Positions 1 through 48,519 of a stretch of DNA of 48,519 nucleotides are shown in pieces. Every line of letters begins with the position of its first letter. The stretch's first letter is position 1. The translations under genes were made by a program, and so were the position numbers. The notes under the pieces were generated by a model that saw only the letters and a program-made list of their open reading frames with translations, did no database searches and was not told the origin of the DNA. Source of the stretch: an uncultured Fibrobacter sp. (GTDB taxonomy: Bacteria > Fibrobacterota > Fibrobacteria > Fibrobacterales > Fibrobacteraceae); assembly GCA_946413655.1 (NCBI GenBank), contig CAMKLO010000019.1, positions 1 to 48,519 on the forward strand, in the 5' to 3' direction.

Positions 1-28
1 AAAGCATAAAGACAATTTGTTTTTTCAT
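1..28 (-). CDS. Start of a minus-strand gene running off the window
   Basis: An ATG on the minus strand at 28-26 is preceded by AAGGGGATTCCT, a good ribosome-binding site. The nine visible codons read MKKQIVFML, which resembles the start of a signal peptide or membrane segment. The rest lies outside the window, so no function can be given. It follows the TPR gene in the same direction after about 50 bases and could be the last member of the TonB operon. Confidence 0.5.
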
Positions 29-80
29 AGGAATCCCCTTGCTGAATAGAAAAAAAGATAATCAAAAAAAATTTAGGGAC

Positions 81-1265
81 CTACTTTTCTCCTTCCATTT
101 CCAACAAATCGGCCTGCAAGGTGGCATCGTTCGGGTAATATTTTAAAGCGACCTTCAAGAGGCGCACGGCTTCGTCGGTGCGTTTTTGCGCATGGGCATC
201 ATACGCCATATTCTTGAAGCCAAAGACGGCCTCGGCGTTGCCGTTCTTGGCGGCGAGTTCATAAGCGTATTCGGCACGATCATTAAACTTAGCATCGTAA
301 GCGAGGTTGCCCATGAAGATGGCGGCATCCGAAAAATCGGGCTTGATTTGCAAAATGTTGTTTAGAATTTCCATTGCGACATACGGCTTTTTGTCTTCGG
401 CGAGGACGTCAGCAAGTTTATACATAATCTGCACGTCGTCATTTTTTATACTGAGGGCTTCGCGGTAGGCGTTTGCACTTTCTTCAAAGTTTTTGTTCAG
501 GCGGTGGACATCTCCGAGATAAACCAAGAAATCCGTTTCTTCGGGGTGCGCGGCATAGCCTTCGCGGATTACGGCAATGGCACGTTCAAAGTCATTCAAC
601 GCAATGTTCGCTTCGGAAAGCTGATAGACGATGCTGATATCGTTTTTGTCAAGGCGGTAGGCATTTTCGATGGCACGGAGGGCTCCGACTTTGTCGCCTG
701 TTTTGGTGTAGGCTTCACCCAGATAAAGCCAACCGGAAATGTTGTTCGGGTCGAGTTTTAACGCACGGTGATAAACGGCGATGCATTCCGGATATTGTTT
801 CAAGCGGAAATAGACGCTCGCCATGTTGAACAACGCCGGGGCAAAACCGCCATTGGAATAGTCAACGGCTTTGCGGTAGGCGGCAGCCGCTTCGGGATAC
901 TTTTCCATTTGATAATAACTATTCGCGATGTTGAAGCTCACGGCAACAGGATCGGCGCCGCGGTCTTCGGCCTTGCGGTACAAAAGAACAGCCTGCTTGA
1001 ATTTGCCATCGCGATAGAGAGCGTTTGCACGTTCCATCAAGTCAAAAGAGGACTGAGCTGCAATCGCAGGAAGTGCGAGGAAAAGAGAAATAAGTAGAAC
1101 AGACGAGAGACGACAACTGATAAAAGCGAGAGGCGCGACCAACGAAGTTTGGCATGACCGAGCTAAACAGTTGGCACGAAGTGCAAAGACGAGAGACGAG
1201 AGTGAGGTAAAATATAACTCGCTCTGTAACTTTCCATATTCATTTGTAAACATTTTATTTAACAT
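81..1265 (-). CDS. Secreted TPR-repeat protein, last visible gene of the Ton operon
   Basis: The mature part is a run of tetratricopeptide repeats (for example NIANSYYQMEKYPEAAAAYR and LGEAYTKTGDKVGALRAIE) covering almost the whole chain. A hydrophobic stretch, VLLISLFLALPAIAAQ, looks like a signal peptide, so the protein should be periplasmic. TPR proteins regularly close TtpC-type Ton operons and probably scaffold the complex. The start is uncertain. I use the ATG at 1265 (AAAGAGAG upstream), which leaves about 55 residues before the hydrophobic core; other ATGs lie at 1253 and 1352. Those extra residues are encoded by dispersed repeats at 1101-1200, so a repeat insertion seems to have separated the original start from its signal peptide. 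Confidence 0.8.
   Translation of the reverse strand: MLNKMFTNEYGKLQSELYFTSLSSLVFALRANCLARSCQTSLVAPLAFISCRLSSVLLISLFLALPAIAAQSSFDLMERANALYRDGKFKQAVLLYRKAEDRGADPVAVSFNIANSYYQMEKYPEAAAAYRKAVDYSNGGFAPALFNMASVYFRLKQYPECIAVYHRALKLDPNNISGWLYLGEAYTKTGDKVGALRAIENAYRLDKNDISIVYQLSEANIALNDFERAIAVIREGYAAHPEETDFLVYLGDVHRLNKNFEESANAYREALSIKNDDVQIMYKLADVLAEDKKPYVAMEILNNILQIKPDFSDAAIFMGNLAYDAKFNDRAEYAYELAAKNGNAEAVFGFKNMAYDAHAQKRTDEAVRLLKVALKYYPNDATLQADLLEMEGEK
1101..1200 (-). repeat. Family C structured repeat (copy C1) between family B tracts
   Basis: Read on the minus strand, it has hairpin GCAC-TTC-GTGC (1184-1174) and outer stem CAACTG/CAGTTG (1173-1168 with 1119-1114). Between them lie the conserved core GCTCGGTCATG and the inner hairpin CCAAAC/GTTGG (1152-1139). 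AGACGAGAGACGA tracts lie on both sides (1101-1113, 1187-1200). The element falls within the reading frame upstream of the TPR protein signal peptide. Confidence 0.75.
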
Positions 1266-1300
1266 AATACTCTCTTTTGCGCGAAGCGCCATTATAATTC

Positions 1301-1340
1301 TTTCGTCTCTCGTCTGTAGCTCGCTTGCGAGCGTTCTTTG
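1301..1340. repeat. Family B tract with hairpin between tonB and the TPR gene
   Basis: TTTCGTCTCTCGTCTGTAG is followed by the hairpin CTCGC-TTG-CGAG and GTTCTTTG. The same tract plus hairpin (GGGC-TAC-GCCC) occurs at 4890-4931 within the same operon. Confidence 0.7.
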
Positions 1341-1419
1341 CACAAGTGCCAAATGCTAAGCTCAGAAATAGGCTTGCAAGCAATCCTGCATCATTCGCCT
1401 TACGCATTTGTCGTCTAAA

Positions 1420-2064
1420 TCAATCTCTAAATTTCACTTCGAAGGGTTGTTCCATGCCGCAGAAGGCGACTGCCTTGCCGTCTTTTTCGGCGGGGGCAAA
1501 CGTCATGCGGGCGACAGCATCCTTCCCCGCTTGCGCAAGTCCCGAACCCGCCGGAGATTCTTCGATGACCTTGATATCGTAAGCGCGACCGCCCACGTCA
1601 ACGCAAAAGCTAAGGCGCAACAAGGCGTCGATTTCTCGATCGCGAATTTGCGACGGCACTTCAAAATTGGGCATGGAGCGATTTTCTGGTTTTTTATCGA
1701 CATCGCCTTTGCCTACGGACATGGCTCCACCACGAAAATTAGAAACAAGTTCATCACTGATTGCGGCTCCATTGCTGCCGGTAACTGCCCCAAGGTTCAT
1801 CGCAAAACGCGGTCCAGCTTTGGGCGAACGTGAGTTGGACTTTTGACGGTTGGGTTTGCGCGCGGTGTGCTTCTTTTCGATTTTCTTCTCAACCTCCTCA
1901 ATTTTCTTTATCGCGACTTCGGTCTTGACGAATTTACGTTCATGAAAAATTTTGCCATTCAAAAACAAGTTTGCCATGGTCACGGAAAACACGAGCACCA
2001 TGCTCACGAGAATCGCCGCGAGGAGGATTGTAAAACGCTTTAATAATTTCTTAACAAGTTTCAT
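1420..2064 (-). CDS. tonB: TonB-family energy transducer
   Basis: The 214-residue protein has the TonB plan. It has a short cytoplasmic start (MKLVKKLLKRF), one membrane segment (about 12-34), a charged Lys/Glu-rich linker (about 45-80), and a C-terminal domain ending in MEQPFEVKFRD with the typical VDVGGRAYDIKVIEESPAGSGL and AVARMTFAPA segments. It would carry proton-motive energy from ExbB/ExbD to outer-membrane receptors such as the one at 7813-10335. The gap to exbD is 135 bp and holds two dispersed repeats. Two cysteines in the C-terminal domain (FCVDV, AFCGM) could form a disulphide. The family call is firm; the exact substrate system is inferred. Confidence 0.85.
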   Translation of the reverse strand: MKLVKKLLKRFTILLAAILVSMVLVFSVTMANLFLNGKIFHERKFVKTEVAIKKIEEVEKKIEKKHTARKPNRQKSNSRSPKAGPRFAMNLGAVTGSNGAAISDELVSNFRGGAMSVGKGDVDKKPENRSMPNFEVPSQIRDREIDALLRLSFCVDVGGRAYDIKVIEESPAGSGLAQAGKDAVARMTFAPAEKDGKAVAFCGMEQPFEVKFRD

Positions 2065-2074
2065 TTAATTCCTA

Positions 2075-2156
2075 GATTCTTCGACTACACTTCGTTTCGC
2101 TCAGAATGACAAGGTGGCTTTTAACGGGAGATTCCCGCTCGGTGGCGGGAATGACA
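2075..2156. repeat. Two family A palindromic repeats in the exbD-tonB gap
   Basis: Minus-strand reading: TTGTCATTCTGAGCGAAACG continuing to GTCGAAGAATC (2112-2075), preceded by ATGTCATTCCCGCCACCGAG continuing to GGGAATCTCCC (2156-2126). Both have the GTCATTC-start and GAATC-end form seen across the window. Confidence 0.8.
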
Positions 2157-2199
2157 TGTCAACTTCATAACAATCCTAACCACAAACTACCAATCACAT

Positions 2200-2604
2200 T
2201 TACTCCGCTTGTGCGGCGATGGAGACTTTTTTCACGCCAGCCAAATTGCACATATCAATCACCTGGACAAGAACGCCTGTTTCCGCTTCTTTGTCCGCAA
2301 TCACGACGGCTTCGCGATCAGGCGCTTTCGCCAGCGATTGCTTCAAGATGTCCTGCAAGCTCGCCAAATCCACCTGGCGTTCATTCATGTGGATTGTTCC
2401 TTCACGCGTGATGGCGATGAGCAAGTTTTCCTTTTCTAGCTGGCTTGCCGATTGCGCCTGCGGTTTCGTCACATCGACACCGGTTTCGCGAGTGAACGAT
2501 GATGTCACCACAAAAAAGATAAGGAGGATGAACACGATGTCCATCAGCGGGCCCATTTCGATACCCACGTCTTTCTGTTTTCTTCTCGGTAAGTTAAAGT
2601 CCAT
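2200..2604 (-). CDS. exbD: ExbD/TolR proton-channel subunit
   Basis: This 134-residue protein matches ExbD in size and layout: a short cytoplasmic start, one membrane helix (MDIVFILLIFFVVTSSF, about 21-37) carrying the essential aspartate D22, and a periplasmic domain of about 95 residues. It forms the proton-conducting stator with ExbB and drives TonB. It starts with ATG two bases after the exbB stop, so the two are probably translationally coupled. Confidence 0.93.
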   Translation of the reverse strand: MDFNLPRRKQKDVGIEMGPLMDIVFILLIFFVVTSSFTRETGVDVTKPQAQSASQLEKENLLIAITREGTIHMNERQVDLASLQDILKQSLAKAPDREAVVIADKEAETGVLVQVIDMCNLAGVKKVSIAAQAE

Positions 2605-2606
2605 AT

Positions 2607-3299
2607 TCAGTCCTTAGATTGCGCAGCGAAATAGTTGTCTATCACAGTGGCACCAAGTTCCATTTCCTGTTTCAAATTTTCAATACGCTCGTCTAGGCGC
2701 TGTTTTAAAAGCGTGAGCGGGAACGCAATCAAAAGTCCGCTCTGCGTCGAAATCAACGTCTCCGAAATGCCGTCTGCCATAAGCACCGGGTTCTGGTTAC
2801 CGTACAACGTAATCACTTCAAATGTAGCAACCATGCCCGTCACGGTTCCAAGCAGGCCAAGCAAAGGAGCCGCAGCCGCCATAACCATCACGATGTGATT
2901 TCCTTGTTCCATGTACCGTACACTTTTCATCATGCGCACTTGCATGTAATCGCGAAATTCATTGTAATTCTTTTGGGCGATCTCCATCGCATACGAAAGT
3001 TCTCTCGAAAGGAATCCACCGCGCTTACGGAGCCTCTGGAGCGCCACAACTTCACGACGGTCATCCTCGCAGGATTCGTCGATTTTCGTAGCAAAACCTT
3101 CGCCATTCAAATCCTGTTGCATGCGCTTCACGACTTTATGAATATCCTTTCTGAAAAAATCACCCCCAATACGGAACCAGCTTGCAAAAAGGAAATAGAA
3201 TCCGACAACACCCGCCAAGAGGATGGGGAGCATCACCACGCCACCCGCCTCGTACGTATTCCGCAGGGATTCTATGAATATGTAATGAAAATCAGTCAA
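2607..3299 (-). CDS. exbB: ExbB/TolQ-type proton channel
   Basis: The 230-residue MotA/TolQ/ExbB protein has a first membrane helix near 18-38 and two C-terminal helices. The conserved segment APLLGLLGTVTGMVATFEVI is followed by GISETLISTQSGLLIAFPL. It forms the membrane pentamer around ExbD. The start is a TTG at 3299 preceded by AAGGAAAAAG, which overlaps the end of the upstream TolQ-like gene by 8 bases, a typical coupled arrangement. A second, much larger homologue directly upstream is the mark of TtpC-type Ton systems. Confidence 0.92.
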   Translation of the reverse strand: MTDFHYIFIESLRNTYEAGGVVMLPILLAGVVGFYFLFASWFRIGGDFFRKDIHKVVKRMQQDLNGEGFATKIDESCEDDRREVVALQRLRKRGGFLSRELSYAMEIAQKNYNEFRDYMQVRMMKSVRYMEQGNHIVMVMAAAAPLLGLLGTVTGMVATFEVITLYGNQNPVLMADGISETLISTQSGLLIAFPLTLLKQRLDERIENLKQEMELGATVIDNYFAAQSKD

Positions 3300-4848
3300 C
3301 TTTTTCCTTCCCGAAGACTTTATTCATAAGCGAGGTACTTTGCACGTAAAGTTCACTCGTGATTTTTTCGATTTTTTCACTCAACAGGCCATGTAAAATC
3401 ATCACGGGGATAGCGATGATCAAGCCGGTTTCAGTCGTGACAAGCGCTTCGGAAATACCGCCTGCAAGCACGCGGGCGTCGTTTGTTCCAACTTCGGTAA
3501 TCACGGTAAAGAGTGTGATGATACCCGTCACCGTTCCCAAGAGGCCAAGCAGCGGAGCGATCGTTCCCATTGCAGCTAGAAGGCCCATGCGGCGTTCCAA
3601 TTTCGGTTGCTCACGGAGCAGAGCTTCTTGCAAAGAGCGTTCCGCATTTTCGCGAGTGTCGTTTACCTTATTGAGCACCGCAAAAAGCACCATCGCAAGG
3701 CTTGTCTTTTTATCAAGGCAAAGATTTGCAGCATCTTCATACTTTTTCTCCGCCACAAGTGCATTCATCTTCTTGGTGAAACGGCGACCAAGATGTCCGC
3801 GATAAGTCAACACAATGAATCGCTCAAGGAACAGGAGAAGCGCGATAATCGCCACCAACATAAGTGGATACATCACAATGCCACCCTTCTTGAAGAAAGC
3901 CTGGAATTCTTCGGTCCAAGTGAGTTCTTTAGTATCTGTAATGGAATTCTTAATCGCCTTGTTCTGCAGCACATCCAGAGGAATTGCGACCGTAGCAGAC
4001 TGCGATGCACTTGCCGCAGCGCCGGGCATACTCCCCACTTGATTCACGGCAGCCTTGATATTCGACGCGATTTCCGTCGGTAAATTAGCATTCCATTCAA
4101 AAACTTTTCCTTGCAACGCCCCTGAGCGCAACAACGCCTGTACATCGCCATTATCGCTAGCAACTTCGCCAAGGAATACCGTTCCCAAGCGCAAGCGGTT
4201 TACGTTCACATCCGGGCGGGAACCCACCTGCGAGAGTTCTGCACCATAAAATTGAGTATAAGTTAGTTCATGGCGAGCAAGCAAATCCACCATGTAACCC
4301 TGCACCGCAGCAATCGTATTCGGAACTTTCTTTTCGGCTTCGGCACTGGCCTGCCTCAAGCGCAACAGGCGTTTATTCATACCGACCGGGTAATCGCCTG
4401 CGACATCGCCTAATGTTTTTTCAATCGAAAGTTTCACCTGCGTGTTGAGCGCATCGAATGCAATTTCTTCGCCCTTGGCTTTTTCTTCCACTTCTTCAGT
4501 GACGTTCTTGCTCGCCATCACTTCTTCAGTGACGCGGCCCAAATCCGTCGAAAGCTTGGAGTAACGGCCATCCAGTTCACGCGTAACATTCTGGTGTTCT
4601 TCGGTTAATTGCGATTCGGCATAGCGGTTGCTCCAGTGCTTGGCATCAAGCTTTTCGAGGGAATCCGCTTTTTGCATACGGATGCGCGTGAGCGTTTCGA
4701 CTTCGCGCTGCAAATTGCGCACTTCGACTTGCAACAAGGAATCCTTGATGCGGGCCTCGTCTTCGGCGTTTTTCTTGTCACTCGACCACGGCCATGCAAA
4801 TGCAGAAGAGGCGAGCAACAACACGAGCGCAAAAGCCATTCGACGCAT
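3292..4848 (-). CDS. TtpC-like large MotA/TolQ/ExbB protein
   Basis: With the ATG at 4848 the product has 518 residues: a signal peptide (MRRMAFALVLLLASSAFA), a periplasmic coiled-coil region of about 250 residues, and a TolQ/ExbB module. The module has a helix around GGIVMYPLMLVAIIALLLFL and the motif APLLGLLGTVTGIITLFTVI. In Vibrio and relatives TtpC has this plan and is needed by the TonB2 complex. The reading frame extends upstream to 4941, but those 31 residues are encoded by repeats B and A. The ribosome-binding-like AGGAAC before the ATG comes from the A repeat itself. Confidence 0.87.
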   Translation of the reverse strand: MRRMAFALVLLLASSAFAWPWSSDKKNAEDEARIKDSLLQVEVRNLQREVETLTRIRMQKADSLEKLDAKHWSNRYAESQLTEEHQNVTRELDGRYSKLSTDLGRVTEEVMASKNVTEEVEEKAKGEEIAFDALNTQVKLSIEKTLGDVAGDYPVGMNKRLLRLRQASAEAEKKVPNTIAAVQGYMVDLLARHELTYTQFYGAELSQVGSRPDVNVNRLRLGTVFLGEVASDNGDVQALLRSGALQGKVFEWNANLPTEIASNIKAAVNQVGSMPGAAASASQSATVAIPLDVLQNKAIKNSITDTKELTWTEEFQAFFKKGGIVMYPLMLVAIIALLLFLERFIVLTYRGHLGRRFTKKMNALVAEKKYEDAANLCLDKKTSLAMVLFAVLNKVNDTRENAERSLQEALLREQPKLERRMGLLAAMGTIAPLLGLLGTVTGIITLFTVITEVGTNDARVLAGGISEALVTTETGLIIAIPVMILHGLLSEKIEKITSELYVQSTSLMNKVFGKEKVD

Positions 4849-4849
4849 A

Positions 4850-4931
4850 GATTGCCAAGTTCCTTCGGTCCTCGCAATGACGTTTTCCCTTTCGTCTCTC
4901 GTCTGTAGGGCTACGCCCGTTCTTTCGTCTA
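4850..4931. repeat. Family A and B repeats at the start of the TtpC-like gene
   Basis: Minus-strand order: TTTTAGACGAAAG, hairpin GGGC-GTA-GCCC, CAGACGAGAGACGAAAG (family B, 4931-4890), then CGTCATTGCGAGGACCGAAG continuing to TTGGCAATC (family A, 4883-4850). They fill the whole 89-bp space between the DUF3450 stop and the likely ATG of the next gene. Confidence 0.75.
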
Positions 4932-4937
4932 AAATCA

Positions 4938-5774
4938 TCACTTATCCCCTCCCACCACAGACAAACTTACAGGTAAATTCACAATCTGGGGCGGTTTTTT
5001 CGCCTGCTTCACATCAATGGCAAGCTTCACGGCAGCGCGCTCCTCAAGATTCAACTCTTCATTCCATTCGTAAACAATTTTATCATTTTCAATTTTGCGT
5101 TCCAGACGGCCGTAAGACACGCCATTTTCATCGACATAAACCATCCACTGGTTGCCAATGCGGAGAACCGACGCATTTACGATTTCGCCATTTTTGCGAG
5201 TGAGCGGGCTATTAACTACAGCCACTTCATCACCGAACTTGATTTCTTCGTTCAGCAGAGACTTCAATCGAGAAAAGGCTTCTTCTTCAGTCACGTTGCC
5301 GCTTTCGATTTCACGGGTCAAGGACTTTGCACGGTCCAAGCGCTTGTCGCGTTCCCACGGGAGCGTCTGCGAAATTTGCGTTTCCAACTGCTTGCTGATC
5401 TTTGCAAGTTCCTGGCGCAAGGCCCTGCGTTTTGCCGCCACATTTTCGCTCTTGTTCTTTGCACGGGCCTGCTTGTTGCGTTCTTGCTGGAGGTTCGAAG
5501 CCACCTTGCGAATCTTTACGTTCAAACTATCAATTTCCGAATTGCGGCGTTCCGTGTCAGCCTTGTACCGCTGTTCGAGCGTCTTGTGCCGAGAAGCATC
5601 GGCCCGCAACATCGAATCTGTCGCAGCAATTCTTATATTCAAATTTTTGATTTCAGAATTCAGCTTTTCCTTTTGCATTTTCAAGTCGCGGATTTCGGAA
5701 TCGTAGTCCGCAAAGGCCACTCCCGAAAGCGAGAAAACCAAAAGTACCAAAGGCAATATATTCAATCTTTTCAT
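4938..5774 (-). CDS. DUF3450-type periplasmic coiled-coil protein, first gene of the Ton operon
   Basis: This 278-residue protein has a signal peptide (MKRLNILPLVLLVFSLSGVAFA), a long heptad-rich coiled coil (about 25-130), and a C-terminal domain with VLRIGNQWMVYVDENGVSYG, which resembles the DUF3450 consensus. DUF3450 proteins commonly head operons containing TtpC, ExbB, ExbD, TonB and TPR genes, exactly the order here. The role is unproven but probably structural in the periplasm. GGAAAAGAT precedes the ATG. The shared 28-bp ECF-like promoter lies 40 bases upstream of the start codon. Confidence 0.82.
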   Translation of the reverse strand: MKRLNILPLVLLVFSLSGVAFADYDSEIRDLKMQKEKLNSEIKNLNIRIAATDSMLRADASRHKTLEQRYKADTERRNSEIDSLNVKIRKVASNLQQERNKQARAKNKSENVAAKRRALRQELAKISKQLETQISQTLPWERDKRLDRAKSLTREIESGNVTEEEAFSRLKSLLNEEIKFGDEVAVVNSPLTRKNGEIVNASVLRIGNQWMVYVDENGVSYGRLERKIENDKIVYEWNEELNLEERAAVKLAIDVKQAKKPPQIVNLPVSLSVVGGDK

Positions 5775-5813
5775 ATCTTTTCCAAATAGGTTATATCTAA
5801 ATTACATTATTTA

Positions 5814-5841
5814 AACACCTGAACCACTTAAAAATGTCACC
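5814..5841 (-). promoter_or_regulatory. Putative ECF-sigma promoter of the Ton operon
   Basis: Reads GGTGACATTTTT, AAGTGGTTC, AGGTGTT on the minus strand. It matches the motifs at 10363-10390 and 14090-14117 at 18 of 28 positions with identical spacing. It fits a -35 (GTGACA) and -10 (GGTGTT) pair with a spacer of about 16 bases and would give a leader of about 33 bases. Confidence 0.6.
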
Positions 5842-5863
5842 AAGTTTTGAATTTTTCAAAAAT

Positions 5864-7684
5864 TTATTGACACTCCGTTTTTTCATCAACATCCTTGCAC
5901 CAGTACTTACAAATGCTTAAATCCCATGTCAAGGCGACAGACAACTTTCCTTTTTCGCGTTCCACGCCAACCAAACGTTGACTTTCACGACAAACATTCT
6001 CGACTTCACGTTTCAGGATTGTCGATTTCAAGCCTTCAATGTAATATCGGCTTACAAGTGCACTTTTACACTGCGGATAATCCCTCAAATTCCAATCACG
6101 GTCAGCACACCAAGTCCACAGATACACCTTACAATTGGTCTTTTCAGCACCTTCCAAACATTCTTTTTCCAGCGCAGAACAATCTGCAATATGGTTACTT
6201 TCAAAATTACTCGCCACGCAATAGCGTTTTAAACCATCTGCATAGGCATTCGCCTTGTCTTCCGCATTTATCGTATCTGGCAAGAACAGCGACCACTTCG
6301 TCGTATCAAGTTTCATCGCCGCTTTTACGTTGGATGCATAGCAAGCCTTTACATGTCTATTATAAACGGAATCTCTATAAATTTCTGTAGAACGTTCATT
6401 TGCTTCAATCATACTCTTGTCACTCGGACTCCACCAATGCGCATCTTCATCAATCAATTCACTAATCGCTCCAGAACACGCGATATCCTGATAAAGCCGA
6501 CATCCCCGTGAATCCCAGCTATCAGAAAGATCTCCCTCCGTATCTCCACAATTACTCCAAGCTATATGAGAAAAGTTAACACCATCACCACCGACATCAA
6601 TCGTAATCGTCGTCTTCGCCATACCGCTAAACACGCCCATCCCGTTTTCGATGTTCGATTCTGGGATAAAACGAGAATCTGAAACAGACCGTTTAACAGT
6701 CTCTATATAGTCAACGTACGCATCGTCAGTCGAATAAAAATCTACCGAAATACTTCCCACCGGGAGCATCATATTCATCAGGTAAAGCGTGTCAAGAGTC
6801 TTGTTTCCAGCGACTGTACGATTTGATGAAAAACCTAGATTTTGCTGTTTTTCCAACGGATCATGCATAGCAATTCCGCGATAACCAGTTTCATCGGCAT
6901 CGGTCACACCCTTGAACATCTGGTTCATCGTCGTATTTTGCGATTCCCCACCACTTATATCATAATTCATGATCGAAAGAACTCCCCGCACAGTCTTGTC
7001 ATAATCCATAGCAACCTTGACAAACTCCATATCCATCGGATATTCCAAGAAAGTTATCCTAAAATCTGGAATAGGGTACATTCTTTTTGTCGTATCGTTT
7101 CGCGGATTTTCAATCCACTTGTAGCTACCGTCTTGCTGGGGAACATTCAATCCATTGGCTTTTATGGCACTTGGAATTGTCGCTACCGCCTTGAATCTAG
7201 ACTTGGCCTTGTGTCCCGCACTATCCCATTCAAAATAAGCGTTCAACGCATAGGTTTCACCGACAATTCCTTCATAGTAACTTTCATTAAAACAATTCAT
7301 TCGATTATTATAAAGTTTAATCGTAGTATCTTTTTTTTCACTGCGCATTCTATAATAAAACACCCCACTAATTGTCACATAGGCACTGTCGTAAAATGCG
7401 AAGTTTTGAGACGAAGCTTCATCCAGTTCATAAACTTTCGAAAAACAGATGTTCGTTTCGCCTCCAGCAAGAATATAGCCGTACGTATAAATGCCCGCAT
7501 AGACATCGCGCTCTTCGGGATAGTATTCCCACGGCCCATGAAAATCACACGCGGTAAGAATAATAGACGAGAGAATCCAGACGAGAGACGAGAGGAATCG
7601 CCTACAAGATCCATTGGAGATCGCGTCACCATTATCGAGACTCGCAATGACACCAGCATTATTACGTTTAAAAAAATCACTCAT
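5864..7684 (-). CDS. Lipoprotein paired with the TonB-dependent receptor
   Basis: This 606-residue protein has a lipobox (IILTAC, Cys46), so it should be a lipoprotein, probably outer-membrane. The rest has no motif I can name firmly. The start of the mature part (GIYTYGYILAGGETNICFSKVYELD) and the beta-rich first half resemble DUF4249 lipoproteins, which sit beside TonB-dependent receptors in Bacteroidota. The C-terminal 200 residues are cysteine-rich (for example YCVASNFESNHIADCSALEK), suggesting disulphides. It follows the receptor gene by 128 bp of repeats and probably shares its transcript. Residues 12-40, including part of the signal peptide, are encoded by A and B repeats, and no other ATG lies between them. 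Confidence 0.6.
   Translation of the reverse strand: MSDFFKRNNAGVIASLDNGDAISNGSCRRFLSSLVWILSSIILTACDFHGPWEYYPEERDVYAGIYTYGYILAGGETNICFSKVYELDEASSQNFAFYDSAYVTISGVFYYRMRSEKKDTTIKLYNNRMNCFNESYYEGIVGETYALNAYFEWDSAGHKAKSRFKAVATIPSAIKANGLNVPQQDGSYKWIENPRNDTTKRMYPIPDFRITFLEYPMDMEFVKVAMDYDKTVRGVLSIMNYDISGGESQNTTMNQMFKGVTDADETGYRGIAMHDPLEKQQNLGFSSNRTVAGNKTLDTLYLMNMMLPVGSISVDFYSTDDAYVDYIETVKRSVSDSRFIPESNIENGMGVFSGMAKTTITIDVGGDGVNFSHIAWSNCGDTEGDLSDSWDSRGCRLYQDIACSGAISELIDEDAHWWSPSDKSMIEANERSTEIYRDSVYNRHVKACYASNVKAAMKLDTTKWSLFLPDTINAEDKANAYADGLKRYCVASNFESNHIADCSALEKECLEGAEKTNCKVYLWTWCADRDWNLRDYPQCKSALVSRYYIEGLKSTILKREVENVCRESQRLVGVEREKGKLSVALTWDLSICKYWCKDVDEKTECQ
7563..7652. repeat. Family A and B repeats forming the lipoprotein start region
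   Basis: Minus strand: GTGTCATTGCGAGTCTCG continuing to GCGATCTCC (7652-7615), then CTCTCGTCTCTCGTCTGG and CTCTCGTCT (7593-7564). In frame they give VIASLDNGDAIS and LSSLVWILSS, the latter being the signal-peptide core. Confidence 0.7.
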
Positions 7685-7739
7685 AACATATCCTCAAAAA
7701 TTCAACTAAGTTCTAAGCTCTACCAAATAAAACATTACT

Positions 7740-7814
7740 GGATCCTTCGACTACGTCCTTGCGGACTTCGCTCAGGATGACACTCTCTCGTCTTTCGTCT
7801 CTCGTCTTTCGTCT
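7740..7814. repeat. Family A and B repeats directly after the receptor stop codon
   Basis: Plus strand: GGATCCTTCGACTACGTCC continuing to CGCTCAGGATGACAC (7740-7783), then CTCTCGTCTTTCGTCT with a second CTCGTCTTTCGTCT (7784-7814). The B tract contains the TAG stop codon of the receptor on the other strand. Confidence 0.75.
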
Positions 7815-10335
7815 AGAAATAGTATTCATAATTCAGCATAATCGGTAAAAAGGGGAACTGAGAAATTTCTGTTTTCTTCGGAGGATTCTTGCGAGTATCA
7901 TAGAAAGTAAAGAACATGTTGTCGTGATTCGTCAAGTTGATAATCGTCCAGCTAAAGTTCCATTTGCCTTCGCGGCCAAAGTCAATAGCTTTCAAGTCAA
8001 TTCTAAAGTAGTCCGTTTGGCGACCGGCATTGCGGCTTCCCGGAAGCACAACGATATCATCTGAATACTTCTGCGTTCCAATCTCTTGTTGCAAATAATA
8101 TCCTTTGTATTCACTGATCGGCATGCCCGACGAATACTTGAGCGCCAAGGACGAGCGGAAATAACGGCCTTTTTTCTTATGCTTCCAAAGAGCGTCTTCG
8201 TCGCCTTTCCAGTTGATACCTAAATCCAGTTTTAATGCGTACGGCTGATGCCAACTCGGGAAATACGGCTTGCTACCGTCATTGGAGCGGGCCACGCTTA
8301 TACTTTGGCTCCAGTTGATTCCACCGAACCACCAGCCTTTATCTTTTCGCAATGAAAGTTCATAACCAAAGGAATATCCATCGGCCGTTCCGAAATTATC
8401 TGCAAGCACAAGTTCCTTCGAAGACGATTCATCGCTACTATCCGTTTTCATCGCGAATGTATTCAAATTGCTCTGCGTCTTATAATAAACGCCGGCAGTA
8501 AAATCATAGCCTTCAAAGAAATCGCGCTGGCTGTACTCCGCCGCAAACAGCCACGAAGATGCAGGCTTGACATGCCTACCATCCGTCGTTGTCGTCGCCG
8601 GATAATAAAATTCATTCAACGTTTCCTGGTCTGTATAGACAATCGAATTCATGTACTGCAAATAGTAACCACCATAAAGTTCCAGCGTTTTCAAATCGTC
8701 GAGATTCATCGTCACTGAAGCTCGCGGCTCTACACCAAAATGTTGCGATGCTGTTTGGTAATTGAAACGCAAACCACATTGCAGCAAGAAATCCGGTGAA
8801 ACTTTCCACGCGTCTTGCACATAAGCCACATGGTGAAATGTTTTTTCGATATCCGCCACACTGATTGACGCCATTTTTTCCTCATAACGTTCGTAAACGT
8901 ATTCCAGTTCATAGCCCAACGTCACCGTGTGATTGTCGATACCGCGATAATTCAGCCACTGTTTACCTGCAAACGAATGAAGGAGCATTTCTATCGACAT
9001 GAGGTCACTGATTTTCATGGTCTGATAAAACTTGCTATAAGCAAATGTCGCATTGTAATCCCAATCGTTATTGATGCGATGGTAAATTCCGAGCGGAATT
9101 GCGATATTTCCCCAATCCATGTAAAGCGGGTCAAATTCTAGTTTATCCTTACCAATGTAATAACTGAACTTGAAACGAGTATCTTTCGAGAAATCGTACA
9201 TAAACGTTCCCTGCAAATCCGTAAACTCGTAATCCAGATCCAAATCTAAAAGACCTATCGCATTGCACAAGTCGAGAACATAGCCGATGTAAGTCGTACG
9301 GCCAGCAAGCACCCAGCGGGCCGGGCCCTTGTGGCCTTCCGTATGGAGTTGTGCTGCGAACGTGCTAATTTTTACGCTCGACTTGCTGAACCATTCTTCC
9401 ACAGAATCCTGACCGCCCGCACGTCCATCCATCTTGAGCACGGAACTCAAGCGGTTGCCGTACTGCGCCGGGAATCCGCTCTTGTAGAACTGTACATCGT
9501 CAATGCCTTCGACAAGAAACGTGCTGAACAAGCCAAAGAAATGCACCGGCGAATAGACGACCGCGTTATCGAACAGAAACAAGTTCTGGTCAGAGGCTCC
9601 ACCGCGCACGTAAATCTTGGAACTGAAATCAGAACTGGCGACAACGCCCGGAAGCGCCTGGATGCTCTTGATGACATCCGCTTCGGCAAGACCCGGCATG
9701 CGCTTGATGGACTTCGCGGAGACAACAGATTCACCCGGTTTGCGCTTGGGACGGCGACGCAACTGCACCACGACTTTCTTCAGTTCAGTCACCTTTGAGT
9801 TCGGGCCACTCGCAGCGAGAAGTTTTTCGACATCGACATCAGAAGAGCTATCGGAGATTGCCGCGCCTTCAGCCCGCAATGACGAAGAATTGACAGACGT
9901 TGCGGTGGAATGTGAATCGACTGAGGCAACGTCATGGCGGACTTGATCCGCCATCTTTGCATGAGATTCAGGCTCGGAGGCCAGAATGACGTTCGCGTGT
10001 AATCCATCATCCGCAAACTTTTCACCCAACGTCATGCTGAACGTGCTATCGCTTCCCAAATAAACCAGTTCATAACATTTTTCCTTTTCCGCGCCAGCCG
10101 TATCGGAATTCGTCACGCAAACATTCCAAAGGGTATCTTCCGGGAGAACTACGCTAAATGGCGTACCCACAGTTGTCTGCAACGCCTCTCCCGTTTCGAG
10201 AATTTCGACATTCAGCTTTTCGCCAGCCTCAAACGAGTCATCTTGAACAATTCCATTGAAGATAATACTTTCGCGAGCTGCGGCAAACGCAACCACAAAA
10301 GAAACAAGAACCACTATTCTCAACATAAAACTCAT
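7813..10335 (-). CDS. TonB-dependent outer-membrane receptor
   Basis: The 840-residue protein has a signal peptide (residues 1-20), a small beta domain (about 22-115), a linker, a plug domain (about 196-310, with KRMPGLAEADVIKSIQALPG and KIYVRGGASDQNLFLFDN), and a long beta-barrel ending in the aromatic LNYEYYF. It should import a ligand across the outer membrane using the TonB complex encoded downstream. The ligand is unknown. Two family A repeats are translated in frame within the linker (residues about 115-136 and 151-162). The shared 28-bp ECF-like motif ends 28 bases before the ATG, and GGGGTAAG could serve as ribosome-binding site. Confidence 0.9.
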   Translation of the reverse strand: MSFMLRIVVLVSFVVAFAAARESIIFNGIVQDDSFEAGEKLNVEILETGEALQTTVGTPFSVVLPEDTLWNVCVTNSDTAGAEKEKCYELVYLGSDSTFSMTLGEKFADDGLHANVILASEPESHAKMADQVRHDVASVDSHSTATSVNSSSLRAEGAAISDSSSDVDVEKLLAASGPNSKVTELKKVVVQLRRRPKRKPGESVVSAKSIKRMPGLAEADVIKSIQALPGVVASSDFSSKIYVRGGASDQNLFLFDNAVVYSPVHFFGLFSTFLVEGIDDVQFYKSGFPAQYGNRLSSVLKMDGRAGGQDSVEEWFSKSSVKISTFAAQLHTEGHKGPARWVLAGRTTYIGYVLDLCNAIGLLDLDLDYEFTDLQGTFMYDFSKDTRFKFSYYIGKDKLEFDPLYMDWGNIAIPLGIYHRINNDWDYNATFAYSKFYQTMKISDLMSIEMLLHSFAGKQWLNYRGIDNHTVTLGYELEYVYERYEEKMASISVADIEKTFHHVAYVQDAWKVSPDFLLQCGLRFNYQTASQHFGVEPRASVTMNLDDLKTLELYGGYYLQYMNSIVYTDQETLNEFYYPATTTTDGRHVKPASSWLFAAEYSQRDFFEGYDFTAGVYYKTQSNLNTFAMKTDSSDESSSKELVLADNFGTADGYSFGYELSLRKDKGWWFGGINWSQSISVARSNDGSKPYFPSWHQPYALKLDLGINWKGDEDALWKHKKKGRYFRSSLALKYSSGMPISEYKGYYLQQEIGTQKYSDDIVVLPGSRNAGRQTDYFRIDLKAIDFGREGKWNFSWTIINLTNHDNMFFTFYDTRKNPPKKTEISQFPFLPIMLNYEYYF
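9853..9885 (-). repeat. Family A repeat inside the receptor gene
   Basis: Minus strand: TCGTCATTGCGGGCTGAAGG continuing to CGCGGCAATCTCC, the same form as the intergenic copies. It encodes SSLRAEGAAIS in the linker before the plug. Confidence 0.75.
9928..9993 (-). repeat. 66-bp palindromic repeat inside the receptor gene
   Basis: The ends are perfect inverted repeats, AACGTCAT and ATGACGTT, and an inner palindrome GATGGCGGATC/GATCCGCCATC-type arm lies near 9935-9956. It is exactly in frame and encodes NVILASEPESHAKMADQV and four further residues, interrupting nothing. Confidence 0.75.
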
Positions 10336-10362
10336 TGCAATTTCAATTTCTTACCCCAATGG

Positions 10363-10390
10363 AACACCTTAAGGTACAAAAAGTGTTACC
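10363..10390 (-). promoter_or_regulatory. Putative ECF-sigma promoter of the receptor operon
   Basis: Minus strand: GGTAACACTTTTT, GTACCTTA, AGGTGTT. It matches the sigma-operon copy at 23 of 28 positions and starts its leader about 20 bases before the receptor ATG. Confidence 0.65.
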
Positions 10391-10424
10391 ACATAATTGA
10401 AAATTTAATTTTTTTTGTTTAAAA

Positions 10425-10452
10425 AAAGGAGATCCCCGAACAAGTCGGGGAT
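10425..10452 (-). terminator. Terminator of the sigma/caspase operon
   Basis: On the minus strand, stem ATCCCCGA-CTTGT-TCGGGGAT is followed by CTCC and seven T, 53-80 bases after the caspase-gene stop. The stem is itself a family A-like repeat ending in ATGAC, so a repeat appears to serve as terminator. Confidence 0.65.
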
Positions 10453-10504
10453 GACAACTTAATCTTAAGATGACCCAAAACTTTTATAGTCTCTTGTCTA
10501 AGAA

Positions 10505-12775
10505 CTAGAACCGTCCAAAAGTCAAGCCCGCATAAAATCCTGGCCACCAGCGAGCATTGTGTTTTTTTATATGGAGATCATCGTGGTAATCGCCGAGCGG
10601 CTTGAGCAATAACTTATTCAAATACCCCTCGCTCGTCACGTTCAGCGTTCCGCCAACAGAGAGACCAAAACCTGGGAGCACTTGATAGACATAGCCCACG
10701 CGGCCACGGTGATGATACCCGAACTTGCCATCATCATCAAGACGGAACTTGTCATAGACATTGAAGAACGTGTATTCGAGTTCAAAGTGGCTTCCGTACT
10801 TTCCGAACTGCGTTCCGATACCGAAGCCGTGTTCATAATGCTTTTCAAATTCGCTAAAGCCAGAACCTTTTTTGAAGAAAGCTGCCCAATCCAATACGGT
10901 ATAGAAGTAAGCCGTACCCAAATGAACGGAACCGCCAAGCGCGCCCATTTCATTCAAATAAGGGGTAACGCTCCACACACCGTTCCCGACGATGCTGATG
11001 ATACCGACCGGAGACTTTTCGCAGTGAGCACAAACGTTGACAATGCCCCATTGGCGACCTTTTTCTTCTGTCGCATAGTTGACAATGCCCACTTGGACTT
11101 TTTCATTCACATGCGTAGCGTTCACACCTGCCGACACCTGAATTCTAGAATTTGTGGCATAGTTAACACCCGCAACGACCTGCGTTTTTGCAGCAAGCGC
11201 TGCATTCACGCCAGCAGTCACCTGCAAATCAGTCGCCTTGGCATAATTGACGCCCGCAGAGACCTGCACACCCTCAAGCGTATCGACCGCGACGTTAACG
11301 ATACCGATTTGCGCTCCCGAAGACTTGTCTTTTGTCAAGTTCAAAGCAGAACTGACCTGAACACCATCTAAAGAGCCCGCATAGCTCACCACAGAGGATA
11401 ATTGAGCCCCTTCAAAATGCTCTTTAGCCACATTCACGATAGTCGCCGCCTGCAAGCCGTGCATTTCTTTTTTTGCAATATTCGCAATCAAGCTAACCTG
11501 CGAACCCAACATGTAATCATTTGTTTGTGCCACAAGCAATCCCAACTGCAAGCCCTTACGCGGCGATGTATCCTTATCGATAATATTAAATGTTGTACGA
11601 AATTTTCCGTTATGATCCAAAGAATCCAACGAACAAGCAACATGGCCGTCGCTGGAGCAGTTTCTATTGTCACCTATTTCTCCGCGAAGCACCGTCTGTT
11701 CCGCAACGACGCTCTTGAAACTGCCAAGCGTAACCTTCTCGCGTTTGCCATTCGAAAGCACAACGGATGTGCCCATGTAGTCTATATCTTGCTGGAGATT
11801 CACCGCATAACGCCCCGCCGGGAGTCCGAGACTCATCGCATGACCGCGCTTTTTGTTGAGTTCCGCCACAAGTTCACCATTCTCGTCGCGGATGTACAAA
11901 CGTCCATATACACTTTCGTCCAAATCAAGGCCAGCGCTAGTCGCACGCAAGTCCGTCATCACAACGTCACCCGTTCCAGCAAGATTCATATCGCGGCTCG
12001 GATGCTGTGCGCCGCCCAGCGTCGTTTCCGTTTTCTGCAGAGTTTCGTTGAACGCAAACTGGTACGCTTCGGACAAAGTCACTTTACCATCACTGCTCAA
12101 GTCGCCTGCGCCACGCAGCCCGCTCACTAGCGAATGCGTAAAGAAAGAACCCTTGAGCTTGTCGCTTTCCTGGCTCGATTCGTCTTGCGTGCTGCTCGTG
12201 ATAAAAGCGTACCCCTTCATGTCGCTGCTCTGATCGACCATGAACGCAGGCACTGCCTTACCGCCCTTCACGCGGGTAATGGCGCCAGAACCGCAAGCGT
12301 CGATTACGGCAATTTTCACGTCGGCACTGAGCGCATCAATGCGATTGCGCAAGTCCTTCCACGTATAAGTTTCTTCGCCCAAGCGGAGTCCCTTTTCATC
12401 GGCATGTCCGCTGTAATAGACCAGCACTTCGTTGCGGCCATCAGACGCACCATTCTCAAGAATCTTGGAATCGAGATTCGAAAATTCCTTCTGCAGCGCC
12501 GCCACGGAAGGTTCACGCACGAGAATCACATTCTGCGGTTGCACTCCGCCCATTTCCTTGAGCACTTTGGCAAAAGAACGAGCATCGCTTTCGGCGTAGC
12601 GCAACATCGGACGCCCCGAACCGCCGTTATTCGCGCTCACGGCAACCACGTAACGATTGATACGGCCCGATTCCGTCGCCGCATTGGCATTGGCAGCCAA
12701 AAGCAACAGCACCAAGATAAATGCAAAAGACAAACCAGACAATACACCAAAAGTTTTATTCGAAATTATAAACAT
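10505..12775 (-). CDS. Caspase-fold peptidase fused to surface repeats and a barrel-like domain
   Basis: The 756-residue protein starts with a hydrophobic signal segment (8-32). A caspase-like (C14) domain follows at about 40-260, with the catalytic pair His124 (VYYSGHAD) and Cys161 (VIDACGSG) both present. After a beta linker (about 285-400), residues about 410-610 hold at least ten repeats of the form G-x-Q-x-(A/G)-x-(V/L)-N-x-A, like LA_2272-type surface repeats. The last 145 residues alternate aromatic and polar strands (for example GTAYFYTVLDWAAFF) and end in TFGRF, as in an outer-membrane barrel. I infer a protease held at the outer membrane; target and trigger are unknown. Its ATG overlaps the anti-sigma stop (TAATG). 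Confidence 0.82.
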   Translation of the reverse strand: MFIISNKTFGVLSGLSFAFILVLLLLAANANAATESGRINRYVVAVSANNGGSGRPMLRYAESDARSFAKVLKEMGGVQPQNVILVREPSVAALQKEFSNLDSKILENGASDGRNEVLVYYSGHADEKGLRLGEETYTWKDLRNRIDALSADVKIAVIDACGSGAITRVKGGKAVPAFMVDQSSDMKGYAFITSSTQDESSQESDKLKGSFFTHSLVSGLRGAGDLSSDGKVTLSEAYQFAFNETLQKTETTLGGAQHPSRDMNLAGTGDVVMTDLRATSAGLDLDESVYGRLYIRDENGELVAELNKKRGHAMSLGLPAGRYAVNLQQDIDYMGTSVVLSNGKREKVTLGSFKSVVAEQTVLRGEIGDNRNCSSDGHVACSLDSLDHNGKFRTTFNIIDKDTSPRKGLQLGLLVAQTNDYMLGSQVSLIANIAKKEMHGLQAATIVNVAKEHFEGAQLSSVVSYAGSLDGVQVSSALNLTKDKSSGAQIGIVNVAVDTLEGVQVSAGVNYAKATDLQVTAGVNAALAAKTQVVAGVNYATNSRIQVSAGVNATHVNEKVQVGIVNYATEEKGRQWGIVNVCAHCEKSPVGIISIVGNGVWSVTPYLNEMGALGGSVHLGTAYFYTVLDWAAFFKKGSGFSEFEKHYEHGFGIGTQFGKYGSHFELEYTFFNVYDKFRLDDDGKFGYHHRGRVGYVYQVLPGFGLSVGGTLNVTSEGYLNKLLLKPLGDYHDDLHIKKHNARWWPGFYAGLTFGRF

Positions 12776-13581
12776 TACTTGCCCACCTTCTTGAGAGTAA
12801 AACCGATTACCTTAACGTCGCTTCTCTTAAGCAACTGATCGACATCTTTTTCTTCGACCGCGAATTCCTTCGGAGAGGTCACGAAGAAGAACTTTTCGAA
12901 ATAAGGAGCATCATCCAACTTGTATGCAAACGGGAGCGAATTCATCTTGCCCGGAGCAAGTTCGACCGCCTTTTCGCCATCGCCCATGTGAAGCGTCAAA
13001 GCGCCATTGCCGTCCATGCTAAAAAGGAGACCATAGCATTTTTCCGGGACGGCATAGCGCAATTGAATTTCATCGCCTTCGCGGACTTCATCCAAGTCCT
13101 GCAACTGCACGATTCCCGCCTCCGTCTTTTTCCAGACTTCCATGCGGGCATCGAGGCCCTTGATTCGCGTATCCGACGGCGTTTCGGCAAGTGCAACCTG
13201 CGTATTTTGAGCATTGCGAGCCTGCGCCACATCGCCACCCGCCACATTCCCGCCTGCAACGACGGTTTCGCGCTGCGTCATGAGAGCGACCAAGGCAACG
13301 GCCAACACAAGCACCGCCGCCGATGCAAACTTCAAGAGCCTAAAGCTCGATGCGACTTTTTTGGCTTCGGCGGCGTCCGCAATATCCTTCGCTTTGGCGA
13401 TGCGGTCGGCAACAGCCTCGAACGGCAACTTGTTCAAAATCGCCTTGTTGTCTTCACGGAGCAATTTTATGCGCTGGGCAAGCAGCGCATCAGTCGCTTC
13501 GAGTTCGCGAATCTCGCGCATTTCACTTTCGGGCAAATCGCCCGTCAGGAATCTTTCCAATTTCCAATCGGGAATCATCAC
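12775..13581 (-). CDS. Transmembrane anti-sigma factor with a DUF4384-like sensor domain
   Basis: This 268-residue protein has a helical cytoplasmic part (1-80), one membrane helix (about 83-101, FASAAVLVLAVALVALM), a low-complexity spacer, and a periplasmic beta domain (about 150-265). The beta domain holds EGDEIQLRYAVPEKCYGLLF and FFFVTSPKEFAVEE, resembling DUF4384. Its position after an ECF sigma gene with an ATGA overlap, and its membrane layout, support an anti-sigma role. DUF4384 is often found with caspase-like peptidases, which fits the next gene. I see no zinc-binding HxxxCxxC motif, so it is not of the classical ZAS type. Confidence 0.75.
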   Translation of the reverse strand: MMIPDWKLERFLTGDLPESEMREIRELEATDALLAQRIKLLREDNKAILNKLPFEAVADRIAKAKDIADAAEAKKVASSFRLLKFASAAVLVLAVALVALMTQRETVVAGGNVAGGDVAQARNAQNTQVALAETPSDTRIKGLDARMEVWKKTEAGIVQLQDLDEVREGDEIQLRYAVPEKCYGLLFSMDGNGALTLHMGDGEKAVELAPGKMNSLPFAYKLDDAPYFEKFFFVTSPKEFAVEEKDVDQLLKRSDVKVIGFTLKKVGK

Positions 13582-14081
13582 TTTACCTCCAGAGTTTTAA
13601 CTTTGGCCTGTAACCCACGCAAACGCTTGCGCACACCGCTCACCGAAAGCCCGACTTCACGGGCTGTCTCTTCAAGAGTCATGCCGTCAACATAATGCAG
13701 CACTGCAATCGTACGGCTAGATTCCGGTTCCTTCGAAAAAAGACGGGCAAGCATATTCTTCGTTTCGTAATCATCATGCTCGTCTTCGGCACAAGCGATA
13801 GTCAAAAGCAAATTCGAAGAATCCACGTCCAGGCCGCGGCGGCGCTTGTCACGGATACGGTTCAGGCACAGCCTCGTCGCCGTATTCCACAAAAGGCTGC
13901 TGGGCGAGGCCATATCCAGACGTTCCGACGCAGAATAAATCCGCACGAAAACGTCCTGCATAAGGTCGCTTGCTTCCGCATCGTCACGAAGTAGCTGCAA
14001 GCAACGCCTATAGACCATCGGCGCATACGTCTCGTAAATCTTCGCAAATCCTGCTTTTTTTAGGGTTTCTGGGCTTTTCAC
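13578..14081 (-). CDS. ECF-type RNA polymerase sigma factor
   Basis: The 167-residue protein has sigma region 2 (about 12-80, YAPMVYRRCLQLLRDDAEAS, DLMQDVFVRIYSA) and region 4 (about 110-163, LHYVDGMTLEETAREVGLSV, SGVRKRLRGL) with no region 3, the ECF layout. It should direct RNA polymerase to the 28-bp motif found here three times, including in front of itself. The start is GTG at 14081, only 8 bases from the motif end, which would make the mRNA nearly leaderless. No better start exists before region 2. The gene overlaps the anti-sigma gene by 4 bases. Confidence 0.9.
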   Translation of the reverse strand: MKSPETLKKAGFAKIYETYAPMVYRRCLQLLRDDAEASDLMQDVFVRIYSASERLDMASPSSLLWNTATRLCLNRIRDKRRRGLDVDSSNLLLTIACAEDEHDDYETKNMLARLFSKEPESSRTIAVLHYVDGMTLEETAREVGLSVSGVRKRLRGLQAKVKTLEVK

Positions 14082-14089
14082 GCTTATGT

Positions 14090-14117
14090 AACACCTGAGA
14101 GAATAAAAAGTGTTACC
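14090..14117 (-). promoter_or_regulatory. Putative autoregulated ECF promoter of the sigma operon
   Basis: Minus strand: GGTAACACTTTTT, ATTCTCTC, AGGTGTT. The motif also forms an inverted repeat (GTAACAC with GTGTTAC), so a dimeric regulator is an alternative reading. Confidence 0.65.
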
Positions 14118-14130
14118 ATAAAATTTAAAA

Positions 14131-14215
14131 ATTATAATTATTGGCAGTTAGTCAACAGTTATTGGTCTGTGGTTGTTCGTTACCGGCTATTGGTAGATAG
14201 TTATCGGTCAAACGC
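14131..14215. repeat. Degenerate GTTATTGGT-type repeats
   Basis: Within the 570-bp gap between the sigma gene and pepT, the segment repeats approximate units: AGTTATTGGT, GCTATTGGTAGATAG, AGTTATCGGTC. No reading frame or known element was recognised. Confidence 0.4.
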
Positions 14216-14276
14216 AAACTTAAATTCTTTCATTTTGAGGCTAATGGCATCAATTTTTAAAACATTTCTGAGGTTT

Positions 14277-14475
14277 GTACCTATAAATTTATCGTTTCAT
14301 GCGCTTTTATAGGTACGAAACAGGTCGTTTTCTATTCAAATCAGGCAAATTCTATTGAGACTATACCTATAAAAAGCGCAAAAATTCGTTATTATAGGTA
14401 ATTCCATGCTTAATTTATACATAAAAACAGGAAAACGTACCGATAAAAAGCTGATTTTTCGGCTTTTATAGGTAC
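14277..14475. repeat. Three large palindromes with GTACCTATAAAA arms
   Basis: Arms GTACCTATAAA/TTTTATAGGTAC at 14277-14316; TACCTATAA/TTATAGGTA at 14364-14400; GTACCGATAAAAAGC/GCTTTTATAGGTAC at 14437-14474. Each is 37-40 bp with an unrelated AT-rich centre. They could be operators, RNA hairpins in the pepT leader, or a local repeat family. The rest of the gap to pepT is AT-rich and holds no gene that I can see. Confidence 0.7.
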
Positions 14476-14651
14476 GGAATAAAAAAAATGCATAGCACAG
14501 TTCAAACATCATCCGAGCTTCGCATTGTTTGCATGAATTTGTGGAAAAATGTCGTCTGAAATGCCTCCATTTCTCATCAAAAAAAGATAAATTATATATG
14601 TGTTAAGGGAAACCGTTATTTTATTAACTTTTTTGGGGGAGCTAGCAGATT

Positions 14652-15935
14652 ATGAATATCCTAGATCGTTTTTTGAAGTACGTCAGTTTCACCACAACCT
14701 CGGACGAATCAAGCGAAAGCTGTCCAAGTACATCCCAGCAACTGGAACTTGCCAAGTATTTGGCCAATGAACTCGAAGACATCGGACTTTCACAAGTAAA
14801 GCTGGACGAAAACGGCTACGTCTATGGACTTTTGCCCGCAACTGAGGGCCGCAAAAAAGATACGCCCATCGGATTTATCAGCCACATGGACACATCGCCT
14901 GACTTTTCGGGCGTAAATCCCAAACCGCAAATCATCGAGGATTACGATGGCGAAGACGTTCCGCTCAAAGGCTCCGGCGCCACACTGAAAGTCGAGGACT
15001 TTCCCACGCTCAAGTGGCTCAAGGGCCGCACGCTCATCACCACCGACGGCACAACGCTCCTCGGCGCCGACGACAAAGCCGGCATTGCAGAAATCGTGAC
15101 CGCCATGGAAGAACTCATCGAAGCCGACCGTCACGCCGAAAGCCGCGGCTACGAAAATCTCGCCGGCCACGGCGACATCTGGGTCTGCTTCACGCCAGAC
15201 GAAGAAATCGGACGCGGTGCAGACCGCCTGGACCTCGGCTATTTCAAGGCAAAATACGCCTACACCGTTGACGGCAGCTACGAAGGCGACATCGCCTACG
15301 AAAACTTCAACGCCGCAAGCGCCACGTTCAAAATCCACGGCAAAGGCGTGCATCCCGGCGAAGCGAAAGGCATCATGAAAAACGCCAGCCTCATAGCCGC
15401 AGAAATCGCGATGGCGCTCCCCGCAAACGAAACCCCCGCCACCACCGAGGGCCACGAAGGATTCTACCACCTGACAGACATGCAAGGCGACGTCACAGAA
15501 GCAACGCTCTGCTACATCGTCCGCGACCACGACCAGATTCGATTCGAGGACCGCCAAAATTACCTCAAGGAAATAGCAGAAGATTTCAACAAGAAATTCG
15601 GCGGCACCCCTTTTACAAAAAATGAAAAGAACCGCGCCGGCGGCTCCGTTGTCGAACTCGAACTCAAGCATTCCTACAGCAACATGCTGCAAGTCATCGA
15701 AAAGACGCCCGAAGTCCTCGAACGCGCCCGCGCTGCCATCGAATCCGTCGGAATCCCCGCCACAAGCGACCCCGTCCGCGGCGGCACAGACGGCGCAAAG
15801 CTCAGCTTTATGGGCCTTCCCTGTCCAAATCTTGGCACCGGCGGCTACGGCTACCACGGCCCCTTTGAACATGTGACCGTCGAGGGCATGGAAACGGTTG
15901 TCCGCATCATCAAAAGAATAGCCTGTTCTTTATGA
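14652..15935 (+). CDS. pepT: Peptidase T (tripeptide aminopeptidase)
   Basis: The 427-residue M20-family metallopeptidase removes N-terminal residues from tripeptides in the cytoplasm. The zinc-site motifs are visible: SHMDTSPDFSG (His78, Asp80), LLGADDKAGIAEI, FTPDEEIGRGAD and, near the end, RGGTDGAKLSFMGLPCPNLG with GYHGPFE. Length and motif order match PepT. GGGGGAG lies 11 bases before the ATG. The gene is monocistronic, with the three palindromes 180-375 bp upstream. Confidence 0.95.
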   Translation: MNILDRFLKYVSFTTTSDESSESCPSTSQQLELAKYLANELEDIGLSQVKLDENGYVYGLLPATEGRKKDTPIGFISHMDTSPDFSGVNPKPQIIEDYDGEDVPLKGSGATLKVEDFPTLKWLKGRTLITTDGTTLLGADDKAGIAEIVTAMEELIEADRHAESRGYENLAGHGDIWVCFTPDEEIGRGADRLDLGYFKAKYAYTVDGSYEGDIAYENFNAASATFKIHGKGVHPGEAKGIMKNASLIAAEIAMALPANETPATTEGHEGFYHLTDMQGDVTEATLCYIVRDHDQIRFEDRQNYLKEIAEDFNKKFGGTPFTKNEKNRAGGSVVELELKHSYSNMLQVIEKTPEVLERARAAIESVGIPATSDPVRGGTDGAKLSFMGLPCPNLGTGGYGYHGPFEHVTVEGMETVVRIIKRIACSL

Positions 15936-16067
15936 CAAAATCCTAAAAAAAATTTGTTTTTCTCGACAATTTTATTATACATTAGAAAAAAACATTCGGG
16001 AAACCGATTTTTCTGATTGAATCCAAATCAGAATTTTCATACAGGTCATTTTAGAACGGAGGTCTAT

Positions 16068-16829
16068 ATGCATATTTCTTTTATTGTATTCATAATCATC
16101 GCCATCGCGGTCGTTGCCATTTCGTCCTATTTTCTAGGCAAGAGGGTCAGCAAGGCAGCCCAGCACGAATCCCCCGAAGCAAGGAACACCATTCCGTATA
16201 GCGACTGCGTCGCCAAGAATACCGAGGCCTTCAAGTACGGGTCTTTCACCGATGCACGCGACGGCGAGACATACCGCACCGTCAAAATCGGCGACCAAGA
16301 ATGGATGGTTGACAACCTGCGCTTCAAACCGGCAGGCGAAGGCAGCTACGCGCCCAACAACGAAGAATCAAACGTGAAAACATTCGGTCGCCTCTACACA
16401 TGGACAACCATGCTAGGCATCCCGTCCGAATTCACCGAACAAACTCCAGCCAGGGATTTCGAAATGTACCACAAGATGAGAGAAAAAAACTACCAGGGCA
16501 TTGCCCCGGAAGGTTGGCACATACCGAGCACAAAGGAATGGGAAACGCTTTTGAGCCATTTGGATGAAAAAACAGACGGCAGTGAACTTCGCAGCGCCTG
16601 TTTCTGGCACAAGCCCGGCAAGGATTCCTTCGGGTTCTTCGCGCTCCCAGCAGGCTACCGCTTCGACAACGGCACTTTCTGCCATTTCGGCAGGCGCGCC
16701 CGCTTTTGGAGCAAGGACGAATACGGCAAAGCAAACGCCTTCCGCCTGAGCATCACGAACAATTCCATTGACATCGAAGGCGTTTATCGATCCGACGCAG
16801 TCTCTGTCCGTTGCGTAAAGAATGCGTGA
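16068..16829 (+). CDS. FISUMP-domain membrane-anchored protein
   Basis: The ATG at 16068 follows GGAGG by 5 bases and gives 253 residues; an upstream in-frame ATG at 16017 has no such site. A membrane segment (about 3-22, FIVFIIIAIAVVAISSYFLG) is followed by the Fibrobacter major paralogous (FISUMP) domain: DARDGETYRTVKIGDQEWMV, GRLYTWTTMLG, APEGWHIPSTKEWETLLSHL, FGFFALPAGYR, and SVRCVKNA at the end. The family is abundant in Fibrobacter and is probably exposed at or near the cell surface. Its function is unknown. Confidence 0.9.
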   Translation: MHISFIVFIIIAIAVVAISSYFLGKRVSKAAQHESPEARNTIPYSDCVAKNTEAFKYGSFTDARDGETYRTVKIGDQEWMVDNLRFKPAGEGSYAPNNEESNVKTFGRLYTWTTMLGIPSEFTEQTPARDFEMYHKMREKNYQGIAPEGWHIPSTKEWETLLSHLDEKTDGSELRSACFWHKPGKDSFGFFALPAGYRFDNGTFCHFGRRARFWSKDEYGKANAFRLSITNNSIDIEGVYRSDAVSVRCVKNA

Positions 16830-16873
16830 CAGTAGGTGATAAAAGTCAAAAACGACTCGTTCTGAATTGCTAA

Positions 16874-16906
16874 AAAGTCCCTCGCGAAATTTCGCGAGGG
16901 CTTTTT
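16874..16906. terminator. Bidirectional terminator
   Basis: A perfect 22-bp palindrome, CCCTCGCGAAA/TTTCGCGAGGG (16879-16900), is flanked by AAAAAG and CTTTTTC. It lies between the convergent FISUMP gene and the oxidoreductase fusion and can serve both. Confidence 0.88.
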
Positions 16907-16960
16907 CGAACTTTTGCAAGAACACCGCGGCTTTGGAAGGAAGGGTGTGTTCATTAGGGA

Positions 16961-18988
16961 TCATCGCCTTCGAATGTAACTTACAAAAGCAAAACGCTTG
17001 CTGTCAGGCGCCCAGGAATTGACGTTAATCGTTCCCTGACCACCAAAAAGCTTGAGGATAGTCAGCGGTGCCGACCATTCATTTGCTCGCATTGCGCTGG
17101 TTTGCCCAGATTGAACTTCACGGCACATCAAACGGATTTCCACATTTTTGTTCGGCACATGCTCGCCCGGACGCACATCCGTTTCCGTATAAGCGACCAT
17201 CACCACCTTCTGACGGTCCGGCGAAATATGCGGGAACCACGTATTCCAATGCAGGTCGTGTGTCATCTGCGTCTGCTCGGAACCATCCGCCTTCATGCGA
17301 AACGCCTGCATGCGCCCAGAACGTTCCGAATTAAACCAAATATATTCGCCATCGCAATCGTATTCGGGTCCGTCATTCAGCCCGAAAGCCGTCGTGAGAC
17401 GTGTCTCGTTGCCGCCCACCGCAGGAATCGTATAAATATCATAACTACCATTACGTTCAGCGCAATAGGCGAGAGTCTTCCCGTCCGACGTAATGCCGTG
17501 AAGATAGCTTGGAGCAAGTGGCGTCACCAAACGAGGCAATCGACCGTCAAAGTAAATCTTGTAAATGCGCGAAAGTCCATCTTCTTTCGTGTGATGGCTC
17601 ACGTAAATTCCGCTACCGTCCGGGTCGAGAACGTGGTCGTTATTGCAGTTATCGACAAAGTAACTTTCAACAGGAGTCACCACGCCCGTCGCTATCGAAA
17701 ACTTAAAAATGCGACCGTTACTGTTGTACGTCAGGAACGAGCCATCCGCACTCCAGTTCGGCGCTTCGATTACGCAGTCAAACTCCTTGAGAATTTTAGC
17801 CTCGCCAGATTCGATATCAAAGACTTGCAAAATAGATTTATCGCCGTTACGGTTCCAAGTTTCACTCGGAGAAATTTCAAATGGATAGCTCACGCCAAAC
17901 TGCTCACGAATCTTGTCCATGAGTGTCATAAATTCCATCGTCTTCGCATGCGTTATTTCCGGACGTTCCCAAACAGTAATCCTCGCAGACTCCCCGCGAC
18001 GTTCCACACTTTCACAAGAACAACGGCCTCCACCAGCGACAAAATCAACTTCATGCCGGAACAGCGCAGGATTCTCGATGGCCTCCTTGCATGCGAGAAC
18101 TTCGTATTCATAGCAGTTGCAAAGACGCGGAGGCTCAACCGTTTCGGCAACATTCCCCGCTTCATCAAGCAATTCCAACTTCACCATGTCATTCAGATTC
18201 TGCACACGGATTTGCCCAGCCGTTCCGTAAATCACGCCTTCGTTATGCGTCGGCGACACCATCGAAGTCTTGAGATACGCCTTTTGACCATTTTCATAAG
18301 TGAGGTTAATCCAGTCGCTTGCATCCACGTCAGTCTTAAACTTGACGCATTTGCAATCCATAGATGTAATTTCGTTGCGGACAACATTTCCATCCGCATC
18401 AACACGTTCACCGAGGAATAAATCCGCAAAAGTAAGACTGTAAATGCCAATATCCAGTAACGCCCCGCCCGCAAGTGACGGATTCCACAAACGCTCATTA
18501 TGGCTGAGCATCATCGAGAAATCGGCCTCTACCGTCTCCACGTTCCCGACGCGACCATCGCCAATCCATCCGCGAATCGTCTTTAACGCAGGCAAAAAGC
18601 GAGTCCACATCGCTTCGCACAAGAAGACACCCTTATCGTGCGCAAGCGAAATCAACTCGGCAGCCAATTTCGCATTCGCCGTAAAAGCCTTCTCCACAAG
18701 AATATTCCGCCCATGTTCAATGCAGAGTTTCGCAAACTCATGATGATGCGAATGCGGAGTTGCAATATAAATCAAATCAATTGTAGAATCTGCCGCCAGC
18801 TCTTCGTAACTGCCATACGCTTTTTCAAATCCATATTCCTTGGCAAAAGCAGTCGCCTTTTCCAAGTTACGGGACGCCACAGCATAGCATTCCACGCCTC
18901 TCCCCACTTTTTCCAAGGTCTTAACAGCAGCAGCCATCTTTGTCGCAATATGGCCACATCCGAGAATCGCAAATTTCAAATCCTTCAT
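16961..18988 (-). CDS. Gfo/Idh/MocA oxidoreductase fused to a TolB-like beta-propeller
   Basis: From the ATG at 18988 the product has 675 residues. The first about 330 form a Gfo/Idh/MocA dehydrogenase: the Rossmann motif FAILGCGHIATKMA, IYIATPHSHHHEF, and EKAFTANAKLAAEL containing the catalytic-type Glu-Lys. Residues about 375-675 form repeated propeller blades (for example APNWSADGSFLTYNSNGRIF, FPHISPDRQKVVMVAY) of TolB/oligogalacturonate-lyase type. There is no signal peptide, so the propeller is cytoplasmic. The joint may reflect fusion of two sugar-metabolism genes; the substrate is unknown. The junction near residues 320-345 (GGGRCSCESVERRGESARIT) reads like an abnormal linker. Confidence 0.8.
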   Translation of the reverse strand: MKDLKFAILGCGHIATKMAAAVKTLEKVGRGVECYAVASRNLEKATAFAKEYGFEKAYGSYEELAADSTIDLIYIATPHSHHHEFAKLCIEHGRNILVEKAFTANAKLAAELISLAHDKGVFLCEAMWTRFLPALKTIRGWIGDGRVGNVETVEADFSMMLSHNERLWNPSLAGGALLDIGIYSLTFADLFLGERVDADGNVVRNEITSMDCKCVKFKTDVDASDWINLTYENGQKAYLKTSMVSPTHNEGVIYGTAGQIRVQNLNDMVKLELLDEAGNVAETVEPPRLCNCYEYEVLACKEAIENPALFRHEVDFVAGGGRCSCESVERRGESARITVWERPEITHAKTMEFMTLMDKIREQFGVSYPFEISPSETWNRNGDKSILQVFDIESGEAKILKEFDCVIEAPNWSADGSFLTYNSNGRIFKFSIATGVVTPVESYFVDNCNNDHVLDPDGSGIYVSHHTKEDGLSRIYKIYFDGRLPRLVTPLAPSYLHGITSDGKTLAYCAERNGSYDIYTIPAVGGNETRLTTAFGLNDGPEYDCDGEYIWFNSERSGRMQAFRMKADGSEQTQMTHDLHWNTWFPHISPDRQKVVMVAYTETDVRPGEHVPNKNVEIRLMCREVQSGQTSAMRANEWSAPLTILKLFGGQGTINVNSWAPDSKRFAFVSYIRRR

Positions 18989-19079
18989 GCTGTAAATATA
19001 AACAGCATGCAATCCCACCCGTCAAAAAAAGCTGCAATTCCTGTTTACCGCTGTAGCCGACCCGCCGTGGGCAGCAAAA

Positions 19080-19460
19080 TCAAGCCAAAAGTTTCACCAC
19101 CTCGACATCGGCAGGGAGCCAGTTGACCGTGTTCAGGTTTTCGCGGTCAAGCCATTTGGCATCTTCGTGTTCCAAGAGTTTCGGCTTGCAGCCTGCAGCT
19201 AGTGTACAGAAAAAACAGTGCATCGTCAAGTGAAATTTCGGGTAATCATATTCCACCGTACATATCTTTTCGCCAACATTCACGTCAACGACGAGTTCTT
19301 CTTTAAGTTCGCGAACTAGCGCTTGCTCTGGGGTTTCGCCCGATTCCATCTTTCCGCCCGGAAATTCCCAGCCACCTTTCTGGTCGCCATACCCGCGCTG
19401 TGTGGCGAAAATACGACTGCCATCTACGATAACACCTGCGACAACTTCTATAGATTTCAT
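19080..19460 (-). CDS. Nudix hydrolase, MutT/8-oxo-dGTP diphosphatase type
   Basis: This 126-residue protein holds a complete Nudix box at residues 36-58: GKMESGETPEQALVRELKEE followed by L. It begins with VVAGVIVDGSRIFATQRGYG, as in MutT. It probably cleans oxidised nucleotides from the pool. It follows the pattern of small MutT paralogues in length; the exact substrate cannot be told. Confidence 0.88.
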   Translation of the reverse strand: MKSIEVVAGVIVDGSRIFATQRGYGDQKGGWEFPGGKMESGETPEQALVRELKEELVVDVNVGEKICTVEYDYPKFHLTMHCFFCTLAAGCKPKLLEHEDAKWLDRENLNTVNWLPADVEVVKLLA

Positions 19461-19490
19461 AGTGCTAAAGATAAAAACTAGATTTAACTA

Positions 19491-19517
19491 GATCCTTCGA
19501 CTCCGCTCAGGATGACA
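19491..19517 (+). repeat. Family A repeat
   Basis: GATCCTTCGACTCCGCTCAG followed by GATGACA, between the Nudix gene start and the peroxidase promoter. Confidence 0.75.
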
Positions 19518-19576
19518 TTCCATTTGCGAAAAATCATAAAAATTTCGCTTATAAGATTTTTATATAGCAAAACCCC

Positions 19577-19614
19577 TTGACTTCCTTAATTAAATTTTAT
19601 AAAATTCAATTGTA
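19577..19614 (+). promoter_or_regulatory. Promoter with OhrR-type operator for the peroxidase operon
   Basis: A TTGACT at 19577-19582 and TATAAA at 19598-19603 form a possible sigma-70 promoter (15-base spacer). Overlapping the -10 is TAAAATT-C-AATTGTA (19600-19614), which differs from the Bacillus OhrR operator TACAATT-A-AATTGTA at one arm position and the centre. An OhrR-like gene lies in the same operon. Confidence 0.6.
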
Positions 19615-19640
19615 TAAAACCTAATTAAAGGAGACTCAAC

Positions 19641-20183
19641 ATGAACATCTACGATTTCACACTTATCGACGGTAAAGGTAACGAAGTTCCGCTCTCTAAA
19701 TTCAAGGGCGAAGTCATGCTCATCGTAAACACAGCGACCGGCTGCGGATTCACCCCGCATTACAAGCCGATAGAACAGATGTACTCCGATTTCCACGACA
19801 AGGGCTTCGAAGTCATCGACATTCCCTGCAACCAGTTCAAAGGCCAAACGCCCGGCACCGATGAAGAAATCCACGAATTCTGCACGCTCAACTACGGCAC
19901 GGAATTCCCGCAAATGAAAAAAACCGATGTGAACGGTCCAAACGAACTCCCGCTTTACACCTATCTGAAATCGCAAAAAGGTTTCGAAGGTTTCGGGCTT
20001 GGCGTGAAAGCCGCCGCGATGGCCCTTCTGCTCAAGAGCATCGACAAAGATTACAAGAACAATCCCGACATCAAATGGAACTTTACTAAATTCGTCGTCG
20101 ATCGCGAGGGAAACGTCGTCGCCCGTTTTGAGCCAACCGCCAAAATGGAAGATGTCCGTGCCTGCGTCGAAAAACTACTCTAG
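19641..20183 (+). CDS. Glutathione peroxidase-family thiol peroxidase
   Basis: This 180-residue protein has the peroxidatic Cys35 in NTATGCGFTPHY, the IPCNQFKGQTPG glutamine motif and the KWNFTKFVVDREG tryptophan motif, so the catalytic Cys-Gln-Trp set is complete. Bacterial members of this type usually use thioredoxin rather than glutathione. It would reduce peroxides in the cytoplasm. AAAGGAG precedes the ATG. It begins an operon with an OhrR-like regulator 8 bases downstream. Confidence 0.93.
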   Translation: MNIYDFTLIDGKGNEVPLSKFKGEVMLIVNTATGCGFTPHYKPIEQMYSDFHDKGFEVIDIPCNQFKGQTPGTDEEIHEFCTLNYGTEFPQMKKTDVNGPNELPLYTYLKSQKGFEGFGLGVKAAAMALLLKSIDKDYKNNPDIKWNFTKFVVDREGNVVARFEPTAKMEDVRACVEKLL

Positions 20184-20191
20184 GACATTTC

Positions 20192-20629
20192 ATGAATTGC
20201 CCGCAACTTAAACTCGAAAACCAATTGTGCTTTCCGCTCTATGCGGTTTCTAAAGAAATCACGCGACGCTACACGCCGTTTTTGGAACCGCTTGGACTCA
20301 CTTATACGCAATATATCGCAATGCTAGTCTTGTGGGAAGAAAAGAAATGCAACGTGACCGAACTCGGGAAAAAGCTTTTTCTCGACTCGGGGACGCTCAC
20401 TCCGCTTTTGAAAAAACTAGAAGCCAAAGGCTACGTGAAACGCACTCGGGAAACATCCGACGAACGTTGTCTTTCCGTTTGCCTTACTGACGAAGGAGAA
20501 CTGTTGCAAAGCAAGGCAAAAAACATTCCAAAATCCATGGCAAGTTGCGTGAATTTATCGCCGGACGAAGCGAAAACCTTATACAACACTCTCTACAAAA
20601 TTTTGGGCAGCTTTAAGGATAACGCATGA
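20192..20629 (+). CDS. ohrR: OhrR-like organic-peroxide-sensing MarR repressor
   Basis: This 145-residue MarR protein closely follows Bacillus OhrR, including LKLENQLCFPLYA with the sensor cysteine (Cys13), LGLTYTQYIAMLVLWE, and the recognition-helix region LFLDSGTLTPLLKKLE with the wing SDERC. Cys119 lies 106 residues after Cys13, the same spacing as the two redox cysteines of Xanthomonas OhrR, so a 2-Cys mechanism is possible. It should repress its own operon through the box at 19600-19614 and release on peroxide exposure. Confidence 0.88.
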   Translation: MNCPQLKLENQLCFPLYAVSKEITRRYTPFLEPLGLTYTQYIAMLVLWEEKKCNVTELGKKLFLDSGTLTPLLKKLEAKGYVKRTRETSDERCLSVCLTDEGELLQSKAKNIPKSMASCVNLSPDEAKTLYNTLYKILGSFKDNA

Positions 20630-21132
20630 TTAAGATTTTATTCGTTTGCCACGGAAACATCTGCCGCAGTCCCATGGCGGAATTTGTCATGAAAAAGATG
20701 GTTCACGAATTGCAGACAGTTCTCTCTGCCAGCACAACGTTGAGCGCCGAAGATTTTGAAATTGCCTCCGCCGCAACAAGCACCGAAGAAATCGGGAACC
20801 CGGTCTATCCGCCAGCGCGCCGCATGCTCGCTCGCCACAACATCGACTGTAGCGGGAAAACGGCCCGCCAAATGACCATAGCCGACTACAACCATTACGA
20901 TTACATCGTGCTCATGGACCAAAACAATTTGCGGAATCTCCGCTGGATTCTGCCACGCGACATTTACGAACGGGAAACCCGCAAACCCTGCAAAATTTCG
21001 CTATTGATGGACTGGGCCCACAAAAGCCGCGATGTCGCAGACCCTTGGTACACTGGCGATTTCGAATCCACCTGGCAAGATGTGAACGAAGGCTGCAAAG
21101 CCATGCTCCAATGGATTATTGAAAATCATTAA
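20626..21132 (+). CDS. Low-molecular-weight protein-tyrosine phosphatase
   Basis: The 168-residue protein begins with the CX5RS signature (VCHGNICRSPMAEF) and ends with the general-acid segment DPWYTGDF, so the active site is complete. It overlaps the ohrR-like stop by 4 bases (ATGA) and should be cotranscribed with the peroxide genes. A link between peroxide sensing and tyrosine dephosphorylation is unusual, but LMW phosphatases are themselves cysteine enzymes sensitive to oxidation. An arsenate-reductase role is possible for related folds but less likely given this DPWY motif. Confidence 0.9.
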   Translation: MIKILFVCHGNICRSPMAEFVMKKMVHELQTVLSASTTLSAEDFEIASAATSTEEIGNPVYPPARRMLARHNIDCSGKTARQMTIADYNHYDYIVLMDQNNLRNLRWILPRDIYERETRKPCKISLLMDWAHKSRDVADPWYTGDFESTWQDVNEGCKAMLQWIIENH

Positions 21133-21138
21133 ACAGCA

Positions 21139-21166
21139 AAACCGGCTCAAACGAGCCGGTTTTTCT
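21139..21166 (+). terminator. Terminator of the peroxidase operon
   Basis: Stem AAACCGGCTC-AAAC-GAGCCGGTTT followed by TTTCTTTA, directly after the phosphatase stop. Confidence 0.9.
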
Positions 21167-21202
21167 TTATTGTGCAACTTGCACAATTTACCCTAACAAC
21201 AA

Positions 21203-23134
21203 TCACTTCACCGAAACAGTAAACATCTGCCCGCCAGAATGCGGTTTGACAAGATAAACACCCGAACGCTTGACTGCCACACGAGCCATCGTCTGCAAAT
21301 CATCAGAACCCATAGCCCTGAACCTTGTGACAAGTCGCCCCTGCATATCAAACACATGATACTCCATTTCAGCATCATTCAGACGCAAACCACGCGAATG
21401 ATTCAAAGACATTGTCGTCGGGTCCTTGAAATCCAACCAGTCGATATTGACATAGTTCCCAACAATTTCCATTTTGAGCACATGTTCGCCCTTGAGGAGT
21501 TTCACCATGCCAGCATCAAGAGTCGCATAAGCATCCCAACCCGCACTCTTTTCAAAAACAATATTGTCCAGCACCATTTTGTCATCAACATACAACTTTA
21601 TTCCTGTATTCTCAGAAGTAGTCGCATAGCGAACTTGTAAAGCATATTCCTGTTCACGATCAATATTTACTGTATATTCCAGCCATTCGCCTTCTTGCGT
21701 GTAGCCGATGGCATAACCATCAACCGCTTTTACGATATCAACAGCGTCTTCGCGATACTCACCACCCTTGTTGTCATCGTCCTTGTCGAGGTAGGCCTTG
21801 CCCGGACCGCCCACGTCGTAGTTTTCGACTTCGATCTTGCCCGGAACAGCCGCCGCAACATCTTTGTAAGGCGCTTGCGGAATAATCGGTGTAATATACA
21901 CGCGATAACCGTACTTGGTATTCGTAATGTTTACCGGTACCGTAATCTTGCCGTCGTTTACGTCGTATTCCTTATCAGATACCAAATTCGTCGATGGAAC
22001 AGCTTTATCCTTATTTTCCCATACAACATATTCAACAATCACATTCACCTTGTTACCAAAAGCAGAAGGGATGCCCGAAATGTTCACATTCACATCGCCC
22101 CTGGTATTGCCGCCAAGTACAATGCTCGCAAAGCCTTTTTTCTTGTCGAGAGCGGCAAAACCATCTACGCCATCGCTCTTGTCGTTGGGGGGAGTGACCT
22201 TTGCCATGTAGCCGCTCATGTCGCCATACCACTTGTAGAGCCACCAGCCGCCACCACGCTCGTTATCCTTGGTGAGCAAACTTCCCAAACGCCCCGGCAG
22301 CGGTACGAACCACCAAGAAATCATCGCGCTTTCGACACCATGACGTTCAAACTTGGCTATAAACGGAATCGAAAGACCAGGGCAACCTTCTTCGCTATGT
22401 TCGGTCGAAGAATATTCGTTGATACTCAGCGGACGCGGTTTTACGTTGTACTTCTTTTCGAGGTTACGGTATGTTTCGACAGAGCCCACAAAGCCACCAC
22501 TCCCCCATTGGTGCCAACTCACGACATCAGGCATGCAATTGTTCTGCGAGCAATATCTTACGAAATCTTCCATTTTGGAAGCATGGTAAAAAGAATACGA
22601 CGGTCCGATGATTTTTGCACCGGGGTCCATCTGGCGAATTAAATCGTAAGTCTGTTTCCAAAGGCCGGAATTGAAGTCGATGTTCGATTTCCAAGTATCG
22701 TTCGGTTCATTCCAGATTTCATAACCGTCAAAATTCTTGTTGTTCGATTTGAGCTTATCGTTGATAACGGATTTCACTTCGTTTTTCCAGTGATCCATAT
22801 TCTGGAACTTGTACGGCCATCCCGGCAGAACGTCCGCAAGGCGAATTTGGATTTTCGCACCGATGCTTTCAACACGAGGCGCCACAAGGAAGGCACCACC
22901 AATCGGCTGTTGACGACCATTACCGCTACGCGCCGGAGAAAGGAACACGTTCGGCTTGAGAGGCGCCACATCCTTTTCAATATTACTCGGAAGCGTTTCC
23001 GTCAAACCGTAAAGCGAGCCCGTTGCCACATGAGTCACCGGCTTGATGCTATCACCAAGGCTTACGCCCAGATTCACCGCAGCTTGAGAAATCGAAGCCG
23101 CCGCAAAAAACACAAAGAGAAATTTGTTTTTCAT
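21203..23134 (-). CDS. Secreted clan GH-A-like glycosidase with CBM6
   Basis: From the ATG at 23134 (AAAGGATG upstream) the product has 643 residues. A signal peptide (1-19) is followed by a catalytic barrel (about 20-330) with a likely acid/base Glu143 in EIWNEPND and nucleophile Glu240 in LSINEYSS, the GH-A pattern, closest to GH39-type enzymes. A beta domain (about 335-420) and a CBM6 module (about 431-570, KIEVENYDVGG, YTQEGEWLEYTVN) follow. The C-terminal 60 residues (YHVFDMQGRLVTRF, GVYLVKP, MFTVSVK) look like a secretion-sorting tail. It probably acts on hemicellulose. The specificity is open; xylan is a guess based on CBM6. Confidence 0.82.
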   Translation of the reverse strand: MKNKFLFVFFAAASISQAAVNLGVSLGDSIKPVTHVATGSLYGLTETLPSNIEKDVAPLKPNVFLSPARSGNGRQQPIGGAFLVAPRVESIGAKIQIRLADVLPGWPYKFQNMDHWKNEVKSVINDKLKSNNKNFDGYEIWNEPNDTWKSNIDFNSGLWKQTYDLIRQMDPGAKIIGPSYSFYHASKMEDFVRYCSQNNCMPDVVSWHQWGSGGFVGSVETYRNLEKKYNVKPRPLSINEYSSTEHSEEGCPGLSIPFIAKFERHGVESAMISWWFVPLPGRLGSLLTKDNERGGGWWLYKWYGDMSGYMAKVTPPNDKSDGVDGFAALDKKKGFASIVLGGNTRGDVNVNISGIPSAFGNKVNVIVEYVVWENKDKAVPSTNLVSDKEYDVNDGKITVPVNITNTKYGYRVYITPIIPQAPYKDVAAAVPGKIEVENYDVGGPGKAYLDKDDDNKGGEYREDAVDIVKAVDGYAIGYTQEGEWLEYTVNIDREQEYALQVRYATTSENTGIKLYVDDKMVLDNIVFEKSAGWDAYATLDAGMVKLLKGEHVLKMEIVGNYVNIDWLDFKDPTTMSLNHSRGLRLNDAEMEYHVFDMQGRLVTRFRAMGSDDLQTMARVAVKRSGVYLVKPHSGGQMFTVSVK

Positions 23135-23149
23135 ACCACATCCTTTTAA

Positions 23150-23180
23150 CCACAATAAAAAATACCCCCATAAAGGGGGC
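23150..23180 (-). terminator. Terminator of the thioredoxin-like gene
   Basis: On the minus strand, CCCCC-TTTAT-GGGGG (23179-23165) is followed by TATTTTTTATTG. It lies 45 bases after the thioredoxin-like stop and just before the glycosidase ribosome-binding site. Confidence 0.85.
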
Positions 23181-23223
23181 ATTTCAAAACCATTAAATCT
23201 TTTTTATTGTCTGATTGACAAAA

Positions 23224-24051
23224 CTACTTGCAAGTAAATCCCTGCAATTCAAGCCCAGCCCGCATTTCGCCATAAGTCGAAGTGCGTTTCATGTCCATTG
23301 CTTTCATAAAGCGGCAATCGTTGTCGATATGCATCTGGAAACCCGTCATCGTCGGAGTCACCTCGCCCTTTCCACTCGCACGGATATGCTCCATCATCTG
23401 TTCACGCTGGTCAAACTGCTCCGGCGGCACAAACACATCCGTCACGATATCGACATTTTCAATTTCCGAATCGCCGAACACAAACGAAATCGTCACAAGA
23501 TTCTTGAGTCCGTGGAATTGGCCGTCCACCTTGCAAACCAAATTTTTATTGGCGGGTTTCTTGGACTTTTTGGCCTTCTTGTTCGCCTGCGCCGCCTTCG
23601 CCTTCGGGTCCGGAGTGTATTGCAGCGCCTCCAGCATAACGTCTTCCTTCACGACACCCACCAACTGGTTGATAATGCGGCCATCCTTGATAAAAAAGAA
23701 CGTCGGAAACGCCTGAATCGGGAGCGTATTCTTGATTTTCTCGATATTCGGTTCATCGATGCCCACAGACGCAATCTTGATATCGTTATAGTTTTTCGCT
23801 ATACCAATAAGTGTCGGGATCATAACAAGGCACGGCGGGCAACTCGTCGATGAAATTTCCAGAATCACGGGCTTTTTCGACTTCAAGATTTCCTTCTCGA
23901 AATTGTCGTCGTTAATCTTCACAATCCGAATGTCTTCGTCTGCCAAAGGAGCGCCCTTTGCAGAAACATTGCAGAAGCCACCCAAAGCAAAAACAGTCGC
24001 CATCACACAAGCAACGACGTTCACCGCAAAAATATTTTTCAGTTTTTTCAT
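23224..24051 (-). CDS. Periplasmic thioredoxin-fold protein with extra C-terminal domain
   Basis: From the ATG at 24051 (AAGGAAACG upstream) it has 275 residues. A signal peptide (1-31) leads into a thioredoxin domain (about 40-150) with the active site STSCPPCLVM (Cys71, Cys74) and the cis-proline region AFPTFFFIKDG. A Lys/Ala-rich spacer (about 160-175) is followed by a domain of about 100 residues I do not recognise (CKVDGQFHGLKNLVTISFVF). CPPC is an uncommon redox site among thioredoxins. It may assist disulphide handling of secreted enzymes; the link to the adjacent glycosidase is only positional. Confidence 0.8.
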   Translation of the reverse strand: MKKLKNIFAVNVVACVMATVFALGGFCNVSAKGAPLADEDIRIVKINDDNFEKEILKSKKPVILEISSTSCPPCLVMIPTLIGIAKNYNDIKIASVGIDEPNIEKIKNTLPIQAFPTFFFIKDGRIINQLVGVVKEDVMLEALQYTPDPKAKAAQANKKAKKSKKPANKNLVCKVDGQFHGLKNLVTISFVFGDSEIENVDIVTDVFVPPEQFDQREQMMEHIRASGKGEVTPTMTGFQMHIDNDCRFMKAMDMKRTSTYGEMRAGLELQGFTCK

Positions 24052-24117
24052 TTTCGTTTCCTTAGTTCTTTTGGCAAAATACAAAAATAAAACAAGACAT
24101 TTTCTATCTTTCTTCGC

Positions 24118-25467
24118 ATGCAGACCGAAAACACCCAAGAAAAAATCAAAGGCAATCCAATCGCCCTTTTGCCCATCGCCGTCTTCCTGGTGCTCTATCT
24201 AGGACTCGGCATCACATTCGAATATATTCTCAAGGTTCCGATGGGATTCTACAACATTCCCATCGTGGCCGCATTCCTGGTGGCGATTTTCGTCGCGTGC
24301 GTGCAGAATCGCAAGCTGAATTTCGACCACAAAATGAACGTGATGGCAGGCGCCCTTGGCGACCGCAACATTTTCTTGATGATTCTCATTTTCCTCTGCG
24401 CGGGTATTTTCGCAGGCATTCTCGGGCGTAGTAGCGCTTCGGCGGCGGCTTACTTGCTGCTGGACTTTATCCCGGCGCAGTTTGCGGTGGTGGTGCTGTT
24501 TGTGGTGGCGGCGTTCGTCTCGACAGCGATGGGGACATCCGTGGGCACGATTGCGGTGGTCTCGCCGATTGCAGTCGAAGTCGCTCAGATGGCGGGCTTC
24601 GGCGTTCCATTCTGCGTGGCGACAGTAATTGGCGGCGCAATGTTCGGTGATAACTTGAGCTTTATTTCGGACACGACGATTGCTGCGACATCTACGCAGG
24701 GTTGCCAAATGAAGGACAAGTTCCGCGTAAACTTTTTGATTGCGCTCCCAGCGGCGCTTCTCGCAATTGCGATTATCACGGCGATTTCGTTTGCAACCGA
24801 AGCAAAGACCGTTGCCGAAAACTCATACAACCTAATTCAGCTCATCCCGTACGTTCTCGTACTCGCGCTTGCCCTCACAGGCATCAACGTTTTTGCAGTG
24901 TTGCTCATCGGCATCGTCGCGGCGTCCATCATTATGGTGGGTTCCGGTTCACTCGACATGATTGGACTTTTACAGAACATCGGTAACGGTATTTCGGGAA
25001 TGTACGAGACAATTCTCGTTGCGGTTTTAGTAAGCGCCTTGTGCGGACTCATCCGCATCCACGGCGGTTTCGCAGCGTTACTGGACTTCATACACAAAGT
25101 ATTCAAAGGACATCGTAGCGGGCAAGTTGGCGTTGGCCTCTTGGTAAGCGCACTCGACATCGCAACCGCAAACAATACGGTCGCTATCGTGATGGCAGGG
25201 CCCATCGCAAAACAGATGGGTGACGAGTATAGAATCTCACCGAAAAAGACCGCCTCGCTTTTGGATATTTTCAGCTGCGTAGTTCAAGGGATTTTGCCAT
25301 ACGGAGCCCAGATGCTCGTAGCACTTTCCGCAATTTCGGCAGCCCTCCCCGAAGCCAATGTGAGCGCATTCAACCTGATTCCATACATGTTCTACCCGTT
25401 CCTGCTGCTTGTAAGTGTACTTATATTCATCGCGATTTCCCCGCGTAAGGTTAAGCAGACAATCTAG
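24118..25467 (+). CDS. NhaC-family sodium/proton antiporter
   Basis: The 449-residue protein has about eleven to twelve membrane segments and the NhaC-type repeats, including FVSTAMGTSVGTIAVVSPIA, GGAMFGDNLSFISDTTIAAT and SALDIATANNTVAIVMAGPI. It should exchange Na+ (or a carboxylate) for protons at the inner membrane. It starts at ATG 24118 with no clear ribosome-binding site and is divergent from the thioredoxin-like gene. The 66 bases between them must hold both promoters. Confidence 0.9.
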   Translation: MQTENTQEKIKGNPIALLPIAVFLVLYLGLGITFEYILKVPMGFYNIPIVAAFLVAIFVACVQNRKLNFDHKMNVMAGALGDRNIFLMILIFLCAGIFAGILGRSSASAAAYLLLDFIPAQFAVVVLFVVAAFVSTAMGTSVGTIAVVSPIAVEVAQMAGFGVPFCVATVIGGAMFGDNLSFISDTTIAATSTQGCQMKDKFRVNFLIALPAALLAIAIITAISFATEAKTVAENSYNLIQLIPYVLVLALALTGINVFAVLLIGIVAASIIMVGSGSLDMIGLLQNIGNGISGMYETILVAVLVSALCGLIRIHGGFAALLDFIHKVFKGHRSGQVGVGLLVSALDIATANNTVAIVMAGPIAKQMGDEYRISPKKTASLLDIFSCVVQGILPYGAQMLVALSAISAALPEANVSAFNLIPYMFYPFLLLVSVLIFIAISPRKVKQTI

Positions 25468-25501
25468 CTAAACGCGGTCTCCCACTTGCATTTCATTTTT
25501 T

Positions 25502-25534
25502 TCGCGCAACACTTGTCTGCGCGATTTTCATTTT
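25502..25534 (+). terminator. Terminator of the antiporter gene
   Basis: Stem TCGCGCA/TGCGCGA (25502-25508 with 25518-25524) followed by TTTTCATTTT. Confidence 0.75.
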
Positions 25535-25584
25535 GTAGTTTAACTAGAAAGACGGCGAGAACATATCATTCTCGCAAAACAGAT

Positions 25585-25609
25585 GCTGTCCACTCCGGAC
25601 AGCCTTTTT
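25585..25609 (+). terminator. Second terminator-like hairpin
   Basis: GCTGTCC-ACTCC-GGACAGC followed by CTTTTT. It lies 120 bp before the next start codon, so it may be a leader attenuator of that gene or a back-up terminator. Another hairpin, GCGAGAA/TTCTCGC, lies just upstream (25555-25575). TTTGTAGTTT and ACTACAAAG segments recur on either side (25533, 25609, 25670). Confidence 0.65.
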
Positions 25610-25730
25610 ACTACAAAGTAAAATTTATTCCAAACTAAACTATAAAATCACTACTCCGCGCAAACGATACTTTGTAGTTTGCAATATGGGGACGGGAATT
25701 CGTCTCTTAATAAAAATACAGGAGGCAATC

Positions 25731-26174
25731 ATGAAAAACATCAAGATAATGGTGGCTGTAGCGCTTGCGGTTATGGTCACTACATCTTTCGCAGCAAGCG
25801 CCATCAAATCGAAACGCGGCAGCATCGATCTCACGTCAAGTAAAGATGGAGGCACGGTGGTCTGCACAGCAGATTTTAATGACGAACTGACTATTGTCAA
25901 AGAAGACGCTACAACTGTTCTCGTCAAAGGGAGATGCGGACAGGGCTGGGTCGAAAAATCCAAAGTCGAATATATCGCCAAAGGTCCAGGGGACAAATCC
26001 TTCACAATGGACGATGTTATTCTTGTCGGTTGGGAGGACAACAGAACACTTGTCGATATATTCTCTGACAATATCGAAGATTTCGAAGGCGTAGATATCA
26101 ATCGTGATTTCAAGGAATACCTGACTTACACGATGGACCGTGAGCAGACAGAAATGCGGCACGGCGAAAATTAA
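25731..26174 (+). CDS. Small secreted protein with SH3-like segment
   Basis: The ATG at 25731 follows GGAGG and gives 147 residues with a signal peptide (MKNIKIMVAVALAVMVTTSF, then AAS). Residues about 30-80 contain ELTIVKEDATTVLVKGRCGQ and GWVEKSKVE, the pattern of a bacterial SH3 domain, with two cysteines that could pair. The C-terminal half is acidic and unrecognised. It is monocistronic, with a terminator 20 bases after the stop. The function is unknown; a periplasmic peptide- or wall-binding role is a guess. Confidence 0.7.
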   Translation: MKNIKIMVAVALAVMVTTSFAASAIKSKRGSIDLTSSKDGGTVVCTADFNDELTIVKEDATTVLVKGRCGQGWVEKSKVEYIAKGPGDKSFTMDDVILVGWEDNRTLVDIFSDNIEDFEGVDINRDFKEYLTYTMDREQTEMRHGEN

Positions 26175-26192
26175 AACCCAATCTCATAATAT

Positions 26193-26224
26193 CAACGCAG
26201 CTCCCAAGGGGGCTGCGTTTTTTC
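26193..26224 (+). terminator. Terminator
   Basis: Stem AACGCAGCtCCC-aa-GGGgGCTGCGTT followed by TTTTCG after the small secreted protein gene. Confidence 0.9.
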
Positions 26225-26317
26225 GTTGTCTTAAATTTTCCATGCAGAACAAAGCGTTACAATTTTATTACATTTTTCGTCGATTTAACAAAATAGACCC
26301 TTTATAAAGGATTAATT

Positions 26318-27664
26318 ATGAATATTGCTATCGTCGGTACCGGATACGTTGGGCTTGTCAGTGGTACATGCTTTGCCGAAATGGGTGTCAACGTCACATG
26401 CGTCGATGTGAACCATGCGAAAATCGAATCCCTCCAGAAAGGCGAAATTCCCATATACGAACCGGGCCTCGACGAGATGGTCTTGAGGAACCAGCGCGAA
26501 GGTCGCCTCAGCTTCACCACCGACCTCGCCAGCGTCCTCGACAACGTAGAGATGGTATTCAGCGCCGTGGGCACTCCCCCCGACGAAGACGGCTCCGCCG
26601 ACTTGCAGTATGTTCTCGCCGTCGCGCGCACTTTCGGCCAGAACATCAAGAAATATACAGTGCTCGTGACCAAATCTACCGTCCCGGTCGGCACCGCCAA
26701 GAAGGTCAAGGCTGCGATTCAAGAAGAGCTCGACAAGCGCGGCGTCAAGATTCCGTTTGATGTGGCGAGCAACCCGGAATTCTTGAAGGAAGGAAGCGCC
26801 ATCACGGACTTCATGAAGCCCGACCGTGTCGTCGTCGGCGTCGAAAGCGAACAGGCCAAGGAACTCATGACCCGCCTCTACCGCCCGATGATGCTCAACA
26901 ACTTCCGCGTGATTTTCACCGACATCCCGAGCGCCGAGATGATCAAGTACGCCGCGAACTCCATGCTCGCGACCCGCATCAGCTTCATGAACGACATCGC
27001 GAACCTCTGCGAACTCGTAGGCGCCGACGTGAACATGGTCCGTAAAGGCATCGGCAGCGACACCCGCATCGGCTCCAAGTTCCTCTACCCCGGCTGCGGC
27101 TACGGCGGCAGCTGCTTCCCCAAAGACGTGAAGGCCCTCATCAAGACCGCCGAGAAGAACGGCTACAAGATGGGCGTGCTCAAGGCTGTCGAAGAAGTCA
27201 ACGAATACCAGAAGACCGTGCTCTTCCGCAAGCTCGCCAAGCGCTTTGGCGGCGAAGCGAACCTCAAGGGCAAGACCATCGCCATGTGGGGCCTCGCCTT
27301 CAAGCCGGAAACAGACGACATGCGCGAAGCGACCGCCCTTGTTTTGATCGACTTGTTGGTGAAAGCCGGCGCTGTCGTGCGAGTCTATGACCCGGTCGCC
27401 ATGAACGAATGCAAGCGTAGAATGGCTGCGCGAGAAGACGCCGCGACCATCGCAAGCCAAATCGTTTACTGCAACGACATGTACGAAGCATTGCTCGACG
27501 CCGACGCCTTGCTGCTCGTGACCGAATGGAAGCAGTTCCGCATGCCGAGCTTCGGCGTGATGAAAAAGTCCATGAAGAACGCCCTCATCATCGACGGTCG
27601 CAATATCTACGACCCCAAGGAACTCGCCGAAGCCGGATTCGAATACAGCGCCATCGGATGCTAG
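26318..27664 (+). CDS. ugd: UDP-glucose 6-dehydrogenase
   Basis: The 448-residue protein oxidises UDP-glucose twice to UDP-glucuronate. Visible motifs are the NAD site IAIVGTGYVGLVSG (residues 3-16), the catalytic Cys266 in GYGGSCFPKDV, and NPEFLKEGSAI and WGLAFKPETDD. Length and order match the family. AAAGGA precedes the ATG. The gene is GC-rich with strongly biased codons, unlike the glycosyltransferases further on. Its product feeds the epimerase 240 bp downstream and thus the polysaccharide cluster. Confidence 0.96.
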   Translation: MNIAIVGTGYVGLVSGTCFAEMGVNVTCVDVNHAKIESLQKGEIPIYEPGLDEMVLRNQREGRLSFTTDLASVLDNVEMVFSAVGTPPDEDGSADLQYVLAVARTFGQNIKKYTVLVTKSTVPVGTAKKVKAAIQEELDKRGVKIPFDVASNPEFLKEGSAITDFMKPDRVVVGVESEQAKELMTRLYRPMMLNNFRVIFTDIPSAEMIKYAANSMLATRISFMNDIANLCELVGADVNMVRKGIGSDTRIGSKFLYPGCGYGGSCFPKDVKALIKTAEKNGYKMGVLKAVEEVNEYQKTVLFRKLAKRFGGEANLKGKTIAMWGLAFKPETDDMREATALVLIDLLVKAGAVVRVYDPVAMNECKRRMAAREDAATIASQIVYCNDMYEALLDADALLLVTEWKQFRMPSFGVMKKSMKNALIIDGRNIYDPKELAEAGFEYSAIGC

Positions 27665-27675
27665 ATTAGGCAAAA

Positions 27676-27854
27676 ATAGCCCCATCCAGTCAAGTCCTGA
27701 AAATGCGGCAGGCGTGAACGTCATCCAAAGCAAAACGCGCAACGTCATCCTGAGGACAGAAAGGACGAAGACTACCCAGAAGGTGAGAGTCGCGCCCAAG
27801 CAAGCTTGGGCATGACCGAGCCAAAGGGTAGGGGCGATAGCCCCATCCAGTCAA
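27676..27854. repeat. Repeat island with family C copy (C2) and an 18-bp direct repeat
   Basis: ATAGCCCCATCCAGTCAA occurs at 27676-27693 and again at 27837-27854. Between them lie degenerate family A pieces (AACGTCATCC twice) and a minus-strand family C element (27770-27845) with outer stem CTACCC/GGGTAG, inner hairpin CCCAAG/CTTGGG, core GGCTCGGTCATG and hairpin GGGGC-TATC-GCCCC. Confidence 0.75.
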
Positions 27855-27902
27855 TGTGCAAAAATATAGATGTTACGGGTTAGTTGAAAAAAAGGAAACA
27901 AG

Positions 27903-28991
27903 ATGCTTGATAAAAATGTGATTCTCGACGGAAAAGCCGTCCTCGTTACCGGAGCCGCAGGCTTCATCGGATGTAACCTCTGCAAGAAGTTGCTTAATGA
28001 TTACGACTGCTCCGAACTCGTCGGCCTAGATTCCATCACCGACTACTACGACGTGAACATCAAGTACGAGCGTCTCAAGGAAATCGAAGCCCTCGCTACC
28101 TCGACCGGCAAGAAATGGACATTCGTCAAGGCAAACCTCGCCGACAAGGCCGCCATCGACAGCCTGTTCGAGAAGTACCACTTCGCCGTCGTCGTGAACC
28201 TCGCCGCCCAGGCCGGAGTCCGCTATTCCATCACGAACCCGGACGCCTATATCCAGAGCAACCTCATCGGCTTCTACAACATCCTCGAAGCCTGCCGCAG
28301 AGGCGCAGAAAAAGGCGAAGTCGAACATCTCGTCTATGCCAGCTCCTCCAGCGTCTATGGCAGCAACAAGAAGATCCCCTACTCCACCGACGACAAAGTG
28401 GACAACCCGGTTTCCCTGTACGCCGCCACCAAAAAGAGCAACGAACTCATGGCCCACGCCTACAGCAAGCTCTACAACATCCCCAGCACAGGGCTGCGCT
28501 TCTTTACCGTCTACGGCCCCGCCGGTCGCCCCGACATGGCCTACTTCGGCTTCACCAACAAGCTCAAAGCCGGCAAGACCATCCAGATATTCAACTACGG
28601 CAAATGCAAACGCGACTTTACCTACGTCGATGACATCGTCGAAGGCGTCGTCCGAGTGATGCAGCACGCCCCCGAAAAGCAGAATGGCGAAGACGGACTA
28701 CCACTCCCGCCCTACAAAGTCTATAACATCGGCAACAACCACCCCGAGAACCTCCTCGACTTCGTGACAATACTGCAAGAAGAACTCGTCCGCGCCAAGG
28801 TGCTCCCCGCCGATTACGACTTCGAAGCCCACAAGGAACTCGTGCCCATGCAACCCGGCGACGTGCCAGTGACCTACGCCGACACGACCGCACTCGAACA
28901 GGACTTCGGCTTCAAGCCCGCCACCCCGCTCCGCGATGGCTTAAGGAAATTTGCGGAGTGGTATGCCGAGTATTACGGGAAGGGAGAGTAG
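27903..28991 (+). CDS. UDP-glucuronate 4-epimerase-like NAD-dependent epimerase
   Basis: This 362-residue extended SDR protein has the NAD motif VLVTGAAGFIGCNL (residues 13-26), YASSSSVYG with the catalytic Ser/Thr, and YAATK (Tyr173, Lys177). The opening VGLDSITDYYDVNIKYERLK is typical of UDP-glucuronate 4-epimerases (CapI/LspL type), giving UDP-galacturonate. The position after ugd supports that substrate. AAGGAAACAAG precedes the ATG. It is GC-rich, like ugd. Confidence 0.92.
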   Translation: MLDKNVILDGKAVLVTGAAGFIGCNLCKKLLNDYDCSELVGLDSITDYYDVNIKYERLKEIEALATSTGKKWTFVKANLADKAAIDSLFEKYHFAVVVNLAAQAGVRYSITNPDAYIQSNLIGFYNILEACRRGAEKGEVEHLVYASSSSVYGSNKKIPYSTDDKVDNPVSLYAATKKSNELMAHAYSKLYNIPSTGLRFFTVYGPAGRPDMAYFGFTNKLKAGKTIQIFNYGKCKRDFTYVDDIVEGVVRVMQHAPEKQNGEDGLPLPPYKVYNIGNNHPENLLDFVTILQEELVRAKVLPADYDFEAHKELVPMQPGDVPVTYADTTALEQDFGFKPATPLRDGLRKFAEWYAEYYGKGE

Positions 28992-29000
28992 AGAACAAAT

Positions 29001-29102
29001 ATGAACCGTAAAGACGCTATAGTAAAAGGCAACAACGCATTTTCAAAACGTCATGGTTGCAAAAAGACCGGCGGTTACTATATTAGAGAGGAAAATTTCT
29101 AA
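29001..29102 (+). CDS. Possible 33-residue peptide
   Basis: ATG at 29001, stop TAA ending at 29102, after GGGAGAG. The product begins MNRKDAIVKGNNAFSKRHGC and ends YYIREENF; it is basic at the centre. It sits exactly at the change from GC-rich to AT-rich sequence. It may be a remnant of a larger gene, a real small peptide or chance. No family is recognised. Confidence 0.25.
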   Translation: MNRKDAIVKGNNAFSKRHGCKKTGGYYIREENF

Positions 29103-29130
29103 ATTTAGAGTCTAAAAAGATTTGAAATAT

Positions 29131-29907
29131 ATGTTCGATATATCGTTGTCTATTGTTAGTTACAATAATAAGCATGTCATTGAAGAATGCCTTGATTCGT
29201 TGTACAAAACGCAATCGAGCAAGCTCTCCATGCAAGTTTTCATTGTTAACAATAGCCAAACAGAACGGTGTGATGACTTAGAAGAAAAATACCCCGTAAA
29301 AGTCATTCAAATGCCCAAGAACGTGGGTTTTGGCAAAGGTCATAACACAGTACTACCCTTTATCGACAGCAAATATCATGCAATCGTAAATCCTGATATT
29401 ATCTTTACAAAAGATATCTTTAACAAATTTATTGACTACTTGGATGCCAATCCTGACATAGGCTGTGTAGCCCCTCTTATGTTTAGCGAAGATGGAACCC
29501 CACAAGATGTTTATCGCAGAGAATTAACCATTCTTGACCTTCTAGTTCGCTACACACCAAATTTTCTAAAAAAAATTCCTACTATAGGAAAGCGTTTCGA
29601 CAGACACCTAATGAAAGATGTTCCCAAAGACAAACCATTTGAATGCGAATTCATTCAAGGTTCATTTCTTGTTGTCCCGACGCAAATGCTAAAAGAGATT
29701 AACGGATTCGACGACCGTTATTTCATATACGCCGAAGATGCGGATTTTTGCAAACAACTACGAAAAACACATAAAGTCATGTGCTACCCTGAATGCAAAG
29801 TCATTCACAAATGGGAAAAGGCTAGCCATAAAAATTTGAAACTTTGCCGAATTCACGCCGCTTCGCTTATAAAATATTTCTGCAAGTGGGGATGGCGTGT
29901 ATGGTAA
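29131..29907 (+). CDS. Family 2 glycosyltransferase
   Basis: The ATG at 29131 gives about 258 residues; a TTG three codons earlier is the alternative, and neither has a clear ribosome-binding site. GT2 features are ISLSIVSYNN at the start, MPKNVGFGKGHN, IVNPDIIF (metal/nucleotide-binding Asp) and FIYAEDADFCKQLRK, as in WbbL-type rhamnosyltransferases. It should add a sugar to the lipid-linked repeat unit at the inner membrane. The gene is AT-rich, the first of the presumably acquired cluster. Confidence 0.88.
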   Translation: MFDISLSIVSYNNKHVIEECLDSLYKTQSSKLSMQVFIVNNSQTERCDDLEEKYPVKVIQMPKNVGFGKGHNTVLPFIDSKYHAIVNPDIIFTKDIFNKFIDYLDANPDIGCVAPLMFSEDGTPQDVYRRELTILDLLVRYTPNFLKKIPTIGKRFDRHLMKDVPKDKPFECEFIQGSFLVVPTQMLKEINGFDDRYFIYAEDADFCKQLRKTHKVMCYPECKVIHKWEKASHKNLKLCRIHAASLIKYFCKWGWRVW

Positions 29908-31090
29908 AGAAGAACTGCTCAAGGAGGTAGGTACGAGTTCCTTAAACCTTTCCTACATTCCTCCAAATATAAAAACGGTTGTCATAATAAACGACTTCGA
30001 TTATATTGAAGGCGGAGCCGCCAATGTAGCTATTTCTACAGCAAAAGCTCTCGTTAAGGCAGGATACAACACATATTTTTTTTCTGCAGTATCTAGAAAA
30101 AATACTCCCAAGATTAATGGAGTGAAATATATTAGCACAAACCAGTACGCATCTCTTTCCGATCCAAACAAGATGAGAGGTGCGTTAAACGGTTTGTACA
30201 ATTTCAAAGCGGCTCGAAGTTTAAAAAAGCTATTAAAAAATTTAGACAACAAGACAACCTTAATCCATATTCATACATGGACTAAAGCGTTATCAAGCTC
30301 CATTTGGAATGCCGCATATTCATTGCACGTACCCATATATTTAACGTGCCATGACTATTTTACAGTATGCCCCAATGGAGGTTTTTTCAATTACAAAAAA
30401 ACAAGAATTTGTAAAAAAAAGCCATTATCCATTTCCTGCCTTAAATGCAATTGTGATTCTAGAAACTATGGAATCAAGCTTTATCGCTTCGCACGAGGCA
30501 TCGTCCAAAACAAATTAGTTAACATTTTAAAAAAAACTTCGAAATTCATTTCGATATCCTCCTTTAGTGAAAACATTCTAAAAGAGAACTTCCCTAAGAA
30601 CATCATTTTTGAACGCGTTTACAACCCAATAGATGCAATTGATTTCGCAGAAAAAATCCATCCAGAATCCAACAAGTATTTTTTATTTGTCGGTCGCCTT
30701 TCCAAGGAAAAAGGGTGTGAACTATTTTGCCAAGCAATCACAGACCTGAAACAAAAGGGAATAGTCGTTGGTGATGGTCCCGACGCATCAAGATTACGAA
30801 GCATGTTTACCAATGATTACGTATCATTTGTCGGATGGAAAAATCGTAATGAAGTTTTCGAATACATGCATAGGGCAAAAGCACTAATTTTCCCTTCGAT
30901 GTGGTACGAAACTGATGGATTAAGTGTTCGAGAAGCGCTATCAATAGGCCTACCATGCATTGTTTCGGATTGCTGTGCTGCAAAAGACTATATAACAGAT
31001 TCAACAAAGGGATGCACTTTTAATTCATTAGAAAATCTAAAACAAGCTATTACAGAATACAACGGGAGTTCTCTTCACTATGAAAATTAG
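29897..31090 (+). CDS. Family 4 (GT-B) glycosyltransferase
   Basis: This 397-residue protein starts with GTG at 29897, overlapping the previous gene by 11 bases. The N-terminal half has GGAANVAISTAKAL, and the C-terminal half has the GT4 pattern: FVGRLSKEKGCELF, VVGDGPDASRLR, FVGWKNRNEVFEYM and SMWYETDGLSVREALSIGLP. A cysteine cluster (CKKKPLSISCLKCNCDSR) in the middle resembles the zinc-like knuckle present in some GT4 enzymes. It adds a sugar in repeat-unit assembly; donor and linkage are unknown. Confidence 0.88.
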   Translation: MYGKEELLKEVGTSSLNLSYIPPNIKTVVIINDFDYIEGGAANVAISTAKALVKAGYNTYFFSAVSRKNTPKINGVKYISTNQYASLSDPNKMRGALNGLYNFKAARSLKKLLKNLDNKTTLIHIHTWTKALSSSIWNAAYSLHVPIYLTCHDYFTVCPNGGFFNYKKTRICKKKPLSISCLKCNCDSRNYGIKLYRFARGIVQNKLVNILKKTSKFISISSFSENILKENFPKNIIFERVYNPIDAIDFAEKIHPESNKYFLFVGRLSKEKGCELFCQAITDLKQKGIVVGDGPDASRLRSMFTNDYVSFVGWKNRNEVFEYMHRAKALIFPSMWYETDGLSVREALSIGLPCIVSDCCAAKDYITDSTKGCTFNSLENLKQAITEYNGSSLHYEN

Positions 31091-31946
31091 CGTAATCATT
31101 GTTGCATACATAAATTCCGAAGTATTAGTAAAATGCTTAAAATCCATTGAAAAATACAACGACATCGGAGAATGTCTAGAAATCATTATAGTTGACAATA
31201 GTCCTGCAGAAAAAAGAGTCGAAAAAGCAATCATTGAAAACGGTTGTAAATTTACAAAGTATATCCCAGCAGACAACAAAGGGTTTGGCGCAGGAAACAA
31301 CATCGGGGCTTCTCATGCAACCGGAAATGTCTTGGCCTTTCTAAACCCCGATATTATTTTAATTCAACCCATATTTTCCAAAGTTCAAAAGCACTTCGAA
31401 TCAAACACAAATCTTGCTTTACTAGGCGGTAAATTACTTTATGAGGATTTATCCTCTGCATTTTCGTTCTATTACGACTACAAGATAGGACTAATATATA
31501 AGTGGTCTCTTAAATTATGGAATAAATTGAATATATTCAACCATCGTAGTATGTTCATATCCGGAGCGAATTTATTTATCCGTTCTGAAATTTTTGAAGA
31601 AGCCGGGAAATTCGATGAAAACATTTTCATGTATTATGAAGAGACTGATTTAACTAGGCGGATAAGAAAAAGTTCCAAACAAGAAATAAAGTTCGACAAA
31701 AATCTGAAAATGATTCATTTAGAACGAAAAGGAAGCCCCATTTCGCCTAAAATGGTTGATTACGAAATAAGCTCGTCCATATACTATGGCAAAAAATATG
31801 GACTGGATTATAAAAAGAAACTTAAATTTGAATTACAGTACTTAAACATAAAGATTTTTATTTATAAGCTAATCAACAAATCCCGAGTGCACTCGTTAGA
31901 AACAATAGCCGATGAATACAAAAAAACAATTCAAGCCTTGTCGTAA
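31080..31946 (+). CDS. Family 2 glycosyltransferase
   Basis: The 288-residue protein overlaps the preceding gene by 11 bases, with CGGGAG just upstream. GT2 motifs are SVIIVAYINSE, NKGFGAGNNIGA, FLNPDIILI and MYYEETDLTRRIRK. It is a paralogue of the first GT2 in the cluster by architecture. Low GC like its neighbours. Confidence 0.88.
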   Translation: MKISVIIVAYINSEVLVKCLKSIEKYNDIGECLEIIIVDNSPAEKRVEKAIIENGCKFTKYIPADNKGFGAGNNIGASHATGNVLAFLNPDIILIQPIFSKVQKHFESNTNLALLGGKLLYEDLSSAFSFYYDYKIGLIYKWSLKLWNKLNIFNHRSMFISGANLFIRSEIFEEAGKFDENIFMYYEETDLTRRIRKSSKQEIKFDKNLKMIHLERKGSPISPKMVDYEISSSIYYGKKYGLDYKKKLKFELQYLNIKIFIYKLINKSRVHSLETIADEYKKTIQALS

Positions 31947-31949
31947 ATT

Positions 31950-33266
31950 ATGTCTGTTGGAAAAATAAGTATAAATCCATTCCTTTTTTTTGCAGTGTTA
32001 GCATCAAGCATGATTGGTGCTCAGATTTTCGGCATATCTTTTTCTAAAATTTCATTAATACCATTAGAAATCTATATTCTGCTACATTTGAAAAATACGA
32101 AAATTGAATTGCACCAGGAAAAGAAAATGCTTTTACTCTGGTTTGGTTTCATTATCGTATCAAGCACCCTAAATTACATTTTCACAGATTCCCCTCTAGA
32201 AGGCTATAAAACAGTATTATTGTTAAATATCGCACAAACGCTTATATTCTTAATTCCAATATTATTGAAATTAGGGGATTTCAATGATATTTTTGAAAAA
32301 ACAGAGAAATACATTTTGATAATCGCAAAAATCAACTGCATTTGGTGCGTTATTCAATTTATAGCCTGGTATGTTTTTTCATTTGATTTCAATCACTTCT
32401 TTTTTATTAATGTTTTGCACGGCCTGTTAGGTGAAAGAGAATGGACCGCGTCCTACAACGATTCACTCGCCGTAGCCATTCGTCCAACAGGTCTGAATCA
32501 CGACCCAGCGTTTCTATCTATTCTTTTAGTATTCGGTTTCGTTTTAACAAAATCGAAGTTCTGGAAATATTTTTTCTTCATAGGAACTTTGTTGGCTATA
32601 TCGAGAGTAGGGATCGTTACAATTGTATTCATAGCCCTTTATGATAAATACAAAACGGGTCTAATGAAGATTAGTATAAAAAAAATTCTCTATAGTTTGT
32701 TTTTTATTTTACTAGTCGGTTCATCTTCATTTTATGTATATAGCAACAATAAATTGGTCCACAACCAAGTGAATAGATCTATTGAAAGATTGTCCGTGAT
32801 AGCAAAAAACAAGAACAGCAACGACGGGACCAATCGACACGTTTTGTATTTTCCCGCAGCAATTACAACAAGTGCCGAAATGCCTTTATACAACATACTA
32901 CTAGGTGTTGGTCCACGCACGGGAGGAAATGCATTTGTAAAGACAAGTAATTACAAGAATTATTTCGAATTAAATTCGACCATGCAGGAAAAAACGTGGG
33001 CCATTGAATGCGACCCCGCAGAATTACTACTTGGAATGGGCTTGACTGGTTTTTGTCTATATTACTTTATAATGATTTGTTTCATAAAGAAATATAGAAA
33101 AGACCCGCAAACGCAAATGCTTTTCACGACTATTATCATTTTTGGTATTATGTATGATGTGAGTATGCATCCATTGATAACGCTTTTATTGATAGCAGCA
33201 GTTCAACAAACGCACAACAATATTCAACAAGAATCAAAAGGCGAACATGCAATACAATACAGGTGA
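31950..33266 (+). CDS. Wzy-like O-antigen/capsule polymerase
   Basis: This 438-residue protein has about ten to eleven predicted membrane segments and a large hydrophilic loop (about 280-360), the layout of Wzy and O-antigen ligase proteins. Segments such as AIRPTGLNHDPAFLSI and LLGVGPRTGGNAF resemble the conserved Arg/Gly-rich periplasmic motifs. It probably joins repeat units on the periplasmic side after flipping by the Wzx at 36940-38370. Sequence conservation in this family is low, so the call rests on topology and context. Confidence 0.78.
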   Translation: MSVGKISINPFLFFAVLASSMIGAQIFGISFSKISLIPLEIYILLHLKNTKIELHQEKKMLLLWFGFIIVSSTLNYIFTDSPLEGYKTVLLLNIAQTLIFLIPILLKLGDFNDIFEKTEKYILIIAKINCIWCVIQFIAWYVFSFDFNHFFFINVLHGLLGEREWTASYNDSLAVAIRPTGLNHDPAFLSILLVFGFVLTKSKFWKYFFFIGTLLAISRVGIVTIVFIALYDKYKTGLMKISIKKILYSLFFILLVGSSSFYVYSNNKLVHNQVNRSIERLSVIAKNKNSNDGTNRHVLYFPAAITTSAEMPLYNILLGVGPRTGGNAFVKTSNYKNYFELNSTMQEKTWAIECDPAELLLGMGLTGFCLYYFIMICFIKKYRKDPQTQMLFTTIIIFGIMYDVSMHPLITLLLIAAVQQTHNNIQQESKGEHAIQYR

Positions 33267-34056
33267 AACAACCGAATCCTTAAAAAACGAATACAATCCG
33301 GACGGTTCTGTTTTGCGGAAATGCCAGTTAAGATTATTCGACATGCTTTGCTATTTCGACGAGATATGCAAAAAATTGAACATCGAATACCGTTTAGACT
33401 CAGGTAGTGTTTTAGGAGCTGTTCGTCATGAGGGATTTATACCTTGGGATGACGATCTTGACGTAGTTATTTCAAAAAAAGACGAAAAAAAATTACGTGA
33501 TTACTTAATATCAAATCCCAACTCACAATACGTATTACTTTGTCCACAAACCGATTCGAGTTATTTGTATCCATGGAACTCGCTGCGTGATTTGAAATCA
33601 GAATACTTGCAGGATACTACCATGCATAACGTGAGAAAATACAGAGGAATGCAAATAGATATTTTTACAGAACAGGTAGGATCTATTAAGCCTTTGTTTA
33701 TTTTCTCAAAGAAATTAACAGCGCTAATCAATCATCATCTTTTAGGCAAAGTTCGATTAGTACCAACGCTACTTTGTTTTATTCAAAAAAATTTACTCAT
33801 CCCTTCTTTTTCGTTCCTTTCAAAAATAGTAGGAAACAAGAACTACTGTAATTTCAGTTATGGTATCTTTTGGTGGCATCCTATAGCGAAAAAAACGTTG
33901 TACCCAACCAAGCCCATTCTTTTTGAAGGAAAGCTTTTCCCGGGGCCTGCAAATCCAGAAAAGTATCTTGAAATTGTTTACGGAAAAAAATGGATGAACC
34001 TTCCACCGAAAGAAAATCGTAATTGGCATAAAGCATCCTATCGTATAGAAGATTAA
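33247..34056 (+). CDS. LicD-family phosphotransferase (first copy)
   Basis: This 269-residue protein has the LicD signature YRLDSGSVLGAVRHEGFIPW, followed by DDDLDVVI (the aspartates bind metal), and a C-terminal EIVYGKKWMNLPPKENR. LicD proteins move phosphocholine, or related phospho-alcohols, from a CDP carrier to a glycan. AAGGCGAAC precedes the ATG, which overlaps the wzy-like end by 20 bases. The next gene begins with a LicC-type cytidylyltransferase, the enzyme class that makes the donor. Confidence 0.88.
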   Translation: MQYNTGETTESLKNEYNPDGSVLRKCQLRLFDMLCYFDEICKKLNIEYRLDSGSVLGAVRHEGFIPWDDDLDVVISKKDEKKLRDYLISNPNSQYVLLCPQTDSSYLYPWNSLRDLKSEYLQDTTMHNVRKYRGMQIDIFTEQVGSIKPLFIFSKKLTALINHHLLGKVRLVPTLLCFIQKNLLIPSFSFLSKIVGNKNYCNFSYGIFWWHPIAKKTLYPTKPILFEGKLFPGPANPEKYLEIVYGKKWMNLPPKENRNWHKASYRIED

Positions 34057-34077
34057 CAACCTGTATGGAGAAATATT

Positions 34078-35892
34078 ATGCAAGCAATAATCCTCGCCGC
34101 AGGAATGGGCAAACGACTTGGCGAATACACGAAAAATAATACTAAATGCATGGTTTCTGTAAATGGAACACCACTCATTGACCGACTTTTGGGACAACTA
34201 TGCAAATTGTCATTGAATAGGGTTGTAATCGTTGTGGGTTACGAAGGCCAAAAATTGATGGACTATCTCGGCAACGAACGTAATGGTTTAAAAATCGAAT
34301 ACGTAAACAATCCTATTTATGACAAGACGAACAACATCTATTCACTAGCACTCGCCGAAAAGCAGTTACAGGAAGATGACACGCTCCTCATCGAAAGCGA
34401 TTTGATTTTTGATGATGGAATGTTCAATCTTCTCATGGACAACAAGTTTCCCAACTTAGCCTTAGTGGCTAAATACGAGACTTGGATGGACGGAACCATG
34501 GTTAAGATTGATAAAGACAACAACATTGTCAACTTTGTAACCAAGGCGGCCTTTAGCTATGATGAAGTAGATAGTTACTACAAGACTGTCAATATATATA
34601 AGTTTAGCAAGGAATTTTCACGTACTAAATATGTACCCTTCTTGGAAGCCTACAGCAAAGCCGTTGGCAACAATGAATACTACGAGAACGTACTGCGAAT
34701 TATTTCTTTCTTGAGCAAGAGCGATCTCAAGGCTCTACCAATTACCAACGAGAAGTGGTATGAAATAGACGACAAACAGGATTTGGATATTGCCGAGGCT
34801 CTATTCGCCGAAGAAAAGGACATCTTGCGCAAGTATTATGGACGTTATGGTGGGTTCTGGCGATTCCCCAAAATGTTGGACTACTGCTACCTGGTGAATC
34901 CGTATTTCCGCAGTTCCCGAATTATAGACGAGATGAACGCAAACTTCAAGACACTTGTGGGTGAATACCCTTCAGGCATGAAAGTCAACACACTTCTAGC
35001 CTCCAAGTGTTGGGGAGTGAAGGAAGAGTACATTATTCCTGGGAACGGTGCTGCCGAGCTAATTAAAGCATTGATGGAAGAACTTCCAGGAACTCTGGGT
35101 ATAACACGCCCCACGTTCGAGGAATATCCGAACCGTCGTAACCCAGAATCCCTTGTCACCTTTGTACCGAAAAATGCTGACTACCGCTATTCAGCAAAAG
35201 ACCTGATGGAGTTTTTCGGCAAGAATCACGCCGACAACCTGCTGCTGATTAATCCAGACAATCCGTCAGGTAACTTTATCCCGAAGAAAGATATCCTCGC
35301 CTTGGCGAAGTGGTGCGAGGAAAAGAGTTGCCGTTTGATTGTGGACGAAAGTTTCGTGGACTTTAGTCATGACTACGAGAACAATTCGCTTCTTGATGAC
35401 AAAATCCTGAAAGCGTACCCGCACTTGGTGGTAATGAAGAGTATTTCCAAGAGCTACGGTGTCCCGGGAATTCGCCTTGGGATTCTTTGCTCTGCGGATA
35501 AGGACCTCATTGCCAAAATGAAGAAGGACGTGAGCATTTGGAACCTCAATAGTTTCGCCGAGTTCTTCATGCAGATTTACACCAAGTACGAAAAGGACTA
35601 CAAACTTGCCTGTGAGCAGTTCATTGAGGAGCGGGACGCCTTTGGAGATGAGCTACGCAAGATCAAGTTCCTGAGGGTGATGCCTTCAGAGGCAAACTAC
35701 TATTTGTGTGAAATTCTTTCGCCAAAGAATGCTAATGAACTCGTACTCACAATGCTTAAAAAATACAACATATTGACTCGTGACTGTAGTGACAAGAAGG
35801 GTTTTGACGGCAAGCAATACATGCGAATCGCCGTCCGTAGCCACGAAGACAATGCAAGACTTCTCAGCGCTTTCAAGGAGCTAGACAAATGA
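34078..35892 (+). CDS. Cytidylyltransferase fused to a class I/II PLP enzyme
   Basis: This 604-residue fusion has two parts. Residues 1-245 are a LicC/PntC-type nucleotidyltransferase: IILAAGMGKRLGEYTKNNTK, YDKTNNIYSLALA, LIESDLIF and WYEIDDKQDLDIAEALF. Residues about 255-604 are a fold-type I PLP enzyme like HisC/CobD: LLINPDNPSGNF, IVDESFVDFS and the PLP lysine Lys458 in KSISKSYGVPGIRLG. CobD-like enzymes decarboxylate phospho-amino acids, and aminoethylphosphonate transaminases are also known fused to PntC. I infer that it makes a CDP-activated amino-alcohol or aminoethylphosphonate donor for the LicD proteins. GGAG precedes the ATG. GC is visibly higher than in the flanking glycosyltransferases. 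Confidence 0.82.
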   Translation: MQAIILAAGMGKRLGEYTKNNTKCMVSVNGTPLIDRLLGQLCKLSLNRVVIVVGYEGQKLMDYLGNERNGLKIEYVNNPIYDKTNNIYSLALAEKQLQEDDTLLIESDLIFDDGMFNLLMDNKFPNLALVAKYETWMDGTMVKIDKDNNIVNFVTKAAFSYDEVDSYYKTVNIYKFSKEFSRTKYVPFLEAYSKAVGNNEYYENVLRIISFLSKSDLKALPITNEKWYEIDDKQDLDIAEALFAEEKDILRKYYGRYGGFWRFPKMLDYCYLVNPYFRSSRIIDEMNANFKTLVGEYPSGMKVNTLLASKCWGVKEEYIIPGNGAAELIKALMEELPGTLGITRPTFEEYPNRRNPESLVTFVPKNADYRYSAKDLMEFFGKNHADNLLLINPDNPSGNFIPKKDILALAKWCEEKSCRLIVDESFVDFSHDYENNSLLDDKILKAYPHLVVMKSISKSYGVPGIRLGILCSADKDLIAKMKKDVSIWNLNSFAEFFMQIYTKYEKDYKLACEQFIEERDAFGDELRKIKFLRVMPSEANYYLCEILSPKNANELVLTMLKKYNILTRDCSDKKGFDGKQYMRIAVRSHEDNARLLSAFKELDK

Positions 35893-36905
35893 AAAAGATA
35901 ACGATTTGTGGCGGTGGCTCTTTAGGTCATGTTTGCATAGGCTTTCTTTCTTCTCAGGAAAATCTTTCGGTAAACCTGTTGACAAATCATCCCGCTAAAT
36001 GGAATCGAGAAATTACGGTGCAGGATACAAACGGAAACGTCTTTAAAGGCAACCTGGCTACGATATCCTCTAATCCACAAGATGTCATTCCCGACACGGA
36101 CGTGGTTATACTTTGTTTGCCGGGATTCTTGATAAAGCAGACACTGGAACAAATCAAACCGTATCTTTCTGAAAAGACCGTTGTCGGTTCCATTGTGAGT
36201 AGCACGGGATTCTTTTTCTTCGCACATGAAGTTCTTGGTGAAAAAAACAAACTGTTCGGTTTCCAGCGGGTTCCGTTCATCGCGCGAGTTGTTGAATATG
36301 GTAAAAATGCCAATTTGCTCGGCTATAAGTCTTCCTTGAACATTGCTGTCGAAAATGTCGAGGACAGGGAATCTTTCAGGTCTTTTGTCGAGAAGTCCTT
36401 TAATACGCCGGTTAATTTGCTCCAAAGTTTTTACGAAGCTTGTCTAACGAATAGCAACCCGATTCTGCACACAGGTCGTCTTTATAGTATGTGGCATGGC
36501 TGGGATGGAACTCCATACGACCACTGTATTCTTTTCTATAAGGAGTGGACAGAGGATGCCGCTCAATGGTTGATTGATATGGATGCAGAGTTCATGCGTT
36601 TACTGGGAAAGCTTCCAATGAACCAGAAGGCAGTGCCTCCGCTTTTGGAGTACTATGAATCTACGGATGCAAAGTCCTTGGCAGCAAAACTGAGTTCTAT
36701 CAAGGCTTTTGAAACAATCAAGGCCCCGATGAAGGAAACAGAAAATGGTTGGATTCCGGATTTCGAAAGCCGCTATTTTACGGAAGATTTCCCGTTCGGC
36801 CTTCGCTTTATTGTGAATCTGTCAAGAACATATGGTCTTGACACCCCCAAAATAAATGAAGTCTATAACTGGGGAATGGAAATCTGCAATCAGACAAAGA
36901 AATGA
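35889..36905 (+). CDS. Opine (octopine/nopaline) dehydrogenase-like protein
   Basis: This 338-residue protein has an N-terminal Rossmann fold (KKITICGGGSLGHVCIGFL, VVILCLPGFLIKQTLEQI) and a C-terminal helical domain with NSNPILHTGRLY, the substrate-domain motif of NAD/NADP octopine/nopaline dehydrogenases. Family members join an amine to a 2-oxo acid by reductive condensation. The ATG overlaps the preceding stop by 4 bases (ATGA), so the two are coupled. I infer that it acts on the amine made by the fusion enzyme or on an amino sugar. Its GC matches the fusion gene, not the flanks. Confidence 0.8.
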   Translation: MKKITICGGGSLGHVCIGFLSSQENLSVNLLTNHPAKWNREITVQDTNGNVFKGNLATISSNPQDVIPDTDVVILCLPGFLIKQTLEQIKPYLSEKTVVGSIVSSTGFFFFAHEVLGEKNKLFGFQRVPFIARVVEYGKNANLLGYKSSLNIAVENVEDRESFRSFVEKSFNTPVNLLQSFYEACLTNSNPILHTGRLYSMWHGWDGTPYDHCILFYKEWTEDAAQWLIDMDAEFMRLLGKLPMNQKAVPPLLEYYESTDAKSLAAKLSSIKAFETIKAPMKETENGWIPDFESRYFTEDFPFGLRFIVNLSRTYGLDTPKINEVYNWGMEICNQTKK

Positions 36906-36939
36906 TATGAAAAAAAGGTGTTAGGGTAATTACACAAAC

Positions 36940-38370
36940 ATGTCAAAAGCAGTTAAAGCAGGCCTCGGCTACGTTATAGGAAATTACCTTTTAAAGGGAC
37001 TAGTTTTTTTAACTATTCCTATTTTTGCTCGTTTACTCTCTCCCAGTGATTACGGAACATATAACACTTTTGTCGCGTACGAATCAATAGGAACGATTTT
37101 TCTCGGTTTAGCAATTCACAGCAGTTACAAGAACGCCCGCTATAAATATTCAGAAGAACAAAACGGGATAATGTTATTTGAACATTACGTATCGACAACA
37201 ATAACATTTTTAGTTGTCTCTACGCTATTGTGGTTTTTGGGATTTTTCTTTTTTTCTGATCCTTTATCAAATGTTTTAGGTTTAGAAAAAAATTGTTTAT
37301 ATTTTTTAGCACCTTTCTGTATGGGAAATGCCATAATAATGTGTTTTAATTCCTATATGGGATTGCAATATAAGTTCAAGAATTATCTGTTAATAGCCAC
37401 AGTAAACGCCACAACAAGCATTATCTTATCCATAATCCTAATCAAGACCATATTTAATTCACAACGATATATGGGTAGAATTATCGGTACAACAGCTCCC
37501 ATTGTCATTATTGGAATAATTATTGCAATCTATTTTATAAAAAAAGCACGCCCCCAAAATTATACAAATTTTTTAAGTTGGGGAATCAAATATAGCCTTC
37601 CAATAGTTCCGCATGGTTTAAGTCAAATAGTACTATCACAATTTGATCGAGTCATGATATACCGTATGATAGGCACTACAGAAGCTGGTCTATATAGTTT
37701 CTGCTATAACATCTACATGATTTTTTTTGTTACCATCAACTCTTTAGACAATGTATGGGGACCATGGTTTTATGAGAAAATGCATTCCAAGGACTTTAAC
37801 CAAATAAAAAATATTAGCACTCTATATACATTGATGATGTCATTCTTCGCAGCGATTTTAATTTTTATAAGTCCTGAACTTGTAAAAATTCTTGCTCCAA
37901 GTTCATATCATGATGCCATATATTGTGTTATACCGGTTGTCGGCGCTGGGTTCTTTGTTTTCTTATACAATATTCCTGCATCTGTCGAATACTTCCACGA
38001 AAAAACAAAATACATTGCCGTGGGAACAATGTCTGCAGCAGTCATCAACATATTGCTGAACCTTTATTTTATCCCTGCATTTGGCTATGTAGCAGCAGCT
38101 TACACAACCTTTGCAACATACATCATTTATTTTCTCTTTCATTACATTTTGGCATGGCGTATAGAACAAAAATGCTTATTTGACACAAAGAAAATAATTT
38201 TCATTAGTCTAGGTGTTATATCTATCGTTTTTGGAGCAAGAGCCTTAATTGATGAACCTATAATTCGCTGGAGTGTCGCAGTAATTCTTGGGGTTATTCT
38301 AATCACATTCGAAGAATTAAAATTTAGTTTTTTCAAGAAGAAAATCAGGAAAATGAAAAATGGACAATAG
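36940..38370 (+). CDS. Wzx-type flippase
   Basis: The 476-residue protein has about 12-14 membrane segments and an opening typical of oligosaccharide flippases (NYLLKGLVFLTIPIFARLLS, PSDYGTYNTFVAYES). It should move undecaprenyl-linked repeat units across the inner membrane for the Wzy-like polymerase. It is AT-rich. The last 11 bases overlap the second licD gene. Confidence 0.9.
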   Translation: MSKAVKAGLGYVIGNYLLKGLVFLTIPIFARLLSPSDYGTYNTFVAYESIGTIFLGLAIHSSYKNARYKYSEEQNGIMLFEHYVSTTITFLVVSTLLWFLGFFFFSDPLSNVLGLEKNCLYFLAPFCMGNAIIMCFNSYMGLQYKFKNYLLIATVNATTSIILSIILIKTIFNSQRYMGRIIGTTAPIVIIGIIIAIYFIKKARPQNYTNFLSWGIKYSLPIVPHGLSQIVLSQFDRVMIYRMIGTTEAGLYSFCYNIYMIFFVTINSLDNVWGPWFYEKMHSKDFNQIKNISTLYTLMMSFFAAILIFISPELVKILAPSSYHDAIYCVIPVVGAGFFVFLYNIPASVEYFHEKTKYIAVGTMSAAVINILLNLYFIPAFGYVAAAYTTFATYIIYFLFHYILAWRIEQKCLFDTKKIIFISLGVISIVFGARALIDEPIIRWSVAVILGVILITFEELKFSFFKKKIRKMKNGQ

Positions 38371-39181
38371 AGAATTAAGTCTCGAAGAAATTCACCAAGA
38401 GATTTTAACTGTTTTTAAAAAGATTGTTGATATTTGCGACCAAATCAATATCAACTATTTTATTGCATACGGGACCTTAATTGGCGCTGTCAGACATAAA
38501 GGCTTTATACCTTGGGATGACGACTTAGATATTCAAATGACACGCCCAGAATTTGAAAAATTCGTCTCTTATTGCGAACAAAATACGGAAATTCTCTACC
38601 CATATAAACTGATTAGTTTTAAAAACACCCCAGATTATCCTTACGAAATACCTAGATTTTGCGACACAAGATTTAGAATGGAGAAAGGGGGCCTTGCAGA
38701 TGCAGGAATGGGCATATTTGTCGATATTTATCCCTTAGATGGAATAGGAGACGACATAAAAGCAGCAAAGAAAAAAATTATGCCAAAAAAAAGATATTGG
38801 CAGACATGTTGGTCTTTTTGGAGAGACAACAAATTTATACCCTCACAAAAAGGAACATTGAGAAATATTCCAAGATTTTTCGCATTTTTACTTTCTCGCC
38901 TACACAATTTACGATATTACCTCATCAAGCTCCACTCTATTTCAACTTTTTATTCTTACGAAAACAGCAAGTTCATTGAATGCATTACATGGAACGAACT
39001 TTTTAGGCCTCAACCCAAGGAATGGTATTCGAGTTACGACATCCTGGATTTTGAACATTTAAAGGTAAAAGCTCCCAAAAATTACGATAAAGTTCTAAAA
39101 AGCATCTATGGCAATTACATGCAATTACCACCTATTGAAAAACAAAAACCTAGCCACAGTTACAAGATATTTAAAAGATAG
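38360..39181 (+). CDS. LicD-family phosphotransferase (second copy)
   Basis: The 273-residue protein has YFIAYGTLIGAVRHKGFIPW followed by DDDLDIQM, the full LicD signature, GIFVDIYPLDGIGDD, and a terminal SIYGNYMQLPPIEKQ. It differs clearly from the first copy, so the two may modify different positions or use different donors. It is the last gene of the plus-strand cluster and converges with the CotH gene 35 bases away. Confidence 0.87.
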   Translation: MDNRELSLEEIHQEILTVFKKIVDICDQININYFIAYGTLIGAVRHKGFIPWDDDLDIQMTRPEFEKFVSYCEQNTEILYPYKLISFKNTPDYPYEIPRFCDTRFRMEKGGLADAGMGIFVDIYPLDGIGDDIKAAKKKIMPKKRYWQTCWSFWRDNKFIPSQKGTLRNIPRFFAFLLSRLHNLRYYLIKLHSISTFYSYENSKFIECITWNELFRPQPKEWYSSYDILDFEHLKVKAPKNYDKVLKSIYGNYMQLPPIEKQKPSHSYKIFKR

Positions 39182-39216
39182 AACCACAAACCAAAATACT
39201 ATAAGAATTTTTATAT

Positions 39217-40530
39217 CTATTCTTGGTCATCAATCCACTGGATTCTTTGCTTTATCCAATTTTTTAAATAATCAACAGCTTCGTCATATGATCCATATGG
39301 TTTAAGCCATTCTCCTTCTTTTTCCAAATTTTTCCATCGTTTAAAATTGTTTTGAGCAGCTTTCTTTATGAGTTTTTTACAAGTTTCAACAGAATCTAAA
39401 ACACCAGTAAACTTATCCCTATTCAATTTCCAGTACTCATTAGATTTGTTTTTATACTGTCTATCCTTAAACAAATAATTATACCAATACTTACGCATGT
39501 ACCAATTATCAGTTTCATTAACATAATCATGTTTGTGATTACCAAACGCTAAATCAAAATCCCATACTGGCCCCATATTTATTCTTTCACCTTTAACCCA
39601 TGAAAAATAGACACTCGTATTAAAAACAGCATCAGGATTTTTAGTAAATTCCTGCACCCAATAATGTTTGATACTTTCTTCCACATCAATCCACTCTTCT
39701 ACCTTATTATCTTTTTGGGAATTAATCGTTTTCAAATATTTTTCAAAATTTTGAATTTGCGTCTGAATCGTATCCAATATTGCTTCGGTTGCATTTTTCG
39801 GATCGTGAATTCTAAAAGGTTTCTTATTTCCCTCATTCATCAATACATCTGAAAAGACAACCTGTTCATCGTCTCTATACTTTACATCAACTTCAACAAT
39901 ATACGAAGAATCATTCTTTGGAATATTCAATCTATTCTTTCCAATTTCAATCGTTTCCGTCAGTAAATACAATCCCAAATAATCACCATTCAAATACAAT
40001 TCCGCAAATTTACATTTGGGAGTATAATAAGCATCAAGAACTGCAGATAAATTATATGCAATATAATTTCGCATTAACGATTTATCCACATAATTTGTTA
40101 TCAAAGCCCAATCTTTATCTTTAGGCATACCAAGTATAGATTGTTTCTTTGCAAATTTAATTTTATAACTTTTATTCGGTGTTCCCCACGACAAATTCCC
40201 TCTTCCTCTTATGGTCAAATCAAGAATTTCGCTTTCGGCCTCTTTCTTGCCCCATATTTGCAATTTAGCGGGAATTTCAGTTTCACGGTCTTTTATCTTT
40301 TGTTTATTCTCCGTATAAATTACAATTCGTGGAATATTGGCGTAAGGATATTCTTTATCATTCGGTTTAAACGATTCCGGATAAGCATTTTTCGATGCCG
40401 AATTTGGCGAACTTGTCGTTGATCCATTTGCGGAGGTGCTATCATCACATGCGCACAGAACTGTCATCGCTAGAGCAATGCACAAAAAAAGCATATATGC
40501 GGCATGCGATTTCCAACCAACTCGACTCAT
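39217..40530 (-). CDS. CotH-kinase-family lipoprotein
   Basis: The 437-residue protein has a lipobox (VLCAC, Cys28), a Ser/Asn-rich linker, and a CotH domain. CotH motifs visible are IRGRGNLSWGTPNKSYKIKF, DWALITNYVDKSLMRNYIAY, AELYLNGDYLGLYLLTETIE and the catalytic-type GPVWDFDLAFGN. Bacillus CotH phosphorylates proteins, so this may be an exported protein kinase anchored in the outer membrane. The partner is unknown. It is AT-rich like the polysaccharide cluster and could have come with it. Confidence 0.88.
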   Translation of the reverse strand: MSRVGWKSHAAYMLFLCIALAMTVLCACDDSTSANGSTTSSPNSASKNAYPESFKPNDKEYPYANIPRIVIYTENKQKIKDRETEIPAKLQIWGKKEAESEILDLTIRGRGNLSWGTPNKSYKIKFAKKQSILGMPKDKDWALITNYVDKSLMRNYIAYNLSAVLDAYYTPKCKFAELYLNGDYLGLYLLTETIEIGKNRLNIPKNDSSYIVEVDVKYRDDEQVVFSDVLMNEGNKKPFRIHDPKNATEAILDTIQTQIQNFEKYLKTINSQKDNKVEEWIDVEESIKHYWVQEFTKNPDAVFNTSVYFSWVKGERINMGPVWDFDLAFGNHKHDYVNETDNWYMRKYWYNYLFKDRQYKNKSNEYWKLNRDKFTGVLDSVETCKKLIKKAAQNNFKRWKNLEKEGEWLKPYGSYDEAVDYLKNWIKQRIQWIDDQE

Positions 40531-40621
40531 GTTTTTCTCCAGATATCCAAAAATAGCATTATTTGCACTACGGGTATTTCAAAAAAACATGCAAATTCCT
40601 ACAAAACCGCTATCCATTATA

Positions 40622-40658
40622 TGCAGAAGCAAAAGTTCCCCCACCAGAACCTTCTGCA
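40622..40658. other. Nested hairpin between the hydrolase end and the CotH gene
   Basis: Arms TGCAGAAG/CTTCTGCA enclose a second pair, GTTC/GAAC. No T-run follows, so it is more likely an operator or RNA structure than a strong terminator. The rest of the 135-bp gap shows nothing else. Confidence 0.5.
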
Positions 40659-40665
40659 GAGGCCT

Positions 40666-41478
40666 TTATCTTCTATTCAAGAATTCCAATATTCTCTTGC
40701 GATAGTCCGGGGCTTCGTCGTACGCAGCGTGGCCGTAGTTCTCGTAAACGTAGAGTTCTACCGGAGTTCCATTTCGCTTTAGCGCTTCGGCAATTTCCCT
40801 AGAAGCGATTACGCCCAATGTCTGGTCGAGTTCCGCACCCAAGACGAGTGTCGGGCACTTGACTTTTTCGAGATTTGCATATGCTTCGAAATCAAGGCAC
40901 GCACGAGCGAGTACGCAAAAACGTTTCATGTCTTGTTCTGTTGCATTTGCGTTGAGGCGCATTAGGCTTTTCTTGTACTTGCGGATTGTGTCGGCAGAAA
41001 AAACTTTATCTATAAAATTCGAACATAGGGCTTCGACATCGCCAGCTTCGGCCAAGCGTTTCCATTCGGTCATCACGGCGCGGGACATGTCGTTCAAACG
41101 AGAAGCACTTGAGCCGAGGGCCAAGCGTTCGACTTTTTGCGGAAACAACCCTGCGATGAGTTGCGCAATCATGCCACCTTGCGAAATTCCAATCATGCAG
41201 GCGCGTTCAATGCCTAGAGCGTCCATTGCTTCAGCGGTGTCAATCGCCATCTGTTCCATCGGGTACGAATCGCCAAAATTCTTTTTACGGTCGAACAGGT
41301 AAACCGTAAAATCGTCTTTGAATATTTTATACGAATCCGCCACCATCGAAGCGACACTCATCGTACTTTTCAGGCTCATGCCAGGGAGCAAAACAAGCGG
41401 GCGGGCGCCTGTGCCGAACTTGGCATAATCCATTTCAAAATTATTCGTCTTAACGGTCTGTACTAATGTTTCATTCAT
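40666..41478 (-). CDS. Alpha/beta hydrolase
   Basis: This 270-residue hydrolase has the nucleophile elbow MIGISQGGMIA (Ser99), the oxyanion region LLPGMSLKS, an acid in LGAELDQTLG and the catalytic histidine in ENYGHAAYDE. There is no signal peptide, so it should be cytoplasmic. The substrate is unknown. It follows the AlkD-like gene by 12 bases and is probably cotranscribed. Confidence 0.87.
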   Translation of the reverse strand: MNETLVQTVKTNNFEMDYAKFGTGARPLVLLPGMSLKSTMSVASMVADSYKIFKDDFTVYLFDRKKNFGDSYPMEQMAIDTAEAMDALGIERACMIGISQGGMIAQLIAGLFPQKVERLALGSSASRLNDMSRAVMTEWKRLAEAGDVEALCSNFIDKVFSADTIRKYKKSLMRLNANATEQDMKRFCVLARACLDFEAYANLEKVKCPTLVLGAELDQTLGVIASREIAEALKRNGTPVELYVYENYGHAAYDEAPDYRKRILEFLNRR

Positions 41479-41490
41479 ACGACAAAGATA

Positions 41491-42189
41491 CTATAATTTC
41501 AAGGTTTTCAGATATGCTTTTTGTTCGTCAGTGATGCGATAGCTTTCGATTGCCTTTTGAATGGTCTTGTTGTGCGTCCAAGAATCAAGCGCATGTTTTT
41601 CAATAAACGGAAGCGTCGCCTCGTACTGTTTCGCTAGCGCTGTTGCAAAGAACCACGCGACCATCATGTTGAGGTAATATTCCTCGCTGCGGATTTTCGC
41701 AACCCAATTCAAGAATTTCGGATCAAAGTCATCTTCCAAGAAGAACGACATCAGTGTTTCAATACCAAAGCGGACTGTATAAACATCCGTCACGGGAGCA
41801 TTTATCCAGCGTTCGACATCTTTCAAAAGTTTTGCACGGTTCGCCACCTTCGCAAAAGCCTTGGGGCGCATTTGGTCGCAAGTCGCCCAGTTATCGACAT
41901 ACGGCAAGAACGCATCAATGTGAGCCACGCAATCATCGTAATCCTTAATCAAGGACAAAATAAATGCATGGATTTGATTTTCGTCGTAATACCTGTGCGG
42001 GAGCGTTGTCAAGAATTTTTCCACATCAGAGTGGCTTGCAAATTCCTTTGCAATGGTGCGCAAGTCGGGAGTGCGCACGCCGATAATTGACTTTACATCC
42101 GTCGTCGGGATGAGTTTGCTATGGAAAGCCTTGAATTTCAAGTCCTGTTTTGTGAAAAGAGCTTTTTGGATTTCGTTGATAATGGTCAT
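41491..42189 (-). CDS. AlkD-like DNA-alkylation-repair protein
   Basis: The ATG at 42189 gives 232 residues; a longer frame to 42489 only reads through the divergent gene. The protein is a HEAT-like helical repeat of the AlkD type: IIGVRTPDLRTIAKEFA, DNWATCDQMRPKAF with the Trp/Asp of the active cleft, and RFGIETLMSFFLEDDFDPKF. AlkD removes bulky or methylated purines by trapping the flipped base in a groove. TATTATAG lies 4-11 bases before the ATG and no ribosome-binding site is seen, so the mRNA may be leaderless. Confidence 0.85.
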   Translation of the reverse strand: MTIINEIQKALFTKQDLKFKAFHSKLIPTTDVKSIIGVRTPDLRTIAKEFASHSDVEKFLTTLPHRYYDENQIHAFILSLIKDYDDCVAHIDAFLPYVDNWATCDQMRPKAFAKVANRAKLLKDVERWINAPVTDVYTVRFGIETLMSFFLEDDFDPKFLNWVAKIRSEEYYLNMMVAWFFATALAKQYEATLPFIEKHALDSWTHNKTIQKAIESYRITDEQKAYLKTLKL

Positions 42190-42226
42190 TTTACTATAAT
42201 AGAAAAAGTTAAACCAAGGAGTCCTC

Positions 42227-43153
42227 ATGAACAAATTTTTCGCTATTTTAGGAGCAGTCTCTCTTGCAATGTTTGCAGAAGGATGCAGCGACACCAAGAC
42301 CGTCAAGGAAACGGCTGAAAGTGCCGCACCGACAAATACCGCTGTCGCGGGTTCCGAGAAGTCCGCCGGCACTGAAACTGCCGTTGGAACCGCTGCGACC
42401 GTCGCGGGTACCAAGACGATTACGCTTTCAAACGGCGCAAGCGTCACCTGGATCCAGGACAACGACGGCGAAAAGTTGATGCCACGCACGCTCTTCAGCG
42501 ACGCCAGCGACTCGCTCTACAACAGCCTGAACATGCCCGACGGCATCCCGGCCAGCGTGAGCACGTTCCTCGTGAATGTGGACGGCAAGTACATATTGTT
42601 CGATGCTGGTCTTGGGGCTTTCGGCGGACAGCTGCAGAAACGCCTTGCCGCTCTCGGCGTGAACCCCGACAGCATCGGGCTCATCTACCTGACGCATTTC
42701 CATGTGGACCACATTGCAGGCCTTGTTGCGAAAGACGAATCGGGCAACGACACGAAATCATTCAAGAACGCCGCCGTATATGCGGGCAAGGTGGAATACG
42801 ACGCCTGGATGAACGACATCCCGAAAAATGATTTGCAGAAGAACATCATGTCCGTCTACAAGGATAGCCTTCACTTGTTCGCATTCGGTGACACGCTCCC
42901 CCATGGCGTGCTAGCGATGGACGCCGTCGGACACACGCCGGGCCACACCGCATTCCAGATTGCAAACCTGCTTATCGTCGGCGATTTAATGCACGGTTAC
43001 GCCTTGCAGAAGGACCACCCCGAAATCAATTCCAACTACGACATGGACAAGCCGAAATCCGCCGAAAGCCGCAAGCGCATTATGCAGTACGCCCGCGACA
43101 ACAAGCTCCTGATGGCCGGCATGCACCTGCCCCCTCCGGGATTTGTGGAATAG
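42227..43153 (+). CDS. Exported MBL-fold hydrolase lipoprotein
   Basis: The 308-residue protein has a lipobox (FAEGC, Cys20), an Ala/Thr-rich linker (about 21-65) and a metallo-beta-lactamase fold. The metal ligands are in LTHFHVDHIAGL, AVGHTPGHTAF and VGDLMHG, so the site is complete. Lactonase or phosphodiesterase activity is common in such exported members, but the substrate cannot be told. AAGGAG precedes the ATG and TATAAT lies at 42194-42199. It is divergent from the AlkD-like gene, with 37 bases shared. Confidence 0.88.
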   Translation: MNKFFAILGAVSLAMFAEGCSDTKTVKETAESAAPTNTAVAGSEKSAGTETAVGTAATVAGTKTITLSNGASVTWIQDNDGEKLMPRTLFSDASDSLYNSLNMPDGIPASVSTFLVNVDGKYILFDAGLGAFGGQLQKRLAALGVNPDSIGLIYLTHFHVDHIAGLVAKDESGNDTKSFKNAAVYAGKVEYDAWMNDIPKNDLQKNIMSVYKDSLHLFAFGDTLPHGVLAMDAVGHTPGHTAFQIANLLIVGDLMHGYALQKDHPEINSNYDMDKPKSAESRKRIMQYARDNKLLMAGMHLPPPGFVE

Positions 43154-43163
43154 CAAAATCGGT

Positions 43164-43697
43164 TTAGGGATCGAAAGGTCCAAATCTCAGAATGGAAAAC
43201 GAGAACAAGAAACTCACGTAAGGGGTCTTTTTTTCGAAAAAATAACCCATCTCGACATTGAATATGCCTATCAAGTCCAAACGGGCGGATATTCCATAGT
43301 CAAATCCCGTCGAAGAAAACCACCCCACCTGGGGGCCAACGGCAACACCGAAAAAGAGACCACGCAGGTATTGAATATTCGGATAAAGCAAAGCGCCATG
43401 TTCATGATCAATGTAATCATAAACATACCTGGTACGAATGGACCATAAAATTGCATAATCCGGCGTCCATAGACCTTCCGCAATTCCAGGACGTACCTGT
43501 GCATAGACTAAACTTAAAGGAGACCCCCATTCCAGCCCCGCCATGAACATACTTCCACCACCCGCCTCTAACCCAAGAGGTGTTGGTATATAATCTGAAG
43601 TTTTTTTCTTAGGTGTGTAAACTGAATCTACCTGCGCCAAGGAACAACTCGGCAAGAACAAAGCCAAAGCGAGAATTATGTTCCTAACAAACTTCAT
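43164..43697 (-). CDS. Small outer-membrane-barrel-like protein
   Basis: This 177-residue protein has a signal peptide (MKFVRNIILALALFLPSCSL, then AQ) and alternating aromatic strands (RTRYVYDYIDHEHG, GISARLDLIGIFNVEMGYFF, YVSFLFSFSILRF), which suggest an eight-stranded barrel or similar envelope protein. No family is recognised. It follows the PIN gene by 10 bases, possibly by read-through only. Confidence 0.65.
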   Translation of the reverse strand: MKFVRNIILALALFLPSCSLAQVDSVYTPKKKTSDYIPTPLGLEAGGGSMFMAGLEWGSPLSLVYAQVRPGIAEGLWTPDYAILWSIRTRYVYDYIDHEHGALLYPNIQYLRGLFFGVAVGPQVGWFSSTGFDYGISARLDLIGIFNVEMGYFFEKKTPYVSFLFSFSILRFGPFDP

Positions 43698-43707
43698 TTA
43701 CTATTTT

Positions 43708-44112
43708 TTATTGCATCATATTGCGGAAATCTGCTAACTTGATAATCTTCGTCTGCTTGTGCTGCTGAAGATCTAGCAAATCCTTATCCCCAGAGACGAT
43801 ATATGCAGCATCGATTGCTTCTGCAAGAGTGAGCAGGTAAAGGTCCTTGGGGTCACGAATTGGGGATTGCGTATTCTCGCCGATAATAGCAAATTGACAA
43901 TAGTCATAGATGATGCCTAGCAAATCAGCAACATCATCTATTCGGATATACTTCTTTATTTTTTCCCGGCTACAGACATCCTGAATTTCCTCGAGTAGTC
44001 GTTCACAAGCATACACTTGAAAACGTTCGTCATTCAACAATTGACGAACAAAAGAAATCTGATGCCCAATAAGGAACGAAATCCAGATATTGCAGTCTAG
44101 GACTACTTTCAT
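43708..44112 (-). CDS. PIN-domain ribonuclease toxin
   Basis: The 134-residue protein has the four acidic PIN positions: VVLDCNIWIS (Asp6), LLEEIQD, RDPKDLYLLTLA and VSGDKDLLDL. It belongs to the putative toxin group found with small antitoxins and should cut RNA when free. The ATG overlaps the antitoxin stop by 4 bases (ATGA), the usual coupling for such pairs. Confidence 0.88.
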   Translation of the reverse strand: MKVVLDCNIWISFLIGHQISFVRQLLNDERFQVYACERLLEEIQDVCSREKIKKYIRIDDVADLLGIIYDYCQFAIIGENTQSPIRDPKDLYLLTLAEAIDAAYIVSGDKDLLDLQQHKQTKIIKLADFRNMMQ

Positions 44113-44318
44113 TTTGCGTATCGGACAGCGTTTACTTCCGCCATAATTTCCTCTTCGCTAAGAAGAGGTTCCTTAGGGCGAGTGGCGATAAAGCGTTCGA
44201 GCATCTGCTCTTTGGTTCTTGTCCGCCATCCAAACTTTCGGATAAGTTCACTAAACAGAGACCAGTCCTTTTCAGGGACATCCAGATAAATTCCTTTTGT
44301 CGCTTGCTCCGCTAGCAT
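44109..44318 (-). CDS. Antitoxin of the PIN pair
   Basis: This 69-residue acidic protein precedes and overlaps the toxin. The first part (YLDVPEKDWSLFSELIRKFG) may be a short DNA-binding or dimer segment, and the C-terminal tail (LLSEEEIMAEVNAVRYAK) is the likely toxin-binding helix. I cannot place it in a named antitoxin family. AAAGG and TATAAT-like bases lie right before the ATG. Confidence 0.75.
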   Translation of the reverse strand: MLAEQATKGIYLDVPEKDWSLFSELIRKFGWRTRTKEQMLERFIATRPKEPLLSEEEIMAEVNAVRYAK

Positions 44319-44413
44319 ATTATACCTTTGTGTTAAGACCTACAATCAATATATATTTTCCGCAAAAGAAATGCAAGTTGCCCATATGGAAAAGAGCCTA
44401 GAATTAAGCAAAA

Positions 44414-44446
44414 AGACCGCAGCGGAGAGCTACGGTCTAAATTTTT
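44414..44446. terminator. Hairpin terminator between the toxin pair and ileS
   Basis: AGACCGCAGC-GGAGA-GCTACGGTCT (44414-44438) with AAAAAG before and AAATTTTT after, so it can work in both directions. For ileS it would lie about 490 bases downstream of the stop. Confidence 0.7.
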
Positions 44447-44454
44447 AGGGTCTG

Positions 44455-44570
44455 GATCCTTCGCCCCTTCGGGGCTCAGGATGACGAATGCGCGATTCAT
44501 CGGTTTCGCCCTTGGCAAGGAGATCCCCGTGATTCTATCGCTTCGCTCCAGAATGACAGCGGGGATGACA
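44455..44570 (+). repeat. Two family A repeats
   Basis: GGATCCTTCGCCCCTTCGGG followed by GCTCAGGATGACG (44455-44485), and AGATCCCCGTGATTC to CCAGAATGACAGCGGGGATG (44521-44568), which is one palindrome nested in another. Confidence 0.75.
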
Positions 44571-44587
44571 TTCCTGTCAATTACGCG

Positions 44588-44670
44588 TTGATGCTTCGCA
44601 TCCAAGCCTCTGCGGCTCGGTCATGGGCAAGCAAACTTGCCCGCGACTCTCGTCTTGCTAGGCTTTCACC
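44588..44670 (+). repeat. Family C structured repeat (C3)
   Basis: Hairpin GATGC-TTC-GCATC, outer stem AAGCCT/AGGCTT (44604-44609 with 44660-44665), core GCGGCTCGGTCATG, inner hairpin GGGCAAG-CAAA-CTTGCCC, then CGCGACTCTCGTCTT and TTCACC. Confidence 0.85.
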
Positions 44671-44688
44671 GTCGTGAAGCAGAAAGGC

Positions 44689-44771
44689 TGTGCTCTTCGA
44701 GCACCAACTGCTGCGGCTCGGTCATGCCCGTGCAAGCACGGTCGCGACTCTCGCCTTTTGCAGTTGTCACC
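44689..44771 (+). repeat. Family C structured repeat (C4)
   Basis: Hairpin GTGCTC-TTC-GAGCAC, outer stem CAACTGC/GCAGTTG (44705-44711 with 44760-44766), core GCGGCTCGGTCATG, inner hairpin CCGTG-CAAG-CACGG, then CGCGACTCTCGCCTT and TGTCACC. Confidence 0.85.
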
Positions 44772-44833
44772 ATCAGCGTCGTTGGCTTCGAGGCCATCGG
44801 CGGCAGCAGCCCAGGCAATCTTCACAGCTTGCG

Positions 44834-44916
44834 TTTGGCACTTCGTGCCCAACCTCTTCGGCTCGGCAATGTCCACGCAAGCGTGGCCGCTGCTCTCGCC
44901 TTGCGAGGTTGTCACC
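44834..44916 (+). repeat. Family C structured repeat (C5)
   Basis: Hairpin GGCAC-TTC-GTGCC, outer stem CAACCTC/GAGGTTG (44850-44856 with 44905-44911), core TCGGCTCGGCAATG, inner hairpin CCACGC-AA-GCGTGG, then CTCTCGCCTT and TGTCACC. It ends ten bases before the ileS stop codon. The 608-bp gap 44319-44926 holds only this repeat island and the terminator. Confidence 0.85.
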
Positions 44917-44926
44917 TGCGATGTAC

Positions 44927-47900
44927 TTATCTCACAGCTTCAACGAAGACCTTTTCGCCATCTGCATCAGATTCCTGCAAACCTGCAGTAGAATCCTTCC
45001 ATACAATAGCATTAGCTTGAGTCTCGCCCTTGATGTAAGATTCGTTTTCCTTCACGGCCTGCTTCAGCACTTCGCTTTCAGAATAAAGTTCAATGCTGAT
45101 GCGGTCAGAGATTGCAAAGTTCTGATCCTTTCTTCTGTTCTGGATGCGGTTCACGAGTTCGCGGGCCACGCAGGCGCGGCGGAGTTCGTCCGTGATCTTG
45201 AGGTCCAGAGCCACAGTGAAGTGCTGGTTGGCTTCCACGGCCATGCCGTCGGCCACGATGCGGTTGAGCATCAAGCAGTCGGCACCGACTTCACCGAAGT
45301 CGAACTTGATGGTTTCGCCATTCTGCAGAGCCTTGATTTCGTCAACCGAGAGGCTGTTGAGCTTGGCAGAAATCACCTTCATGTTCTTCGCGTAATCCGG
45401 GCCCTTCGCCTTGATAGCGAGGAAGTTCGGCTTGGCGGAGAGCTGCACGAGCTTGGTTTCGTCTTCGAGGAACTTCATTTCGCGAACGTTGAGTTCTTCG
45501 AGGATTAAATCCTTCATGGTCTCGGCAACGTCCTTTTCGACCTTACCGTGAGCAACAACCGTCATGCTGGCAATCGGCATGCGGTTCTTTACGTTGTTCG
45601 TAGCGCGGATGACGCGGCCCATTTCGACCATGCCACGCACCATGGAGATGCGTTCCACGAGGGCTTCGTCCATGAGGGACTTGTCGGCACTCGGGAATTC
45701 GCAGAGGTGCACGCTCACCGGGGCGTTGGCCTCCACTTCGCGGACGAGAATCTGGTAGATTTCTTCGGCGAGGAGCGGGAGGAACGGAGCGAGAATCTTG
45801 GAGAAGTCCACCAGCACCTTGTACATGGTTGCGTAGGCAGCGTTCTTGTCGCCATCGTTTTCGCTCTTCCAGAAGCGGCGACGGCTGCGGCGCACGTACC
45901 AGTTCGTGAGGTCATCCACCGCGGCAATCACGGCGGGCACCACGTTGTACAGGCGGTAAGCCTTCATTTCCACTTCGACCTTGGCGGCCAAATCCTGCAG
46001 CGTTGCAAGCATCCAGCGGTCAAGTTCGTTGTCGCTCTTGACTTCCTGACCCGGCTTCCAGTTGAGCTGGCCCTTGGCGGCGTCGGCGTTGTGGTTAGAC
46101 ACAAAGAATGCCACAGCGTTCCAAAGCGGGAGCATCACCTGCTTCACGATGCCCTTCACGCCTTCTTCGCTGAAGCGCAGGTCTTCAGCCTTCAAAGCGG
46201 CGGAGTTGATCATGAACAAGCGAATGGCGTCGGCACCCGTGCGTTCGATGAGGTCGTTCGGGTCCGGGTAGTTGCGCTTGGACTTACTCATCTTGGAACC
46301 GTCTTCGGCCAAGATAATACCGTTCACAATCACGTTCTTGAATGCCGGCTTCTGGAACAATGCGTTAGAAAGCACAGTCAAGGTGTAGAACCAACCACGA
46401 GTCTGGTCAAGGCCTTCAGCGATGAAGTCCGCCGGGAAGCTGCGTTCCACGAGTTCCTTGTTTTCGAACGGGTAATGGCGGCTGGCATACGGCATGGAAC
46501 CGGATTCAAACCAGCAGTCGAAAACTTCCGGCGTACGGCGGTAAACCTTGCCGTTCTTTTCGATGGTGAGCTTGTCGACAAAGTGCTTGTGCAAGTCGTC
46601 GAGCTTCACGCCGGTGAGCTGCTGAAGTTCTTCGATGGAACCGACTGCAATCATGTCGCCGTCGTCAGAGAGCCACACCGGAATCGGCGTACCCCAGAAA
46701 CGGTTACGGGAAAGGTTCCAGTCGCGGGCGCCTTCGAGCCACTTGCCGAAGCGTCCGTTCTTGATGTGGTCCGGCACCCAGTTCACGGTCTGGTTGTTCT
46801 CGACCATCCATTCCTTCAAAGTCTTGGTCACGCCGTCCTTGCTCGTGACAGGGGCGTCAATCTTCAGGAACCACGTCTTGAGGGCGCGGTAAATCAGAGG
46901 AACGCCGGTACGCCAGCAGTGCGGGTAGCTATGGACAATCACGTCCTGCTTGAACACGCGGCCCTGTTCCTTGAAGAAGCGGATAATTTCCTTGTCGGCT
47001 TCCTTTGCGCCCAGGCCCTTCCACATCGGGACCTTGTCGGTGAACTTGCCTTCGGTATCGAGCGGGTCGAAAAGGCCGAGGTCGAGTTCGGCGCCCTTCT
47101 GGAAGTCTTCTTCACCGAAGGAAGGAGCGGTATGCACGGCGCCAGTACCGTCTTCGGTACTCACGTAGTCGGCGGGGTAAATCTTGTAGTGGCGGGACAG
47201 CTGGTCCGGCGTCACGAAGGCATCGGAAATGCGGGAGAGCGGCTCGTAGTCCTTGCCCACGAGTTCGGAACCCTTGCAGGTATCGACGATGTTCGGGTTC
47301 TTGAAGTAGGCGGCGGTACGGCTTGCGGCAATCCAGTACTTCTTGCCGTCCTGTTCCACAAGGTTGTAGTCCATGTCCGGGCCCACAACAATGCAGAAGT
47401 TGGAATAAAGTGTCCACGGGGTCGTCGTCCACACGAGGATGCTCGTGTCCTTGAACTTGGCTTCATCCGTGTTAAGCGGGAAGATGAGCGTCAGAGACGG
47501 GTCCTGACGGTCCTTATAGCCCTGGTTCGTTTCGAAGTTCGAAAGCGGAGTAGCGAGAGCCGGGCTGTACGGCTGGATGCGGTAGCCCTGGTAGATGAGG
47601 CCCTTGTCGAAGCACTGCTTGAACACCCACCACACAGATTCCATGAAGTTCTTGTCCATGGTCTTGTAGCCCTTGTCGAAGTCGACCCAGCGGCCCATGC
47701 GGCGAACGGTCTTCTTCCATTCGCTGGTGTACTTGAGCACCTTGCCGCGGCAAGTTTCGTTGAACTTGTCGACACCGAGCTTCTGGATTTCGGCAACGCC
47801 AGCGAGACCGAGTTCGTTCTGCACGAGAGATTCAATCGGAAGGCCGTGGCAGTCCCAACCGAAACCGCGCGGAACCTTCTTGCCCTTCATGGTCCAGTAA

Positions 47901-48115
47901 CGCGGAACGATGTCCTTGATGGTACCGGCAAGCAAGTGACCGTAGTGCGGAAGGCCCGTTGCAAACGGAGGGCCATCGTAGAAAGTATACGGTTCAGTTT
48001 CCGGACGGGAGTCCAGCGACTTCTTGAAACTTTCGTCATTGTCCCAAAGCGTCAGGACACGCTCCTCAACCTGAGGAAACGTTTCGTTTTTATCTACCTC
48101 GCGAAACAAAGCCAT
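44927..48115 (-). CDS. ileS: Isoleucyl-tRNA synthetase, eukaryote-like type
   Basis: The 1062-residue class I synthetase charges tRNA-Ile. The HIGH-type motif is PHYGH (57-60) within DGPPFATGLPHYGHLLAGTI, and KMSKS is intact (DGSKMSKSKRNYPDP). The TYDGPPFATGLPHYGH style, the long C-terminal region without a Cys-rich zinc ending, and the length point to the IleRS2 (eukaryote-like) type, which in other bacteria is less sensitive to mupirocin. An editing domain is present by length (about 190-410). The ATG at 48115 is preceded by AGAGGTTATTATA. Confidence 0.95.
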   Translation of the reverse strand: MALFREVDKNETFPQVEERVLTLWDNDESFKKSLDSRPETEPYTFYDGPPFATGLPHYGHLLAGTIKDIVPRYWTMKGKKVPRGFGWDCHGLPIESLVQNELGLAGVAEIQKLGVDKFNETCRGKVLKYTSEWKKTVRRMGRWVDFDKGYKTMDKNFMESVWWVFKQCFDKGLIYQGYRIQPYSPALATPLSNFETNQGYKDRQDPSLTLIFPLNTDEAKFKDTSILVWTTTPWTLYSNFCIVVGPDMDYNLVEQDGKKYWIAASRTAAYFKNPNIVDTCKGSELVGKDYEPLSRISDAFVTPDQLSRHYKIYPADYVSTEDGTGAVHTAPSFGEEDFQKGAELDLGLFDPLDTEGKFTDKVPMWKGLGAKEADKEIIRFFKEQGRVFKQDVIVHSYPHCWRTGVPLIYRALKTWFLKIDAPVTSKDGVTKTLKEWMVENNQTVNWVPDHIKNGRFGKWLEGARDWNLSRNRFWGTPIPVWLSDDGDMIAVGSIEELQQLTGVKLDDLHKHFVDKLTIEKNGKVYRRTPEVFDCWFESGSMPYASRHYPFENKELVERSFPADFIAEGLDQTRGWFYTLTVLSNALFQKPAFKNVIVNGIILAEDGSKMSKSKRNYPDPNDLIERTGADAIRLFMINSAALKAEDLRFSEEGVKGIVKQVMLPLWNAVAFFVSNHNADAAKGQLNWKPGQEVKSDNELDRWMLATLQDLAAKVEVEMKAYRLYNVVPAVIAAVDDLTNWYVRRSRRRFWKSENDGDKNAAYATMYKVLVDFSKILAPFLPLLAEEIYQILVREVEANAPVSVHLCEFPSADKSLMDEALVERISMVRGMVEMGRVIRATNNVKNRMPIASMTVVAHGKVEKDVAETMKDLILEELNVREMKFLEDETKLVQLSAKPNFLAIKAKGPDYAKNMKVISAKLNSLSVDEIKALQNGETIKFDFGEVGADCLMLNRIVADGMAVEANQHFTVALDLKITDELRRACVARELVNRIQNRRKDQNFAISDRISIELYSESEVLKQAVKENESYIKGETQANAIVWKDSTAGLQESDADGEKVFVEAVR

Positions 48116-48134
48116 TATAATAACCTCTATAAAA

Positions 48135-48235
48135 TTTACGCGGGAAATTTAGAAAAAGGCGAGAGCCACGGCAATGCAATTTATTGATTTGACATGGCCG
48201 AGCCGCATTGAATGCGCTCTGAAAGAGCGCCAATT
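48135..48235 (-). repeat. Degenerate family C repeat (C6)
   Basis: Minus strand: hairpin GCGCTC-TTTCA-GAGCGC, core GCGGCTCGGCCATG, then GGCTCTCGCCTTTTTC. The inner and outer stems are eroded. Confidence 0.55.
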
Positions 48236-48321
48236 TAGAAAAATTCTGACTAAGAATGCAATAATATTAGAGAGAAAGCACGCGCTCTTCGATTGCGGGA
48301 CAACTTTGCAAGCCGACCTTT

Positions 48322-48432
48322 GACAACTTAGTGCTTTAGCACTTATGTAGGCATGGCCACCTTTAGGTGGTAGTCGCGGGAGACAGTTTACAGGCTCACA
48401 TGACCGAGGCGAAGAAGTTGGCGCTTGCGCAA
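48322..48432 (-). repeat. Family C repeat (C7), long form
   Basis: Minus strand: hairpin GCGC-AA-GCGC, outer stem CAACTT/AAGTTG (48420-48415 with 48329-48324), core GCCTCGGTCATG, CGCGACTACCACC hairpin with GGTGG, and an extra GTGCTAAAGCAC hairpin. The remaining bases of 48116-48519 hold no gene that I recognise. Confidence 0.65.
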
Positions 48433-48519
48433 CGTCTCTTCTTTCTTTACTTCACGGAACATGGGTTTACCTCAAACCCCGCGGCACACCGCCACGGGCA
48501 CTAAATTTTCGGCGGTAAA

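Follow-up and report, generated by a model that had tools for sequence, protein, structure and literature searches.

A promoter-like motif shared by an ECF sigma/caspase operon, a TonB-dependent receptor and a Ton motor suggests a single regulon in Fibrobacter

Gene content of the locus

The window, by which we mean the whole stretch of 48,519 nucleotides analysed from an uncultured Fibrobacter sp., carries three minus-strand units, each preceded by a copy of the same 28-bp motif. The features are as follows.

14090..14117, minus strand: motif copy 1 (GGTAACACTTTTTATTCTCTCAGGTGTT), before the sigma/anti-sigma/caspase operon, 0 mismatches
14081, minus strand: predicted transcription start at the first base of the sigma GTG (inferred, leaderless)
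13578..14081, minus strand: ECF sigma factor, 167 aa, regions 2 and 4 (Pfam Sigma70_r2 1.8e-14, Sigma70_r4_2 5.3e-7)
12775..13581, minus strand: membrane anti-sigma-like protein, 268 aa (structure model, alignment, hydropathy, DUF4384 in relatives)
10505..12775, minus strand: caspase-family (Peptidase_C14) protein, 756 aa (Pfam C14 1.3e-11; NCBIfam LA_2272 repeat; model)
10432..10452, minus strand: terminator-like hairpin between the caspase and receptor units (8 pairs, T-rich tail)
10363..10390, minus strand: motif copy 2, before the TonB-dependent receptor, 0 mismatches
7813..10335, minus strand: TonB-dependent receptor, 840 aa (Pfam Plug 2.5e-7)
5864..7684, minus strand: DUF4249-type protein, lipobox-like ILTAC by eye (PF14054 7.8e-5, below Pfam cut-off)
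5814..5841, minus strand: motif copy 3, before the Ton motor operon, 0 mismatches
4938..5774, minus strand: DUF3450 protein, first motor-operon gene (Pfam 2.9e-22)
3292..4941, minus strand: long ExbB/TolQ-type protein, 549 aa as called (Pfam MotA_ExbB 2.2e-31)
2607..3299, minus strand: second ExbB (Pfam MotA_ExbB 2.4e-24)
2200..2604, minus strand: ExbD (Pfam ExbD 2.9e-30)
1420..2064, minus strand: TonB (Pfam TonB_C 9.7e-6)
81..1352, minus strand: TPR protein, last motor-operon gene (Pfam TPR families)

The sigma factor is a short protein with sigma regions 2 and 4 only, both above cut-off, which places it among the ECF (group IV) factors, and its closest solved relative is SigW (E 1.4e-12). 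The anti-sigma-like gene shares 4 nt with the end of the sigma gene, and its product is modelled as N-terminal helices (residues 5-73), a predicted transmembrane helix (about 82-100) and a DUF4384-like beta domain (146-265); by prediction this is the layout of a transmembrane anti-sigma factor, with a helical N-terminus, one membrane helix and an extracytoplasmic domain. Together, the gene overlap and this layout suggest that the protein binds and inhibits the sigma factor. The hydrophobic segment is present in 33/33 sequences and the beta domain is strongly conserved in the alignment. DUF4384 is the only domain matched, weakly and in 14 of the 33 relatives (E<=0.01), while FecR was found neither in the window protein at E<=1 nor in the 33 relatives at E<=0.01, and a fold search gave no match at E <1e-3. 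Among the best 120 of 954 hits of the alignment search, all names read 'hypothetical protein' and the two that give an organism are both Fibrobacter. A disordered linker (residues 103-139, pLDDT <50) runs into R139-I-K141-G142, which sits where the variable stretch of the alignment ends and is itself well kept (K141 in 33/33, R139 and G142 each in 32/33). This R-x-K-G is a candidate cut site, as judged from sequence conservation, but could instead be structural.

The caspase consists of a signal-peptide-like start (by eye), a caspase domain and LA_2272-type repeats, with a weakly predicted C-terminal outer-membrane barrel in the model. Residues H124, D159 and C161 are invariant (32/32), so that a C14 domain with a His-Cys dyad is present. 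The model itself is weak (pLDDT 73, with much of the domain past C161 below 50) and had no PDB match with E <1e-3. A C-terminal Phe is found in 19/19 caspases of the genus versus only 2/13 from outside it. D159 is an Asp two residues before the catalytic Cys, which we take to be compatible with a basic S1 pocket, that is, with cutting after basic residues. Orthocaspases are reported to cleave after basic residues (PMC6426788).

For the receptor, no STN signalling domain was matched at E<=1 and no solved relatives were found by sequence. It is followed in the expected order by the DUF4249-type gene, whose match is weak (22.8 bits versus a Pfam cut-off of 28.5) and whose product is predicted to be the lid partner of the receptor. 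ExbB, ExbD and TonB are encoded together, all above Pfam cut-off, as in a Ton system. Cellodextrin import was considered as the job of the receptor and set aside, as expression data from F. succinogenes S85 speak for another cluster: on cellulose FSU_2400-2403 rises and the ExbB FSU_0435 is slightly lower (-1.23), according to the available text of the two reports (PMC6851124, PMC4619616). FSU_0435 would be the counterpart of the window motor, which it resembles in size, in its signal peptide and in how far it lies from the TPR gene FSU_0431. Passages of PMC8406330 gave no pointer to the cargo.

The motif in the window and its genome

The motif, GGTRACAYTTTT-N9-AGGTGTT, is promoter-like, and the three minus-strand copies that the initial annotation had placed at 14117-14090, 10390-10363 and 5841-5814 were all exact on scan, with 3 matches at <=3 mismatches in the window versus 0.01 expected from shuffles. 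Reading the sequences also bore out the reported 18 positions identical in all three copies and 23 between the best two, as well as their placement before the first gene of each unit, with gaps of 8 nt (sigma), 27 nt (receptor) and 39 nt (DUF3450 gene). AGGTG might act as a ribosome-binding site at the sigma gene, but the non-sigma targets in this genome lie 27-49 nt away, which rules this out as a function shared by all sites. Over the whole region, terminator-like hairpins are no commoner than expected (14 versus 18.0 in shuffles).

The genome of the window (3.70 Mb, 88% complete) has 7 sites at <=3 mismatches, and the genome scan suggested in the initial annotation found all 5 of those at 0-1 mismatches standing before genes. 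Since the reversed pattern gives 6 matches, the two 3-mismatch sites are regarded as background. Beyond the three window copies there are only two sites at <=2 mismatches, 37 and 49 bp 5' of flavodoxin/FMN-reductase-type genes, which belong to the set in addition to the sigma, receptor and motor units. Each flavoprotein has one weak match among solved structures, and the best 120 of 744 FlavB homologues are named at most flavodoxin family protein or WrbA.

Distribution across the genus Fibrobacter

At <=1 mismatch the motif occurs at 218 sites in 76/80 Fibrobacter genomes, whereas the reversed pattern gives none. Sites were placed in 44 of the 80 genomes, from among the matches listed and with only the downstream side on the motif strand examined; those too close to a stretch end and those with identical flanks were left out. 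Of the 135 distinct placed sites, 129 precede one of six gene families on the motif strand: 33 sigma, 34 receptor, 34 motor, 12 and 12 flavoprotein and 4 DUF4249 genes. Each gene call began at its earliest candidate start codon, negative motif-gene gaps being read as over-called starts, and one receptor (L105) with two sites was counted twice. Two sites were assigned by reading, L137 to a sigma gene missed by the ORF rule and L121 to flavA, the second gene, 565 nt on. No target was seen by eye on either strand for the six leftover sites (L075, L106, L116, L127, L133, L134). The motif is thus clearly not scattered at random through coding regions, the outcome that the initial annotation had named as counting against it.

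The conserved element extends to an A three bases past AGGTGTT (GGTGTTnnA; position 30) in 129/129 target sites, and the first base of AGGTGTT varies across the genus (A in 43/68 sites). Two boxes about 15 nt apart are compatible with an ECF promoter. The sigma start codon (ATG in 20, GTG in 13) lies 8 nt past the motif, at positions 36-38, in all 33 genus sites, and position 36 is a purine in 93/96 non-sigma sites. This fixed start leads us to predict, from sequence, a leaderless and self-activating sigma mRNA; ECF sigma factors commonly, though not universally, activate their own promoter. All 73 sigma-bearing genomes of the genus have a motif site (<=1 mismatch) compared with 3 of the 7 sigma-less ones (Fisher p 2.2e-5, with kinship between genomes ignored).

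Other families and exceptions

Sigma homologues of 44-54% identity were obtained from 12 genomes of other families (n=20), with an anti-sigma-like gene adjoining 19/20 and a caspase gene adjoining 15/20. A motif-like site accompanies 14 of these, 7 at <=2 mismatches and 7 more at 3-5, the latter 8-9 nt from a start codon; none was found at the remaining 6/20. This 8-9 nt spacing is seen in 9/13 homologues of one family and 0/7 of the window's own class, and 5 mismatches is about what the best match in a shuffled stretch reaches by chance (4-6). Outside the genus, sites at <=2 mismatches number 44, close to the 36 of the reversed control, so that little can be concluded from any one distant site.

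Three genomes without a sigma orthologue keep a site at 2 mismatches, before the receptor in G089 (99% complete) and G041 and before the motor in G031, which weakens strict co-loss of sigma factor and motif as proof. The one <=1-mismatch site of G089 (L127) precedes no known target. Two sigma-less genomes (G040, G090) and two of another family (G049, G050) have receptor (51-70% identical) and motor genes and no site at <=3 mismatches in the stretches examined, and G052, also lacking a close sigma factor, has a 3-mismatch site at a receptor homologue. The trio of sigma, anti-sigma-like and caspase genes is present in G057-G060 and G063, where the best receptor homologue is without the motif (at least 6 mismatches); the best receptor homologues of G051, G053, G055, G056 and G061 are likewise without it.

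Probable regulon, proposed mechanism and alternatives

The inverted repeat AACAC...GTGTT is visible in the sites, and many copies before sigma operons read GTAACAC...GTGTTAC, as would be expected if the motif were the operator of a dimeric repressor or activator rather than a sigma promoter. Conservation is one-sided, however: GGTGTTnnA does not change and the T-run hardly does, whereas positions 3 and 7, on the mirror side, are variable. An operator should occur in both orientations, yet the targets lie almost without exception 3' of the motif on its own strand. In the 40 nt upstream the only conservation is A/T-rich, with no second promoter box. One-sidedness and orientation led us to reject a palindromic operator as the lead reading, and we consider it very unlikely. 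Scarcely better are the prospects of an ECF promoter read by a different ECF sigma factor encoded elsewhere in the genome, the adjacent one being just one of the targets. The 2-mismatch sites of G089, G041 and G031, where no sigma orthologue is detectable, would fit this, but the motif keeps a fixed distance from the sigma gene (33/33), accompanies it in every sigma-bearing genome of the genus (73/73, versus 3/7 without it) and persists at 14/20 distant homologues. The same three comparisons support the proposal of the initial annotation that the set forms one regulon. As the same 28-base signal precedes each unit, one sigma factor likely switches on all of them together. It is accordingly well supported, at the level of sequence, that the motif is likely a promoter which the adjacent ECF sigma factor would bind and read, and that the sigma operon, receptor, motor and two flavoprotein genes make up one regulon.

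The account that we consider probable as a whole joins this regulon to a caspase-triggered release of the sigma factor. The N-terminal helices of the one-pass anti-sigma protein would hold the sigma factor at the inner membrane until an envelope signal allows the anti-sigma protein to be cut by the co-encoded caspase, for which outer-membrane tethering through the C-terminal barrel is predicted. The cut would fall at R-x-K-G, where the disordered linker, taken to be periplasmic, ends. Once ordinary intramembrane proteolysis had released the sigma factor, it could transcribe its own operon as a leaderless or nearly leaderless mRNA in positive feedback, and also drive the receptor, the DUF4249 lid and the dedicated ExbB/ExbD/TonB motor. 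The two FMN-reductase-type flavoproteins, made under the same sigma factor, might process the imported cargo. It is also quite conceivable, if short of an even chance, that the regulon holds with the caspase as one of its outputs and not as its trigger: an envelope protease trimming surface or imported proteins, with the anti-sigma protein released by site-1/site-2 proteases or through its own ligand-sensing beta domain. Being in the sigma operon, the caspase would rise with the regulon, and the strongly conserved beta domain could itself be the sensor. Against this, the trio is still found in other families in which the receptor is without the motif, which fits a signalling module, and R-x-K-G stays conserved where a variable stretch ends. 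We retain the caspase as the putative trigger. In its most specific form this reading is tentative and rather doubtful, namely that the caspase is the outer-membrane-tethered site-1 protease of an envelope sigma pathway, cutting at R-x-K-G and gating the receptor, Ton motor and flavoproteins, with a leaderless sigma switch and a trio core kept across much of the phylum.

Relation to known systems and significance

Systems of the FecI-FecR-FecA type combine an ECF sigma factor, a membrane regulator and a TonB-type receptor; the Fibrobacter set differs in a receptor without STN match, an anti-sigma protein without FecR match and a co-encoded caspase. PUMA3/VreI has the same three components, and VreI also induces exbB2 and exbD2 (PMC2729926). 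A DUF4249 lid is described for the BT2172/BT2173-type TonB transporter, where the receptor gene adjoins a DUF4249 gene, as it may do here; the available portion of that account includes neither sigma factor nor motor, whereas the Fibrobacter receptor and motor carry the same motif (PMC11003636). The closest parallel to the proposed release step is the caspase-like Csx29, which cuts the anti-sigma-like Csx30 and so relieves an ECF sigma factor (PMC10028731). Both in that system (CASP; Csx29 TPR-CHAT protease/Csx30/CASP-sigma) and in our proposal a protease cuts a sigma inhibitor and sigma motifs lie in the own locus, but according to the accessible text CASP is RNA-guided and CRISPR-linked, whereas Fibrobacter has a Peptidase_C14 protein with a signal-peptide-like start, a membrane-spanning anti-sigma protein and putative cutting (PMC10028731). 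Sigma-70/metacaspase operons have been known since 2012, in Myxococcus, Anaeromyxobacter, Haliangium, Sorangium, Ralstonia and Fibrobacter, and the parts of that account available to us give no anti-sigma factor, promoter motif, regulon, receptor, Ton motor or mechanism (Asplund-Samuelsson et al., 2012; PMC3501461). The regulon, its promoter and its wiring thus appear to be new, no description of the regulon having been found among open-licence PMC papers, most of them judged by their listing entries.

If correct, the proposed mechanism would give bacterial caspases a concrete job outside defence and cell death, namely freeing an ECF sigma factor so that nutrients can be imported. It would also supply a promoter code with sites in 76/80 genomes of the genus, which is a key degrader of cellulose in the rumen, and tie a receptor there to a motor of its own.

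Motif sites in the genome and across the genus

The three motif copies that the initial annotation had described in the window are all exact, with 0.01 expected in shuffles:

5841-5814, minus strand, 28-bp promoter-like element
10390-10363, minus strand, 28-bp promoter-like element
14117-14090, minus strand, 28-bp promoter-like element

Upstream of the sigma operon, at 14274-14479, lie repeated and palindromic extragenic sequences of the pattern TACCTATAAAAA...TTATTATAGGTA. The genome scan proposed as a check (3.70 Mb in 184 contigs, one of them the window; 88% complete) returned five sites with no or one mismatch, namely these three, one on contig 58 and one on contig 52; a further two appear at three mismatches, the level of the reversed control (six sites). 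The contig-58 site lies 49 nt upstream of a gene for 406 aa, and the gene 37 nt downstream of the contig-52 site encodes 195 aa; both products match NADPH-dependent FMN reductase/flavodoxin families (E 2.6e-9 and 2.9e-17, respectively). Their cysteine patterns, CX2CX2CX7C and CX2CX2CX5C, presumably resemble the cluster motif of iron-sulfur flavoproteins.

Searching 80 genomes of the genus with the pattern GGTRACAYTTTT-N10-GGTGTT at up to one mismatch yielded 218 sites in 76 genomes, including all 40 of good quality, and the reversed pattern gave none in the same 80 genomes at the same threshold. In the stretches around listed sites in 44 genomes, 135 distinct sites with up to two mismatches were placed by downstream gene: sigma factor (33), TonB-dependent receptor (34), first gene of the Ton motor operon (34), the two flavoproteins (12 each), a DUF4249 gene with its own site (4) and elsewhere (6). 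One genome (G092) has the sigma trio, receptor, DUF4249 and motor genes within a single stretch of ~15 kb (L132). Among individual arrangements, a small membrane protein gene follows the motif in L121 (G087 contig 110) and precedes a 404-aa flavoprotein gene, and a variant, GGTGGCATTTTT...AGGTGTT, lies upstream of a membrane protein gene, LiaF-like by eye, in L133 and L134 (G092 and G023). In L075 (G003 contig 2, 282343-282370) a motor-type promoter with its leader stands upstream of a small protein gene, YbjQ-like by eye, a possible promoter capture or duplication.

Promoter architecture and predicted transcription start

The sequence upstream of GGTRACAYTTTT is A/T-rich, and the second box reads GGTGTTnnA, with the final A present in 129/129 target sites. 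Eight bases past GGTGTT, at position 36, 93 of 96 non-sigma sites have a purine, and at all 33 sigma-operon sites the start codon begins there (ATG 20, GTG 13); transcription starting at this base would make the sigma mRNA leaderless. Purines are also common at positions 34 and 38, which leaves room for a start displaced by two bases. By eye, 7 of 18 inspected receptor leaders begin, close to the predicted 5' end, with a hairpin and then TATTTTT. Two that were folded, at about 14586-14616 in L077 and about 14779-14808 in L102, have 10 pairs each (-12.9 and -15.9 kcal/mol, z -3.4 and -3.9). Judged by eye and from these two folds, the element may be a 5' hairpin of terminator-like or stabilising type; it is absent from the receptor leader of the window.

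The sigma trio and its possible trigger

As an ECF protein, the sigma factor is unremarkable. In the predicted model of the anti-sigma-like protein, helices at the N-terminus are followed by a single membrane helix, a linker of low confidence (pLDDT <50) and a beta domain modelled with confidence; DUF4384 is matched at E<=0.01 in 14 of 33 relatives. Its linker is variable except at the end (R139 32/33, K141 33/33, G142 32/33). In the caspase, residues H124, D159 and C161 are kept in 32/32 sequences, and the N-terminus has a signal-peptide-like segment by eye. A barrel is weakly predicted at the C-terminus: the best fold matches of the protein are the OprF, NspA and OmpW barrels, and caspase-7 and a metacaspase rank lower, all at E >1e-3. 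The named records that match the caspase (9 loci) are all labelled Fibrobacter, the basis on which the genus is assigned. Outer-membrane barrels often have a C-terminal Phe, a residue found in 19/19 genus caspases of the alignment and in 2/13 others.

Cleavage of the anti-sigma linker by the caspase would be the trigger we consider most likely, if tentatively and at less than even chances. It is preferred because of three precedents: orthocaspases cleave after basic residues (PMC6426788), an antitoxin is inactivated by one of them, with basic stretches the most likely place of attack (PMC7935541), and a caspase-like protease frees an ECF sigma factor by cleaving its inhibitor (PMC10028731). 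That the caspase is instead an output of the system is about as probable as linker cleavage.

Sigma-metacaspase operons, Fibrobacter included, were already listed in 2012 (PMC3501461), and exbBD under ECF control is known from cell-surface signalling (PMC2729926). The Fibrobacter system would share the latter control, but neither an STN nor a FecR part turned up in it. Searches of open PMC papers showed no account of the proposed regulon.

Link between motif and sigma factor within the genus

At E<=1e-30, a sigma orthologue is present in 73 of the 80 genus genomes, all 73 of which have motif sites at up to one mismatch, and four of the seven genomes without it have no such site (Fisher p 2.2e-5, kinship between genomes ignored). 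Target sites are kept in G017 and G100, where sigma was not found and which are just 62% and 71% complete, and the single such site in sigma-less G089 precedes no known target. Sigma-less G040 and G090 retain the genes for receptor and motor, with no site up to three mismatches in the stretches read; G049 and G050, from another family, likewise have these genes and neither sigma nor site under the same limits. Counter-evidence comes from two-mismatch sites kept without sigma at the receptor in G041 and G089 and at the motor in G031. We consider it very probable that the motif-bearing units form one regulon of this sigma factor.

In G041 (L226) a SIR2-like gene, by eye, lies directly upstream of the receptor; in L072 and L084 this gene is upstream of the flavoprotein-sigma block. 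The G041 layout looks as if that block had been lost by deletion. The G089 receptor (L246) has the same two-mismatch site as G041, sigma also being absent.

Conservation outside the genus

Twenty distant sigma homologues (44-54% identity, 12 genomes) were compared: seven from the window's class and, from a different class, 13 that all belong to a single family. Of the 20, 19 have an anti-sigma-like neighbour gene and 15 a neighbouring caspase gene; a contig end is near three of the five that lack the caspase. Sites with up to two mismatches precede 7/20, sites with three to five mismatches lie 8-9 nt before a start codon in another 7/20, and no motif-like site was found at 6/20. The 8-9 nt spacing occurs in 9/13 of the other-class family and in 0/7 of the homologues from the window's class, and the leaderless prediction is therefore not extended to members of that class beyond the genus. 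In L171 (G072 contig 152) a sigma/anti-sigma pair has a changed second box, TCAACTGTT, which recurs before the next gene with two looser variants close by; sigma and promoter possibly co-diverged there.

Beyond the genus, 87 genomes of the phylum contain 27 sites at up to one mismatch versus 5 for the control, and 19 of the 27 belong to other genera within its family. At two mismatches, sites and control matches are similar in number in the 31 such genomes tried (44 versus 36), so single distant sites are weak. Receptor homologues carry the motif with one or two mismatches in G062 and G054, and G079 and G069 have it at receptor-like or ExbB genes; the best receptor homologue lacks it in a further ten genomes of this class. 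Because the trio persists while the receptor motif varies outside the genus, the sigma trio looks like the stable core of the system and the receptor like a changing client.
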